Positions 1 through 53,984 of a stretch of DNA of 53,984 nucleotides are shown one piece after another. Origin of the DNA: Eubacteriales Family XIII. Incertae Sedis bacterium (GTDB lineage: Bacteria; Bacillota; Clostridia; Peptostreptococcales; Anaerovoracaceae); NCBI GenBank assembly GCA_031266025.1, contig JAISBV010000044.1:1-53984 (forward strand). Reading direction: 5' to 3'. The notes below the pieces were generated by a model. The model was not told where the DNA came from and made no database searches. It saw only the letters and a list, made by a program, of their open reading frames with translations. Numbering within the stretch: the first letter of the stretch is position 1; every line of letters begins with the position of its first letter. A program made the position numbers and the translations under genes.

Positions 1-108
1 AACGTCGAAGCTGCCGTCGACAAGTACAGCGGTCAATTCTACGCAGGTTCCAAGAACGGTCTCTTTTGCGTTACCGTTTCGATCAATATCCCTTCCTTCA
101 CCGACTGA
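1..108 (+). CDS. C-terminal end of a GHKL/AgrC-type sensor histidine kinase (5' truncated by window edge)
   Basis: Open frame from base 1: NVEAAVDKYSGQFYAGSKNGLFCVTVSINIPSFTD*; resembles the C-terminal end of AgrC-like GHKL domains; located directly upstream of agrB-like gene. Confidence 0.5.
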   Translation, partial: NVEAAVDKYSGQFYAGSKNGLFCVTVSINIPSFTD

Positions 109-242
109 TGTGTCGTTCGACCCCCGATTACTGTCGTTCGCCGCGCAACTGTTGCAATTTTTCGTGCACTGCGTTATATTGTTTATGTGCCGTGGCATTA
201 TGCGACGATTTACAAGCTTGATTGTATTTTACGGGAAGGAAT

Positions 243-851
243 GGGATGATTGAAAAAATGGCAATGGGAATAACACATTATTATATGCGGAAAAATATTG
301 TTGACGAACAAACAAAAGAGACGTATTCTTACGGTTTTCAGCTGCTGATTTCGACAATTTGCAATATCATATTGATTTTAATCGTCGCTTTTTGTCTGGG
401 CATCTTATCGGAATCCCTTTTCTTCATCGTTTCGTTTGTAATTATGAGAAGCGTCGGGGGAGGTTATCACGCCGACACGCATAAAGGCTGTATTATTTTA
501 TTCTGCTTGGTATTCGTTATATTTTCTCTGTTGAGCATTTATTTGTTTTATCGTTTCGCAAGTATGTACATGATTGTGGGGTCGATAGCGGCCTTTTTTG
601 TCATATGGGAAATAGCTCCGGTCGAAGCGCCCAACCGCCGATTGTCCGCCGCAAAAACGGAAAGACTGCGAAACGGATCACTGTTGATTTCAAGCCTTTT
701 TACCGCTGTCGCTGTTTTGTCCAACATCGTTTCGTTTCCTTTTCTCAAATCGGAACATATGCTCTTCTTTTTTTCCGGCTATTTGGCGGCAATACTGTCG
801 ATGGCGACAGCGGCAATATTGCGGAAACATTTTATTATAAAGCGCCAATAA
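243..851 (+). CDS. AgrB-like accessory gene regulator / peptide-processing membrane protease
   Basis: ORF 222..851; motif RSVGGGYHADTHKGC typical of AgrB (catalytic His/Cys), multiple TM segments. Start chosen at the ATG after a GGAAGGAATGGG ribosome-binding region. Confidence 0.85.
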   Translation, partial: GMIEKMAMGITHYYMRKNIVDEQTKETYSYGFQLLISTICNIILILIVAFCLGILSESLFFIVSFVIMRSVGGGYHADTHKGCIILFCLVFVIFSLLSIYLFYRFASMYMIVGSIAAFFVIWEIAPVEAPNRRLSAAKTERLRNGSLLISSLFTAVAVLSNIVSFPFLKSEHMLFFFSGYLAAILSMATAAILRKHFIIKRQ

Positions 852-884
852 AGCGTCGCACAACCGTAACAGGGGGTGAACCCC

Positions 885-1652
885 CTATCGGGCAGTGTGT
901 AATAACGCGTCATATTTTTCCCATTCGGTATACGCCGCGACAAACAATTTGTCGTCCAAATTGCTTCTCATAGTGTGCGTGAAAATATTCTCTTCCCCGC
1001 CCCCGTCAAGATAAACTTGAATTTTTTCGCCGAAGTTTGCCTCCGAAAAAAATTTCGCCTCTATTTTTTTCAGGTAATACCCTTCTACCGTCTCGTCGGG
1101 CAGCGATTCTATCAACCAATGAAAATACCGTATATTATTGACGTGCTTGTTGCTGTCTATATCAGACCGATATATATCAAATTCCTTAACGGGGGCGCCG
1201 TTTTGAATAGGATGTATCGCATCCGCGTTCAGCTCTGCGGATATTTCTGTTTCGACACCCCATTTCTCTTTTATATCTTTGAATATCGGAATCGGTTTTT
1301 TCTTCCCTATATCATAAAACGCCCATATGCCTTTTGACTTTCCTATTATCCGACCGTCGCCGTCAAGGATAATATTTTCTCTGTATCCTTTTGCGGGGCT
1401 GTATTTCGAAAGCCATGTCCGGATCGTAATAGCTTCTCTGTATTTTGGATAACGTATCATCTCTATTGCGCCGTTTATCAGTATCCAGCCTATATTCCGC
1501 TTTTCGAGATCATAGATGCCGTATCCTATATCGTTGCAATGCTCGGCGGCGGTTTCTTCCAATAACGTCAATATTGTCGGAGGAGACGCAAAGCCGAATT
1601 TATTCATCTCATAAAATCGCAGATTGAATTTTTGATCGAAAAAATTTTCCAT
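885..1652 (-). CDS. Acyl-ACP thioesterase family protein
   Basis: 255 aa; tandem hot-dog pattern (FYEMNKFGFASPPTILTLLEETAAEHC..., DIYRSDIDSNKHVNNIRYFHWLIESLP). Confidence 0.8.
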   Translation of the reverse strand: MENFFDQKFNLRFYEMNKFGFASPPTILTLLEETAAEHCNDIGYGIYDLEKRNIGWILINGAIEMIRYPKYREAITIRTWLSKYSPAKGYRENIILDGDGRIIGKSKGIWAFYDIGKKKPIPIFKDIKEKWGVETEISAELNADAIHPIQNGAPVKEFDIYRSDIDSNKHVNNIRYFHWLIESLPDETVEGYYLKKIEAKFFSEANFGEKIQVYLDGGGEENIFTHTMRSNLDDKLFVAAYTEWEKYDALLHTAR

Positions 1653-1795
1653 ACCCCCTCCTTCGATTGACGACTGCAGCGTATTCGCAAAAACACTACG
1701 TTCAGTATACTCCCGCGCGCGCTTAAAGGCAACACTTGCTTTAATTTTAGGAAATTACCGTGGCTCACGCCCCGATTTTATGGTATACTGCCTTT

Positions 1796-2866
1796 ATGAG
1801 GAAATATTTTTCGCTGAACTTAAAGGATTCGCTGATTACAATCTCGGCCATAGCCGTCGCATTTGTAATCTGCGCGGCTTTGCGCTTATTCAATGAAGCG
1901 GACATTTCCATTTCACTGATCTTCGTTCTTATTGTTTTGATCGTATCGAGACTGACGGAAGGTTATTTTTACGGCATATTCGCCTCCGTCGCGGCAGTTT
2001 TCGGCGTCAATTATGTGTTCACATATCCGTATTTCGCGTTCAACTTCACAATATCAGGGTATCCTATAACATTTCTCAGCATGTTCATCGTATCCGTTAT
2101 CACGAGCGCGCTCACGACTCAGGTCAAGCAGCAGGAGAAACTGCGTCTTGAATCGGAAAAAGAAAAATTGTATGCAAATTTCCTTCGCGCGATATCTCAT
2201 GATCTGCGAACGCCCCTCACCTCTATAGTCGGCTCGGCTTCCGTGATTTTGGAAAACGAACGCTCATTCACGGAAGAACAGCGGCATTCGATGCTCAAGG
2301 AGATATTAAGCGACGCCACATGGCTTATCAGAATGGTCGAAAACCTGTTATCGGTCACGCGGATGCGCGGCGAGGCCACAATACGCAAGACACAAGAGTT
2401 GGCGGAAGAATTGATCGGAGAGACTTCACAAAAATTCAAGAAACGCTATCCTGATACAGTCCTGCACGTATCCATTCCCGCGGAACCGCTTTTTATTCCC
2501 ATGGACATATTGCTCATCGAACAGGTGCTTATAAATCTGCTTGAAAACGCCGTCATACACGGCGGGAATATGACGAGCATCGAACTGTCCGCCGCCGTTT
2601 CGGGAAGGTACGCCGTATTCTCCGTTGATAACGACGGGGACAGCATTGATCCCGAGGTTATAGAACATATACTTGAAACCGATTATTTCATTACGGCCCG
2701 GAGGACAAAATCCGACAGCAAGCGAAATATGGGCATAGGGTTATCCCTTTGTACGTCTATAGTAAATGCGCACGGCGGCAGTTTTTCCGTCGAAACCGGC
2801 GGACGCGGCGGAGCGTGTTTCCGTTTTTCACTGCCCATGGAGGAAGGTTTGGCAGATGTCTCATAA
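1796..2866 (+). CDS. Short KdpD-type sensor histidine kinase (DUF4118 TM region + HisKA/HATPase, lacking the N-terminal KdpD/USP domains)
   Basis: Four-TM DUF4118-like region, then FLRAISHDLRTPLTSIVGSASVI (H box) and N/G boxes; overlaps the response regulator gene. Confidence 0.85.
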   Translation: MRKYFSLNLKDSLITISAIAVAFVICAALRLFNEADISISLIFVLIVLIVSRLTEGYFYGIFASVAAVFGVNYVFTYPYFAFNFTISGYPITFLSMFIVSVITSALTTQVKQQEKLRLESEKEKLYANFLRAISHDLRTPLTSIVGSASVILENERSFTEEQRHSMLKEILSDATWLIRMVENLLSVTRMRGEATIRKTQELAEELIGETSQKFKKRYPDTVLHVSIPAEPLFIPMDILLIEQVLINLLENAVIHGGNMTSIELSAAVSGRYAVFSVDNDGDSIDPEVIEHILETDYFITARRTKSDSKRNMGIGLSLCTSIVNAHGGSFSVETGGRGGACFRFSLPMEEGLADVS

Positions 2867-3563
2867 GGATAGGATATTGATCGTTGACGACGAAAACGGC
2901 ATCTGCCGCTTCCTCTCAACGGTTTTGAGCGTGAACAACTACGATGTGCTTGTGGCGCGCACGGGAACGGACGCGTATATGATGGTTACGTCGTCCATGC
3001 CTGATCTTGTGCTTTTAGATCTCGGACTGCCTGATATGGACGGAATAGACATCTTAAAGACCATGAGAGAATGGACGGAAACCCCCGTCATCGTGGTTTC
3101 CGCGCGTACGCATGAGAGGGATAAGGTAGAGGCCCTCGACGCCGGCGCCGACGATTATGTAATGAAGCCGTTCAGTCCTTCCGAGCTGCTTGCCAGAATC
3201 AGGACGTCCATACGGCGTTCGGGCGCGAGGAATTCCAATTTAAAAACGTTCCGATCCGGCATCTGCCGCATAGACGAACTGACGATAGACTACGACAAAC
3301 ACGCGGTTCTGTTGTCGGGCAAGAACATTCACTTGACGCGCAATGAGTTCAAAATAATAGCGCTGCTTGGCAAGAATGCCGGCAAGGTGCTCACCCACGC
3401 GCACATCATGAAGGAGATATGGGGCGCGGGTCTCGTCGGCGACAACCGCATTCTGCGCGTGAATATGGCGAATATAAGGCGCAAGCTTGAAGAAGATCCG
3501 ACGGAGCCCAAGTACATCTTTACGGAAATAGGCGTGGGGTACAGACTTCGCGAGACGGAATGA
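2856..3563 (+). CDS. KdpE-like OmpR-family response regulator
   Basis: MSHKDRILIVDDENG...LVLLDLGLPDMDGIDIL...KPFSPSELLARIR and C-terminal winged helix; ATG at 2856 overlaps the kinase stop. Confidence 0.9.
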   Translation: MSHKDRILIVDDENGICRFLSTVLSVNNYDVLVARTGTDAYMMVTSSMPDLVLLDLGLPDMDGIDILKTMREWTETPVIVVSARTHERDKVEALDAGADDYVMKPFSPSELLARIRTSIRRSGARNSNLKTFRSGICRIDELTIDYDKHAVLLSGKNIHLTRNEFKIIALLGKNAGKVLTHAHIMKEIWGAGLVGDNRILRVNMANIRRKLEEDPTEPKYIFTEIGVGYRLRETE

Positions 3564-3644
3564 GAACAAAAACCGCATGTGAAAGGAGCAGCGCGTTGTC
3601 CGGAATCAAAGTATATGCCGAAAGCGCGTTTTGTAAAAAAGAAT

Positions 3645-5318
3645 ATGCCTGATATAATTTTTCTTCCCGAAAAAAAGACCGTACGCGTCGCGTTGGGCGC
3701 AAGTATAGCGGAAGCGGCAAGGACGGCGGGCGTCGTTATAGAAACACCGTGCGGCGGCGCCTTGATCTGCGGCAAATGCAAAGTCAAGATAGATGCTTCC
3801 GACCTGCCGCGCGTGGATACGTGCGGCGCGCATATGTTAAGCGACGCCGAGAGAGCCGAGGGCTGTGTTTTAGCCTGCGCATCGACCGTACGCGGCGATA
3901 TACGCGTCACGGTACCGGACGGGGCGGGCGCGACGGGCGAAACCCAAACCGTAAAGAGCGGTGTTTCTTTCGATACCGGGATCGATCCCGAAATATACAA
4001 GGCGTATATAAAGGAGCGGGATGAAACCTGCGTACGCGCCGCAAGCGGCGCGACGCTCGGAACGGAATCGGGAGATACCGGAGGATGTTTGTACGGCTGC
4101 GTCGTGGATATCGGTACTACAACATTGGCGGCGGAGCTCACGGACATGAAAACAGGCGCCGCAGCGGCGACCGTGACGTCCGTCAATCCGCAGACCGCTT
4201 ACGGTCAGGACGTGTTGTCGCGCATCCTGTTTGCGTCCGATCCGCAGGGACTCGACACATTGCGCGCGTCCGTGCTGCGTGAAATCAACGCCATGTTGGC
4301 GCGGCTTTGCGGTGAAACAGGTATAAGCGCCGAGCATGTGTATGAAATAGTGCTGAGCGGCAACACCGCGATGCTGCACATTGCTATGGGGATCGACCCA
4401 TCTTCTCTGGGCAGGGTTCCGTTCTCTTTCCGGCTGAAAGGCGGCGAAAGCTTCAACGCAAAAGAAAGCGGCTTCGATATTTCGGATTTTGGTCTCGTGT
4501 ATCTGCCCCCGCTGATATCCGCGTATGTAGGCGCGGACATATGCTCCGGCATCATGGCGGCGCGGCTTCACAGGCTGAACGGGCGCAGTCTGTTCCTCGA
4601 CATAGGAACGAACGGCGAAATGCTCATAGCCGACAACGGCAAACTGTGCGCCGCATCTACGGCGGCAGGCCCCGCGTTTGAGGGAATGAACATAAAATTC
4701 GGCTCGCGCGCCGTAAAAGGAGCCATAGAATATTTCAAAATTGAGGATACGGATGATTTCACCGTACGCGCGATAGGCGGCGCGGCGCCGTCGTCCATCT
4801 GCGGCAGCGGTCTTATGGATATCGTAGGCGAGCTCGTCGTGAACGGCGTTATAGATGAAAGCGGCCGTTTTGAGTCTGCGGAATCGCTGCCGCGCGGGTT
4901 AGCGGCGCGGATGATCGAAGCTGACGGCAAGCCGGCTTTTTCGCTCGCGCAAGACGTATACCTCACGCAGCAGGATGTACGGCAGGTGCAGTTGGCGAAG
5001 GGCGCGCTGCGTGCCGGCGTCGAAACATTGCTCGCTGTGGCCGGCGCCGGCGCGGATGAGCTTGACCGTGTGCTTATCGCGGGTTCGTTCGGATATCACC
5101 TGCGTGCGGAAAGCATGATCAACATCGGTCTTCTGCCCGCATCATTCGCGGGGAAGATCGAATTTTTGGGAAATACTTCACAATCGGGCGGACGCGCATT
5201 CCTTATGAACAGGGCGTATCGGGATGAAATAGCCGCCGCAGTTCCCGCAGTCGAAGTCGTCGAGCTCGCTAACCGCGCCGACTTCAATGATCTGTTTATA
5301 GACTGCTTGAGTTTTTAA
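3645..5318 (+). CDS. ASKHA-domain [2Fe-2S] protein, RACo/DUF4445-like (corrinoid activator family)
   Basis: N-terminal ferredoxin cysteine cluster CGGALICGKCKVKI...CVLACAS; ASKHA motifs GCVVDIGTTTLAAEL, LFLDIGTNGEMLIA, VLIAGSFGYHL. Confidence 0.85.
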   Translation: MPDIIFLPEKKTVRVALGASIAEAARTAGVVIETPCGGALICGKCKVKIDASDLPRVDTCGAHMLSDAERAEGCVLACASTVRGDIRVTVPDGAGATGETQTVKSGVSFDTGIDPEIYKAYIKERDETCVRAASGATLGTESGDTGGCLYGCVVDIGTTTLAAELTDMKTGAAAATVTSVNPQTAYGQDVLSRILFASDPQGLDTLRASVLREINAMLARLCGETGISAEHVYEIVLSGNTAMLHIAMGIDPSSLGRVPFSFRLKGGESFNAKESGFDISDFGLVYLPPLISAYVGADICSGIMAARLHRLNGRSLFLDIGTNGEMLIADNGKLCAASTAAGPAFEGMNIKFGSRAVKGAIEYFKIEDTDDFTVRAIGGAAPSSICGSGLMDIVGELVVNGVIDESGRFESAESLPRGLAARMIEADGKPAFSLAQDVYLTQQDVRQVQLAKGALRAGVETLLAVAGAGADELDRVLIAGSFGYHLRAESMINIGLLPASFAGKIEFLGNTSQSGGRAFLMNRAYRDEIAAAVPAVEVVELANRADFNDLFIDCLSF

Positions 5319-5464
5319 AATAATGGCAACAAGTCATACCTGCCGCCATTGATATTCCGGCAGGCAGTTGTTTTATTATGCAAACGGGTTCAATACCCCG
5401 CGGCTTGCCGCAGGGTTGTTTATTTGTATATTTTTGGCAGCCGATCGGCTGCAACGGTGGCAAA

Positions 5465-5842
5465 ATGAAAAATATAATGGTATGCGTAACAGGACAAAAA
5501 ACCTGTGATCGTCTGATCAAATACGGCAGAGATCTTTTGGACGGCGAGCAGGGAGAACTTCTCATTATACACGTCGCCCGCAGTCAATACAAATTTTTGG
5601 GCGGTACTGAGGACGGCGCGGCTCTCGATTACCTGTACGAGAAGGCAAAAGAATACGGCGCCGGACTGACGGTGCTCAAATCCGATGATGTTCTCGAAAC
5701 GCTTATCGCGCAGGCGCGAAAAAACCAAGTCGATATTGTGGTGATCGGCGAATCGAGAGAAGGATGCGCCCCGTCAAACATGGTTGCAAAACTAAAAGAA
5801 CAGTTGGCGGACGACGCCGAGCTGCTAATAATCCCCGCATAA
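5465..5842 (+). CDS. UspA-like universal stress protein
   Basis: 125 aa; MKNIMVCVTGQKTCDRLIKYGRDLLDG...VDIVVIGESREG; resembles the USP domain of KdpD. Confidence 0.7.
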   Translation: MKNIMVCVTGQKTCDRLIKYGRDLLDGEQGELLIIHVARSQYKFLGGTEDGAALDYLYEKAKEYGAGLTVLKSDDVLETLIAQARKNQVDIVVIGESREGCAPSNMVAKLKEQLADDAELLIIPA

Positions 5843-5883
5843 GGCCGCACAACGGAAAAAAGAACAGCCGCCCGGCGGTTACA

Positions 5884-7317
5884 TTAAAACGGACGGCCTA
5901 TCTCGTGGATGCGCAGCATATTAGTGTTGCCGCTTGTACCGAGCGGTACGCCGGCCGTTATAACGATGACGTCTCCGTCGTCCACGAGTTCAAGTTTCAT
6001 GCAGTGCCGTATAACATCCCTGAAAAATTCCTGCTGATCATCCAAACGTTCCATGCGATAGGCGTCCACCCCCCAGACAAGCGAGAGTTGCCGCACAACG
6101 CGTTCATTGAGCGAAAACGCTATGATCTTGGACTTGGGCCTGTGTTTTGAGATCATGAGCGCCGTATTGCCCGACGACGTCGGCGTGACTATGGCTCTCG
6201 CTTTCAGGCTGTCCGCGCTGTTCACCGTGCAGAAACCTATTACGCCCGTCACATCAGCGACGCCAACGCCGCGCCTGTCTTTATAGAGTCTGCTGTGTCC
6301 TATGGCGCCTTCCGCCGCAACGGCCACATCTACCATCATCTTCGTCGCTTCGAGCGGATATTTTCCGGACGCCGTTTCTCCCGAGAGCATGATCACGTCC
6401 GTACCGTCAAGGACGGCGTTAGCCACGTCGGCGACTTCCGCGCGTGTGGGTCTCGGGTTTCTGATCATAGAATCCATCATCTGCGTAGCCGTGATTACGA
6501 ATTTGCCTTTGCTGTTGCAGCGCTTGATAATCTCCTTCTGTATCAGAGGAACCTCTTCGGGCGGTATCTCCACGCCGAGATCGCCGCGGGCGACCATCAC
6601 CCCGTCGGAAGCGTCTATGATCCCGTCGATATTGTTCACACCTTCCCTGTTCTCTATCTTCGATATGATCTTGATCTTCTCGCCGCCAAGCACCGCCAAG
6701 AATCTTCGGATTTCATTTACGTCTGAAGCCGTGCGTATAAAAGAGGCCGCGATAAAATCAACATCCTGCTCAATACCGAATTCTATGTCGTCCTTATCCT
6801 TATCCGACATGGCCGGCAAATCAAGATGTACGCCCGGCAAATTGATGCTCTTGCGATCCTTCACGACGCCGCCGTTGTGTACGGTGCACAGCACGCGCTC
6901 ATCATTGATTTCATCGACCGTCAGACCTATGAGACCGTCGTCTATCAATATTCTGTCGCCCGGCGTCACCGTGCGCGCAAGCTCCGGATAACTCGTGCTG
7001 CAGCGTTCGGCGTTACCCGTGCATTCATTCGTCATGATCTCGAATTTTTGGCCTTCCGTCAATTCCGCCTGACCGCCCTCAAAAGCGCCTGTTCGTATCT
7101 CCGGGCCTTTTGTATCCAATATAATGGCGATGGGTATCCCTATCTCCGCGCGAAGCTCTTTTATCAGATTCATCTTATCCTTATGGTCGGGATAAGCGCC
7201 GTGCGAAAAATTCAAACGCGCGGCGTTCATTCCGGCAAGCATCATATTGCGCAGAATGTCGCGATCCGTACATGCGGGGCCTATCGTGCAAATAAGTTTC
7301 GTTCGTTTTTCAGTCAT
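5884..7317 (-). CDS. pyk: Pyruvate kinase
   Basis: MTEKRTKLICTIGPACTDRDILRNMMLAGMNAARLNFSHG; signature ITATQMMDSMIRNPRPTRAEVADVANAVLDGTDVIMLSGETA. Confidence 0.97.
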   Translation of the reverse strand: MTEKRTKLICTIGPACTDRDILRNMMLAGMNAARLNFSHGAYPDHKDKMNLIKELRAEIGIPIAIILDTKGPEIRTGAFEGGQAELTEGQKFEIMTNECTGNAERCSTSYPELARTVTPGDRILIDDGLIGLTVDEINDERVLCTVHNGGVVKDRKSINLPGVHLDLPAMSDKDKDDIEFGIEQDVDFIAASFIRTASDVNEIRRFLAVLGGEKIKIISKIENREGVNNIDGIIDASDGVMVARGDLGVEIPPEEVPLIQKEIIKRCNSKGKFVITATQMMDSMIRNPRPTRAEVADVANAVLDGTDVIMLSGETASGKYPLEATKMMVDVAVAAEGAIGHSRLYKDRRGVGVADVTGVIGFCTVNSADSLKARAIVTPTSSGNTALMISKHRPKSKIIAFSLNERVVRQLSLVWGVDAYRMERLDDQQEFFRDVIRHCMKLELVDDGDVIVITAGVPLGTSGNTNMLRIHEIGRPF

Positions 7318-7330
7318 AGTTATCACATCC

Positions 7331-8293
7331 TCAAATGGAAAGTATTTCCGCCAGATCATTAATATCGCTGTTGTACTCGCGCGTCATATGCAGGGCATCC
7401 GCCAGATCGTAGTGCACGATCTCCGTGCCGCGTATTCCTATGGCGCGGCTTCCCGAATCATCGCGCAGAAGCTCCACCGCCTTATATCCCATGCGGCTCG
7501 CAAGCATCCTGTCCCTGCCCGTAGGAGAACCGCCGCGCTGTATGTACGCCAATACGACTACCTTCGTGTCAAGGCCGGTTCGATCATGGATGATATCCGC
7601 CAATTCCTGTGTGGTAATGGACACTCCCTCCGCCTTGATGATGATACTGTGCAGCTTGCCTCTGTTCTTGCCCTGTATCAGCTTGCGGCAGATCGCGTTG
7701 ATGTTGGGTTCGACCTCCGGAATCAGCACCGTTTCCGCGCCGCCGCACAAGCCCGCATACAGGGCTATGTCGCCGCAGCTCCTGCCCATAACCTCTATGA
7801 CAGTGCTGCGTTCGTGCGACGACGATGTGTCGCGAATGTTGCCTATGGCCTGAAGAACGGTATTGACGGATGTATCGAAGCCTATCGTAAAATCCGTATA
7901 CGCGAGGTCGTTGTCTATGGTGCCGGGCAGTCCGATAACGGTTACGCCTGCCTTCGATACATCGAGCCCGCCTTTCAGCGAACCGTCGCCGCCTATCACC
8001 ACGAGCCCCTCGATTTCGAAGTTTTCCAGCATGCCAAGCGCGCGTTTGAAGCCCTCAGGCTCCATGAAATGCGCGCTTCTCGCCGTGCGCAGCATTGTAC
8101 CGCCGCGCTGTATGATATCCGAAACCGACGATACCGAAAGCTCCCTGATGTCGCCCGCTATAAGACCCTCGTAGCCGCGCTCAACACCGTATATCTCCAT
8201 GTTGTTGTATATCGCGCCGCGTACGACGGCGCGTATGGCCGCGTTCATGCCGGGCGAATCTCCGCCGCTTGTTAGTACGCCGATTCGTTTCAT
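7331..8293 (-). CDS. pfkA: ATP-dependent 6-phosphofructokinase
   Basis: MKRIGVLTSGGDSPGMNAAIRAVVR; VVIGGDGSLKGG; DNDLAYTDFTIGFDT. Confidence 0.97.
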   Translation of the reverse strand: MKRIGVLTSGGDSPGMNAAIRAVVRGAIYNNMEIYGVERGYEGLIAGDIRELSVSSVSDIIQRGGTMLRTARSAHFMEPEGFKRALGMLENFEIEGLVVIGGDGSLKGGLDVSKAGVTVIGLPGTIDNDLAYTDFTIGFDTSVNTVLQAIGNIRDTSSSHERSTVIEVMGRSCGDIALYAGLCGGAETVLIPEVEPNINAICRKLIQGKNRGKLHSIIIKAEGVSITTQELADIIHDRTGLDTKVVVLAYIQRGGSPTGRDRMLASRMGYKAVELLRDDSGSRAIGIRGTEIVHYDLADALHMTREYNSDINDLAEILSI

Positions 8294-8474
8294 CCTTAAA
8301 TCCTCCATGTTTGAGTAGTCTGATTTAACCTTTTAGCAGCAATGCTTAACTGCTTAATAGTTTCTTAGAGGTAACTTAAATAATACCGTACAATAATTAT
8401 AAGCACATATCAGTATTATAACAAGACTTATTGAGCAATATATGATGATTTTGTAAATTCTGTGTTACCGTTTT

Positions 8475-11400
8475 TTATGTGCGCCTTGGCGCGAACGAAA
8501 TAATCTTGCCTTCCTGCCGAGGCGCAGGCGCGCCCTCTCGTGCCTTGCGCCGATAAAATTCCTCGACTACGCTCACGGGCGTGAGCTTCTCCGCGATAAT
8601 CTTGGGCGTATCCTCGTCTTTGAAGTTTAGCCTGCCGCGCAGCACTACGACGTTGTCCTCTTTTACGGCGTCCTTGTATTTTTCGTATACGCTCGGAAAA
8701 ATGATCGTTTCCAAGCTGCCGCGCATATCCTCGACGTCCAAAAATGCCATAAGTGCGCCTTTCTTTGTGACCTGCGTCTTTACGCGATTTATAATCACGA
8801 CCATCAGCGTTTCCATATTGTCGCGCACATTCGGATTTTCTTTGAAATTGATGATTTCATCCGTCATTATGTTCGATACTTTGTCGATGATGTGCTTATT
8901 GTCCGACAGCGGATGTCCTGTCAGGTATATACCGAGCATCTCTTTCTCGCCGGCCATGCGCTCGGCTTTGGAGTAGTCTTCGACGTCCGGCAGCTGCTCG
9001 TTTGCGGCGACGTTTCGCATTTCGGCGTCATTCAGCTGAAACAGCGACAATTGACCTTCCACAGTCTTGCGCGCGTCGTTCTGCGCCGATTCCATAAGCT
9101 TTTCGTAAACTTCCGTATGCGCCCTTCGGTTCATATTCAGGCAATCCAAGGCGCCGGCCTTTATGAGACTTTCGACGGCTTTTCTGTTTATTTCGTTGAT
9201 ATTTATATTGCTTATAAACTCAAATACGGATCTTGGCGCGCCCTTCTCCGCTCTGGATTTTATGATAGCGTCGATAGCGCCCTCTCCCACGTTCTTGACG
9301 CCAAGCAGTCCGAAGCGTATCTTGCCGTCCTTGACGCTGAAGTGCTTTTCGCTCTCATTGACGTCGGGGGGCAGAACCTCTATACCCATCTCGGCGCAGT
9401 TGCGCACGTATTCAGCAACCTGAGCCGCCTCGCCCATCACGCTTGTCATGAGCGCGGCCATAAACTCCACGGGATAATAGGCCTTAAGATAGGCCGTCCG
9501 ATATGTGAGTACGGCGTAAGCGGCCGCGTGAGACTTATTGAACGCGTACTCGGCAAAGCTGATCATCTGTTTGAATATATCCCTTGCCGCCTTCTCCGGC
9601 ACGCCGTTTCCGACGCAGCCGCGCATCTTGACATTGCCGTCCCCGTCGCGTTCGCCGAATATGAACTTCTCTTCCTCGCGCAGCATAACGTCCATCTTCT
9701 TCTTGCTCATCGCGCGCCGAACGAGGTCGCTCTGCCCGTAAGTGTAGCCTGCCAAATCGCGCACGATCTGCATTACCTGTTCCTGATAGACCATGCATCC
9801 GTAGGTTACGGACAATATAGGCGCAAGGCTTTCATGCGCGTATTTTACTTTTTTGGCATTTTTTTTATTCGCGAGATATGCGGGGATCGAGGCCATGGGG
9901 CCGGGCCTGTACAGCGCTATTCCGGCTATTATGTCCTCGAAGCAGTCCGGCTTCAAATCCCTCATGAAACGTATCATGCCTGAGCGTTCCAACTGAAAAA
10001 CGCCTTGTGTGTTGCCGCGTCCTATCAGCTCGAAGACCTTGGGGTCGTCGGGCTTCAAGCGTGAAAAATCTATCGCTGCGCCGTGATTCCTCTCGATAAA
10101 CGCCAATGCGTCGCGTATGACGGTGAGGTTTCGCAGACCGAGAAAGTCCATCTTCAAAAGTCCAAGCTCTTCTATGGTTCCCATAGGAAACTGTGTACTG
10201 ACGCCTTTGTCCGAATTGTAGAGCGGCACATATTCGTCGAGACTGTTTCTCGATATGACGACGCCGGCCGCGTGTGTGGACGCGTGTCTCGGCATACCCT
10301 CAAGCGCCTTTGCCGCATTGATCAGGTTGCGCACATTCGCGTCGCTCTCATATGCGTTCTTCAGCTCCTGACTGACGTCCAATGCTTTCTCAAGCGTCAT
10401 TTTGAGGTCGAACGGTATCATCTTGGCAATACGGTCAACCTCTCCGTATGCTATATTCAGCACACGGCCGACGTCGCGAATGACGGCTCTTGCCTTCATC
10501 GTACCGAATGTAATGATCTGCGCGACCTTATCGGCGCCGTATTTTTCGATGACGTAATCAATAACCTCTCCGCGGCGTTCATAGCAGAAATCTATGTCTA
10601 TGTCGGGCATGCTGATGCGTTCGGGATTCAGGAAACGCTCGAAAATCAGGTTGTATTCTATCGGATCGATATCCGTGATGCTCAGCGTGTAGGCGGCAAG
10701 ACTGCCCGCAGCCGAACCGCGGCCCGGGCCTACCATAATATCGTGATCGCGCGCATATTTGATGAAGTCCCACACGATCAGGAAGTATTCCACATAACCC
10801 ATGTTCTCTATTGTGGACAGCTCGTAGTCCAATCTGTTCTTGAGCTCGGGCGTGATCTCGTCGTACCTGCGTCTCAGTCCGTCTTCGCAAAGCGCCCGCA
10901 GGTAGGCCGTATTGTCCGTGCCGGCGGGAGCATGAAATTCCGGCAGATGAAGCTCACCGAATTTGAACTCAACATTGCAGGCGTCCGTTATCTTCTGAGT
11001 ATTGGCGACGGCATCGGGAATATTGGCAAAGAGCTCCGACATCTCTTCTTCGGATTTGAGGTAGAATTGGTTGCTCTTAAAGCGCAAACGGTCTTCGTCG
11101 TCTATATGCTTACCTGTCTGTATGCACAGCAATATATCCTGAGCGGCCGCGTCGTCCTTCTTAACATAATGCACGTCGTTCGTCGCGACAAGGGGTATCC
11201 CCGTTTCCTCGTGAATGCGCAGCATATCGGACAGTATCTGCTTTTCTTCCGCCAGCCCTTGATCCTGCAATTCGAGATAAAAATTGCCGTCGCCGAATAT
11301 CTCATTGAACGCGAGCGCCTCGCGCTTCGCGCCCTCGTAATTGCTTTCAAGCAGCCGGCGCTGTACATCGCCCGCAAGGCAGGCGGAAAGCGCGATCAAA

Positions 11401-11789
11401 CCGTCCGACCGGCGGCGCAGCAGTTCTTTGTCCACGCGCGGCTTGTAGTAGAATCCGTTTACAAACGACTCTGAAACAAGCTTCATCAAATTTTCGTAGC
11501 CCGTCATGTCCTTTGCGAGCAAAACGAGGTGCCCTTGTTGTTTGTCACGCTCCGAATCCCTGTCGGTCATCAGGCGCGCGGACGTATAGACCTCGCAGCC
11601 TATTATGGGTTTGATTCCCGCGCTTTGGGCGGCTTTGTAGAATTCTATCACGCCGAACATGACGCCGTGATCCGTGATTGCGAGCGCGTCCATGGACAGT
11701 TCTTTCGCGCGCCGGATCAGATCGCCGATGCGGGCGGCGCCGTCAAGAAGGCTGTATTCCGTGTGCACGTGCAGATGTGTAAATGCCAT
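8475..11789 (-). CDS. dnaE: DNA polymerase III subunit alpha
   Basis: MAFTHLHVHTEYSLLDGAARIGDLI (PHP), PDIDIDFCYERRGEVIDYV, YQEQVMQIV; start set at MAFTHLHVH. Followed by pfkA-pyk as in many Firmicutes. Confidence 0.97.
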   Translation of the reverse strand: MAFTHLHVHTEYSLLDGAARIGDLIRRAKELSMDALAITDHGVMFGVIEFYKAAQSAGIKPIIGCEVYTSARLMTDRDSERDKQQGHLVLLAKDMTGYENLMKLVSESFVNGFYYKPRVDKELLRRRSDGLIALSACLAGDVQRRLLESNYEGAKREALAFNEIFGDGNFYLELQDQGLAEEKQILSDMLRIHEETGIPLVATNDVHYVKKDDAAAQDILLCIQTGKHIDDEDRLRFKSNQFYLKSEEEMSELFANIPDAVANTQKITDACNVEFKFGELHLPEFHAPAGTDNTAYLRALCEDGLRRRYDEITPELKNRLDYELSTIENMGYVEYFLIVWDFIKYARDHDIMVGPGRGSAAGSLAAYTLSITDIDPIEYNLIFERFLNPERISMPDIDIDFCYERRGEVIDYVIEKYGADKVAQIITFGTMKARAVIRDVGRVLNIAYGEVDRIAKMIPFDLKMTLEKALDVSQELKNAYESDANVRNLINAAKALEGMPRHASTHAAGVVISRNSLDEYVPLYNSDKGVSTQFPMGTIEELGLLKMDFLGLRNLTVIRDALAFIERNHGAAIDFSRLKPDDPKVFELIGRGNTQGVFQLERSGMIRFMRDLKPDCFEDIIAGIALYRPGPMASIPAYLANKKNAKKVKYAHESLAPILSVTYGCMVYQEQVMQIVRDLAGYTYGQSDLVRRAMSKKKMDVMLREEEKFIFGERDGDGNVKMRGCVGNGVPEKAARDIFKQMISFAEYAFNKSHAAAYAVLTYRTAYLKAYYPVEFMAALMTSVMGEAAQVAEYVRNCAEMGIEVLPPDVNESEKHFSVKDGKIRFGLLGVKNVGEGAIDAIIKSRAEKGAPRSVFEFISNININEINRKAVESLIKAGALDCLNMNRRAHTEVYEKLMESAQNDARKTVEGQLSLFQLNDAEMRNVAANEQLPDVEDYSKAERMAGEKEMLGIYLTGHPLSDNKHIIDKVSNIMTDEIINFKENPNVRDNMETLMVVIINRVKTQVTKKGALMAFLDVEDMRGSLETIIFPSVYEKYKDAVKEDNVVVLRGRLNFKDEDTPKIIAEKLTPVSVVEEFYRRKAREGAPAPRQEGKIISFAPRRT

Positions 11790-11836
11790 ACGTATGGATC
11801 CCTCATAACAATTCATAAACGATAACGTTATTGTAG

Positions 11837-11857
11837 GGGCGGGTTTGAAACCCGCCC
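11837..11857. repeat. Perfect palindrome GGGCGGGTTTGAAACCCGCCC
   Basis: Read directly: GGGCGGGTTT/G/AAACCCGCCC between dnaE start and pyrE stop. Confidence 0.8.
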
Positions 11858-11899
11858 ACAGTTCATTCTTTCTTCGCAACAGTAAATATATTGTACCAT

Positions 11900-12592
11900 T
11901 TACTCGGCGCATATACAATATCTTGCGAAATAATCATCCATTCTTTCTTTTACATCATCGTTTATCAGCACACGCCCGTCCACAGGTCTGTTGTACAAAT
12001 ACGCCACGATTTCACGAACCGTGACTATGGGAAATGTTCTGACGCCGTATTCCTCGAATATCTCCTTTGAGGCGCTCTTGTCGCCCGCTCCGCGCTCCAT
12101 GCGATCCACCGAAACAATAAGCCCCTCTGCGCGCAGGCCGACGGCGGCTCTTTTCAAAACCGGCAGCGTTTCCCGAAACGCCGTTCCGGCCGTTACAACG
12201 TCTTCTGTTATAAGAAGCCCGTCGCCGTCCTTTGGAGAATATCCCACAATCTCGCCGCGCTCGCCGTGATCCTTGACCTCTTTGCGGTTGAAGCAGTAAT
12301 ACATTGGCCGACCGCGCTCCGACAGGGCGATGGCGGCGGAAACGGCGATGGGGATGCCTTTGTAGGCGGGGCCGAACAGCGCGCGCGTATCCGAGGGGAT
12401 ATGGCCCGCGGCCATATGATCTTCTATGCAATCAGCGTAAAACCGTCCGAGCCGCGCTATTTGCTCGCCTGTGCGATAGCTGCCCGTATTGATGAAATAC
12501 GGCGACTGTCTGCCGCTTTTTGTCGTAAAATCGCCGAACAACAGGGCGCCCGAGCGCGTCATAAACTCTATAAATTCCTCTTTATAGCTCAT
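11900..12592 (-). CDS. pyrE: Orotate phosphoribosyltransferase
   Basis: GPAYKGIPIAVSAAIALS; DGLLITEDVVTAGTAFRET PRPP-binding motif. Confidence 0.95.
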   Translation of the reverse strand: MSYKEEFIEFMTRSGALLFGDFTTKSGRQSPYFINTGSYRTGEQIARLGRFYADCIEDHMAAGHIPSDTRALFGPAYKGIPIAVSAAIALSERGRPMYYCFNRKEVKDHGERGEIVGYSPKDGDGLLITEDVVTAGTAFRETLPVLKRAAVGLRAEGLIVSVDRMERGAGDKSASKEIFEEYGVRTFPIVTVREIVAYLYNRPVDGRVLINDDVKERMDDYFARYCICAE

Positions 12593-12622
12593 ACTCAGTC
12601 CTTTCTGCGCTCCGCCGGCGTG

Positions 12623-13546
12623 TTAATTCGTACCCAATGAAAGAGACGCAACATTGGCATACCCTCTCTCCGCCATAAATGTCTCAAGCTCCGCGCATAT
12701 GTCGAGAGGCGCGCTCGGCTTGATAAGAGAAGCCGTACCGACAGCTACGGCGGAAGCCCCGGCCATCAAAAACTCGGCGGCATCCACGCCGCTCATGATC
12801 CCGCCCATGCCTATTACGGGTATGCGCACTGCGCGCACCGTTCTGTATACCATATGCAGAGCCACAGGCTTTATCGCGGGGCCCGAAAGACCGCCCGACA
12901 CGTTCGCCAAAAGCGGCGCGCGCCTGTCCGCGTCTATGCTCATACCGACCAATGTATTGATGAGCGAAAGCGCGTCGGCGCCCTCTGACTCAACAGCCCT
13001 CGCGATCTCCGTTATGTCCGTTACATTCGGGGTGAGCTTCACGATCAGCGGCTTACGCGCGACGCGCCGCACGACGCGCGTCACCTCCGCGGCCATACGC
13101 GGATCGGCGCCGAATGCAAGACCTCCTTCTCTTATATTCGGACAGGATATGTTGAGCTCAAGCATATCGACGTCCGCGCCGTCAAGCTTCTCAGCCGCTT
13201 CACGATATTCGTCCGCGTCGTGCCCCGCGACGTTAACTATAACACGCGCGCCCGAATCGCCGATATATTCTCGGATAAAGGGCAATTCTTCCGCGATGAA
13301 ACGATCCGCGCCGGGATTTTCAAGCCCTATGGCGTTCAGCATACCGCTGCGCGTCTCCGCAATGCGCGGCGTGTTATTCCCGAGCCACGGACGCGCCGAA
13401 ACGCCTTTTGTCGTAACGGCGCCAAGCTTCGCGAAATCATAAAAACGTCCGCTTTCACGCGCCGAAAACGTACCGGAAGCCGTAAAAACAGGGTTGTTGA
13501 ATGTCAAGCCGCAAAACGCGACGCCGAGATACGGTTCGTCAGACAT
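12623..13546 (-). CDS. pyrD: Dihydroorotate dehydrogenase, class 1B catalytic subunit
   Basis: NPVFTASGTFSARESGRFYD; LELNISCPNIREGG; VIGMGGIMSGVDAAEFLMAGASAVAVGTA; adjacent to pyrK. Confidence 0.95.
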   Translation of the reverse strand: MSDEPYLGVAFCGLTFNNPVFTASGTFSARESGRFYDFAKLGAVTTKGVSARPWLGNNTPRIAETRSGMLNAIGLENPGADRFIAEELPFIREYIGDSGARVIVNVAGHDADEYREAAEKLDGADVDMLELNISCPNIREGGLAFGADPRMAAEVTRVVRRVARKPLIVKLTPNVTDITEIARAVESEGADALSLINTLVGMSIDADRRAPLLANVSGGLSGPAIKPVALHMVYRTVRAVRIPVIGMGGIMSGVDAAEFLMAGASAVAVGTASLIKPSAPLDICAELETFMAERGYANVASLSLGTN

Positions 13547-14384
13547 CCCAAATCACCTCACTGCCGTTGAATACGGGGCCGTCCCTGCACACCCTGCGGC
13601 GCAGGGCGGTCTCTTCCGCGCCCGCGACAGTGCACGCGCAGCCCAGACAGGCGCCGTAACCGCAGCCCATACGCTCCTCCAGCGACACTTGCAGGGGTAT
13701 CCCCTGCCCTCCCGCAAAACGCGACAATACGCGCAGCATAGGCGCGGGGCCGCAGGCAAACAAAGAGTCCCCGCCCGATACGGAAAGTTCTTTCAAAAGG
13801 TCTGCGGCATTCCCGTGAAAACCCGCCGACCCGTCGTCCGTAGCGACGAACACCTCGTCGCAGCGTTCTTCAAATTCGCGCAGCAGGAAAGGTTCGCTTC
13901 CAAAACCGAGCACGGCGCGAACCGCACACGATCCGTATCCGCGCAGCGCGTCCGCAAGAAGAAGAAGCGGCGCCGCTCCAAGTCCGCCGCCCACAAGGAT
14001 AGCGCGGTTCATGCCGCGCGCCGCGCCCGTATCGAAGCCGCAGCCCTCGGGTGCGCCGACGCGAAGCCTTGTCCCCTCCGCGTAAGCCGCCATTTGCCGA
14101 GTACCCGCGCCGACGGCGCCGAAAACGAGCGTCAGGCGTTCGTTCGACCAATCGCACGCGCTTATGGGTCTCGGAAGCAGTCTGCCCGCGTCGTTCAGAT
14201 ACACGTTCACGAATTGACCGGGCAGGGGCGCCGGATACGGCGTTCCTGCCTTATCGTTTATAAGCAGGATCATCCTGTACACATACGCCGCGACCTCCTC
14301 ATTTCGGACAATCTCAGCGAAGAAGTCTCCAAGCTCGGGGCGCAGTATATCTCGGGCGCTCGTTTCGCTCATGTAGGAAGCCAC
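13539..14384 (-). CDS. pyrK: Dihydroorotate dehydrogenase electron-transfer subunit
   Basis: FAD/NAD reductase core plus C-terminal iron-sulfur motif EERMGCGYGACLGCACTVAG...CRDGPVF. Confidence 0.93.
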   Translation of the reverse strand: MASYMSETSARDILRPELGDFFAEIVRNEEVAAYVYRMILLINDKAGTPYPAPLPGQFVNVYLNDAGRLLPRPISACDWSNERLTLVFGAVGAGTRQMAAYAEGTRLRVGAPEGCGFDTGAARGMNRAILVGGGLGAAPLLLLADALRGYGSCAVRAVLGFGSEPFLLREFEERCDEVFVATDDGSAGFHGNAADLLKELSVSGGDSLFACGPAPMLRVLSRFAGGQGIPLQVSLEERMGCGYGACLGCACTVAGAEETALRRRVCRDGPVFNGSEVIWDV

Positions 14385-15310
14385 CCTTCCAATACGCCCT
14401 CAAGGTCGAGACGCATCTTGTGCACCGCTTCGCGCGCGGCGGCGCCTATATTGCGGTCACTGAATCTTCTGCCCTTTCTCCACGCCGCTATAATGCCTCT
14501 TGATGAATTGATTATACAACCCCTACCGTCTTTGTCAAAAAAACCTCGAAGATCTTTTCCTGACGCGCCTTGCGCTCCGTAACCCGGCACAAGAAAGAAC
14601 GTATGGGGCATACGCTTTCGCAGGGCCGCGCCCTGCACGGCAAATGTAGCGCCGACGACCGCGCCGACCTTGCTGTAGCCGCAATTTCCCACCAAATCCG
14701 CGCCCCATTTCGAAACGAGATTCGCCGCATGCTCATAGACCATGAGTCCCGAATCTCTCAATACTTGATCCTGAATGTCGGCGCTGCCGGGATTGCTCGT
14801 CTTTACGAGAATGAAGACGCCCTTGTCGCGCTCGGCGCACACTTTCAAAAACGGTTCAACGCTGTCGCCGCCCATATAAGGATTCAGCGTTACCGCGTCT
14901 TCGGCCCAAGTTTCGTATTCCCGGTTTTCCAAGGTGACGCCCGCGATATGCGATGCGTAAGCCTCCGCAGTGCTCGCTATATCTCCGCGCTTCACATCGC
15001 CTATGACGATAAGACCCTTTTCCGCTGCATAGAGGGTCGTTTCCGCGTACGCCCACATGCCTTCGGGGCCGAATCGCTCGTACATGGCGATCTGCGGTTT
15101 TACGGCGGGAACCAAGTCGTATACGGCGTCTATGACGCGCATGTTGTATTCCGTAAGCATGGTCGCGGCGGCCCGCAATGTAGATCCGTGCCGTTCGAAG
15201 CACTCAGCCCGCATACTTTCGGGAATCATCTCGTATGTAGGATCAAGACCGACGACGATCGGCGCCCCGCATTGCTCAATTTTCTTAATCAACCTGTCTA
15301 TCATATCCAC
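14369..15310 (-). CDS. pyrF: Orotidine-5'-phosphate decarboxylase
   Basis: GAPIVVGLDPTYEMIPESM; VIGDVKRGDIASTAEAYA. Confidence 0.95.
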   Translation of the reverse strand: MDMIDRLIKKIEQCGAPIVVGLDPTYEMIPESMRAECFERHGSTLRAAATMLTEYNMRVIDAVYDLVPAVKPQIAMYERFGPEGMWAYAETTLYAAEKGLIVIGDVKRGDIASTAEAYASHIAGVTLENREYETWAEDAVTLNPYMGGDSVEPFLKVCAERDKGVFILVKTSNPGSADIQDQVLRDSGLMVYEHAANLVSKWGADLVGNCGYSKVGAVVGATFAVQGAALRKRMPHTFFLVPGYGAQGASGKDLRGFFDKDGRGCIINSSRGIIAAWRKGRRFSDRNIGAAAREAVHKMRLDLEGVLEGWLPT

Positions 15311-15318
15311 ATATACCT

Positions 15319-16737
15319 TTACCTTGCAGTATTGAGCGATTTAAACCTCTCCAAGGCGTCGCTCCACGTCAAAACGCCTCCGCGCATTGTAAATTTGACC
15401 TTGCCGAACACGCGCATACCGTCAAAAGGGCTGTTCTTGCCCTTGGAAACGAAGTCGGCGCAGTTGACTGTATACGGATGTTCAATGTCGATGACCGCTA
15501 TATCGGCCGCGGCGCCCGGCAAAAGGCTGCCTCGCGGCAGACCGACCAAACGGGCGGGATCCGTACTCATGCGCCGAATCAGCGCGGAAAGCGCCATCTT
15601 GCCGCCGCGCACAAGAACAGTATACCCTATCGCAAAACCAAGCTCAAGCCCGGTTATGCCGAAGGGCGCGTCCTCTATGGGGAGCGCTTTTTCCTCGGCG
15701 GTATGCGGCGCGTGGTCAGTCGCTATAATATCTATCGTTCCGTCGCAAAGCGCCGCCATTACAGCCTGTCTGTCGGATTCCGTGCGCAGCGGAGGATTCA
15801 TCTTCGCGTTCGCGCCCGATTTCAGCAGCGCGTCCTCCGTCAGCGCGAAATAGTGAGGCGCCGTTTCCGCGCTCAGCTTGACGCCCCTTGCCTTGGCGGA
15901 TCTGATAATATCCACGCTCGCTCGCACGCTGATATGCTGCAGATGTATATGAGCGCCTGTTTCTTCCGCCAACGCGACGTCGCGCGCCACGGCGTCGGTT
16001 TCGGCGCGCGCGGGTATACCCTTGACCATAAGGCGGTTCGATATCAGTCCGTCATTGACCGCGCCGCCCCTGAACTCATGGCTTTCCGGATGATCCATTA
16101 TCAAAAGGCCGAGCTCGGCGGCCATCTCGGCCGCGCGTCTCATAAGCGCTGTGTCCGCCGGCGTATCGCCGTCGTCCGATACGGCGCATACGCCCTTACC
16201 CATAAGCTCGAAACAGCGCGTCGGAACGTTTAGTACAGACGCAAAATCCGTGAGTTCCTCACCTGCCCTGCCTTTCGTTATGGCGTATGCCGACAACAGG
16301 TTGACCAAGCCCGCTTCGCGTCCGCGCTTATCCACAAAAGCGAGTGTTTCAAGACTGTCTACGGCAGGATCCGTGTTCGGCATACAACAGACAGTCGTGT
16401 AACCGCCCTTGGCGGCGGCCAAGCTGCCTGTGGCTATGCTCTCTTTATGCCTGCCGCCCGGTTCCCTGAAATGAACGTGCAGATCAATCAATCCCGGAAC
16501 GACGACGCAACCTGCGGCATCTATCACGCGGACGCCGCCCGGAATATTTACGCCGGCGACAGTATTGGCGTCCCGCCGCGACGCGGGTGTGATTTCGGCT
16601 ATCTTCCCGTCCTTGACAAGCACGTCCGCCCTTTCGTCGCGCCCCGCTATAGGATCCACAACATGACCGTTGCGTATCAATATCTTGCCCGACGCCCCGA
16701 GAATCCCGAGAGACGCGCTTCCGGCCGCAGTGCTCAC
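15319..16737 (-). CDS. pyrC: Dihydroorotase (biosynthetic)
   Basis: LIDLHVHFREPGGRHKESIATGSLAAAKGGYTTVCCMPNT; DIIATDHAPHTAEEK. Confidence 0.95.
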   Translation of the reverse strand: MSTAAGSASLGILGASGKILIRNGHVVDPIAGRDERADVLVKDGKIAEITPASRRDANTVAGVNIPGGVRVIDAAGCVVVPGLIDLHVHFREPGGRHKESIATGSLAAAKGGYTTVCCMPNTDPAVDSLETLAFVDKRGREAGLVNLLSAYAITKGRAGEELTDFASVLNVPTRCFELMGKGVCAVSDDGDTPADTALMRRAAEMAAELGLLIMDHPESHEFRGGAVNDGLISNRLMVKGIPARAETDAVARDVALAEETGAHIHLQHISVRASVDIIRSAKARGVKLSAETAPHYFALTEDALLKSGANAKMNPPLRTESDRQAVMAALCDGTIDIIATDHAPHTAEEKALPIEDAPFGITGLELGFAIGYTVLVRGGKMALSALIRRMSTDPARLVGLPRGSLLPGAAADIAVIDIEHPYTVNCADFVSKGKNSPFDGMRVFGKVKFTMRGGVLTWSDALERFKSLNTAR

Positions 16738-17168
16738 AGGCCTTCACCCGCCTTCACGATATCGTCGCAGTATTCGCATCTGTATTCCTTTGTCGACTCG
16801 TCCACAAGGCGGAATATGTGCGGTACGCCGCTTTCGGAAGAAGCGACGCAGCGAGGATTTTTACACTTGATCACGTTTGTCACCGTCTCGGGCAGGCGCA
16901 GCTTGATCTTCCTGACTATGATGTGATCCTCTATTATATTCACGGTTGCGTTGTGATCGATCAGACCGAGCACCGTCAGATCGACGTCCGTGATATTCTC
17001 TATTTTTATCAAATCCTTGCGGCCGTGTTTATCGCTGACAGCGTTCATTATGAACGCCACTGTATTGCAGCTTGCGTCTATATTCAGATATTCGAGCACG
17101 CGCATACCGTAACCGGCGCGAATGTGGTCGATGACTATGCCTTTGGATATGCTGTTTATTACCACCAT
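16734..17168 (-). CDS. pyrI: Aspartate carbamoyltransferase regulatory subunit
   Basis: ISKGIVIDHIRAGYGMRVLEYL; zinc site CKNPRCVASSESGVPHIFRLVDESTKEYRCEYCD. Confidence 0.93.
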   Translation of the reverse strand: MVVINSISKGIVIDHIRAGYGMRVLEYLNIDASCNTVAFIMNAVSDKHGRKDLIKIENITDVDLTVLGLIDHNATVNIIEDHIIVRKIKLRLPETVTNVIKCKNPRCVASSESGVPHIFRLVDESTKEYRCEYCDDIVKAGEGL

Positions 17169-17192
17169 ATTACTATTCCCTCCTTGCTTGTC

Positions 17193-17334
17193 TTTTTTCC
17201 GCCCGGCTTTGTCGCTGCTCATTCGGCGCTCGCTTACGTACTATTTGTACGTGCGACTTCGCGTCTCATTCGCGCTTCGCGCCGGACGAAAAAAATCCTG
17301 CGCAATATTTGCAAATATCTTTTTTCCGCCCGGC
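17193..17334. repeat. Intergenic repeat-like segment between pyrB and pyrI
   Basis: TTTTTTCCGCCCGGC occurs at 17193-17207 and 17320-17334, with a partial inverted version (GCGCCGGACGAAAAAAATCC) around 17278-17298 and an internal TACGTACTATTTGTACGT inverted repeat. Confidence 0.5.
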
Positions 17335-17336
17335 GC

Positions 17337-18266
17337 CTATTCTTTTATGCCGAGCAGCGCCATTATAAGCGCCATGCGGATGTACATACCGTTTTGCGCC
17401 TGTTTGAAATAGAAGGCCCTCGGATCCGAATCCACCTCTGCGGCGATCTCGTTGACACGCGGCAGAGGGTGAAGCACCATCATATCGCGGCGCGCGCCGC
17501 GCATCTTTTCGGCGTCGAGAATATAGCTGTCCTTCAGTCTTATATAATCTTCTTCGTTGAAAAAACGCTCCCTCTGCACCCTCGTCATATACAGAACGTC
17601 AAGCTCCGAGATCACATCCAACAGATTTTCCGTCTCTCGAAACGGCGACGCCGTCTTTTTCAATACCTCCTTGCGCACGTATTCGGGAACCATCAACTCC
17701 TGCGGCGAAATCAAAACGAAGCTGACGCCGCTGTAGCGCGCGAGCGCCTTTATGAGAGAATGCACGGTACGGCCGAACTTCAAGTCGCCGCATACGCCTA
17801 CGGTCAAATTTTCAAAACCGCCTCTCGCGCGCTTGACGGTCAGAAGATCCGTCAGCGTCTGCGTCGGATGTTGATGCCCCCCGTCTCCCGCATTTATTAC
17901 GGGCATATCCGTACTCATGGCCGCCACGCGCGGCGCGCCTTCCTTAGGATGCCTTATAACGGCGATGTCCGCGTAACAGGCTACGGTTTTGATAGTATCC
18001 GCTATGCTTTCTCCCTTGGCGACCGAGCTCGAACCGGGCTCCGAAAAGCCGATGACCTGCCCGCCGAGTCTCAGCATGGCGGCCTCAAAGCTGAAGCGCG
18101 TCCTTGTACTCGGCTCATAAAACAGCGTGGCAAGCAAGCGTCCGCGGCAAACCTCGCTGTAATCCGAGGGCGCGTCCATTATACGCCCCGCAAGCCCGAA
18201 CAGCGATTCAATCTCTTCAACACTGAAATCCGACGGTTCCAATAAGCTCCTGCCTTTTAACATCAT
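17337..18266 (-). CDS. pyrB: Aspartate carbamoyltransferase catalytic subunit
   Basis: [47 protein letters not shown]. Confidence 0.95.
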
Positions 18267-18337
18267 GGGCATATCCTCCGATTCATATACGCGCGAAACA
18301 AATGCCGTAAGCGCGGGCGCAGATTGGCGGACGCATT

Positions 18338-18374
18338 AAAAAATAAATCTCCCTGAAAAGGAGATTTATTTTTT
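18338..18374 (-). terminator. pyr leader terminator/attenuator hairpin
   Basis: Perfect 15-bp inverted repeat AAAAAATAAATCTCC-ctgaaaa-GGAGATTTATTTTTT; read on the minus strand it ends in TTTTTT, upstream of pyrB. Confidence 0.8.
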
Positions 18375-18491
18375 AACGATATTATTGATTTGAATGAAGT
18401 ATCTCGAATGCTCAAAATGGGAACGATGAGCCCTTCCGCGATCCGAACCGCGAAGGAATGCTCCCCTTATGTATACAGCCGAGTCGTTCAT
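18366..18491 (-). CDS. Putative pyr operon leader peptide (41 aa)
   Basis: GGAGG ribosome-binding site 5 nt before ATG; MNDSAVYIRGAFLRGSDRGRAHRSHFEHSRYFIQINNIVKK*; its TAA lies in the 5' arm of the terminator hairpin. Confidence 0.5.
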   Translation of the reverse strand: MNDSAVYIRGAFLRGSDRGRAHRSHFEHSRYFIQINNIVKK

Positions 18492-18805
18492 GCAAACCTC
18501 CGAACAAACGCCCAAACAGCCGCAAAACGTCTGTGGCGACGTCATGCGCAAACTATTGCTTAAATCCTCGATTTCATAGTATCACGATAGGCCCGCCGCG
18601 TCAAGTGTCTGCCGGCATTTTTAAAAATTATACGACCGCAAATATACACAAGAAGATACAGAAATACGCAGGAATACAAGGTAAAAGCTATGTATTTCTT
18701 GACTTGCAAAAGAGGCGGCGGCTATTCTTTATATGTCACCCGGTTGCGCGTCTGTAAATCGGTTAGAGTTTCCGAGACCTTCGAACAGGAGAAAGGAGAA
18801 ACGCG

Positions 18806-20182
18806 ATGTACGATTTATTTATCAAAAACGGAATTATCTATACGGAAGCAGGGTTCCAAAGGGCGAATATTGGGGTTAAAGGCGAGAAGATCGCCTTGCT
18901 TACGACAGCCGATCAAGATTTTGAGGCCGAAAAAGTGATCGATGCCGAAGGAATGTATATTTTTCCCGGCTTTATTGATCCGCACACCCATCTTCGCGAT
19001 CCGGGTTTTACTTACAAAGAGGACTTCTTTACCGGATCCTGCGCCTTTGCGCACAGCGGTTATACCATGGTGTGTCCGCAGCCGAATCTGGATCCGGTTC
19101 CACTGACTCTTGAAACTTACAAGCAGCAAGTGGAAATAGGGCAAACTAAATCAGTTCTTGACTTTAACCCTCCCGGCTGTCCTATAGGAGACGACCCGGA
19201 CGCCGTGGACAGGATGTCGGAGTATGGCTCCGCCTGGTTCAAGTTCTTTCAAAAAGTAGCTCCGTATCCGTACGACACTTCCGCCGGAACAGTGGACAGT
19301 TACCGCATTTTGCAAGCTTTCAAAAAAGTAGCAAAGACGGGAAAGTATTGCACCGTGCATCCTTTTGATCAATATTTTTATGAGGCGGCTATCGAAAACT
19401 GCAAGAAGGCCGGACTGCCGCTCCTGATGGGAAATATTCGCCCGAATACCTATACCGAGGAAGAAATGACCAGCGCGGCTTATCAGCTCTCATATCTCGC
19501 AAAGAAGGCCGGGATGAAGTGGTATGCCCTTCACTGCTGGCATTCCGATTATATTGATCTCGTGCGGATGCTCAAGAAGCAGGGAGAACCTGTCGTCGCC
19601 AGTTTTGAGTATATGCCCTCCGTCAACGCTTCCGAGTATATCTATTCCAAAGAACTGCAAAAAGATATCTTTTGTTCATACGACAACAAACCGAATCTGC
19701 CCAAAATATGGGAAGCCGTGCGCGACGGCACGATTGACTGGATAGGAAGCGACCACGCGCCGCACAGTCCGCATAAAGACTACGACAACACCAACTACCG
19801 TTTCTCCGCGGGCTTCGCGTTGGGAGATTACTTTGGTCATATACTTGTCAGCCACGCCAACGAGGGGGATTATTCCTACGAAAAACTTGCCGAAATCACT
19901 TCGGTGAATTTTGCCAAAACCATGGGCTTCTATCCGCGCAAAGGCTCCAATTGCATCGATACCGACGCAGACTTCACAATTGTCGACATGCGCGAGGTGT
20001 GGAATATATCAAAGGATGATACGGTCTATACCAAGACACAGACAATTCCTTATGTTGGCAGAAAGCTGCACGGCAAAGTCAAATATACCGTGCTGCGCGG
20101 ACGCGTGCTTATGGAAAACGACGCAGTAAATTGTGAACCCGGTTACGGTAAATTTGTAAAACCCCTTGATGAGCTTGTGTAA
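18806..20182 (+). CDS. Dihydroorotase/hydantoinase-family amidohydrolase (second copy)
   Basis: FPGFIDPHTHLRDPGFTYKEDFFTGSCAFAHSGYTMVCPQPN; VHPFDQ; IGSDHAPHSPH metal-site motifs. Confidence 0.88.
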   Translation: MYDLFIKNGIIYTEAGFQRANIGVKGEKIALLTTADQDFEAEKVIDAEGMYIFPGFIDPHTHLRDPGFTYKEDFFTGSCAFAHSGYTMVCPQPNLDPVPLTLETYKQQVEIGQTKSVLDFNPPGCPIGDDPDAVDRMSEYGSAWFKFFQKVAPYPYDTSAGTVDSYRILQAFKKVAKTGKYCTVHPFDQYFYEAAIENCKKAGLPLLMGNIRPNTYTEEEMTSAAYQLSYLAKKAGMKWYALHCWHSDYIDLVRMLKKQGEPVVASFEYMPSVNASEYIYSKELQKDIFCSYDNKPNLPKIWEAVRDGTIDWIGSDHAPHSPHKDYDNTNYRFSAGFALGDYFGHILVSHANEGDYSYEKLAEITSVNFAKTMGFYPRKGSNCIDTDADFTIVDMREVWNISKDDTVYTKTQTIPYVGRKLHGKVKYTVLRGRVLMENDAVNCEPGYGKFVKPLDELV

Positions 20183-20230
20183 CCGAGCATTACTCGCTTC
20201 GAAAGCGTTATAGGAGGAGCTGTTTATTTT

Positions 20231-20983
20231 ATGAAAGCTGCTTTAGTCGAAAAAAAGAGTTTCGGGCTTCTTGATACACTATATACACTGCGGTTGCCCG
20301 AACCGCTTTGTCCGGCGCCCGGCCAGTTTGCGGAACTGCGAATCAGCAATGAGTTAACGCCGTTTTTGCGGCGTCCGATCAGCATTTTCCACGCCGAGAA
20401 CAATCTGGTAAATCTGTTGGTGCGGCGCGTAGGAATCGGAACGACACAGATGTCGGAATGGCAAATAGGGCACGAGACCGATATCCTGATTCCGCTGGGG
20501 CACGGCTTCACTTGGACGGAAGGCCCCGGCAATTGTCTGCTTGTAGCCGGCGGTATCGGTCTGGCGCCGCTCAACTATCTGGCGGAAAAGCTTTTGGACG
20601 CGGGAAAAACCGTTCGTCTGCTTTTTCTGCCCAAGCGGGACGACCGTCTCCTTGCCTCGCTTCACCGGCTTGACGAGGTGCATGTACTCTTCGCGGAAAA
20701 TCGCACAGAGCTTCCACAGGCGCTTAGTGCCGCGCTTGATGCCGGAAACGGCGCGGACGGGGTATATGTCTGCGGCCCTGAAGGCATGATGCGCGTTGTA
20801 ACCGAGATATGCACACAAAAGAATATTGAGTGTCAGGTATCAATGGAAGAGCGCATGGGATGCGGGTTCGGTATCTGTGTCGGCTGTGCTGTCCGTATAA
20901 AATCCGGAAATGCTTTTGTATATAAGAAGGCGTGTACGGACGGCCCGGTATTTCCGGGTGCGGAGGTAATATTTCATGAATAA
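20231..20983 (+). CDS. PyrK-like dihydroorotate dehydrogenase electron-transfer subunit (second copy)
   Basis: VAGGIGLAPLNYLAEKLL; EERMGCGFGICVGCAVRIKSG...CTDGPVFPGAEV. Confidence 0.88.
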   Translation: MKAALVEKKSFGLLDTLYTLRLPEPLCPAPGQFAELRISNELTPFLRRPISIFHAENNLVNLLVRRVGIGTTQMSEWQIGHETDILIPLGHGFTWTEGPGNCLLVAGGIGLAPLNYLAEKLLDAGKTVRLLFLPKRDDRLLASLHRLDEVHVLFAENRTELPQALSAALDAGNGADGVYVCGPEGMMRVVTEICTQKNIECQVSMEERMGCGFGICVGCAVRIKSGNAFVYKKACTDGPVFPGAEVIFHE

Positions 20984-21926
20984 GCTCGAAACTGTCATCG
21001 GCAAAATTAAGCTGCGAAATCCCGTGCTTTGCGCTTCCGGATGTTTCGGTTACGGCTATGAAGCGGCGCGCTTTACAACCGTATCAAAGATTGGCGCCGT
21101 CAGCTATAAAACATTTACGCCGAATCCCAAAAACGGAAACCCGCCTCCGCGTATTCATGAAGTGCCGGCAGGCGTTATGACCTCTATCGGGCTTCAAAAT
21201 CCGGGGTATGAGGTTTTCGTGAATGATATCTATCCCAAATCACTTGATACTTTGCGACCCGACCAGCGCATTGTCAGCATTGCCGGCGACAGCGCCGAAG
21301 AATACGTTGCGCTCGCGGTCAAATTGTCGGAGATATTAAGTTCCGCTGAAATCGCGGCGCTCGAAGTGAACGCCGCGTGCCCCAATGTCAGCTTGGGAGG
21401 CGTGGCGTTTGCGAGCCGCCCCTCTGAGCTGAATGCTTTATTAAAGGACATAATCAAGAGGGTTCCCTTCCCCGTAATCGCGAAATTCACAACGCTGTAC
21501 GACAATTACTGCGATGCGGCAAAGGCGATCGAGGACGCGGGGGCACAGGCCGTCTATACGGCAAACACGCCGATAGGCATGGCCATTGACGTAGAACGGG
21601 GTCTTCCTGTCATGGGAAATTTGAAAGCTCCTATCAGCGGGCCCGCCATACGGCCCATCGGCGTATGCAGAACTTGGGATATTTACAAATCGGTCAAAAT
21701 TCCCATTATCGCAAGCGGGGGAATCATATGCTGCCGGGACGCGCTCGAATATATGATGGCGGGAGCTTCCGCCGTGTCCATAGGCTGCGCCAACTTTGCA
21801 GAACCCAATACAGCAGTTGCGGTTACAGAGGGCCTCGCCTCATACGTGAACACAAAAAAACTTTCCAATATTTCGGAAATCGTTGGTCTTGCGCATAAAA
21901 ACTCGGCTGCCCCGCACAGCAAGTAA
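20976..21926 (+). CDS. PyrD-like dihydroorotate dehydrogenase (second copy)
   Basis: NPVLCASGCFGYGYEAARF; ALEVNAACPNVSLGG; IIASGGIICCRDALEYMMAGASAVSIGCA. Confidence 0.88.
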   Translation: MNKLETVIGKIKLRNPVLCASGCFGYGYEAARFTTVSKIGAVSYKTFTPNPKNGNPPPRIHEVPAGVMTSIGLQNPGYEVFVNDIYPKSLDTLRPDQRIVSIAGDSAEEYVALAVKLSEILSSAEIAALEVNAACPNVSLGGVAFASRPSELNALLKDIIKRVPFPVIAKFTTLYDNYCDAAKAIEDAGAQAVYTANTPIGMAIDVERGLPVMGNLKAPISGPAIRPIGVCRTWDIYKSVKIPIIASGGIICCRDALEYMMAGASAVSIGCANFAEPNTAVAVTEGLASYVNTKKLSNISEIVGLAHKNSAAPHSK

Positions 21927-21998
21927 ATATGAACGGCGCCGTCGTTACCCGATGCAGAATATGTTCTGCACAATACATATTATACGAGGAGGTAAAAC

Positions 21999-23366
21999 AT
22001 GTCAACGGTTAGCACTGAACAAAGAAGTCTCGAGTTATTGAGTCGACTTGAACGGGTGCCTATGTCACGCTGGCACGTCAAACTGAGGGTAGTTGTGGGC
22101 ACCGCTACGATGTTTGACGCGATAGACGCGCTCATGATTGCCTATATCATGCCTGTGCTCATCCCGCTTTGGGGCATTTCACCGGCAGCCATAGGCCCGC
22201 TGCTTTCAATTTCTTACGTAGGGCAGCTGCTCGGCGCAATTGTGTTCGGATCCGTTGCGGACAAAATCGGAAGGAAAAAAACGCTTGTTATTGCCATCCT
22301 TGTCATGGGGTGCATGTCTTTGGTCTGCGCCTTTGCATACAGCTATACTTCCCTACTGGTCTTCCGCTTTGTTCAGGGCTTTGGATTGGGCGGCGAGATG
22401 CCCGTGGCGGGTACATATATTAACGAATGGAGCAAGGCAAAAGGGCGCGGGCCGTTCTTTGTGCTGTATGAATCGGTTTTCATAGTCGGCATGTTGATCG
22501 CGGCGCTGCTCAGCGTTGTGATGATCCCGAATCTTGGGTGGCAGTCGATGTTCGTGCTTGGCGCCGTTCCCGCACTGATTGTTCCTATCTTCATTCGTAA
22601 GTTCCCGGAATCTCCAAGGTTTCTGATCAACAAGGGGAGGATTGACGAGGCGGAGACAGCGATCATACAACTGGAGAAAGAGACTGTCGAGCGTTATCAA
22701 AAAGAGCTTCCTGCTGTGGTAGCGGTCGCGGCTCCGAATCTGAACGACACAAAGATGAGGGTGTCCGAACTGTTCAGCAAAATGTACGCGAAAAGGACGA
22801 TCGCCATCTGGCTTATCATGTTCTGCTTCCAGCTCATCAACTACGGGATACAAACTTGGTTGCCGACATTGTATACATCTCAATTTGGGCTGGTAACGCA
22901 ACAGGCGCTGCTCAGAAGCATGACTGTCAACCTGATCTCGCTCTGCGCGACCGTCATTGCGGGATTGATTATCGACAAGGTAGGGCGCAAGGTCATACTT
23001 GGCGTTTGCTTTGGCGGCGCGACGGTTGTGTTTGCAGCGCTTGCGTTCACGGGTGTACACGACGCGAATACGTTGTTCCTGTACACATGCCTGTACGGCA
23101 TCTTTACGCCGGTCGCCGCAATAGTCTATCTGTACGGCCCCGAGCTGTATCCGACGCGGATGCGCAGTTTCGGCTTTAGCACCGCGACCGGTTGGATGCG
23201 CGTCGGAGCGGCGATAGGCCCAACCATGGTCGGCTCAATTGTCGCCAATTATTCGATGGGATCGGCGTTCATGGTACTTGGCATTTTTGCGATCGTCGGC
23301 CTGTTTGTTACGGTATTTATAGCCATAGAGACAAAAAACAGGGTGCTTGAGGAAGTTTCACCGTAA
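21999..23366 (+). CDS. MFS transporter, metabolite:H+ symporter type
   Basis: 12-TM pattern; FGSVADKIGRKKTL and RFVQGFGLGGEMPVAGTYINEW loop motifs; FPESPRFLINKGR. Confidence 0.9.
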   Translation: MSTVSTEQRSLELLSRLERVPMSRWHVKLRVVVGTATMFDAIDALMIAYIMPVLIPLWGISPAAIGPLLSISYVGQLLGAIVFGSVADKIGRKKTLVIAILVMGCMSLVCAFAYSYTSLLVFRFVQGFGLGGEMPVAGTYINEWSKAKGRGPFFVLYESVFIVGMLIAALLSVVMIPNLGWQSMFVLGAVPALIVPIFIRKFPESPRFLINKGRIDEAETAIIQLEKETVERYQKELPAVVAVAAPNLNDTKMRVSELFSKMYAKRTIAIWLIMFCFQLINYGIQTWLPTLYTSQFGLVTQQALLRSMTVNLISLCATVIAGLIIDKVGRKVILGVCFGGATVVFAALAFTGVHDANTLFLYTCLYGIFTPVAAIVYLYGPELYPTRMRSFGFSTATGWMRVGAAIGPTMVGSIVANYSMGSAFMVLGIFAIVGLFVTVFIAIETKNRVLEEVSP

Positions 23367-23377
23367 ACACCGAAATT

Positions 23378-23400
23378 CGCGGCCGGCAAACCCGGCCGCG
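23378..23400. repeat. GC-rich intercistronic hairpin
   Basis: CGCGGCCGG-caaac-CCGGCCGCG; no T-tract follows on either strand. Confidence 0.7.
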
Positions 23401-23436
23401 TAAATTCACCCGAGTCTTAAGAATAGGATAAAGACT

Positions 23437-24780
23437 ATGATGTTTGAAAAGCCTTCATTGACGATGAAGGGGATATTTTCGCAAAGGTCATGTTTCAAAC
23501 GTTGGCTGCGGATTGAAGCCGCACTGGCGGAAGCGCAGGCTGCGGTAGGATTGATCCCGCAGAAGATCGCGGACGACATCCGTGAGAAATCGGATGTCGA
23601 AAAGCTTGACCTTAGCCGATATGATGAAATGTACGCCGAGACAGGACACCCGATGGTCGCCTTTCTGCGCATGATAGAACCGCAGATGGGCGGTGCGGGG
23701 CAATACCTGCATATCGGGCCGACGACACACGATATCGTCGATACGGGCACTGTGCTCGCTCTCAAGGCCGTATACGATTTGATATACGAAAGTTTGGGGC
23801 GCATCGAGGACGGCTTGCTGCTTTTATCGGAGAAATATGCCGACGCCGTTATGGCGGCCCGAACGCACAATGTACAAGCGGTACCCATCACGTTCGGTTT
23901 CAAGACCGCGATCATGGCTCGGGAAATACACCGTGATTTGGAAAGACTGTCTGAAAGCAAGAAGCGGGTGCTGACAATCCAATTATCGGGCGCAGGCGGT
24001 ACGATGGCGGCGTTTGGGCCAAAGGCGCCGGAAATCCAACGATTGACTGCCGAAATACTGGGATTGAACGTGCCGGTGATCGCTTGGCACGCCGCACGTG
24101 ATCGGCTCGTGGAATTCACAAACCTGTTGATGCTGACGGCGCTTGCGCTCGGGCGCATTGGGCAAGAGGTTTACCTGCTGATGGCAACTGAGGTCGGAGA
24201 GGTCTTCGAACCCTGGAAAGAGGGCATCGTCGGTTCTTCTTGTATGCCGCACAAGATCAACCCCGTTATTTCACAGAATATGATGTCCCTCGCTCGAAAA
24301 ATCCGTTACAACGCCTTTCTGACTGCCGAGACAGCCATGGTCGACCATGAATGGAACTTAGAGCATTTTTTGTCAGGAAGAGAGAAGCTTGAAGAGGCGT
24401 GCATCTATATGGGTGAATTGCTCGAACACAGCGAGAATATAGTGAAGAACATGGTCGTGAACCCGGACAGAATGCGCGAGAACCTTGATATATTGAACGG
24501 CCTGATGCAGTCCGAATCAGTCATGATCGCGCTCGGCAATAAGATTGGGAAGATGCGCGCGCACGAGATCGTGAACGAGGACGCGACGCGCGCGCTGCGA
24601 GGCGGCAGGGCTTTTGCAACAGTTCTTGCGGAGGACGACCGCGTCAACCGGCATCTCACCGGAAACGAAATAAAAAATCTGCTCGATCCCGCGAACCATA
24701 TCGGTTTGGCGCCGGAATTCGCACGAGAAGTCGTAAAACGAAGCCGCGCCGACAAAGGAGGAGAAAATGACGGAATATAA
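23437..24780 (+). CDS. Adenylosuccinate/argininosuccinate lyase-superfamily enzyme
   Basis: Superfamily signature GSSCMPHKINPVISQNM; IGPTTHDIVDTGTVLAL; AARTHNVQAVPITFG. Confidence 0.88.
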   Translation: MMFEKPSLTMKGIFSQRSCFKRWLRIEAALAEAQAAVGLIPQKIADDIREKSDVEKLDLSRYDEMYAETGHPMVAFLRMIEPQMGGAGQYLHIGPTTHDIVDTGTVLALKAVYDLIYESLGRIEDGLLLLSEKYADAVMAARTHNVQAVPITFGFKTAIMAREIHRDLERLSESKKRVLTIQLSGAGGTMAAFGPKAPEIQRLTAEILGLNVPVIAWHAARDRLVEFTNLLMLTALALGRIGQEVYLLMATEVGEVFEPWKEGIVGSSCMPHKINPVISQNMMSLARKIRYNAFLTAETAMVDHEWNLEHFLSGREKLEEACIYMGELLEHSENIVKNMVVNPDRMRENLDILNGLMQSESVMIALGNKIGKMRAHEIVNEDATRALRGGRAFATVLAEDDRVNRHLTGNEIKNLLDPANHIGLAPEFAREVVKRSRADKGGENDGI

Positions 24781-25501
24781 GACGTTTACGGACGGTTGGA
24801 AAGGCAGGATCGGTCTGGTCGCAACAGCGCCCGGAAATTCAACGGAGGCGGAATTCAACCGATACCGGCCCAATGGCGTAGCAGTGCTGACGACAAGGAC
24901 GCCTCTGACCGAGTCTACAAGCGCCGGCATTCAAAAAATGAACAGCTATGTCGAAGACGCCGCCGTGATGCTCGCGAAAAACGCGTACGCGGACGTGGTA
25001 TTGCTAAGCAGTACCGCGGGAAGTTTCGTCAACGGGAGGGAATACGAGCTGCAGGAGACAAATCGCCTTGAAACGCTGACCGGAACGAAGGTAATCACGT
25101 CCGCCGGATGTCTGTTGCGCGCGCTGAAATTTTTTGACGTAAACAGGATTACGCTGATCACCCCGTCTTCGCAAAGCCTGAATGACGCCGAAACCGCCTA
25201 TCTCGCAGAATGCGGTATAAAGGTTGGCGCGCTGGGCGGCTTTCTCTTCAAGGATCCGAAGGACATCATGTCTGTAACGCCTCAAGACGTCTATTCTCTC
25301 ATAAGACGTACCGACGACGACAGGTCACAGGCAATTGTCGTCAGTTGTTCCGGACTTCACGCGATGGATATCATTGACGAACTTGAGTCGAATATGCGAA
25401 AACCGGTGCTGACAAGCAACCAGTTTGGACTGTGGGGAGCGCTCAGGGCAATCGGCGTCAATGAAAAAATTGAAGGAATCGGAATGCTGTTCAGGGAGTG
25501 A
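24767..25501 (+). CDS. Maleate cis-trans isomerase / arylmalonate decarboxylase (Asp/Glu racemase superfamily) protein
   Basis: GRIGLVATAPGNSTEAEFNRYRPNGV; VVLLSSTAGSFVNG; IVVSCSGLHAMDIIDELE; overlaps the preceding gene. Confidence 0.8.
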   Translation: MTEYKTFTDGWKGRIGLVATAPGNSTEAEFNRYRPNGVAVLTTRTPLTESTSAGIQKMNSYVEDAAVMLAKNAYADVVLLSSTAGSFVNGREYELQETNRLETLTGTKVITSAGCLLRALKFFDVNRITLITPSSQSLNDAETAYLAECGIKVGALGGFLFKDPKDIMSVTPQDVYSLIRRTDDDRSQAIVVSCSGLHAMDIIDELESNMRKPVLTSNQFGLWGALRAIGVNEKIEGIGMLFRE

Positions 25502-25510
25502 CTCTCAACC

Positions 25511-26179
25511 TCAGCCCAAATAGCGTTTCGCCATTGCGGCCAACGTATTTGAACAATGCACTGAAGCGAGCTCATACAGAAGTTTTTGGTCTTTCGACTT
25601 TAACGCGTCGCAAATCTGTTGATGCATATCAATGACGCCGGCCGAAACCTCTTTCGGCTCATAATGATTCAGGATAAAAATGAATTTTCGATACAGCGAA
25701 TCATATATTTGAAGCAGGGATTCGTTGTTGGCGCTCTGCGCAATAATTTTATGAAAATCCTGCAGTTGTTTTATGGTTTCCTTTGGACTGTCCTTAGGTA
25801 AAACGCGAGTCTTTGCAATATTATCATTCAAACGCAATATATCAAACTGAGTTATCCTGTCTATGGACAGCATGACCATCATAACATTAAACTGTTCCAA
25901 TGCCTCCGAATTCTCATAGCATTCTTTATTGCTGAATTTTTTGACGTGAAAGCCGTAATTCTGGCTGCAAGCAACAAACCCGTCAAGTTCCAAGCGTTTT
26001 ATTGCCTCACGCACGGGGGCGCGGCTAACGACGAATTGCTCTGCCAGAACGCTGTCCACAAGACGATCCCCCGAATGAATGACATCATCGGCAATAGCCT
26101 TGTGAAGCGTCAGATATATCTCTTCGCTAACGTGCTTGGCATTGCTGTATATTTTTCGAATGTCAGCAAGGAATTCCAC
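25511..26179 (-). CDS. GntR-family transcriptional regulator (FCD-type)
   Basis: Winged helix RLVDSVLAEQFVVSRAPVREAIKRLELDGFV; GTG start at 26179 preceded by GGAGGAG. The longer ORF start runs into an unrelated remnant. Confidence 0.85.
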   Translation of the reverse strand: MEFLADIRKIYSNAKHVSEEIYLTLHKAIADDVIHSGDRLVDSVLAEQFVVSRAPVREAIKRLELDGFVACSQNYGFHVKKFSNKECYENSEALEQFNVMMVMLSIDRITQFDILRLNDNIAKTRVLPKDSPKETIKQLQDFHKIIAQSANNESLLQIYDSLYRKFIFILNHYEPKEVSAGVIDMHQQICDALKSKDQKLLYELASVHCSNTLAAMAKRYLG

Positions 26180-26211
26180 AATGCTCCTCCGGATTTGATC
26201 TTCATGAGGTG

Positions 26212-26238
26212 AAAAATAAAATCGAAACGCGATTTTAT
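26212..26238 (-). terminator. Rho-independent terminator-like hairpin after the Fic remnant
   Basis: Minus strand ATAAAATCG-CGTTT-CGATTTTAT followed by TTTT. Confidence 0.55.
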
Positions 26239-26695
26239 ACGTCTCGCACTTCCCAATGCCCACCTCTGTCCGCGCCGATGCGGACGAGAAGCCCCCTCTC
26301 TCGTAACTCTTTGATGTGGCGTTAGATGGTTCGCGGCGTTTTGTCAAGCAAAGCCGCAAGCTCTTTTGCGGATAGTCCGGGCCGTTCTTTCAACTTTGCG
26401 AGAATTGGAGATCTTAAGCCGGATTTATCTCCGACATTATCTCCGACATTTGTGATGGAAATCAGTTCCGGCGTTGCGCCTCGTCAAGCGTGATGTCACC
26501 GCGGATATTCTCATTTGCCGTGGCAATCAGATATTCCGACGGCTTGATTCCATCGACTGCTTGTAAGCCGATTGCCGTTTTCCAACAGTAGCTGCGCTCC
26601 TTTTGTTCCGGCTCACCTTGCGCAATATATTCTTCAAGCTCTTTTCCGAAAATAACCGAAGGCCCCACATCCGGTTGTTTTTTCCCTTTGGTCAT
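26235..26695 (-). pseudogene. Remnant of a Fic-family protein: N-terminal fragment joined to C-terminal winged-helix fragment, central Fic core missing
   Basis: 26462-26695 encodes MTKGKKQPDVGPSVIFGKELEEYIAQGEPEQKERSYCWKTAIGLQAVDGIKPSEYLIATANENIRGDITLDEAQRRN*; in another frame 26235-26466 reads PELISITNVGDNVGDKSGLRSPILAKLKERPGLSAKELAALLDKTPRTI*RHIKELRERGLLVRIGADRGGHWEVRDV*, with an internal TAA. Confidence 0.6.
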
Positions 26696-26765
26696 GTATT
26701 ATTACCGTCCGTTGCGGATCCGCTCTCGTTTGCGCTCTGTACAAAAGGCTGAATTTACCGCTACC

Positions 26766-26829
26766 GTAATCATACCGGTAAACGGTGGAAAATGCAATTG
26801 AAATGCGATTTTATCCGCGCGAAATATCA
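26766..26829 (+). repeat. Dispersed ~63-bp repeat, copy 1
   Basis: GTAATCATACCGGTAAACGGTGGAAAATGCAATTGAAATGCGATTTTATCCGCGCGAAATATC; near-identical to 30691-30753. Confidence 0.85.
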
Positions 26830-26837
26830 CATGTAAC

Positions 26838-26980
26838 GTTACAGTTCACAGGTATGCTGCAAACTAAAATATTAAATCGTTAAAATCCAACGAACGTCAT
26901 TCCGGGCTTGTCCCGGAATGACAAAATGAATGAACAATTCTCCATTTACATACCCCGTCAACATACCTGTGAACTGTAAC
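26838..26980. mobile_element. MITE-like element with 19-bp terminal inverted repeats
   Basis: GTTACAGTTCACAGGTATG (26838-26856) and CATACCTGTGAACTGTAAC (26962-26980), internal palindrome GTCATTCCGGGcttgTCCCGGAATGAC, flanked by CATGTAAC (26830) and CATGTAAAC (26981). Confidence 0.6.
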
Positions 26981-27030
26981 CATGTAAACCATGTAACAGT
27001 CGTAAATGTAAACCGAAAAGCGGCAAACGT

Positions 27031-27546
27031 TCACTTCATTTGTTCGATGATTTCTTCTATTACATATTGCGTCTTGGGCAGTATACGATTTTTGGGGAAG
27101 AACGCGAGCAATGTTTTAATCGCACGTTCTGATGTTGTTATACCGAGTTTGTTCATCAAAAAAAGTATATCTTCGTAATCTTTTTCACCGTATCTGGCAG
27201 ACATCATTTTCATCGCGAGCAGGTATTCGGCGGATACCGTTTGAATCTTCAACCCTTTCCACGCAATAACTTCCTCAATCGGCGCATTCGTTCCCATAAA
27301 GCCTTTCACACTGTCATTCAGCCAATCCGGCGGCAGATTTTCACGTTCGGCTATTTTTGCGGCGATTATATTGATTACGTCTTTGGGTTCGTAAAGAGCG
27401 TCTATATCTTTCGTCATATCGCGCGCATCATGAACAAGACACAGCGCGGCTCCTTCCGTCAATAAAATTTCTCCTGACATTCCAAGCGCGTCGAGCTCAT
27501 CACCCAATTGCCGCAGATATTTCAATACCTGCTCCTTTGTAAGCAT
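27031..27546 (-). CDS. DUF6036/nucleotidyltransferase-like protein
   Basis: LTEGAALCLVHDARDMTKDIDALYEPKDVI; SAEYLLAMKMMSARYGEKDYEDI. Confidence 0.7.
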   Translation of the reverse strand: MLTKEQVLKYLRQLGDELDALGMSGEILLTEGAALCLVHDARDMTKDIDALYEPKDVINIIAAKIAERENLPPDWLNDSVKGFMGTNAPIEEVIAWKGLKIQTVSAEYLLAMKMMSARYGEKDYEDILFLMNKLGITTSERAIKTLLAFFPKNRILPKTQYVIEEIIEQMK

Positions 27547-27556
27547 TTTTCGAACC

Positions 27557-27931
27557 TCAAACTCTCACAAGTACATTCTCATCAACGAACAGATTGCGAT
27601 GCTTAAACTCCGCCGGCGATTTGTACATGAACAACAGGCGCAGATTGCCTTTTGCGTCGCAACCGAAGTACGGCTTCATTCCCGGCAGATAGCACCGATG
27701 TTCAAATGTCCAACGCGGCGGTGTCAGAGCGCAGTCATCCGCCAACTTATGCGCCGATGCCGCAAGAAACGGAACAAATTCCGGGCTATACATGTCATCG
27801 GGCTTTTCCCGCAACATTTCAATTTGGATTTCCGGCGCAGCCTTGTAAAACTCGTCGAGGAAATCGCCGAGCAAAAGATAAAAATCGCCGCCGGCATTCG
27901 TCTCACATGCGATTTCTTTGATGCTGTTCAT
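27557..27931 (-). CDS. Conserved hypothetical protein paired with the DUF6036-like gene
   Basis: MNSIKEIACETNAGGDFYLLLGDFLDEFYKAAPEIQ...NLFVDENVLVRV; 10 bp upstream of the DUF6036-like gene, same strand. Confidence 0.6.
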   Translation of the reverse strand: MNSIKEIACETNAGGDFYLLLGDFLDEFYKAAPEIQIEMLREKPDDMYSPEFVPFLAASAHKLADDCALTPPRWTFEHRCYLPGMKPYFGCDAKGNLRLLFMYKSPAEFKHRNLFVDENVLVRV

Positions 27932-28644
27932 TTGGCTCCTTCTTAAATAATTACATATCATATCAAACGACAATTAAAGCATAGCACATATAGTTCTCGC
28001 TGCCAAGAAAAAAATGTCGGCGCGCCGATCAAAATATCACATGCCTTAGTCGTAAATGCAAACCGAAAAAGATTGATTCTTCGCGTTTAGGCAGGTATAA
28101 TAAGGGCATAGGGAGACCTATATGAAAGACAAAGCGAAAGGCAAAGACACAGAGAGCGAGATTTTCGAACAACTCCGCGACACAGACTGAACGCATACCC
28201 GTAAGTCTCGAAGAATACCTGTGTTCCGCTGCTGCCGGTGCGTATACCCGGTATCCGCTTTCACCGTTAATTTTCATATTTCGTTGCGGGGTTATTTGTT
28301 AAACTTTTACATCTTCGTTGACCTTATCGGACTTGATCTAACTTATTCCGTCGGACTGCATGAACCGGTTTTGCTTTTCTTTTCGGCGACCGGATAATTG
28401 AATCAATAGAACAACGCCGATGAATACGGTACAGCGCAGTAATTGGCATTTTCTTCGAATCCGTGCAGTTTTAAATCCTCTATAATGAAACTCCAATCCG
28501 TCTTGAATTCACACATATGTGCTTTTTAAAGTCCCGGTGTGTTCCATTATATTACCCGGCTTGGCCGGTGGAAGGCGTACTGTTATTTGACGCTTACCAA
28601 TAAACTGTAACGGTGTGGCCCGGAGTGTTGGAGAAAAAAATTGA

Positions 28645-29013
28645 TGAGTGATGTTATCGCACTTTATCACGGGTCGGTCGCGGACTTCGAAATGACAGAA
28701 GACACTCCGCGTTTGTGCGCGGACTTAGCGCTAACCCGCGTAGCCGAGCGTTATGCGACGGAAAATAATCTGCGGTGACTTGGACTCGTGGAGAAAAGTT
28801 TAGGGAGACAGCAAAATGGTATTCAACGAAACTGACCCGGTGCTGTTTATGCAGGCACAAATCTCGCGGCTCTATCGCGAACGGCACGGCCTATGTATAC
28901 ACGAGTTCAACGACCTTGACCGCAAGGTAAACATACTCGGCTTTATTGAAATTGGCTACGAGCCGTTTCACCTAACCGGAGACGAAGGAAAACTTGATGA
29001 GGTTGACGATTAA
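28645..29013 (+). pseudogene. Small ORF remnants of a DUF3990/DUF3791-like module
   Basis: 28645: MSDVIALYHGSVADFEMTEDTPRLCADLALTRVAERYATENNLR*; 28816-29013: MVFNETDPVLFMQAQISRLYRERHGLCIHEFNDLDRKVNILGFIEIGYEPFHLTGDEGKLDEVDD*. Confidence 0.35.
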
Positions 29014-29074
29014 TGTGACAAGCAATTGGCTTCAAAACGAGATTCCAATATGAGGTTTGATAAACGGTTGGAGT

Positions 29075-30652
29075 TTACCGATAATCCTGCTTAGGCTCTG
29101 TAAGCCAACGACTTATATTCCGCGTATCTTTATCGAACTCGGCGCCGATCTTCACGATCTTGCGGCCACCTGCTTCGTATGGAAGCGCATAATCCTTCTC
29201 ATCGATCTGCTTCAGCGCTTCCTCCGCCGTGCCGTTCAGCTTGAACTCGAACACATATACCGCATCCTTTGTTTCGACTATGGCGTCCGCCCTGCCTATG
29301 GCGCCGTGTACCTCCGCCCGCGTAAACTGCCCGAGCAACGTAAATACGAGATAGAACACGAGTTGGTAATGCCGCTCCGTTTGGTCATTGAGTTCGTAAG
29401 GGATTGTCGCAAATAATGAGCGCATACGCGTCAAAAATCCGTCTGCGTTGCCCACGCGCACATCCTTTATGAATTCGTTCACGGAAAACGCTCCGCCCGG
29501 CGGTGTATAGGTATAGGCCGGCAGAAGCTCGTTCAGAAATCCGTATCGTACCTCCTCGTTCGGAAAAGCGAGAATGTATTCGTCGAGTTCCTTGTCATAT
29601 CCGGCTATCGTCAGATAACCGCTCTGGTAGAGCAAGGGCACAGGATTGTCGCCTCCGGCGCGATAGTCGTTTATAGAGCGCGTCGAAATCGTTATATCGT
29701 CCGCAAATCGCAAAGGATCGAAATTGCCTTGCTTGAGCTGCTCAATGAGAAATGTCGGCGTACCCGTTTCGAACCAATAGTAAAAAAACTTTCGTTTTGT
29801 CAATGTGTTCAACACACTGAACGGATTGAATACTCCTTCACTGTCTTCGCAAAAATGATATCCGTCATAACGCTTCTTCATCTCCGCGACAACCTCGTCA
29901 TAGGTCATGCTGTTACGCTCGGCCAAGGCTTCAAGTTCCGGTTTGAAGTTGTCTTCGAGCTCTTTTGCGGATATGCCGCAAATATCATTATAGGCGGCTT
30001 CCATGCTGATATCGCGCAGCATGTTCAAATCGCTGAATACATTAATCTTGGAGAATTTAGTCACGCCCGTCAGCAGTACAAAGCGCAGCCATCGATCAGC
30101 GCCCTTAAGCACACCATAGAAGCCCTTGAGCGCTTCTCTGATCTCGTCGTTCGTCTTGTTCTGCTCCATCGTCTGCGTAAGCGGCCTGTCATACTCGTCT
30201 ATAAGCACGACGACCTTTTGTCCGGATTTTTCGTAAGCTGTCCGAATCAACTTGTGGAAACGCGCAGTTGGGGTCTTATCCGTTATTTTATCGTCCAAAT
30301 CCCATATCTGTTCATATTGTTCCAAATTCGTATTCAATCCCGATTCCAGATCATCGACATTCGCATAAGCCTCTACGTTCAAATCAATATGAAGTACCGG
30401 ATACGGCTCCCACTCCTTTTCTGACTTCTCTATCGCAAGTCCCTCGAAGAGTTCTTTCTTGCCTTCAAAATACGCTCTCAGCGTGGAAACAAGCAGACTC
30501 TTGCCGAAACGCCTTGGTCTGCCGAGAAAGAAATACTTGCCTTCGTTAGCCAATTCGTAGATCCAAGCCGTCTTGTCAACATAGGCGAATCCGCCCGTTA
30601 TAATATCCTCAAAGGTTTGTATGCCGATCGGCATTCTGCGCATTGCAATCAC
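29075..30652 (-). CDS. AAA-ATPase-like / PD-(D/E)XK nuclease-domain protein
   Basis: MPIGIQTFEDIITGGFAYVDKTAWIYELANEGKYFFLGRPRRFGKSLLVSTLRAYF; VVVLIDEYDRPL; C-terminal AIVETKDAVYVFEFKLNGTAEEALKQI. Confidence 0.9.
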   Translation of the reverse strand: MIAMRRMPIGIQTFEDIITGGFAYVDKTAWIYELANEGKYFFLGRPRRFGKSLLVSTLRAYFEGKKELFEGLAIEKSEKEWEPYPVLHIDLNVEAYANVDDLESGLNTNLEQYEQIWDLDDKITDKTPTARFHKLIRTAYEKSGQKVVVLIDEYDRPLTQTMEQNKTNDEIREALKGFYGVLKGADRWLRFVLLTGVTKFSKINVFSDLNMLRDISMEAAYNDICGISAKELEDNFKPELEALAERNSMTYDEVVAEMKKRYDGYHFCEDSEGVFNPFSVLNTLTKRKFFYYWFETGTPTFLIEQLKQGNFDPLRFADDITISTRSINDYRAGGDNPVPLLYQSGYLTIAGYDKELDEYILAFPNEEVRYGFLNELLPAYTYTPPGGAFSVNEFIKDVRVGNADGFLTRMRSLFATIPYELNDQTERHYQLVFYLVFTLLGQFTRAEVHGAIGRADAIVETKDAVYVFEFKLNGTAEEALKQIDEKDYALPYEAGGRKIVKIGAEFDKDTRNISRWLTEPKQDYR

Positions 30653-30690
30653 CGCCTTTTACTATTCAGCGTTTCGATCCTTCTTTTATC

Positions 30691-30753
30691 GTAATCATAC
30701 CGGCAAACGGTGGAAAATGCAATTAAAATGCGATTTTATCCGTGCGAAATATC
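30691..30753 (+). repeat. Dispersed ~63-bp repeat, copy 2
   Basis: GTAATCATACCGGCAAACGGTGGAAAATGCAATTAAAATGCGATTTTATCCGTGCGAAATATC; same orientation as copy 1. Confidence 0.85.
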
Positions 30754-30775
30754 GTTGGTTCGAAGGGCAACATCG

Positions 30776-31474
30776 CTATTCCGGTTGTTTTGCCAACACC
30801 ACAGGATAGATGTTTCTTGCATTCTCTATCTCGGGATAATTAGAAATGTTTGTAATTTGACTGAATTTAAACTTGATTTTATCGCCATCAAATAAGGATA
30901 TGAATTTCCCTTTTTCATAAAGCAACCAGTGCGACTCGTTTTGAACGGGAGCGGCATCTGTGTCAATAAGCCTGTCCGGTCGGTAGCAGTTAAAAGACTT
31001 TCCATTTTTATCCGGCACATTTCGCGTTTCGGCAATGCGGGCATAATAGAATCCATCGTCATCGGATCCGGCGAACAAAATGGCCTTTATGCGTTCAATT
31101 AATGTCTTGGTAAAGCAGGCAAAATCACTTGGGGATTTTGTCTTGTACACCAAAATATTACGATAACTGACATCAAACGGATACCCGCCTGTTCGTTCGT
31201 CAGAGCACAAAAGAATAACATCCTTGTGACTGGCAAACGCATACCCCACTTCATACCATACATTGGGATTGTCTGTTGTTATATCCGCTACGCACAGACG
31301 GCTGTTTGTAATTTCTTCTTCTATGCTTTTTATTGGAATTGCAACTGACGGATCCTTATCCACTCGATATGGGTCTAAACCGGTCTCTCTTATAACCGGT
31401 TCAATGATATCATTATATCTTCTGTCGAAAGTTTCTCCGTCAAAGGGTTGTATTACAAAACACTTTTTATTCAT
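30776..31474 (-). CDS. TIR-like / nucleoside 2-deoxyribosyltransferase-like protein
   Basis: MNKKCFVIQPFDGETFDRRYNDIIEPVI...DKDPSVAIPIKSIEEEITNSRLCVADITTDNPNVWYEVGYAFASHKDVILLC. Confidence 0.6.
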   Translation of the reverse strand: MNKKCFVIQPFDGETFDRRYNDIIEPVIRETGLDPYRVDKDPSVAIPIKSIEEEITNSRLCVADITTDNPNVWYEVGYAFASHKDVILLCSDERTGGYPFDVSYRNILVYKTKSPSDFACFTKTLIERIKAILFAGSDDDGFYYARIAETRNVPDKNGKSFNCYRPDRLIDTDAAPVQNESHWLLYEKGKFISLFDGDKIKFKFSQITNISNYPEIENARNIYPVVLAKQPE

Positions 31475-31512
31475 TTGCTTTCTCCATAAATTATAAATTT
31501 TATTGTACCGCC

Positions 31513-33492
31513 TTAATATGTACACGGCGGGCAAGCTGTGTGCGCAAAGCTACTGTCTGTTGCAGTCGTTCCGGCAATCAAACAATACGTCGTATCCGGA
31601 ACAAGTCTCCTCACTTCTTCCAAGCGCCCGTCCGCAAGCAGCTTTCTGACGTCCGACGCGCTTACGGCCGTTCCGTCTATCTCAAAGCGCTCGTATTCCA
31701 CCACCTCAATACCGTGAGCCGGCAAAATGTCCTTCATGGCTCCGTTGTACTGCCGCGTCACGGGATCAAAAGGTTCTTTGCCGACAAAACGTTTGGTGAT
31801 ATTAAGGCACGGCGCTATCTTGTCCGCAAAGATCGTGATATCCAGCGAACAATCCACCGTCACATCCCTGATCGTATCTTTTGAGAAATACTCCGGGAAT
31901 GTCATCGCGCTGAGCACATATTTCCCGCTCGGCAGACAAGTCGCGTTTTCAATATCTCTGACGCCCGCCTTTACCATCTCCATCCTTGTTTCAAAAGGAA
32001 ATTCCGACTTATCTTCCTGTACCACAAATATATAGAGCCTGCCCACTTCCCTCGCGGCGCGTTCGATAAGATGTCTGTGGCCCTTTGTGAACGGATTGCA
32101 GTTCATCACAATGGCTCCGGCGGTTTGACCGGGCAACGGCTTTAGCTCACTCAGCTTTTGCAGGTAGTGGGCAAGCGCGGCGTCATCCTCCTGTGTTGTA
32201 TCGGCATGTGTCGCTTCCGCATCCGCAGAAGCGCAAATACCTTCTCGGGGCGCTTTTGCTATAATCTCTTCCGCATATACATAATTGTTGTTCGCGCTGA
32301 TTAACGTCTGTTCATCGGACAGCATATCATCGCGAAGCAGTATTTCATGGATATAATCCGCAGTCAATTCCATTCCGTGCGGGGATAGATGCCATCCATC
32401 AACATATGCAGGTTTTTCACGCTTCGCGTCGAAGTGTTCACGCAGACAATGATACACCTGCCGCCGATCATTCAACATACGTTCAACGGCGCCACTCATT
32501 CGATGGCTGTCCATGGTGACATCGACTATCACAATCAAGATATCGCCTTTCTGATCATTAAGATATTCTATGGCATTTAAAATAAACATCGGATTGCCCA
32601 TATCCATACCAACTTGCCCACGATTGAGTACCCGAATATCCGCAGACTCGTTTTCTGCGTTCAGCTTTCTTTGCAGTTGAGCGGCCACAGTGCGCGTGTC
32701 GTCGACGCCGAGTCCATATGTTGAACAATGCCCCAATATATGAATTGTTTTACAAAAAGTATCGGGAATAAAAGGGTTCACGCGCATACCGCCTGCGATA
32801 TTTGCATAAGGTGTCTGCATATCAAGTAACATCATCGTGCCCTTGTACGGCGCGGACGCAGGAAAAGAACAGACGTTTTTTATATATACAGGGCCGTACT
32901 CTGTGATACCCGCATACAACTCTTCAAAATAAGGCGGATTACCTTTTTGAACTGCCTGATCATATTTTATTGAAGCAATCACCTTCTCGGAATAATCCAA
33001 TCGTTGTAAATTTTTATATATTGGCAAGTTTAGAATATACGGATACAGGTCTTTTTTCTCACATAACGGCAATAGTAGTTCCTTAAAAAAACAGGCCGTT
33101 ACTATTTCGTCAAGATATATGCTCGGCGTTTGTAAATGATCAAGAAAACAACAGATTTCAAACTCTACGGCAGCAGACATGCCAATGCATATGATAACGC
33201 AATCCACTTCGCCGGCTATATCAGCAAGTTGATCCGGCCGAATAACAGGCAGGTCATAAAACCAATCCTTGCTTCGGTCGACGGCAAATTTTACATTAAC
33301 TCCGTATTTTTTTACCTCCGAATACATAAGCTCACCGAGTTTGTCGCAACCGTATACAGCGATATTCCGAATGCGATTTGCTGAGAAAAAGCATTCGAAC
33401 GATACGTTCTTTGTACTCAAAAGTGTCCAATTATAAAGTACCGTTTCAAAACCCAATTCTTTTACTCCTTCATGCGAGTGTGCGCGAGTCAA
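31513..33492 (-). CDS. Multidomain protein: Rossmann-like N-terminus, SGNH-hydrolase-like middle, citrate-lyase-ligase-type nucleotidyltransferase C-terminus
   Basis: IAVYGCDKLGELMYSEV; TIHILGHCSTYGLGVDDTRTVAAQLQRKL; AIVMNCNPFTKGHRHLIERAAREVGRLYIFVVQEDKSEFPFETRMEMVKAG. Confidence 0.75.
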   Translation of the reverse strand: MTRAHSHEGVKELGFETVLYNWTLLSTKNVSFECFFSANRIRNIAVYGCDKLGELMYSEVKKYGVNVKFAVDRSKDWFYDLPVIRPDQLADIAGEVDCVIICIGMSAAVEFEICCFLDHLQTPSIYLDEIVTACFFKELLLPLCEKKDLYPYILNLPIYKNLQRLDYSEKVIASIKYDQAVQKGNPPYFEELYAGITEYGPVYIKNVCSFPASAPYKGTMMLLDMQTPYANIAGGMRVNPFIPDTFCKTIHILGHCSTYGLGVDDTRTVAAQLQRKLNAENESADIRVLNRGQVGMDMGNPMFILNAIEYLNDQKGDILIVIVDVTMDSHRMSGAVERMLNDRRQVYHCLREHFDAKREKPAYVDGWHLSPHGMELTADYIHEILLRDDMLSDEQTLISANNNYVYAEEIIAKAPREGICASADAEATHADTTQEDDAALAHYLQKLSELKPLPGQTAGAIVMNCNPFTKGHRHLIERAAREVGRLYIFVVQEDKSEFPFETRMEMVKAGVRDIENATCLPSGKYVLSAMTFPEYFSKDTIRDVTVDCSLDITIFADKIAPCLNITKRFVGKEPFDPVTRQYNGAMKDILPAHGIEVVEYERFEIDGTAVSASDVRKLLADGRLEEVRRLVPDTTYCLIAGTTATDSSFAHTACPPCTY

Positions 33493-34898
33493 TATGCGTC
33501 ACTCAACCGAAACACATCCAACGGCATTATCTTCTCTCGCGAAACGCCTATATCTGCAAGTTGCGCGTGTATCTCTTTGTAATATTCGCGGGTGGCGATA
33601 AGGATATAATCATATTCCAACTGTCTAAGAGAATCCGAAGCAACAACAGGCTTACCCTGTATAAATGTTCCTATTTTACTCATATCGTTATCGCAAAATG
33701 AAACAATTTCAAACAAATTATCCGGCTTCATTCGTTCTTCGATAAATTTTCGATAAAAATACCCCGCTCCAAAAATCACAACACGCGGCCGGCCGTCAAA
33801 TATGCTTTTCAAATAATTGATATAAATGCCAATCCGGTCACGTACAGCGGACATCAGTTCGTCTGTGCCAAACGTTTCATCAAATCGAAAATTACCGGCC
33901 TTAAAGGCTGTAATGATATCGTCCGCAAAACGCCTATCCGTCTTTTCCGGCAAGAGTGGCAGATTGTACGGAATACTTATGTTTCCAATGAAGCAATCAT
34001 TTAATATTCGGTTATAATATTTTTTCAGGGTTTTGGACAAAGCCGCGTTGTTGAAAACTTTGTATTGCCCGTTAGCCGCTTCCATATCAAAAAACATGTG
34101 TACACTATTGCTTATATAAGCGCCTAATTCATTAGCTCCAACACATTCCAACGGATGTACGTATATATTGAAAAAACGGTTCTCTGAATATTTACGGGTA
34201 TCTAAACCGAAATATTTTTCCAACGAAAATGCAGAAAGTTTATTTGCGGAACACGCAATTTCATTTTCCTTTCCATGACTTATATTTGTAATGCGTTCCA
34301 CATAACGATCAAGAAGAGGTTCATCAAGATTCGCGAAAGTCACTTTGTCCAGCAAACTCAGCCACAACGCATAGTCTTCCTGCGGCATATCCGTAGGATA
34401 AGCCAATTTGTTCGCAAATAATTCGCGGCTAAACATCAAACTTGAATGGCAAATACAACACCGAAAAAGCATTTCCGCGCGAATTTCCTCCGGGGTCGTT
34501 GGATACTCAGTAATTTTACACACAATTGGGTAGACATTACGTGATTGCGCTCCCAAGATATCAACCTCGGAACATCGCGTAAAATATGCAATCTGTTTCT
34601 CAAACCTGTGTGGATAGCAAGGGTCGTCGACATCGACCCGCGCAATATATTTCCCGCGCGCAAGTTCGATACCTTTGTTCAATGTCGCCGCCAATCCGAG
34701 ATGCGCTTCGTTTTCAATCCACCGGATGCGATTGTCTTCGGCCGCAAATCGCAAAGATATGTCCTTGAGAATTTCAGAACCGTCCGGCTCTCCCAAAATA
34801 AGCATTTCCCAGTCGGCAAATGTCTGCGCCTTTATGCTTTCGATTGTTTCTTCTATATATTCCGCGCCTGTCCACACGGGAAGTATTGCGGTTATCAT
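33489..34898 (-). CDS. Family 2 glycosyltransferase with C-terminal Rossmann-like module
   Basis: MITAILPVWTGAEYIEETIESIKAQTFADWEMLILG...GKYIARVDVDDPC; C-terminal RVVIFGAGYFYRKFIEE. Confidence 0.85.
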   Translation of the reverse strand: MITAILPVWTGAEYIEETIESIKAQTFADWEMLILGEPDGSEILKDISLRFAAEDNRIRWIENEAHLGLAATLNKGIELARGKYIARVDVDDPCYPHRFEKQIAYFTRCSEVDILGAQSRNVYPIVCKITEYPTTPEEIRAEMLFRCCICHSSLMFSRELFANKLAYPTDMPQEDYALWLSLLDKVTFANLDEPLLDRYVERITNISHGKENEIACSANKLSAFSLEKYFGLDTRKYSENRFFNIYVHPLECVGANELGAYISNSVHMFFDMEAANGQYKVFNNAALSKTLKKYYNRILNDCFIGNISIPYNLPLLPEKTDRRFADDIITAFKAGNFRFDETFGTDELMSAVRDRIGIYINYLKSIFDGRPRVVIFGAGYFYRKFIEERMKPDNLFEIVSFCDNDMSKIGTFIQGKPVVASDSLRQLEYDYILIATREYYKEIHAQLADIGVSREKIMPLDVFRLSDAY

Positions 34899-34914
34899 AG
34901 GATGTGACACAGTA

Positions 34915-36435
34915 TCAACCTCCACAAAACTGAATCAAAAATTTATCAAAACGCATGATCTTATCTATATCAATAATTACTTCATGCACCAATTGCTTGT
35001 ATATATCTTTAAAATATTGCTCCGAAAAAATGACAAGCAGATCAAAATCATAATCGCGTAAACCTTCCGGACTGACAATCGGTATCCCGTTAAAATCTGT
35101 ATCCCATACGGATGCGTTGTTATCACTGAGCGCGATTATCTCAAAACTTTCGCTGCGTAAAACGGCCGTTTCATTCCAATAGTATTTTAACACCTTGCCA
35201 ACGGCGAAAATCGCAATCCTCTGTTTCACGGCCGTTTTTTCTGAAATCAGACTGCCAACCATATCATTCGCGACACGTTCTCCGCACTTACCGTCCGTGT
35301 AAGGAACACATTTTCGAAACGCTTTTGCACGCTCCTCTTTTTTTGGGTCGTCGCCGTTTTGAAACATTTCAATAAAGCGACACATATCATCGGCGCCTGT
35401 GCCTTGATAGAACGACTCGACCAGGGGTCTAATCGCCTCAGTCATTTCTTCAACATTGTCCGGATTGTACATGTACAAGATCGGAACGCCTGTAACGGGC
35501 GCTTCTATCATCAGCGCGCTGCGGTCAATGATAACCGCGTCGGCACGCAGTATAGCGGGCCGGTAATCCGATATCTCATATACATAAACATTTTCGGCTT
35601 CTCTAAGCAAATCAATAATACTGTCGGATTTTTCCTGCGATATTTGATCGACAAACTCACTCTGCCTTGCCAACATAATCGGATGCGGCATAAAAACAAA
35701 AAACAACTCTTGAATTTGTTCAATCGTACGCGCAAACTTCAAATATTCGTCAAGGTTCGGCGTGACAAGTGTGTTATCCTCTGTTTTTGGAAAATGCATT
35801 TTCCAAAGTATAACTTTTCGGTTACCGATGAGTCTTTCAATTTCTTTCGAAAAAGGCTTCATATTTTGACGGCTGTACGCGTCAAATCTTGGAAGTCCCG
35901 TTACCCTTATGGCAAATCTGTTCGGACAATACTCTTTGTAAATTTCGGCCATCTTTTCGGAAATAACATATATTCTCCAAGCATTCAATACAGCAAATGT
36001 GTAAAAGTGACTGACGCGCGAAAGCGGCGTATCGGATATTTCTATCCCATAAGGAATATAAACCACGCGCGTTCCCATTGAAACGAAACGATACGACAGA
36101 GCCTCAGCGACCCTGTGCGATGTATAAGGCGATTGCAACATGACAATATGCGGCTTGTACCCTGAAAAATCGAACTCGCCGAACCTTGTATAACGTAACG
36201 CGTTTTCGATAAGAAACTCCTCTGCTCCGGCCATCTGAACCTTGCTGAAAGCGAGTTCGTCAAGCAAAACTAACCGGACGTCGTAGCGTTCGTCTTCGAC
36301 GCAAGCGCGGTACACGCTCTCCCAACTCGGCCAGAACGACGGTATCTGAAACAGAAAAACTATGCGTATCTTCTCGCCCTCCGTAAGCGATGTATTGTTA
36401 AATTCACCTTCAATCATTAACAATATTCTCTGCAA
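34915..36435 (-). CDS. CDP-glycerol glycerophosphotransferase-like protein with C-terminal Rossmann-like module
   Basis: VYIPYGIEISDTP; LWKMHFPKTEDN; FVFMPHPIM; AVIIDRSALMIEAPVTGVPILYM; C-terminal QRIAIFAVGKVLKYYW. Confidence 0.7.
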   Translation of the reverse strand: MQRILLMIEGEFNNTSLTEGEKIRIVFLFQIPSFWPSWESVYRACVEDERYDVRLVLLDELAFSKVQMAGAEEFLIENALRYTRFGEFDFSGYKPHIVMLQSPYTSHRVAEALSYRFVSMGTRVVYIPYGIEISDTPLSRVSHFYTFAVLNAWRIYVISEKMAEIYKEYCPNRFAIRVTGLPRFDAYSRQNMKPFSKEIERLIGNRKVILWKMHFPKTEDNTLVTPNLDEYLKFARTIEQIQELFFVFMPHPIMLARQSEFVDQISQEKSDSIIDLLREAENVYVYEISDYRPAILRADAVIIDRSALMIEAPVTGVPILYMYNPDNVEEMTEAIRPLVESFYQGTGADDMCRFIEMFQNGDDPKKEERAKAFRKCVPYTDGKCGERVANDMVGSLISEKTAVKQRIAIFAVGKVLKYYWNETAVLRSESFEIIALSDNNASVWDTDFNGIPIVSPEGLRDYDFDLLVIFSEQYFKDIYKQLVHEVIIDIDKIMRFDKFLIQFCGG

Positions 36436-36447
36436 TGCAAAAAGTCA

Positions 36448-37527
36448 TCATAAACACTCTCTTCCTTCTAAATAATTGCCGCGAACGATATTATACCTTT
36501 CGGCATATTTGTGTTTCATCCAAAATAATTCCGGGTGAATCACGTCATATATAGGCTGCTGCGCGTATTCCGCAAAAATATTACCGCATGTCTTGTCGTT
36601 AACATAAAAAAACAAATTCTGTCTGTAATAAATATCAATCTTGGTATTGTTCCATATAAACGGCCTTATGCAATCGACAGCCGTATACCCTTGTTTCGTG
36701 AATAATTGCGCCCAATAGCTCTGAACCTGTTCGTTGACGTGATTATCTCCGCCCTGACCCGGAACGGCGGCGGAAAAGGCGACAATATCGCTCAAATTGC
36801 AAAGCGTTTCAACAAATTGTAAAGCGTATATCTCGTCCAAATGCTCTGCGACTTCAAAACTGACAGCTAAGTCATAACGCTTGTCGCTTTTAAACGGAGT
36901 CGTCAAATCGTGGGCAATAAAATATTCCGAATCAAGCTGAAGTCTGTCCCTATCAACGTATTCGCCGTCAACGCCGTATACGTCTTTTACTCCGTATTCT
37001 TTAAATTTTCGAGCAATCAACCCGATGCCGCAACCTATGTCAATAACAGACTGCGGTCGCACAAATGACAATATGACTTTCAGTAATTCATCCGCACTTG
37101 CGGTCTGTGTAATAAGATTCTTTTCATAAAAGGCTGCGTCATAAGGATTATTCGGTTTATGCTTTTCCGCATACCAATCCCAACAAATCATCTTGAATCT
37201 TTCCTCCGGGAAATACAAATCATTGATCGCGAACGGCATACTGGGAACGATTTCATTGTAATACCTGCAATCGACAGCCATTATAATCCCTGTTTTTTGC
37301 GGTTTATAATAATTGACTTTGAATTCCTTTATGCTTTTGATTATTTTACCTGTTTCGGTATGATCGGGATCGCGTACGGAAACAATATAACCGCGAACAG
37401 ATGCGCCATACTCGCCAAGAATTTCGCTGATCGCCTTCGCGTAGGCGCCCGCGCCAAACAACCATATTTCCTCATAAAAGGAAAGCCACTTCTTAAAATG
37501 TGATGAAATCACAAAAACCTCTTTCAT
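36448..37527 (-). CDS. SAM-dependent methyltransferase with N-terminal Rossmann-like module
   Basis: EEIWLFGAGAYAKAISEIL; SVIDIGCGIGLIARKFKEYGVKDVYGVDGEYVDRD; DLAVSFEVAEHLDE. Confidence 0.8.
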   Translation of the reverse strand: MKEVFVISSHFKKWLSFYEEIWLFGAGAYAKAISEILGEYGASVRGYIVSVRDPDHTETGKIIKSIKEFKVNYYKPQKTGIIMAVDCRYYNEIVPSMPFAINDLYFPEERFKMICWDWYAEKHKPNNPYDAAFYEKNLITQTASADELLKVILSFVRPQSVIDIGCGIGLIARKFKEYGVKDVYGVDGEYVDRDRLQLDSEYFIAHDLTTPFKSDKRYDLAVSFEVAEHLDEIYALQFVETLCNLSDIVAFSAAVPGQGGDNHVNEQVQSYWAQLFTKQGYTAVDCIRPFIWNNTKIDIYYRQNLFFYVNDKTCGNIFAEYAQQPIYDVIHPELFWMKHKYAERYNIVRGNYLEGRECL

Positions 37528-38583
37528 TTAATCAACTTTAACATATTGTTCTTGCCACGCAAGCATTGTGTTATATTCCCGCAAGGAACGAATAAATTTT
37601 AAGTAATCCTCCGCCGCCGGGGCGGTCACAGCAACGGCGGAGATATAATCGCAAAAGCGATTTTCGTCGGCGGCACGGAGCAGATACGGTTCCATTTTAA
37701 GATTTTGTATCATTCTCCATACGATTTCACAAAGCCTTTCAACGGGCATATTTTTCAACTTCAAATTGAACAGCGTCGAACTTACGATCCTCACCGCCGC
37801 AAACGCCCGCACATCGTCGGCGGCAGCACCGCCGCTATAATCAAGATACAGACTCCAGATTATTTCCGCGCTCCGCTCAATATCCGAAATATCGGACGTA
37901 TAGACGCGGGAATCGCGGCGGTCATAATAGACGTAATACGATTCGCCGGTTGTTCCGACGCGCTCGGCCGCCGTATAGCAGGCAAAATTGAAAACAAAAT
38001 CATCGGAATAGGCTTCGGGGTGAAATCGCAACCTGTTCCTTTCCAAAAATTCGCGCCTGTAAAACTTCCCCCAAGCGGTTATTGTACGGCCGTTGACCGC
38101 AAGCTTATACATATAGTCACGTTCGTTCTGCGTATTGACCGCGAACAGCTCATTTGAAAACTTCACATAATCGTCCATATCCTCGACGCGCAGGTCGCCC
38201 AAGTCCTTTTTGCCGCCGCAACACAGTATGTCGAGATTTTGCTTCGACGCTTGCCCGCACATCGCGCGGAACATCCCGGGCAGTATATAATCGTCGGCGT
38301 CAACGAATGTAATGAATTCGCCTCTTGCTTCGTCAAGTCCGCGATTGCGGGCGGCGGGGAATCCCGTACCGTCCTCACCGAGAATCCTGACGCGCCTGTC
38401 CGCGTCGGCAAAGTTTTTGCAGATTTCGACGCTCCTGTCGGTTGACCGCAACTCTACTGTGAGAAGAAGCTCAAAATCCTCAAAATCCTGCGCAATCACA
38501 GAATTGAGACACCTCTCTATATACTGCTCCACATTGTACACAAGCACTATTACGCTGAGCGCCGGAGAATCATTATTCGTCAC
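37528..38583 (-). CDS. Family 2 glycosyltransferase
   Basis: LSVIVLVYNVEQYIERCLNSVIAQDFEDFELLLT; ARGEFITFVDADDYILPGM. Confidence 0.92.
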   Translation of the reverse strand: MTNNDSPALSVIVLVYNVEQYIERCLNSVIAQDFEDFELLLTVELRSTDRSVEICKNFADADRRVRILGEDGTGFPAARNRGLDEARGEFITFVDADDYILPGMFRAMCGQASKQNLDILCCGGKKDLGDLRVEDMDDYVKFSNELFAVNTQNERDYMYKLAVNGRTITAWGKFYRREFLERNRLRFHPEAYSDDFVFNFACYTAAERVGTTGESYYVYYDRRDSRVYTSDISDIERSAEIIWSLYLDYSGGAAADDVRAFAAVRIVSSTLFNLKLKNMPVERLCEIVWRMIQNLKMEPYLLRAADENRFCDYISAVAVTAPAAEDYLKFIRSLREYNTMLAWQEQYVKVD

Positions 38584-39605
38584 GCAAACACCTCGCTCAT
38601 ATCCGGCAGCGCCGTATTGTCAACGCAGGCGCGGAGCATACCGCGCACCGTATTCTCATATTCGGCGGAAAAACCGTGCAAACTGCAGTATCTGCCGATA
38701 TAATCGCGGTCAAGGCATATAGCCAAATATTTTTGAACGGAACCGTCAACTGTAAACATAGATATGGCGACCATAATTTCCGCTTCGGGTAATCCCGCCT
38801 GCCAAGCGTAGAATAAAATGCTTTTGACCCGCGTATAAGCGTATATCGCCAGAATAGGTTCTGTTATATTTTCACTGTGCCCGCTCAATATGTCTGCGGC
38901 GTTGCGAAATGTCTCCAAAAAAAGCAAACCGTGATTTGTCCGGCGAATATGCTTGCGCATAGCGGAGTCGTCGTATTGAACATAATCGTACAGCGATCTT
39001 CCTATGTGGATTATATTGGGTGTTTTAAATAACAGTGACAAATTAAACAAATTATCCTCACTGTAGCGCGTATCCGGAAACCTTGCGGCGTTACGAGTCA
39101 AAAACCCACGTCTGTACAATCTTGCCCATACATAGTTATTGGGCTTGGGAGCGGCGCCGAACCGATAATAGTAATCCGTTACGCCATCCCCCAACGGTCG
39201 GAATTCACCGGTTGACAGGCGGGCAAAATTCTCAATTATCCGCTCCGGATAGATCATGTCAAAATCGCAAACGGCGATATCGGCGCCGGCTTGCACAGCC
39301 AAGCCGACCATTGCAGCAAGCATGTCGGGCTTCATTCTGTCGTCGGAATCGCAAAACGCGATATAATCGCCTATCGCGTTCTCAATACCCTTATTTCGCG
39401 CCAACGCCGGGGAGCAGACGGGGGCGTCTATCACCCTTGCCGTCAAATTTTCATATGAACGCAAGATATCTACTGTTCCGTCAGTCGAACCGGAGTCAAC
39501 GACCAACAGTTCAAAATCCTTAAATGACTGCGCCGATAAACCGTCAAGCGACGTTTTTATGTACTTTGCGGCGTTTAACGTCGGCATTATAACACTGAGT
39601 TTCAT
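38580..39605 (-). CDS. Family 2 glycosyltransferase
   Basis: LSVIMPTLNAAKYIKTSLDGLSAQSFKDFELLVVDSGSTDGT; GDYIAFCDSDDRMKPDML. Confidence 0.92.
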   Translation of the reverse strand: MKLSVIMPTLNAAKYIKTSLDGLSAQSFKDFELLVVDSGSTDGTVDILRSYENLTARVIDAPVCSPALARNKGIENAIGDYIAFCDSDDRMKPDMLAAMVGLAVQAGADIAVCDFDMIYPERIIENFARLSTGEFRPLGDGVTDYYYRFGAAPKPNNYVWARLYRRGFLTRNAARFPDTRYSEDNLFNLSLLFKTPNIIHIGRSLYDYVQYDDSAMRKHIRRTNHGLLFLETFRNAADILSGHSENITEPILAIYAYTRVKSILFYAWQAGLPEAEIMVAISMFTVDGSVQKYLAICLDRDYIGRYCSLHGFSAEYENTVRGMLRACVDNTALPDMSEVFA

Positions 39606-40594
39606 ACCTGTTCCGATTGAAAGCCTGAAATCGCCCCGGCGTTACGCGAAATTATCCGGCCGACTTCCTTGCGAAGATATATCATATTATTTATTGTCTT
39701 GTGGAAAGGAATATAGCCCTTCCGATCAAGCATAGTATTCATTTGCTCAATATCCCGGTCACTCGCTTCCGTGCAAATTACTGTCGGAGCGCCGCTCTCG
39801 GAAAAATCACAACCGGCCAGAACCTCATAGTCAAAACCTTCGATATCTATTTGTAAGAACTCCGGCCATGTGCCGTTTGCATATTGTTCGATTATGTCGA
39901 ACAATGTCAGTACGGGTATTTTCCTTATGCCGGCAAATCGTTTACCTCCGTTTTGATATGCATTTGCAACAGTTTCCGAGAATGTGTTAAAAGCATTGTT
40001 TTCAAACATGTAGTATGGCAAAATGCCGTTTTGAACCCCGACGCCTACGTTAACGACAATATTATCTGCGCGCTCTTTGCGCAGAGCGTCGATTATATCA
40101 GGGTTTGCTTCAACATCTATTCCCCTGCATCCGTTCAGATAAAGATATGCCGTATTGCTGCCTTTGTAAGGATCGTTTGCGCCAACATCTATATAACTGA
40201 ATTTTTCCTTCCCCAACAACTTAAAAATCATAGCAACCGCGACATCTTCACCGCTTGACGCGAACGGCTTTAACCCAAGGCGAAAAGCCGAAACCACTTT
40301 CGTCATAGGGATTTTCATGGCTTTCAAATCGAGCCAAATGGAATCTGCATACCAATATGACGCGATCACAACACAATCAAAGTCCTTATCAAGCAGTTTT
40401 TCGGGCGGAAACACGTCGATATCCAATGATCCGCATATTGATTCACAATTCCTGTCAACAATATAAAGAATTTCACAATAATCTTTTTCTCTGATTTGTC
40501 GGATGTATTCTCGCCCCACCAATCCGCCGCCGTACAGCACGATCCGGCTTCCTTTTTTGATTTTTTCAAATGGGAATAAATAGTTATAATTCAT
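39602..40594 (-). CDS. FkbM-family methyltransferase with N-terminal Rossmann-like module
   Basis: SRIVLYGGGLVGREYIRQI; YIDVGANDPYKGSNTAYLYLNGCRGIDVEANPDII; LQIDIEGFDYEVL. Confidence 0.85.
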   Translation of the reverse strand: MNYNYLFPFEKIKKGSRIVLYGGGLVGREYIRQIREKDYCEILYIVDRNCESICGSLDIDVFPPEKLLDKDFDCVVIASYWYADSIWLDLKAMKIPMTKVVSAFRLGLKPFASSGEDVAVAMIFKLLGKEKFSYIDVGANDPYKGSNTAYLYLNGCRGIDVEANPDIIDALRKERADNIVVNVGVGVQNGILPYYMFENNAFNTFSETVANAYQNGGKRFAGIRKIPVLTLFDIIEQYANGTWPEFLQIDIEGFDYEVLAGCDFSESGAPTVICTEASDRDIEQMNTMLDRKGYIPFHKTINNMIYLRKEVGRIISRNAGAISGFQSEQV

Positions 40595-40758
40595 CGTTTC
40601 GTCTCTTACGCTCTGCTGTTATTACGCAAACGGGTTCAATACCCGTTCGCAAGCTCCGGGCACGCGTACCCCGTAGCTTGCTACGGTTCCTTATTCATAA
40701 CGTAGGGTATATTGAACCCACTTCAAATATTTCCTATCGCATCAAACTGCCCATCTCT

Positions 40759-42078
40759 CTAATACCCCGTAGTCTTGCTGCAGGGCAGTTTATTTTGATT
40801 TTTCGTGATTATAGTTTTCACCGCCGATATTAAATCATCGCAGACGCGGTCGCTTTCTGCCGGATACTTTCTGTCGGCTGTTTTTTCTCCGGTTCTCACA
40901 CCTATAGTCGCGCACCCCGCCGTTTTACCCGCCGCGATGTCCGCTGTGCTGTCGCCTATCATATAAGAACGGCTTAAATCTATGTTGTACCGTTTTGCGG
41001 CTTCAATTAATAGGCCCGGCTTCGGTTTGCGGCAGTCGCACTCGATTTTATACTCAGGCGCTTCCTCCGGGTAACCTTTGTCAGGGTGGTGCGGGCAATA
41101 CAGCAAGTCGTCCAAGTACGCTCCTTCGCAGCCGAGCAGTGTGTCAAGCCGCGCGTGAATCGCGTCAAGCTCGGAAAGCGTCGTCATCCCTCTCGCCACA
41201 ACGGGTTGATTCGTTACGCAGATCGCGAGAAACGGCGAAGCATTGAGCATCGTGATCGCTTCGGCGGCGCCCGGTATTAACTCAATTTGCTCCGGCGAGT
41301 CTATGAGCCCGCGCAGTTCGTTGATCGTTCCGTCCCGGTCAAGAAACACCGCACGCTGATTGTTTTCTAAGCTTCGAGCCGCTGCGGCGCCGCTCCTTAT
41401 ATCCTTTTCCGCAGCGGCAAGGCGCTCCGGCGTTCCCATATCCTTTACGTACTCTGTCGAACGGTAAGCGCAGACAGTTCCTGTCGGCAGAGCGGGCAAA
41501 ATCAGATCATGATCCAAATCCCGTCTAATCGCCCTTCCCGTGGGCAAAGCGTCTCCGCTGAAAACATAAAGTCCCGCATTGACCAAGTTGCGCAACTCTC
41601 CGCGATTTTTATCTTTTTTGGATTTCCACGCCGTCATGCGATTTTCCTCGTCCGCTGCAACGATATCGCTGTCATACGGGTGACTGTTGGGGTGCGTAAA
41701 CAGGCTTATTTCGGCTCGTTTTTCTCTGTGAAAGCAGATAAAACGATTAAAATCAACTTCAAAGTATACATCCCCGAAAAGTATCAGCGTGTCCTCGCGC
41801 GGCAATAGCGAAAGCGCGCCGCCCGTGCCGAGAGGTTCATCCTCTGCGATGTATTCTATTTTCGCGCCGAACGCTTCTCCGTCGCCGAAATGCGTTTGGA
41901 TCACATCCGCCCTGTAACCAAGGATTAAGCATATGTCCGTTATTCCCTGTCGTGTAAGTGACTCAATCTGATATTGTAACAGGGGTTTACCGAGTATTGG
42001 AATCATCGGCTTTGGCAAACCGGGATAAAGGCTCTTGATTCGCGTTCCCTTGCCGCCCGCAAGTATCACCGCCCTCAT
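40759..42078 (-). CDS. Bifunctional heptose-1-phosphate guanylyltransferase / heptose-1,7-bisphosphate phosphatase (HddC-GmhB fusion)
   Basis: MRAVILAGGKGTRIKSLYPGLPKPMIPILGKPLLQYQIE...EDEPLGTGGAL; then RAVFLDRDGTINELRG (HAD), YCPHHPDKGYPEEAPEYKIECDCRKPKPGLL, MIGDSTADI. Confidence 0.88.
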   Translation of the reverse strand: MRAVILAGGKGTRIKSLYPGLPKPMIPILGKPLLQYQIESLTRQGITDICLILGYRADVIQTHFGDGEAFGAKIEYIAEDEPLGTGGALSLLPREDTLILFGDVYFEVDFNRFICFHREKRAEISLFTHPNSHPYDSDIVAADEENRMTAWKSKKDKNRGELRNLVNAGLYVFSGDALPTGRAIRRDLDHDLILPALPTGTVCAYRSTEYVKDMGTPERLAAAEKDIRSGAAAARSLENNQRAVFLDRDGTINELRGLIDSPEQIELIPGAAEAITMLNASPFLAICVTNQPVVARGMTTLSELDAIHARLDTLLGCEGAYLDDLLYCPHHPDKGYPEEAPEYKIECDCRKPKPGLLIEAAKRYNIDLSRSYMIGDSTADIAAGKTAGCATIGVRTGEKTADRKYPAESDRVCDDLISAVKTIITKNQNKLPCSKTTGY

Positions 42079-42998
42079 AAGATACCGGTTCCATTTTTGT
42101 GAATTTGTATTACGATATCGTTATTCTGATGCGTATCATCCATACAAAAATATCTAACTTTATGATTCCCTTTATTTAAATTCAAAAATTCATTTACGGC
42201 CGGAACTACTCCAAAAAATATTCCCCAGGCCCAGTTAAACATGGCATAATCATTAAACTGCACGAATCCGCCGTCTTTCAACTTTTTCTCCAACACAGCT
42301 ATGTCATTTTTGACGCTTTCATAATCATGCCCCGCATCTACATAAGCATAATCAAAATAGTCGTCCGGAAACTCGGAAAGGACGTCCCATGAAAAGCCTT
42401 GTCGCGTTTCCAAAAGCCCGCTCGCAATTTCCCGGCTGAATCTGCGTTCATACCATTTTTGATGAGGCATGTTGTCGCGCTTAAAATCACATCTTCCCAT
42501 AAGTTCGACATAGGGATCATCCCGGGAAAAACAGTCGACTGCAAAAAACATTTTGGGCTTCATCTCACGCAATATCATCTCTGTGAAGTCGCCGTAAGCC
42601 ACGCCCACTTCAACACATACAGCATTATCCGGCATAAACTTAAGCGAGGATTCTCTGCCGATTAACATTCGAGCTTCGGCCAAAACATCCCCCGTTAAAA
42701 ACATGTTTTTATCCGGTTCCAACAACTCTATTTTCCCCGGAGCCATTCCCGCATCGGTAAGCATGCTCGCTATTTCATCAAAGTGCAACGGCGCGGCAAT
42801 ATATACTTTATCCAAGATCGATTCATTTTGTATAATGATATCAGGTTCTACCACAGTCGCTGAGTGAAACAGTCTTTTGGCCAACATTCGTCTGTCCGGA
42901 TTCGAATCGCTTATATATAAAGCATTTTTCAGAATGCCGACAAAACCCAATTGATGCCCCATGAAATACCGACCGAGTCCGTAAATTGCGTATTTCAA
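42075..42998 (-). CDS. Class I SAM methyltransferase (TylF-like) with N-terminal Rossmann-like module
   Basis: KYAIYGLGRYFMGHQLG; CVEVGVAYGDFTEMIL; FDYAYVDAGHDYESVKNDI. TTG start at 42998 with GGAG upstream is proposed; the ORF itself opens at 43139. Confidence 0.75.
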   Translation of the reverse strand: MKYAIYGLGRYFMGHQLGFVGILKNALYISDSNPDRRMLAKRLFHSATVVEPDIIIQNESILDKVYIAAPLHFDEIASMLTDAGMAPGKIELLEPDKNMFLTGDVLAEARMLIGRESSLKFMPDNAVCVEVGVAYGDFTEMILREMKPKMFFAVDCFSRDDPYVELMGRCDFKRDNMPHQKWYERRFSREIASGLLETRQGFSWDVLSEFPDDYFDYAYVDAGHDYESVKNDIAVLEKKLKDGGFVQFNDYAMFNWAWGIFFGVVPAVNEFLNLNKGNHKVRYFCMDDTHQNNDIVIQIHKNGTGIL

Positions 42999-43017
42999 AC
43001 CATGCTCCTTCGCCGCC

Positions 43018-43983
43018 TTACATCGACCCTCTCGCCGCAAGCCGCACAGCCTCATCTGACGTATGCTTTGCGATCCAACCAAACGCGTGTATTTTAGACA
43101 GATCGTATTGAAACCTTGGCACATCTCCGAGCCAGCCAACGGCGCCGCCCGTAAACTTATATTCCACGTCTTTCAGGCCAATTTCCTCGCATACGATATC
43201 CGCTATGCGCCTGACAGTCGTCGAGCTGTCGACTCCGACGTTGAAAATATCAAACCCTTCGTTATACTTCATCAACAGCATCGCCTCGACCAAGTCCTCA
43301 ACGTATATATACGGCTTGTCCTGCCGGCCGTCGCCGAGTATTTCAAGCTCCTTCGAGTTTTTTTTAAGCTTCGCGATAAAGTCAAATATCGCGCCGTGCG
43401 TCAGTCTTTCTCCCACCACGTTCGGAAAACGGATAATATTCGCGGCCAGACCGTTCATAGCCGCGTACGCCGAGATAAACGCCTCAGAAGCCAATTTTGC
43501 CGCGCCGTAGTAGGAAATAGGACGCAGGTCGCCCGCATCCTCTCTCAACAGTTCCCGTTTGTCGCCGTACACTGCGGAAGTGGACGAAAACAACAATTCC
43601 TTAACGTTGTGCTTCCGCATTGCGTTCAGCAGCGACACCGTGGTCAGAAACGTATCTCGGTAGTCGATTGCCGGATCGGCGCCGCTTTTTTGAATATCGG
43701 AGTTTGCCGCAAGGTGATATACCCGCCCGAAATCATGCCGCTCAAACAAAGCGTTCACCTTGCCCTCGTCGCATATGTCAAATTCGCAAAACTCGAAATT
43801 CGGATTGTCAAGACAATGCCCAATCATATTCCCGCCGCCAAGGCCAAGCTTATCGACGCACACCACGTGTTCGCCGCGCTTGAGCAGAGCATCAATCAAG
43901 TGGCTGCCTATAAAACCCGCGCCTCCGGCCACCAAGGTTTTCGTTTTTTTTTCGGTCACTTCGATTCTCACTGTCACACTCAT
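43018..43983 (-). CDS. NAD-dependent sugar epimerase/dehydratase
   Basis: TLVAGGAGFIGSHLIDALLKRGEHVVCVDKL; SSTSAVYGDK; YYGAAKLASE. Confidence 0.92.
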   Translation of the reverse strand: MSVTVRIEVTEKKTKTLVAGGAGFIGSHLIDALLKRGEHVVCVDKLGLGGGNMIGHCLDNPNFEFCEFDICDEGKVNALFERHDFGRVYHLAANSDIQKSGADPAIDYRDTFLTTVSLLNAMRKHNVKELLFSSTSAVYGDKRELLREDAGDLRPISYYGAAKLASEAFISAYAAMNGLAANIIRFPNVVGERLTHGAIFDFIAKLKKNSKELEILGDGRQDKPYIYVEDLVEAMLLMKYNEGFDIFNVGVDSSTTVRRIADIVCEEIGLKDVEYKFTGGAVGWLGDVPRFQYDLSKIHAFGWIAKHTSDEAVRLAARGSM

Positions 43984-45092
43984 TTAACTCTCAAGGCAAG
44001 ATTTGAATTTCCGGAAGCGGAAAATCCTTCGCGTATAACATCAAATCCGGCTCGCGTGCATATTTCCAACAACTCTGCGTGGCTGAATTCATATGTATGC
44101 CCGCGATGAACAAATGGCAGCGATGTTCCGGGGGAAGGCATATCCTCCCAAGAAACATACGAAGCCAATTTACTCCAATGAGGGCAACTGAGGTAAAATA
44201 CTCCTCCCTCGCATAGGTGCTTGCCAATCTTGATCAGTGTCGGAACCGGATTGTAGCTAAAGTGCTCAATGACTTCCGTCATGACAATCAAGTCGTACTT
44301 TCCGATGTTTGTTAAATCATCTCGTTCAACGTCGGCGACAAATACCGTATCAGCCATATTTGCCAAGCAATCATTTTCATGCGGACTCACGTCGACTATA
44401 TCAAGGCTTACATTTGCTATTCCTTTTATTGCGGCTGAAAATAAGCCTATACCCGGGCCGATATCAAGTATTGAAACGTTTGTGTTTCCTGTAATATCGG
44501 CAAACACCCACTCATAAATTTTATTCCACCAACAAACGCCTTTGGTATAATGCCAAAATAATTCGCTGATTTTATAATCGTCTTCGATATAATTGTTTAC
44601 AAGTTTATTCATTGATTGCAATAAATTATCTCTTAACACAGTTCCTAAAGGCATTCTCTCAAAATCAGGCCATCGAATCTCATAGAGAAAACTGTATTTT
44701 ATAACATCATTAAGCAATAATTGTCGCACAATGGCATTTCTGTTTGGCTCACTTGTTACGGGAATAATAAAGCGAAGATCCCTTTGATTAATGATTTCCC
44801 ATGTATTTACAACGCTGTAGCCAAAAATATTTCTTCCCTTCATACTTGAATCGCTGTTACATAATATCTGTGGCTTTACCCTGATCGACCCCAACGCGGA
44901 CAAAGCATCCGACAATTTGCCGACGGCAAACAGGCCCGTCTTTTCTGAGCTTAATGCGTTGAAGTCATTCCGGTTTTCGGAAATTATTAAGTATTGATAC
45001 GCGTTTTCTTCCGACAAAGCCACGTGTCCGATATAATTGATGAACACCTTACTCTCTCCGTTTCTTGTGCTAACTTCCCTTAGGCTTATCAC
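43980..45092 (-). CDS. Class I SAM methyltransferase with N-terminal nucleotide-binding-like module
   Basis: NVSILDIGPGIGLFSAAIKG; DLIVMTEVIEHFSYNPVPTL; N-terminal TGLFAVGKLSDALSAL. Confidence 0.78.
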   Translation of the reverse strand: MISLREVSTRNGESKVFINYIGHVALSEENAYQYLIISENRNDFNALSSEKTGLFAVGKLSDALSALGSIRVKPQILCNSDSSMKGRNIFGYSVVNTWEIINQRDLRFIIPVTSEPNRNAIVRQLLLNDVIKYSFLYEIRWPDFERMPLGTVLRDNLLQSMNKLVNNYIEDDYKISELFWHYTKGVCWWNKIYEWVFADITGNTNVSILDIGPGIGLFSAAIKGIANVSLDIVDVSPHENDCLANMADTVFVADVERDDLTNIGKYDLIVMTEVIEHFSYNPVPTLIKIGKHLCEGGVFYLSCPHWSKLASYVSWEDMPSPGTSLPFVHRGHTYEFSHAELLEICTRAGFDVIREGFSASGNSNLALRVK

Positions 45093-46065
45093 CTACGTAT
45101 ATTACAGTTGAACCGCTGCGGCTGAAACCGAAATCCATATATGACAAATCGAGCAAAACGTTTTTTACAGCGTCGTGCCTATGCTCGGGCACATAGAACA
45201 GCAAAAACCCGCCTCCGCCCGCGCCGAGCAGTTTGCCGCCCGTCGCGCCCGCGGCAAGCGCCGACTCATATGCTTTGTCGATGATCGGGTTCGTGATTCC
45301 GCTCGCCAGTTTGCGTTTCTGTTCCCATCCCGCGTGCAGTATCGGGCCGAGCGCGTCTATATTGTCATTTATAAGCTCCCTGTGCAGTTCGTCCGTCAGC
45401 TTGAGGATTTCAAGCTGAGCTCTTTCCTTGTCGCTGTCGGAGCTTATATTCTTGCCCTGCTCCGAAAGTATCCGGGACGCGGAACGCAGATCGCCCGTAT
45501 AGAACATGAGCAGGTTGTGCTCCATGCGATCTATGGCAGGAGGCGACATTATAACAGGCTCGACCGCGACGCTGCCGTCTTTGTTAAACCGATAGACGTT
45601 CAAGCCGCCATAGGCCGCCGCGTACTGGTCTTGTTTGCCGATCGGCTCTCCGAGTATATCTATTTCCGTGCGGCAGGCTTCGGTCGCAAGCAAATCAGCC
45701 GAAACATATTTGCCCATATAGGCGTAGAGCGTATGCAAAAGTCCCACGGTGAACGAGCTTGACGAACCGAGACCCGTGCCTGCGGGAACATCGGCAGTGC
45801 TCGTGATCTCCACGCCGTTTATCCCAAAGCGTTCAAGCAGCACGCGAAAAATGGGATGTTCAAGCTCGGACGGATTGTTCACGGGTTCGTTCTTTGAATA
45901 TTTGCAGATCAGTCTGTTCCGATAAAAGTACGGGTGAACGGACAGGTAGACATATCTGTTCAAGCCCGCCGACAGCACAGCGCCGCCGTGTTTCTTGTAG
46001 AACGCGGGCAAATCGCTGCCGCCGCCGCAAAAGCTGACGCGGGTCGGGGTTCTGACTATAATCAC
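45070..46065 (-). CDS. hddA: D-glycero-D-manno-heptose-7-phosphate kinase (GHMP family)
   Basis: IIVRTPTRVSFCGGGSDLPAFYKKHGGAVLSAGLNRYVYLSVHPYF; VPAGTGLGSSSSFTVGLLHTL; LLGAGGGGFLLFYV. Confidence 0.9.
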   Translation of the reverse strand: MIIVRTPTRVSFCGGGSDLPAFYKKHGGAVLSAGLNRYVYLSVHPYFYRNRLICKYSKNEPVNNPSELEHPIFRVLLERFGINGVEITSTADVPAGTGLGSSSSFTVGLLHTLYAYMGKYVSADLLATEACRTEIDILGEPIGKQDQYAAAYGGLNVYRFNKDGSVAVEPVIMSPPAIDRMEHNLLMFYTGDLRSASRILSEQGKNISSDSDKERAQLEILKLTDELHRELINDNIDALGPILHAGWEQKRKLASGITNPIIDKAYESALAAGATGGKLLGAGGGGFLLFYVPEHRHDAVKNVLLDLSYMDFGFSRSGSTVIYVGDKPKGS

Positions 46066-46658
46066 GGTTCATTCCTTTTCATATGCTCTTTGCCGCAAAG
46101 CTCTTTATAGAAGACCGCCATCATCAAATGATCGAAAATCATATGGATATCTTCTGTTACCTGCATACTCATTACGGGCGCGTGCAGCGAAATATCAACC
46201 ATACTTGCCAATTTACCGCCGTCGTGGCCCGTCAGGCCTATCGTCGTCGCGCCGACGGATTTCGCGAGCTCAATTGCCTTAAGGACATTCGGCGAATTAC
46301 CGCTGCCTGAAATTCCGATTACAAGATCGTTATCCGCAACCCTTCCCCGAAGCTGAAACTCAAATACGGTCTCATAGCCGATGTCGTTGGCTATAGCCAT
46401 AACTGTGGCGATATTGTCGTTCAGGCACACAAATCGAAACGGTTGCTCCAAATATTCGGAAAGACCCTTATTAAAGTCATTGACAAAATGAGAAGCCGTG
46501 CTTGCGCTGCCGCCGTTGCCCATTATGTAGATTGTCGCGTCGCGCCGGCGCGCGGACTCGAGACTGTTCATAACCTTGTTGATCGCTTCGATATCCAAAT
46601 CGGACAGAACGGATATTTCAAGCGTCAAATAGTCACCGATTGCCTTTGTGTAATCCAT
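46062..46658 (-). CDS. gmhA: Sedoheptulose-7-phosphate isomerase (SIS domain)
   Basis: IYIMGNGGSASTASHFVNDFNKGL; DLVIGISGSGNSPNVLKAIELAKSVGATTIGLTGHDGG. Confidence 0.9.
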   Translation of the reverse strand: MDYTKAIGDYLTLEISVLSDLDIEAINKVMNSLESARRRDATIYIMGNGGSASTASHFVNDFNKGLSEYLEQPFRFVCLNDNIATVMAIANDIGYETVFEFQLRGRVADNDLVIGISGSGNSPNVLKAIELAKSVGATTIGLTGHDGGKLASMVDISLHAPVMSMQVTEDIHMIFDHLMMAVFYKELCGKEHMKRNEP

Positions 46659-46671
46659 AAGACCGGCCCTT

Positions 46672-49218
46672 TCAGCCCAATGCGGATTTCTTCATTTCGG
46701 AGTGAATGGCCGCGCCTGCGGCGGCGTCCGAATGCGCTATATTATCCCGGCACACGGCAAGCTGCGCATCCCGTATATCGTTCCATATCGCGGATGAACC
46801 GTAAATAAGCCTATCGAGAAAGTCCGTCAATTGAAACACTGTGTTTTCCTTGAACGCGCAGTCGGAAATAAGATTGAGGAGTCGCCTGTCGCAATGGCTC
46901 GACAAGCAATAATCTATACACGTTTCCCTGTCCTTGGCAGAAAGAGTGAACTGTTCTTCAAGCCGCTCGCCGGTATTTGTGTTGTATGATATAAGCGTGT
47001 TACTTTGCTTTGCGTATGTATAGACCGTATCTTCGATTGCCTTAGCGAATAAGTAGCCCGCGTTGTCCAAAAGACCGGCAATTTGGGATATGAACGGCTC
47101 GGCGACAGACGATTGTCCGCTGCGCGAATCGATCTTTAAGGGAATGCCGGCGTCGAAAGGGAAGAGCCAAATATCTTTTCCTGTGCGGCATATCCTCGAC
47201 ATTGTCCCAAATGAAAACCCTTCGGGAAAATCCGAATATACAATTCGTTCCTGTGTCTCTTTATTCAAGCTAAGAATACCGTCGCCGCTCATAAACGGCG
47301 CGAACCAATACTTGCCGCCGTCAAAACAAACATCTGAATAACCGCTCGGTCGGGATCCCAAAGCAATCACATTCGACGCACATTGATCCATGTTAAAAAT
47401 AACAGCAGCATCGGAGTACAGCGTTCCGGCAACAATTTCATTGTTTACGGCTTGTGTATAGGCGAAATATGCCTTTTGAGAACCGGTTCGCATTTGCTCC
47501 GCCGGCTTGAGCCAGTCGTCATAATAATTAAATTCTCCCGTGTTTATTTCATATTTTGCAATGGCGGGATAACCGCAACCCATAAGAAAAATATCCGATT
47601 TATATGAAATACAATCGGTAAACTTCCACGCGGATCCGCCGGATAATCCATCAAAAGGTATTTTTCTGATTGTCCTGTTTTCAATGTCGTATTCGGTCAA
47701 TTCTCGCGCTTGAGTCGGCGCCAAATACAGCTTGCCTTCGCATATCACAGGCAAGCAGAACAAATTATCACCGTCGCCGATTTCAGCGGAAATATTACCG
47801 ACAAATTCCGTTTTCCGAGTCTGTTTATCTGTCCTGAACAACGCGTTGAAGTCCGCCGCCGTAAACCAAAAGGACTCGCCGTCGTCATAAAACTCGGAAA
47901 ACATAATTGTATTTTGAACGAAATTTGAATGAATGAACCGATTCTGTATCATCATCGGTTTTCCCGTGACCCCGTATAAGGCGACCAATGAACTGATATC
48001 GCCGTAATAAGCGTCGCTTACAGCTATGGCCCGATGCACGTCGGGGCCGTCGTCGAAAATACCATAGCCTTCACGTCTGTAATCCGCAACGATTTGCTTA
48101 TATTCGCGCAGCAGCTGCGGCATCATGGACTTGTAAGTAGTCTCGTTGAGAGGGTGCGGGCGCCATAGCAAGACTGCGTCGTCTCGTTTTTTGAATACGC
48201 CGAGAACATCCCGCAATTTCTTGAGATAAGATTTATTCCAAGACAGTATCGACCCAACGCTTGAGTTGAACAGGATTACCTTTTTCCCCGAAATCAGCGA
48301 TTGCCAACTTCTCGGAATACTTATGCCTTCGCGTTTTGTATTTATTGCGCCGTCAAATTTCGGAGAGCCGAGCGCCGCGAATTTTTTCGCCGGATCGCCG
48401 AATTTACCCTTGCAGTTATGTTCTCGTTCAAATTTGTTGAATGCCTGTATACAGCTCAGCCGTATTTCTTCCGACTGTACAACGACTTTTGAAGCGTTCA
48501 TTATGCCCGGCGTTAAGACGAAATGTTCGTTGATATAGTCGCTGTAACTAACAAAATACGGAGAATACACAAGCAAATCCGTATAATTCTTCAGTCTTTT
48601 GCTGTAATAATCCGGATGTACGCTCGTAACGCGGTTGTTTTCATCATAAGGGGCGTGGAAATATATTATATCGGGGCGCCTTGTCTCTATGTCGTATTCC
48701 CGCCAATCTACCAAAGGCAATGTTTTGGGATACAAATCCCCGTCACAGTGCATCGCGCCGAACACGCCATCCGGCAAAAGGTCAAAATAGGGAATAGGGC
48801 AAACATACACGTCGCATTGCGGATCCGCTACGGCCGCTTCCCAAATGCTCTGTAAGCTGTCGGCCATGGCGTATTTATACGGAAGAAAAACAATCTCAAG
48901 ACTATTTGGTCTCAGTTCATCACGCACCGCGTTTTCGATCTTAATAAGCTGAGCCCTGAGTTTTTTGACGGAATTTGCTCCGCTATTATCCGTACTCGCC
49001 CGATACGTGATTTCGCAGTATTCTTCAAGCAGCGAAACTGTTTGCGTACCCTCGCCTTCAATCTCCTCAATGTACCGCCCTATATGCACGGCAAAATTCC
49101 GGCAATCGGCAAGCAAGCCCGTAATATCTGTAGACGCTGACTGCTTGCGCATTTCACCGTGGGCTTCTTTAAGTGTTTGCAACAGTTCAAATATTTTTGC
49201 TTGTTGAATCTTTCGCAT
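46672..49218 (-). CDS. Large CDP-glycerol glycerophosphotransferase-like protein with C-terminal beta-propeller-like region
   Basis: 848 aa; LEIVFLPYKYAMADSLQSIWEAA; LLWRPHPLNE; DAYYGDISSLVALYGVTGKPMMI; about 350 C-terminal residues with repeating propeller-like strands. Confidence 0.7.
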   Translation of the reverse strand: MRKIQQAKIFELLQTLKEAHGEMRKQSASTDITGLLADCRNFAVHIGRYIEEIEGEGTQTVSLLEEYCEITYRASTDNSGANSVKKLRAQLIKIENAVRDELRPNSLEIVFLPYKYAMADSLQSIWEAAVADPQCDVYVCPIPYFDLLPDGVFGAMHCDGDLYPKTLPLVDWREYDIETRRPDIIYFHAPYDENNRVTSVHPDYYSKRLKNYTDLLVYSPYFVSYSDYINEHFVLTPGIMNASKVVVQSEEIRLSCIQAFNKFEREHNCKGKFGDPAKKFAALGSPKFDGAINTKREGISIPRSWQSLISGKKVILFNSSVGSILSWNKSYLKKLRDVLGVFKKRDDAVLLWRPHPLNETTYKSMMPQLLREYKQIVADYRREGYGIFDDGPDVHRAIAVSDAYYGDISSLVALYGVTGKPMMIQNRFIHSNFVQNTIMFSEFYDDGESFWFTAADFNALFRTDKQTRKTEFVGNISAEIGDGDNLFCLPVICEGKLYLAPTQARELTEYDIENRTIRKIPFDGLSGGSAWKFTDCISYKSDIFLMGCGYPAIAKYEINTGEFNYYDDWLKPAEQMRTGSQKAYFAYTQAVNNEIVAGTLYSDAAVIFNMDQCASNVIALGSRPSGYSDVCFDGGKYWFAPFMSGDGILSLNKETQERIVYSDFPEGFSFGTMSRICRTGKDIWLFPFDAGIPLKIDSRSGQSSVAEPFISQIAGLLDNAGYLFAKAIEDTVYTYAKQSNTLISYNTNTGERLEEQFTLSAKDRETCIDYCLSSHCDRRLLNLISDCAFKENTVFQLTDFLDRLIYGSSAIWNDIRDAQLAVCRDNIAHSDAAAGAAIHSEMKKSALG

Positions 49219-49255
49219 TATTTATCAGCCTTAATTCAGATATTAAGATTTTATT

Positions 49256-49285
49256 GGAGCGGTACGTAATTGTACATACCGCTCC
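49256..49285 (-). terminator. Terminator-like hairpin after the secreted-protein gene
   Basis: GGAGCGGTA-cgtaattgtaca-TACCGCTCC; A/T-rich AATAAAATCTT follows on the minus strand. Confidence 0.55.
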
Positions 49286-49297
49286 GATGATTTATGT

Positions 49298-50428
49298 CTA
49301 AGTAATATCGGCAATAAATGTATAGACTGTTGCGCCTCCCGAAAGTGTAAACGTAATCGTGGCGGTAGTCGCTGCGTTCCAACCTCCTTTTATACCTACC
49401 TTACTGCCTGTGTAATCAAATATGAATAAGTTGCCAACTTGTGCCGGAGTCATAGCGACTCCTTCGTATTTCACAGATGTCACAGTTTGGCCGGCAAAGT
49501 TGAAATCTGTCGACTTGCTTACATTTGTGCCTTTGGCGACCGTAAGCGTGCCGCCGTCCAAGGGATCGACCGTTCCTATAAAGCCGACGGGCACTATCAG
49601 TGACAGCGGCTTAAATGAAGCGTCCGGCTCAACCAAGGCCGGGATGACGGAATCAAAGGACGGCGAAGAGGTATCGTCCTTGGCAAAAGTGAATACAGCC
49701 TGCACGGAAACTGTGCTTGGATTGGATGCCGCTGAGAAATGAGACCAGTCGGCGTTCTTGTTCACATAACCGCCGATCAGAATACCTGTGCCGTGTCCCG
49801 TACCTGCGTCCGGCGTCGCCGTATAGACGCCGGAATTGTTGGCGACGGTATATTCAGCGGAATCAAGGACAAAGGTCAATGTCTGGTTTGCATCAACAGC
49901 CGTGACCACATAACCTTTGTCAGCGGGAATGAAAACATTGCTGGCAGTAATGTCGACGCCGGATGGAGCTGCGTACAGCAGCACATTATTGGCCGTACCG
50001 ATGTTCACCGAGTCGATGGTGGCCTTGTCCGAACCCGACCAGGAAATGAACTGCGCCGTAGAAATATTGGGGGCTGTACCAGCATTGGTAATTCCCGTAA
50101 GTTTGATGCTCACCTTTACATTTTTGGAACTGTTGTTAGTTACCAACGCCGGCGCGGAGGGAATGATACGACCGCCTTTCAAATCTGAAAGCGACACAGA
50201 CTTTGTGTCTTCAATCTCGGTAAGGCCCTGCGGATCAAGCGTGAAATTGAGGTTTGCACTCGTGGGAAGGCTGACGGCATATATATCCAAGTCGAGATAA
50301 TTGACGTCGCCGGCGCCCGTGACGGTCGTATTGCCGGATGAAGTTCCGGTCTCGGCAAAGACCGAGGGGATCGTGCCGAGAACCAAAAGTGCGGCCACGG
50401 CTGTTGCGATAACTTTTCTTTTCATCAT
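49298..50428 (-). CDS. Secreted surface-type protein with signal peptide
   Basis: MMKRKVIATAVAALLVLGTIPSVFAETG signal peptide; Thr/Ser/Val-rich beta-like ectodomain. Confidence 0.8.
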   Translation of the reverse strand: MMKRKVIATAVAALLVLGTIPSVFAETGTSSGNTTVTGAGDVNYLDLDIYAVSLPTSANLNFTLDPQGLTEIEDTKSVSLSDLKGGRIIPSAPALVTNNSSKNVKVSIKLTGITNAGTAPNISTAQFISWSGSDKATIDSVNIGTANNVLLYAAPSGVDITASNVFIPADKGYVVTAVDANQTLTFVLDSAEYTVANNSGVYTATPDAGTGHGTGILIGGYVNKNADWSHFSAASNPSTVSVQAVFTFAKDDTSSPSFDSVIPALVEPDASFKPLSLIVPVGFIGTVDPLDGGTLTVAKGTNVSKSTDFNFAGQTVTSVKYEGVAMTPAQVGNLFIFDYTGSKVGIKGGWNAATTATITFTLSGGATVYTFIADIT

Positions 50429-50491
50429 TGTAGGACTCCTTTCTTTTTGTTTTCGCACGGCGCGGGCCTTTGTTTTGCCGTTTCGCCGCGA

Positions 50492-50520
50492 AAAATAATT
50501 GGAGGTGAAATATTTGTCAA
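50492..50520 (-). promoter_or_regulatory. Putative promoter of the secreted-protein gene
   Basis: Minus strand TTGACA - 17 nt - TATTTT upstream of ATG 50428. Confidence 0.45.
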
Positions 50521-50526
50521 TCCACA

Positions 50527-51054
50527 TCATGAAAGGATATGGAGTGTGACCGATACGGAAACGTTGCTCAATTCATTGCCGTCGTCGTCCAACAAGCGAT
50601 ATGTTGCTATGGCGGAGTGTTCGCCCGCGCCCGGATTTCTGTCAAGCGCGAAGTTTGTCAATTGGCTGCCCACAGGAATATCAGGCGATGTATATATTAT
50701 TTCATTCGTTTCCTCAAGCGAAAGCGTGAAATATACTGTACGTGTATTGTTTTCCGAGTTCGCCACATAGGCGTTTTCGGACGGGGTATCCCAAGTTTCG
50801 AACGTCCATTCCACATTCATGCGGGTTTCGTAATAGCCGTCCGCCACGGGTTCGTTGAGTTTACTGCGGATAGATTCTATATTTTCGATTGTGGCCACCG
50901 TGCCCACGCCGCCGATCCGCGTTTCTGTGGGTGCGGGCTCGGGCGCGTTCAGGAGACGCACGATCACGATGATCAATACCGTTATGACGACGAGCGCCAA
51001 AACTACGGCGATCACAACAAATTTATTTATACTGCCTTTTGTCTCCGCTTCCAT
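50527..51054 (-). CDS. Single-pass membrane-anchored surface protein
   Basis: KFVVIAVVLALVVITVLIIVIVRLL TM segment then extracellular domain. Confidence 0.65.
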   Translation of the reverse strand: MEAETKGSINKFVVIAVVLALVVITVLIIVIVRLLNAPEPAPTETRIGGVGTVATIENIESIRSKLNEPVADGYYETRMNVEWTFETWDTPSENAYVANSENNTRTVYFTLSLEETNEIIYTSPDIPVGSQLTNFALDRNPGAGEHSAIATYRLLDDDGNELSNVSVSVTLHILS

Positions 51055-51071
51055 GATTTATGCTCTCCCTG

Positions 51072-52037
51072 TTACAGTTTCTCGGCGCCGTCATCCTTGC
51101 GCGCGTCCTGTGATTGCTCCGAAGTCGTTTCTTCCGCCGCGCTTTCCGATCCGGGTGTTATGTCTTCGGCATTCACCGTATTCGATTGCTCATTCTTCTC
51201 AGCGGATTCCAAAACGGGCGGATCGTCATCTGTAGGCGAATTGACATCCGTCTCCTCCGATTCGGGTGACGTATTGTCCGCAGACACACTGTCTGATATA
51301 TAGGTGGAGTCTTCTTGGCCGTCCGGCGCGTCTTCGACGATTTCTTCTGTATTTTCTTCTGCGGCAGACACGTCTTCATCAATGGGATAGACTACGGGTA
51401 CAAGTGCGGAAATAATATCCGACGCCGGAATATCTATTTCAAAACTGAGAAAAATCATTATTGAGGTTTCTTCCCATTTTATATCGCCGTACTCATTCAC
51501 GGCGCCCTCAAAACGAAAGGTTCCCGAAGCGCCGCCGTCAAGAGCAAAGACAAAATTCTCGCCGCCCGGTTCTGCGCCGATAACTGTATGCGCGGATTCC
51601 CCGCCCGCGTCGCAGATCATATCAATATATATATTATTGCCTTCCTCGGGCAAGTTTTCGTCCGAACGCACAGAAAACGAGTCTTCGTTCGCGATATTCA
51701 CGTAAGCGTCGCGTATCGTGACGTTCACGGGGAAGTCACTATTGTTTGCAACCCTAAATTCGCTCGAAAGAACCACGCCTGTTCCGGTATCGCTGAAAAT
51801 CAGGATATCGAAAGGTACCTCATCCGGCAAGGCCACGTCAATAATGCCGTTCTGCGCGCCCAATACCGCCGACGTCGGCGACTCTTCCGGCGCAATCTGC
51901 GGCGGTGTATCGGGCATTGAAACAGCGCCGCCCGACGTACTCTCGTCTGCGTTTTCCGCAGCGCTCGCGTTTGCGGCAAACAGGCATCCGAAAAGCAAGA
52001 GGGCTATGGGAACGAACACTCGCATATATTTCTTCAT
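51072..52037 (-). CDS. Secreted protein with acidic low-complexity C-terminus
   Basis: MKKYMRVFVPIALLLFGCLFAANASA signal peptide; C-terminal Glu/Asp/Ser/Thr-rich tail. Confidence 0.7.
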   Translation of the reverse strand: MKKYMRVFVPIALLLFGCLFAANASAAENADESTSGGAVSMPDTPPQIAPEESPTSAVLGAQNGIIDVALPDEVPFDILIFSDTGTGVVLSSEFRVANNSDFPVNVTIRDAYVNIANEDSFSVRSDENLPEEGNNIYIDMICDAGGESAHTVIGAEPGGENFVFALDGGASGTFRFEGAVNEYGDIKWEETSIMIFLSFEIDIPASDIISALVPVVYPIDEDVSAAEENTEEIVEDAPDGQEDSTYISDSVSADNTSPESEETDVNSPTDDDPPVLESAEKNEQSNTVNAEDITPGSESAAEETTSEQSQDARKDDGAEKL

Positions 52038-52139
52038 ATCTGTCTCCGTTCTCGTTTTTGGCGAAACAGTTTGGGAAGGAAATCACCATTAAGCTTGTTT
52101 TTAATACGAAATGGGTACAAAGTGCGTTTTCGCGCAAAG

Positions 52140-52159
52140 TGTGAAACATAATATAATAT
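52140..52159 (-). other. Putative guide segment adjacent to the omegaRNA-like scaffold
   Basis: Minus strand ATATTATATTATGTTTCACA immediately after the TCAA scaffold end. Confidence 0.45.
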
Positions 52160-52298
52160 TTGACGTCCCTCGCGGCTCTGCCGCTTGGGTTCCCGCTTCT
52201 TCGAGCGCCGCGGCTCTTGCCGCCTTGCACGCTCTCCGCGGGCGTTTCGGAAAGCGTAGTTTGTACGCGCTTCCCTGTTCCGGCCCGTCCGGCCGTAC
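52160..52298 (-). ncRNA. IS605/TnpB-type omegaRNA-like scaffold
   Basis: Minus strand GTACGGCCGGACGGGCCGG...CGCTTTCCGAAACGCCCGCGGAGAGCG...GGCGGCAAGAGCCGC...GAAGCGGGAACCCAAGCGGCAGAGCCGCGAGGGACGTCAA; stem-loops and TCAA end resemble IS200/IS605 right ends. Confidence 0.65.
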
Positions 52299-52305
52299 AT
52301 TTTAT

Positions 52306-53322
52306 TTAAGAGGCCAAATCCGGCGCGCGCTCCGAGGAGACGTCCGTAAGGACAAGCTCCTTCCCGTACCGGTCGCATTTGTAACGCAGCTTGCCGAGAA
52401 GATAACCGAGACCCGCGTCTGCAAGTTCCTTCGCGAAGCGTTTGTCCGTCATGTGCTCCGATGGCTTTGTGTCCCGAATGTATATCGCGTCGTATTCGCG
52501 CACGAGCCGCGTAGAGAGTTTGTTCAGGCAGTCGCTTCTTCGGTTCGATACCTTTTCGTACGCGCGGGCCAGTTTTATCCTTGCTTTCTCCCGGTTGTTG
52601 CTGCCCTTTGGTTTTCGGGACAGCCTTCGCGAAAGACGCGCTATCTTCTTCTCCGATTTTTCAAAGTATCTCGGGTTTTCGCTTGTGAAGCCGTCCGAGG
52701 TCGTTACAAGGGGCGTTATGCCGAGCTTAATCTCTGCGGTCTTGCCCGTCTTGGGCAAGGGACGGGGGTTCACGTCCGTGCAGCATACGGATACGAAGTA
52801 TTTGCCGCTCGGGCTTTGGAATACGCTTGCGGAGAGTATGCGCCCTTCGGGGCGTCTCGATACCCTGCAGCGCACCCTGCCCAATTTCGGCAATTTGATT
52901 GCCCTGTCTTCTATCGCTATGTTTTCGCGCTTTATGTTCTTTCTGCTCGTATATGAGCTTCTGCCCTTTTTGCTCCTGTACTTCGGAAAACCGGGAGGGC
53001 CGCCGTTTTTCGCCCTGCGAAAGAAGGCTCTGTACGCGCGGTCAAGTTCTTTCAGGGCCACAAGAAGCGCGTTCGAGTCCGCTTCCGCGAGCCACTCCGT
53101 GCCCGCGGCTTTCTTCAGCCGCGCGAGATCGCGGCAGCACTCGTTCAGACCGAGGAGACGGTGTTCGTTCTTGTAGGCGTCTATCCTCATGGCGAGGTAG
53201 TGATTGTATACGAAGCGGCAGCAGCCGAAGCTCTTTTGTATGAGAAGCTCCTGCTCCCGTGTGGGATATATGCGAAAATTGTAACGTTTCTCCACTGTCC
53301 GCGCCCAACCTTTCGTTCCCAT
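52306..53322 (-). CDS. TnpB-like protein, C-terminally truncated and predicted nuclease-dead (TldR-like candidate)
   Basis: VEKRYNFRIYPTREQELLIQKSFGCCRFVYNHYL; FPKYRSK; AEIKLGITPLVTTSDG (usual GIDLG is IKLG); YDAIYIRDTKPSEHM (usual IEdL is IRDT); stops after VLTDVSSERAPDLAS, before the zinc finger and DRD motif. Confidence 0.8.
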   Translation of the reverse strand: MGTKGWARTVEKRYNFRIYPTREQELLIQKSFGCCRFVYNHYLAMRIDAYKNEHRLLGLNECCRDLARLKKAAGTEWLAEADSNALLVALKELDRAYRAFFRRAKNGGPPGFPKYRSKKGRSSYTSRKNIKRENIAIEDRAIKLPKLGRVRCRVSRRPEGRILSASVFQSPSGKYFVSVCCTDVNPRPLPKTGKTAEIKLGITPLVTTSDGFTSENPRYFEKSEKKIARLSRRLSRKPKGSNNREKARIKLARAYEKVSNRRSDCLNKLSTRLVREYDAIYIRDTKPSEHMTDKRFAKELADAGLGYLLGKLRYKCDRYGKELVLTDVSSERAPDLAS

Positions 53323-53325
53323 GGC

Positions 53326-53353
53326 ATGTAACATTTTTTATAAAATGTTACAT
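53326..53353. repeat. Perfect 12-bp-stem palindrome, copy 1
   Basis: ATGTAACATTTT-TTAT-AAAATGTTACAT. Confidence 0.85.
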
Positions 53354-53380
53354 GCCCGGAAAACGATTGATTTTCCAACA

Positions 53381-53404
53381 AAAAAAGAACGCCCTTGGGC
53401 GTTC
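53381..53404 (-). terminator. Rho-independent terminator
   Basis: Minus strand GAACGCCC-AA-GGGCGTTC followed by TTTTTT. Confidence 0.75.
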
Positions 53405-53463
53405 CTGCGGGCGGCGCGCGGTCGGTTCGGCTCCGCGGCCTTTGAAATTGCAACAAAAAAACC

Positions 53464-53491
53464 ATGTAACATTTTATAAAAAATGTTACAT
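53464..53491. repeat. Perfect 12-bp-stem palindrome, copy 2 (inverted relative to copy 1)
   Basis: ATGTAACATTTT-ATAA-AAAATGTTACAT. Confidence 0.85.
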
Positions 53492-53843
53492 GGGCAAACG
53501 CAAATCATTATTTTATTATACTATGTATTGTCCGGTTTGTAAAGTTGCCGGCGAAATTGATCTTGATTCCCGAAATCGGCTTTATTTCACCGATTTTACC
53601 TATACTATCGGGCAAGACACGCCATGGGAAACAAGTATCCTTTTCCCTTTATCGGCCGAAACGCCCCTGACTTTATATCGCTTTGAATTTAAATTACGTT
53701 CAAAATAATGGTGAATTCGGCGGTGTAAAATAGTTCTGGATTAAGTAAAAGGGCGTTGTCCACAAAAAAATAAGGAAGAAGGCCCCTTTCCGTGATAAGA
53801 TGTAATCTTCAAGAAAAACAATCTTTGAACGGAGGAGACCTTC

Positions 53844-53984
53844 ATGGAAAACATTATACTACAAACAGTGACCGAAGCGACAAAAAAGATTCTCGAATAT
53901 CACCGGGAAAACGGACTTTCCTCTCTGCACCGAATGGCGGAAGACATTAAGGCGATCAGCGACGAGATGGCGATGAAAATGCTC
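53844..53984 (+). CDS. N-terminus of a probable ISLre2/UPF0236-type transposase (truncated by window edge)
   Basis: GGAGGAG upstream of ATG; MENIILQTVTEATKKILEYHRENGLSSLHRMAEDIKAISDEMAMKML. Confidence 0.4.
   Translation, partial: MENIILQTVTEATKKILEYHRENGLSSLHRMAEDIKAISDEMAMKML

What the first reader, a model, noticed from the sequence alone, without database searches (positions are those of the whole stretch)
52140..52305. Intact omegaRNA-like scaffold and candidate guide after the truncated TnpB
Seen: after the early stop, the minus strand has serial stem-loops (GGCCGGacgGGCCGG; CGCTTTCC...GGAGAGCG; GGCGGCaagaGCCGC; GCGGCagaGCCGC inside CCC...GGG) ending GGGACGTCAA, then ATATTATATTATGTTTCACA. 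Known: IS200/IS605 omegaRNAs cover the element's right end, which often terminates in TCAA, with the guide from flanking DNA. Inference: the coding C-terminus was deleted while the RNA scaffold was kept, as expected for TldR-gRNA systems. The guide contains ATTATA, the complement of a -10 box, so a promoter target is plausible. I found no convincing second match in this window by eye.
Basis: partly seen in the sequence, partly recalled or inferred. Interest (0 to 1): 0.85.

Follow-up and report, generated by a model that had tools for sequence, protein, structure and literature searches.

The report
Dead TnpB with conserved guide RNA
A Clostridia genome carries a transposon enzyme that has lost its DNA-cutting residues but kept its guide RNA, inherited with relatives as one old lineage next to surface-polysaccharide genes, so it is probably an RNA-guided gene switch, although the gene it switches has not been identified.

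Summary
Window 52160-52298(-) is a genuine omegaRNA scaffold: it aligns with scaffolds beside catalytically intact TnpBs, and 12 of 20 tested pairs show compensatory changes (0/500 shuffles). It follows a 342-aa TnpB lacking the zinc-finger/RuvC-III end.

The TldR reading is strengthened. RuvC-I D is K and RuvC-II E is R. Three full-length relatives (53-68% identical) lack all three catalytic residues, while 54 other homologues keep D-E-D. The four dead proteins form one clade (100/100) under purifying selection (dN/dS 0.11-0.20 where estimable). Inactivation was ancestral; the truncation is later and private to the window copy.

The first 13-16 nt after the scaffold are conserved and the sequence beyond is not. 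All four loci precede the same glycerophosphotransferase-like gene; the window copy heads a surface-polysaccharide cluster.

A promoter target is not supported: no window-guide match beats chance genome-wide. The best candidate is an ORF-internal site in a paralogous glycan gene of the Gracilibacteraceae relative (14/15 nt, 0/1000 shuffles). Most likely a TldR-type RNA-guided repressor with an unproven target.

The parts
52306..53334 (-). tldR-like gene: nuclease-dead, C-terminally truncated TnpB (342 aa from ATG at 53334; homologues suggest a GTG start at 53295, 329 aa)
   Evidence: Pfam OrfB_IS605 4e-22 and HTH_OrfB_IS605; NCBIfam guided_TnpB 1e-70; RuvC-I D to K, RuvC-II E to R, RuvC-III absent; AF2 model pLDDT 81, best PDB match ISDra2 TnpB 8exa TM 0.86
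52160..52298 (-). omegaRNA/gRNA scaffold (139 nt) ending GGGACGTCAA
   Evidence: covarying structure shared with scaffolds of intact TnpBs; covariance model 82 bits
52281..52295 (-). scaffold helix 1 (CGGCC/GGCCG hairpin)
   Evidence: 5 pairs, 3 with compensatory change, 100% paired
52192..52242 (-). scaffold helices 2-4 (52238-52242 with 52192-52196; 52229-52234 with 52203-52208; 52219-52222 with 52211-52214)
   Evidence: 15 pairs, 9 with compensatory change, 96-98% paired
52167..52189 (-). final scaffold hairpin CCC..GCGGCagaGCCGC..GGG
   Evidence: MFE fold; partly recovered by RNAalifold, alignment weak here
52140..52159 (-). guide segment ATATTATATTATGTTTCACA (first 16 nt 52144-52159)
   Evidence: directly follows the TCAA end; 10/13 identical to the G001 guide, P about 0.004 against flank 13-mers; similarity falls to background beyond nt 16
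53515..53543 (-). sigma-70-like promoter TTTACA-17-TATAAT reading towards tldR
   Evidence: 11/12 consensus match; kept in the second copy at the end of contig C37
53325..53492 (-). tldR leader: two 30-nt palindromes (53325-53354, 53463-53492) flanking a terminator-like hairpin (53385-53406)
   Evidence: same arrangement in C37 and in both G201 copies L025/L026
49298..52037 (-). three downstream genes (51072-52037, 50527-51054, 49298-50530); the first and third appear secreted, the second membrane-anchored; no family match
   Evidence: no hits above curated cut-offs in Pfam/NCBIfam; homologous genes in the same order after the dead TnpB in L026
46672..49218 (-). 848-aa glycerophosphotransferase-like gene; a homologue follows the dead TnpB in all four loci
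   Evidence: weak Glyphos_transf match, 8e-4, below cut-off; homologues in G001 and G201
34915..46658 (-). surface-polysaccharide gene cluster downstream of tldR (SIS, GHMP kinase, NTP transferase-HAD, epimerase, glycosyl-, methyl- and glycerophosphotransferases)
   Evidence: Pfam, ORFs

Best explanation
The locus is a TldR-type RNA-guided DNA-binding regulator. The dead TnpB binds the adjacent omegaRNA-like guide RNA. Together they should recognise double-stranded DNA that matches the 13-16 nt after the scaffold, without cutting it, and so block transcription. Shown here: dead active site, intact covarying scaffold, one old clade under purifying selection, conserved guide segment, and conserved linkage to a glycerophosphotransferase-like gene (in the window at the head of a surface-polysaccharide cluster). 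Inferred: RNA expression, complex formation, DNA binding and repression. The regulated gene is unknown. The leading candidate, seen only in the Gracilibacteraceae genome, is a site inside paralogous copies of that glycan gene. Whether the window copy still works after losing its zinc finger and RuvC-III is less certain than for its full-length relatives.
For: All RuvC catalytic residues are replaced in the full-length relatives and both remaining ones in the window, while 54 other homologues keep D-E-D. E to R is shared by all four. Monophyly 100/100. dN/dS 0.19 for L025/L026 and 0.12 for window/G001, the latter with saturated dS. Scaffold covariation with active-TnpB scaffolds. Guide conservation that stops at about 16 nt: G001/L025 11/13, no random pair as good in 20,000; window/G001 10/13, P about 0.004. 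Fold of ISDra2 TnpB. One scaffold per dead tnpB; the only other hit is a weak one near an unrelated TnpB in G001. In G201 the guide matches the glycan gene at 14/15 nt; none of 1000 shuffled guides does as well. Published TldRs use a 6-nt seed, and csrA-TldRs target ORFs of paralogous flagellins (PMC13418256).
Against: No target for the window guide in the 82%-complete assembly. Residues that contact the TAM in ISDra2 TnpB are mostly changed (PMC10097598), so the TAM cannot be predicted. The G201 candidate has a mismatch at guide position 3, inside the published seed, and also lies in the gene directly downstream of one of its own cassettes. Two other loci in G201 have equally good 1-mismatch matches. 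Only four members, all from MAGs. No expression data.
Confidence: 0.7

Rival explanations
1. The clade is a working RNA-guided regulator, but the window copy is a degenerating member: deletion of the zinc finger and RuvC-III broke it, and its scaffold and guide persist only because the event is recent.
For: The truncation is private to the window copy. Its guide differs from the others at positions 3-5, in the seed. No target was found.
Against: ORF and scaffold are otherwise intact; window/G001 dN/dS 0.12 is like the other pairs, though this averages over the time before truncation. The predicted fold of the remaining part matches TnpB, TM 0.86.
Confidence: 0.22
2. Ordinary decaying IS200/IS605 tnpB remnants; the 'guide' is just flanking DNA of an old insertion site.
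For: Catalytic residues lost; second copies and repeats at contig ends; the element derives from IS605-type TnpB.
Against: Purifying selection on dead proteins, long ORFs in all copies, shared replacement residues and monophyly. Guide conserved where dS is saturated. In G201 the cassette-free locus C73 lacks the guide at the junction.
Confidence: 0.06
3. The guide acts in cis as an autoregulator: it binds the tldR promoter or the adjacent operon rather than a distant gene.
For: The best window match of the guide (12/15) lies on the -10 region of the tldR promoter and is kept in C37. In L025 the 14/15 match is in the adjacent downstream gene.
Against: The promoter match is within chance (shuffle p 0.11 and 0.15). 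No such match upstream of tldR in G001, L025 or L026.
Confidence: 0.1
4. The dead protein-RNA complex works on mobile DNA rather than host genes, for example by occupying sites or RNAs of active TnpBs and blocking their homing.
For: A canonical-looking TnpB (with one in-frame TGA) and its scaffold exist in G001 (L004).
Against: Linkage is to host surface-glycan genes, not to IS elements; none of the own-guide searches pointed to an IS site.
Confidence: 0.05

Closest known systems
TldR (TnpB-like nuclease-dead repressor) with gRNA, flagellin-remodelling prophage type (PMC13418256)
   Same: TnpB with inactivated RuvC, adjacent omegaRNA-derived gRNA, linkage to a non-transposon surface-structure gene; repression by guide-matched DNA binding was demonstrated there
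   Different: Here chromosomal contigs of Clostridia, linked to surface-polysaccharide genes instead of fliC; target and function untested; window copy lacks zinc finger and RuvC-III
csrA-associated TldRs of Oscillibacter/Flavonifractor (PMC13418256)
   Same: Clostridia, several tldR loci per genome, guides matching ORFs of paralogous surface genes
   Different: No csrA, hin or fliC noticed next to these loci; associated genes are glycan genes. Phylogenetic relation to that clade not tested (no sequences on hand)
IS200/IS605 TnpB nucleases (ISDra2 TnpB, 8exa/8h1j; PMC10097598)
   Same: Fold (TM 0.86), domain order, scaffold helices, CAA end before the guide
   Different: Catalytic D191/E278/D361 equivalents lost; TAM-contact residues mostly changed; no transposase gene seen nearby
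UpxZ trans-locus inhibitors of Bacteroides capsule loci (e.g. PMC7315117)
   Same: Conceptually: a regulator at the head of a surface-polysaccharide locus that could silence sister loci
   Different: UpxZ is a protein inhibitor from another phylum; shared logic is only a hypothesis here

Membership tests
TldR | Homologue of TnpB | tested here: met
   Pfam, NCBIfam, PDB sequence and fold matches
TldR | RuvC catalytic residues lost | tested here: met
   K/R/absent in window; H/R/G and H/R/A in relatives; D-E-D in all 54 others where the site is covered
TldR | Guide RNA scaffold retained beside the gene | tested here: met
   Covarying scaffold in all four loci
TldR | Maintained by selection, domesticated rather than decaying | tested here: met
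   dN/dS 0.11-0.20 in the estimable pairs; guide conserved. For the truncated window form itself this is indirect
TldR | Linkage to non-transposon genes, no transposase | tested here: inconclusive
   Linkage met: same downstream gene in all four loci. Absence of tnpA judged from ORF lists only, not by a dedicated search
TldR | Guide matches a conserved genomic target with a TAM | tested here: inconclusive
   No target above chance for the window guide; a 14/15 ORF match only in G201
TldR | RNA-guided DNA binding and transcriptional repression | not testable with these tools
   Needs RIP-seq, ChIP-seq and reporter assays
IS200/IS605 TnpB nuclease | D-E-D RuvC active site | tested here: not met
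csrA-TldR clade | csrA and fliC/hag adjacent | tested here: inconclusive
   None noticed among neighbouring ORFs of the window, L003, L025 or L026, but a gene as short as csrA could escape the length cut-offs used and no dedicated search was made

The most novel reading that the evidence does not exclude
A separate TldR lineage that regulates surface-polysaccharide loci: each locus carries a dead TnpB and a guide copied from a conserved codon stretch of the glycan gene, so that a locus silences its paralogues by binding inside their coding sequence. This would be an RNA-guided counterpart of capsule trans-locus inhibition.
Probability: 0.2. Interest if true: 0.82.

Novelty: new variant of a known kind. 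Interest (0 to 1): 0.62.

Why it matters
TldRs were described as regulators of flagellin genes (and, from memory, of an ABC transporter locus). A lineage tied to surface-polysaccharide loci would show that dead TnpBs have been recruited to switch another major surface structure, one that affects phage sensitivity and host contact. The full-length relatives and their conserved guides make the idea directly testable in E. coli. The window copy also asks how much of the TnpB C-terminus an RNA-guided repressor can lose.

Tried and rejected
Rfam gathering-threshold scan: no match. Genome-wide guide searches in the window's own assembly: nothing beyond chance. Exact 13-mer at the start of a livG-like gene (C85) and near-matches upstream of an ssb-like gene (C19) and a gene on C70: looked at and not accepted, since a few AT-rich matches of this quality are expected and no matching site beside a corresponding gene was seen among the G001 matches examined. 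Guide as coding fragment of the glycan gene in the window genome and G001: not significant. C54 intergenic match upstream of a queG-like gene in G201: equally good by mismatch count but isolated, so left as chance. Phage, plasmid and IMG/VR searches: only canonical TnpBs at 48% identity or less, no further dead-clade members among those examined. Alignment-based viral scan failed twice on the server. AF2 model of the third downstream protein: pLDDT 37, discarded. Foundational TldR paper not held in the library.

Full report
What is there. The window is the whole of contig C36 of a 2.6-Mb, 162-contig, 82%-complete MAG. A same-genus genome (G001) is the record 'Clostridiales Family XIII bacterium Im510_bin97'. 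On the minus strand a TnpB ORF (52306-53334, 342 aa) is followed, 8 nt after its stop, by 139 nt of structured sequence (52298-52160) ending GGGACGTCAA and then ATATTATATTATGTTTCACA.

The scaffold is real. Aligned with scaffolds beside three dead homologues and five catalytically intact TnpBs, it shares four helices. Of the tested cells, 97.8% form standard pairs, 12 of 20 pairs carry changes on both sides, and none of 500 shuffles reaches either value; sliding the partners destroys the signal. RNAalifold finds the same helices. Intact-TnpB scaffolds of the same family end GGGAGCGTTCAA or GGGGAGTGTCAA in register. The published ISDra2 structure places the last scaffold nucleotides (C-3, A-2, A-1) in or next to a pseudoknot directly before the guide (PMC10097598). 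So the guide starts at 52159.

The protein is dead, and has been for a long time. RuvC-I reads IKLGI where active homologues read IDLGI, and RuvC-II reads YIRD where they read CIED. The zinc finger and RuvC-III are gone. Three relatives are full length and have lost all three residues: G001 (68% identical by search, 67% aligned; H, R, G) and L025/L026, two copies in a Gracilibacteraceae MAG (about 53%; H, R, A). In 54 other homologues D-E-D is kept wherever the site is covered. The four dead proteins form one clade with 100/100 support and share the R at RuvC-II, so inactivation most simply happened once, before the truncation seen in the window. Purifying selection continues: dN/dS is 0.19 for L025/L026 at dS 0.23, and 0.11-0.20 for the deeper pairs that could be estimated, where dS is saturated and the values are rough. 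AlphaFold2 (pLDDT 81) and Foldseek give ISDra2 TnpB (8exa), TM 0.86. Residues that contact the TAM in ISDra2 (Y52, S56, K76, F77, Q80, T123, N124) are mostly replaced, most of all in the window and G001, so the TAM cannot be carried over.

The guide is conserved. Guides read ATATTATATTATGTT (window), ATCCCATATTATGAA (G001) and ATCCCGTATTTTGTC (L025, L026). G001 and L025 agree at 11 of 13; no random pair of flank 13-mers did as well in 20,000 draws. Window and G001 agree at 10 of 13 (P about 0.004). Similarity falls to background after position 16. Synonymous sites between these genes are saturated, so neutral flank would not have stayed alike. Caveats: part of the shared ATCCC could pair with the GGGA before it, and the window differs at positions 3-5, in the published 6-nt seed (PMC13418256).

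Genomic setting. All four dead genes lie upstream of homologues of one glycerophosphotransferase-like gene (window 46672-49218), directly in G001 and L025, and after three other genes in the window and L026, in the same order. In the window this leads into about 12 kb of sugar-nucleotide, glycosyltransferase, methyltransferase and glycerophosphotransferase genes. In G201 (the Gracilibacteraceae MAG), two near-identical loci differ by the presence (C128) or absence (C73) of a roughly 1.86-kb tldR cassette. The cassette-free locus does not carry the guide at the junction. A second, contig-broken copy of the leader and first 36 codons sits at the end of C37 in the window's genome.

Target. For the window guide, 20 nt with up to 3 mismatches finds only itself, 13 nt with 1 mismatch gives 8 other places against 4 for the reversed control, and 15 nt with up to 2 mismatches gives 9 against 13. 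None stands out. For the L025/L026 guide in G201, 15 nt with 1 mismatch gives four places: the same codon stretch (YIPYFV) of the glycan gene in C73 and in C128, an intergenic site in C54 and a coding site in C117. Shuffled guides reach 14/15 in the G201 glycan-gene set 0 times in 1000. This test was made after the match had been noticed, the mismatch is at position 3, and the other two lineages' guides do not show significant matches in their own copies. It is a candidate, not a finding. ORF targeting of paralogous surface genes has a published precedent in csrA-TldRs (PMC13418256).

Judgement. By its features this is a TldR-gRNA cassette, with two features open (a confirmed target, absence of a transposase) and the functional feature untestable here. 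What looks new is the separate dead lineage tied to surface-polysaccharide genes; I could not check whether published TldR surveys already list it. The window copy's activity is less certain than that of its relatives because of its truncation.

Noticed in passing
window 53325-53354 and 53463-53492; L002 101-130, 240-269; L025 1232-1260, 1378-1406; L026 near 5797-5826, 5943-5971: Pairs of 29-30-nt palindromes (TGTAACATTTTnnnnAAAATGTTACA) about 110-117 nt apart, with a terminator-like hairpin between, lie upstream of tldR in two genera but not in G001. They look like an operator or attenuator of tldR; binding factor unknown.
   Followed up: partly
G000:C37 1-593 (L002): A second copy of the tldR leader and first 36 codons (95% identical) is cut by the contig end, beside feoA/feoB-like genes, so this genome probably has two tldR loci, one unassembled.
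   Followed up: partly
window 53520-53708 (+): Small ORF (MYCPVCKVAGEIDL...), divergent to tldR, with a CxxC motif, sits in the stretch duplicated between C36 and C37; no Pfam match.
   Followed up: no
window 53844-53984 (+): Open frame running off the contig end (MENIILQTVTEATKKILEYH...) that resembles, from memory, the start of an ISLre2-type transposase; no Pfam match for the 47 residues.
   Followed up: partly
G001:C61 13318-14202 (L004): A TnpB with intact-looking catalytic motifs, one in-frame TGA and a recognisable scaffold (R1 hit 35 bits) in the same genome as a dead homologue.
   Followed up: no
L003, about 45 nt downstream of the guide; window about 52110: A second short conserved block (TTTTGTnCCCATTnnGTATTA) lies downstream of the guide in G001 and the window, perhaps the promoter of the next gene.
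   Followed up: no
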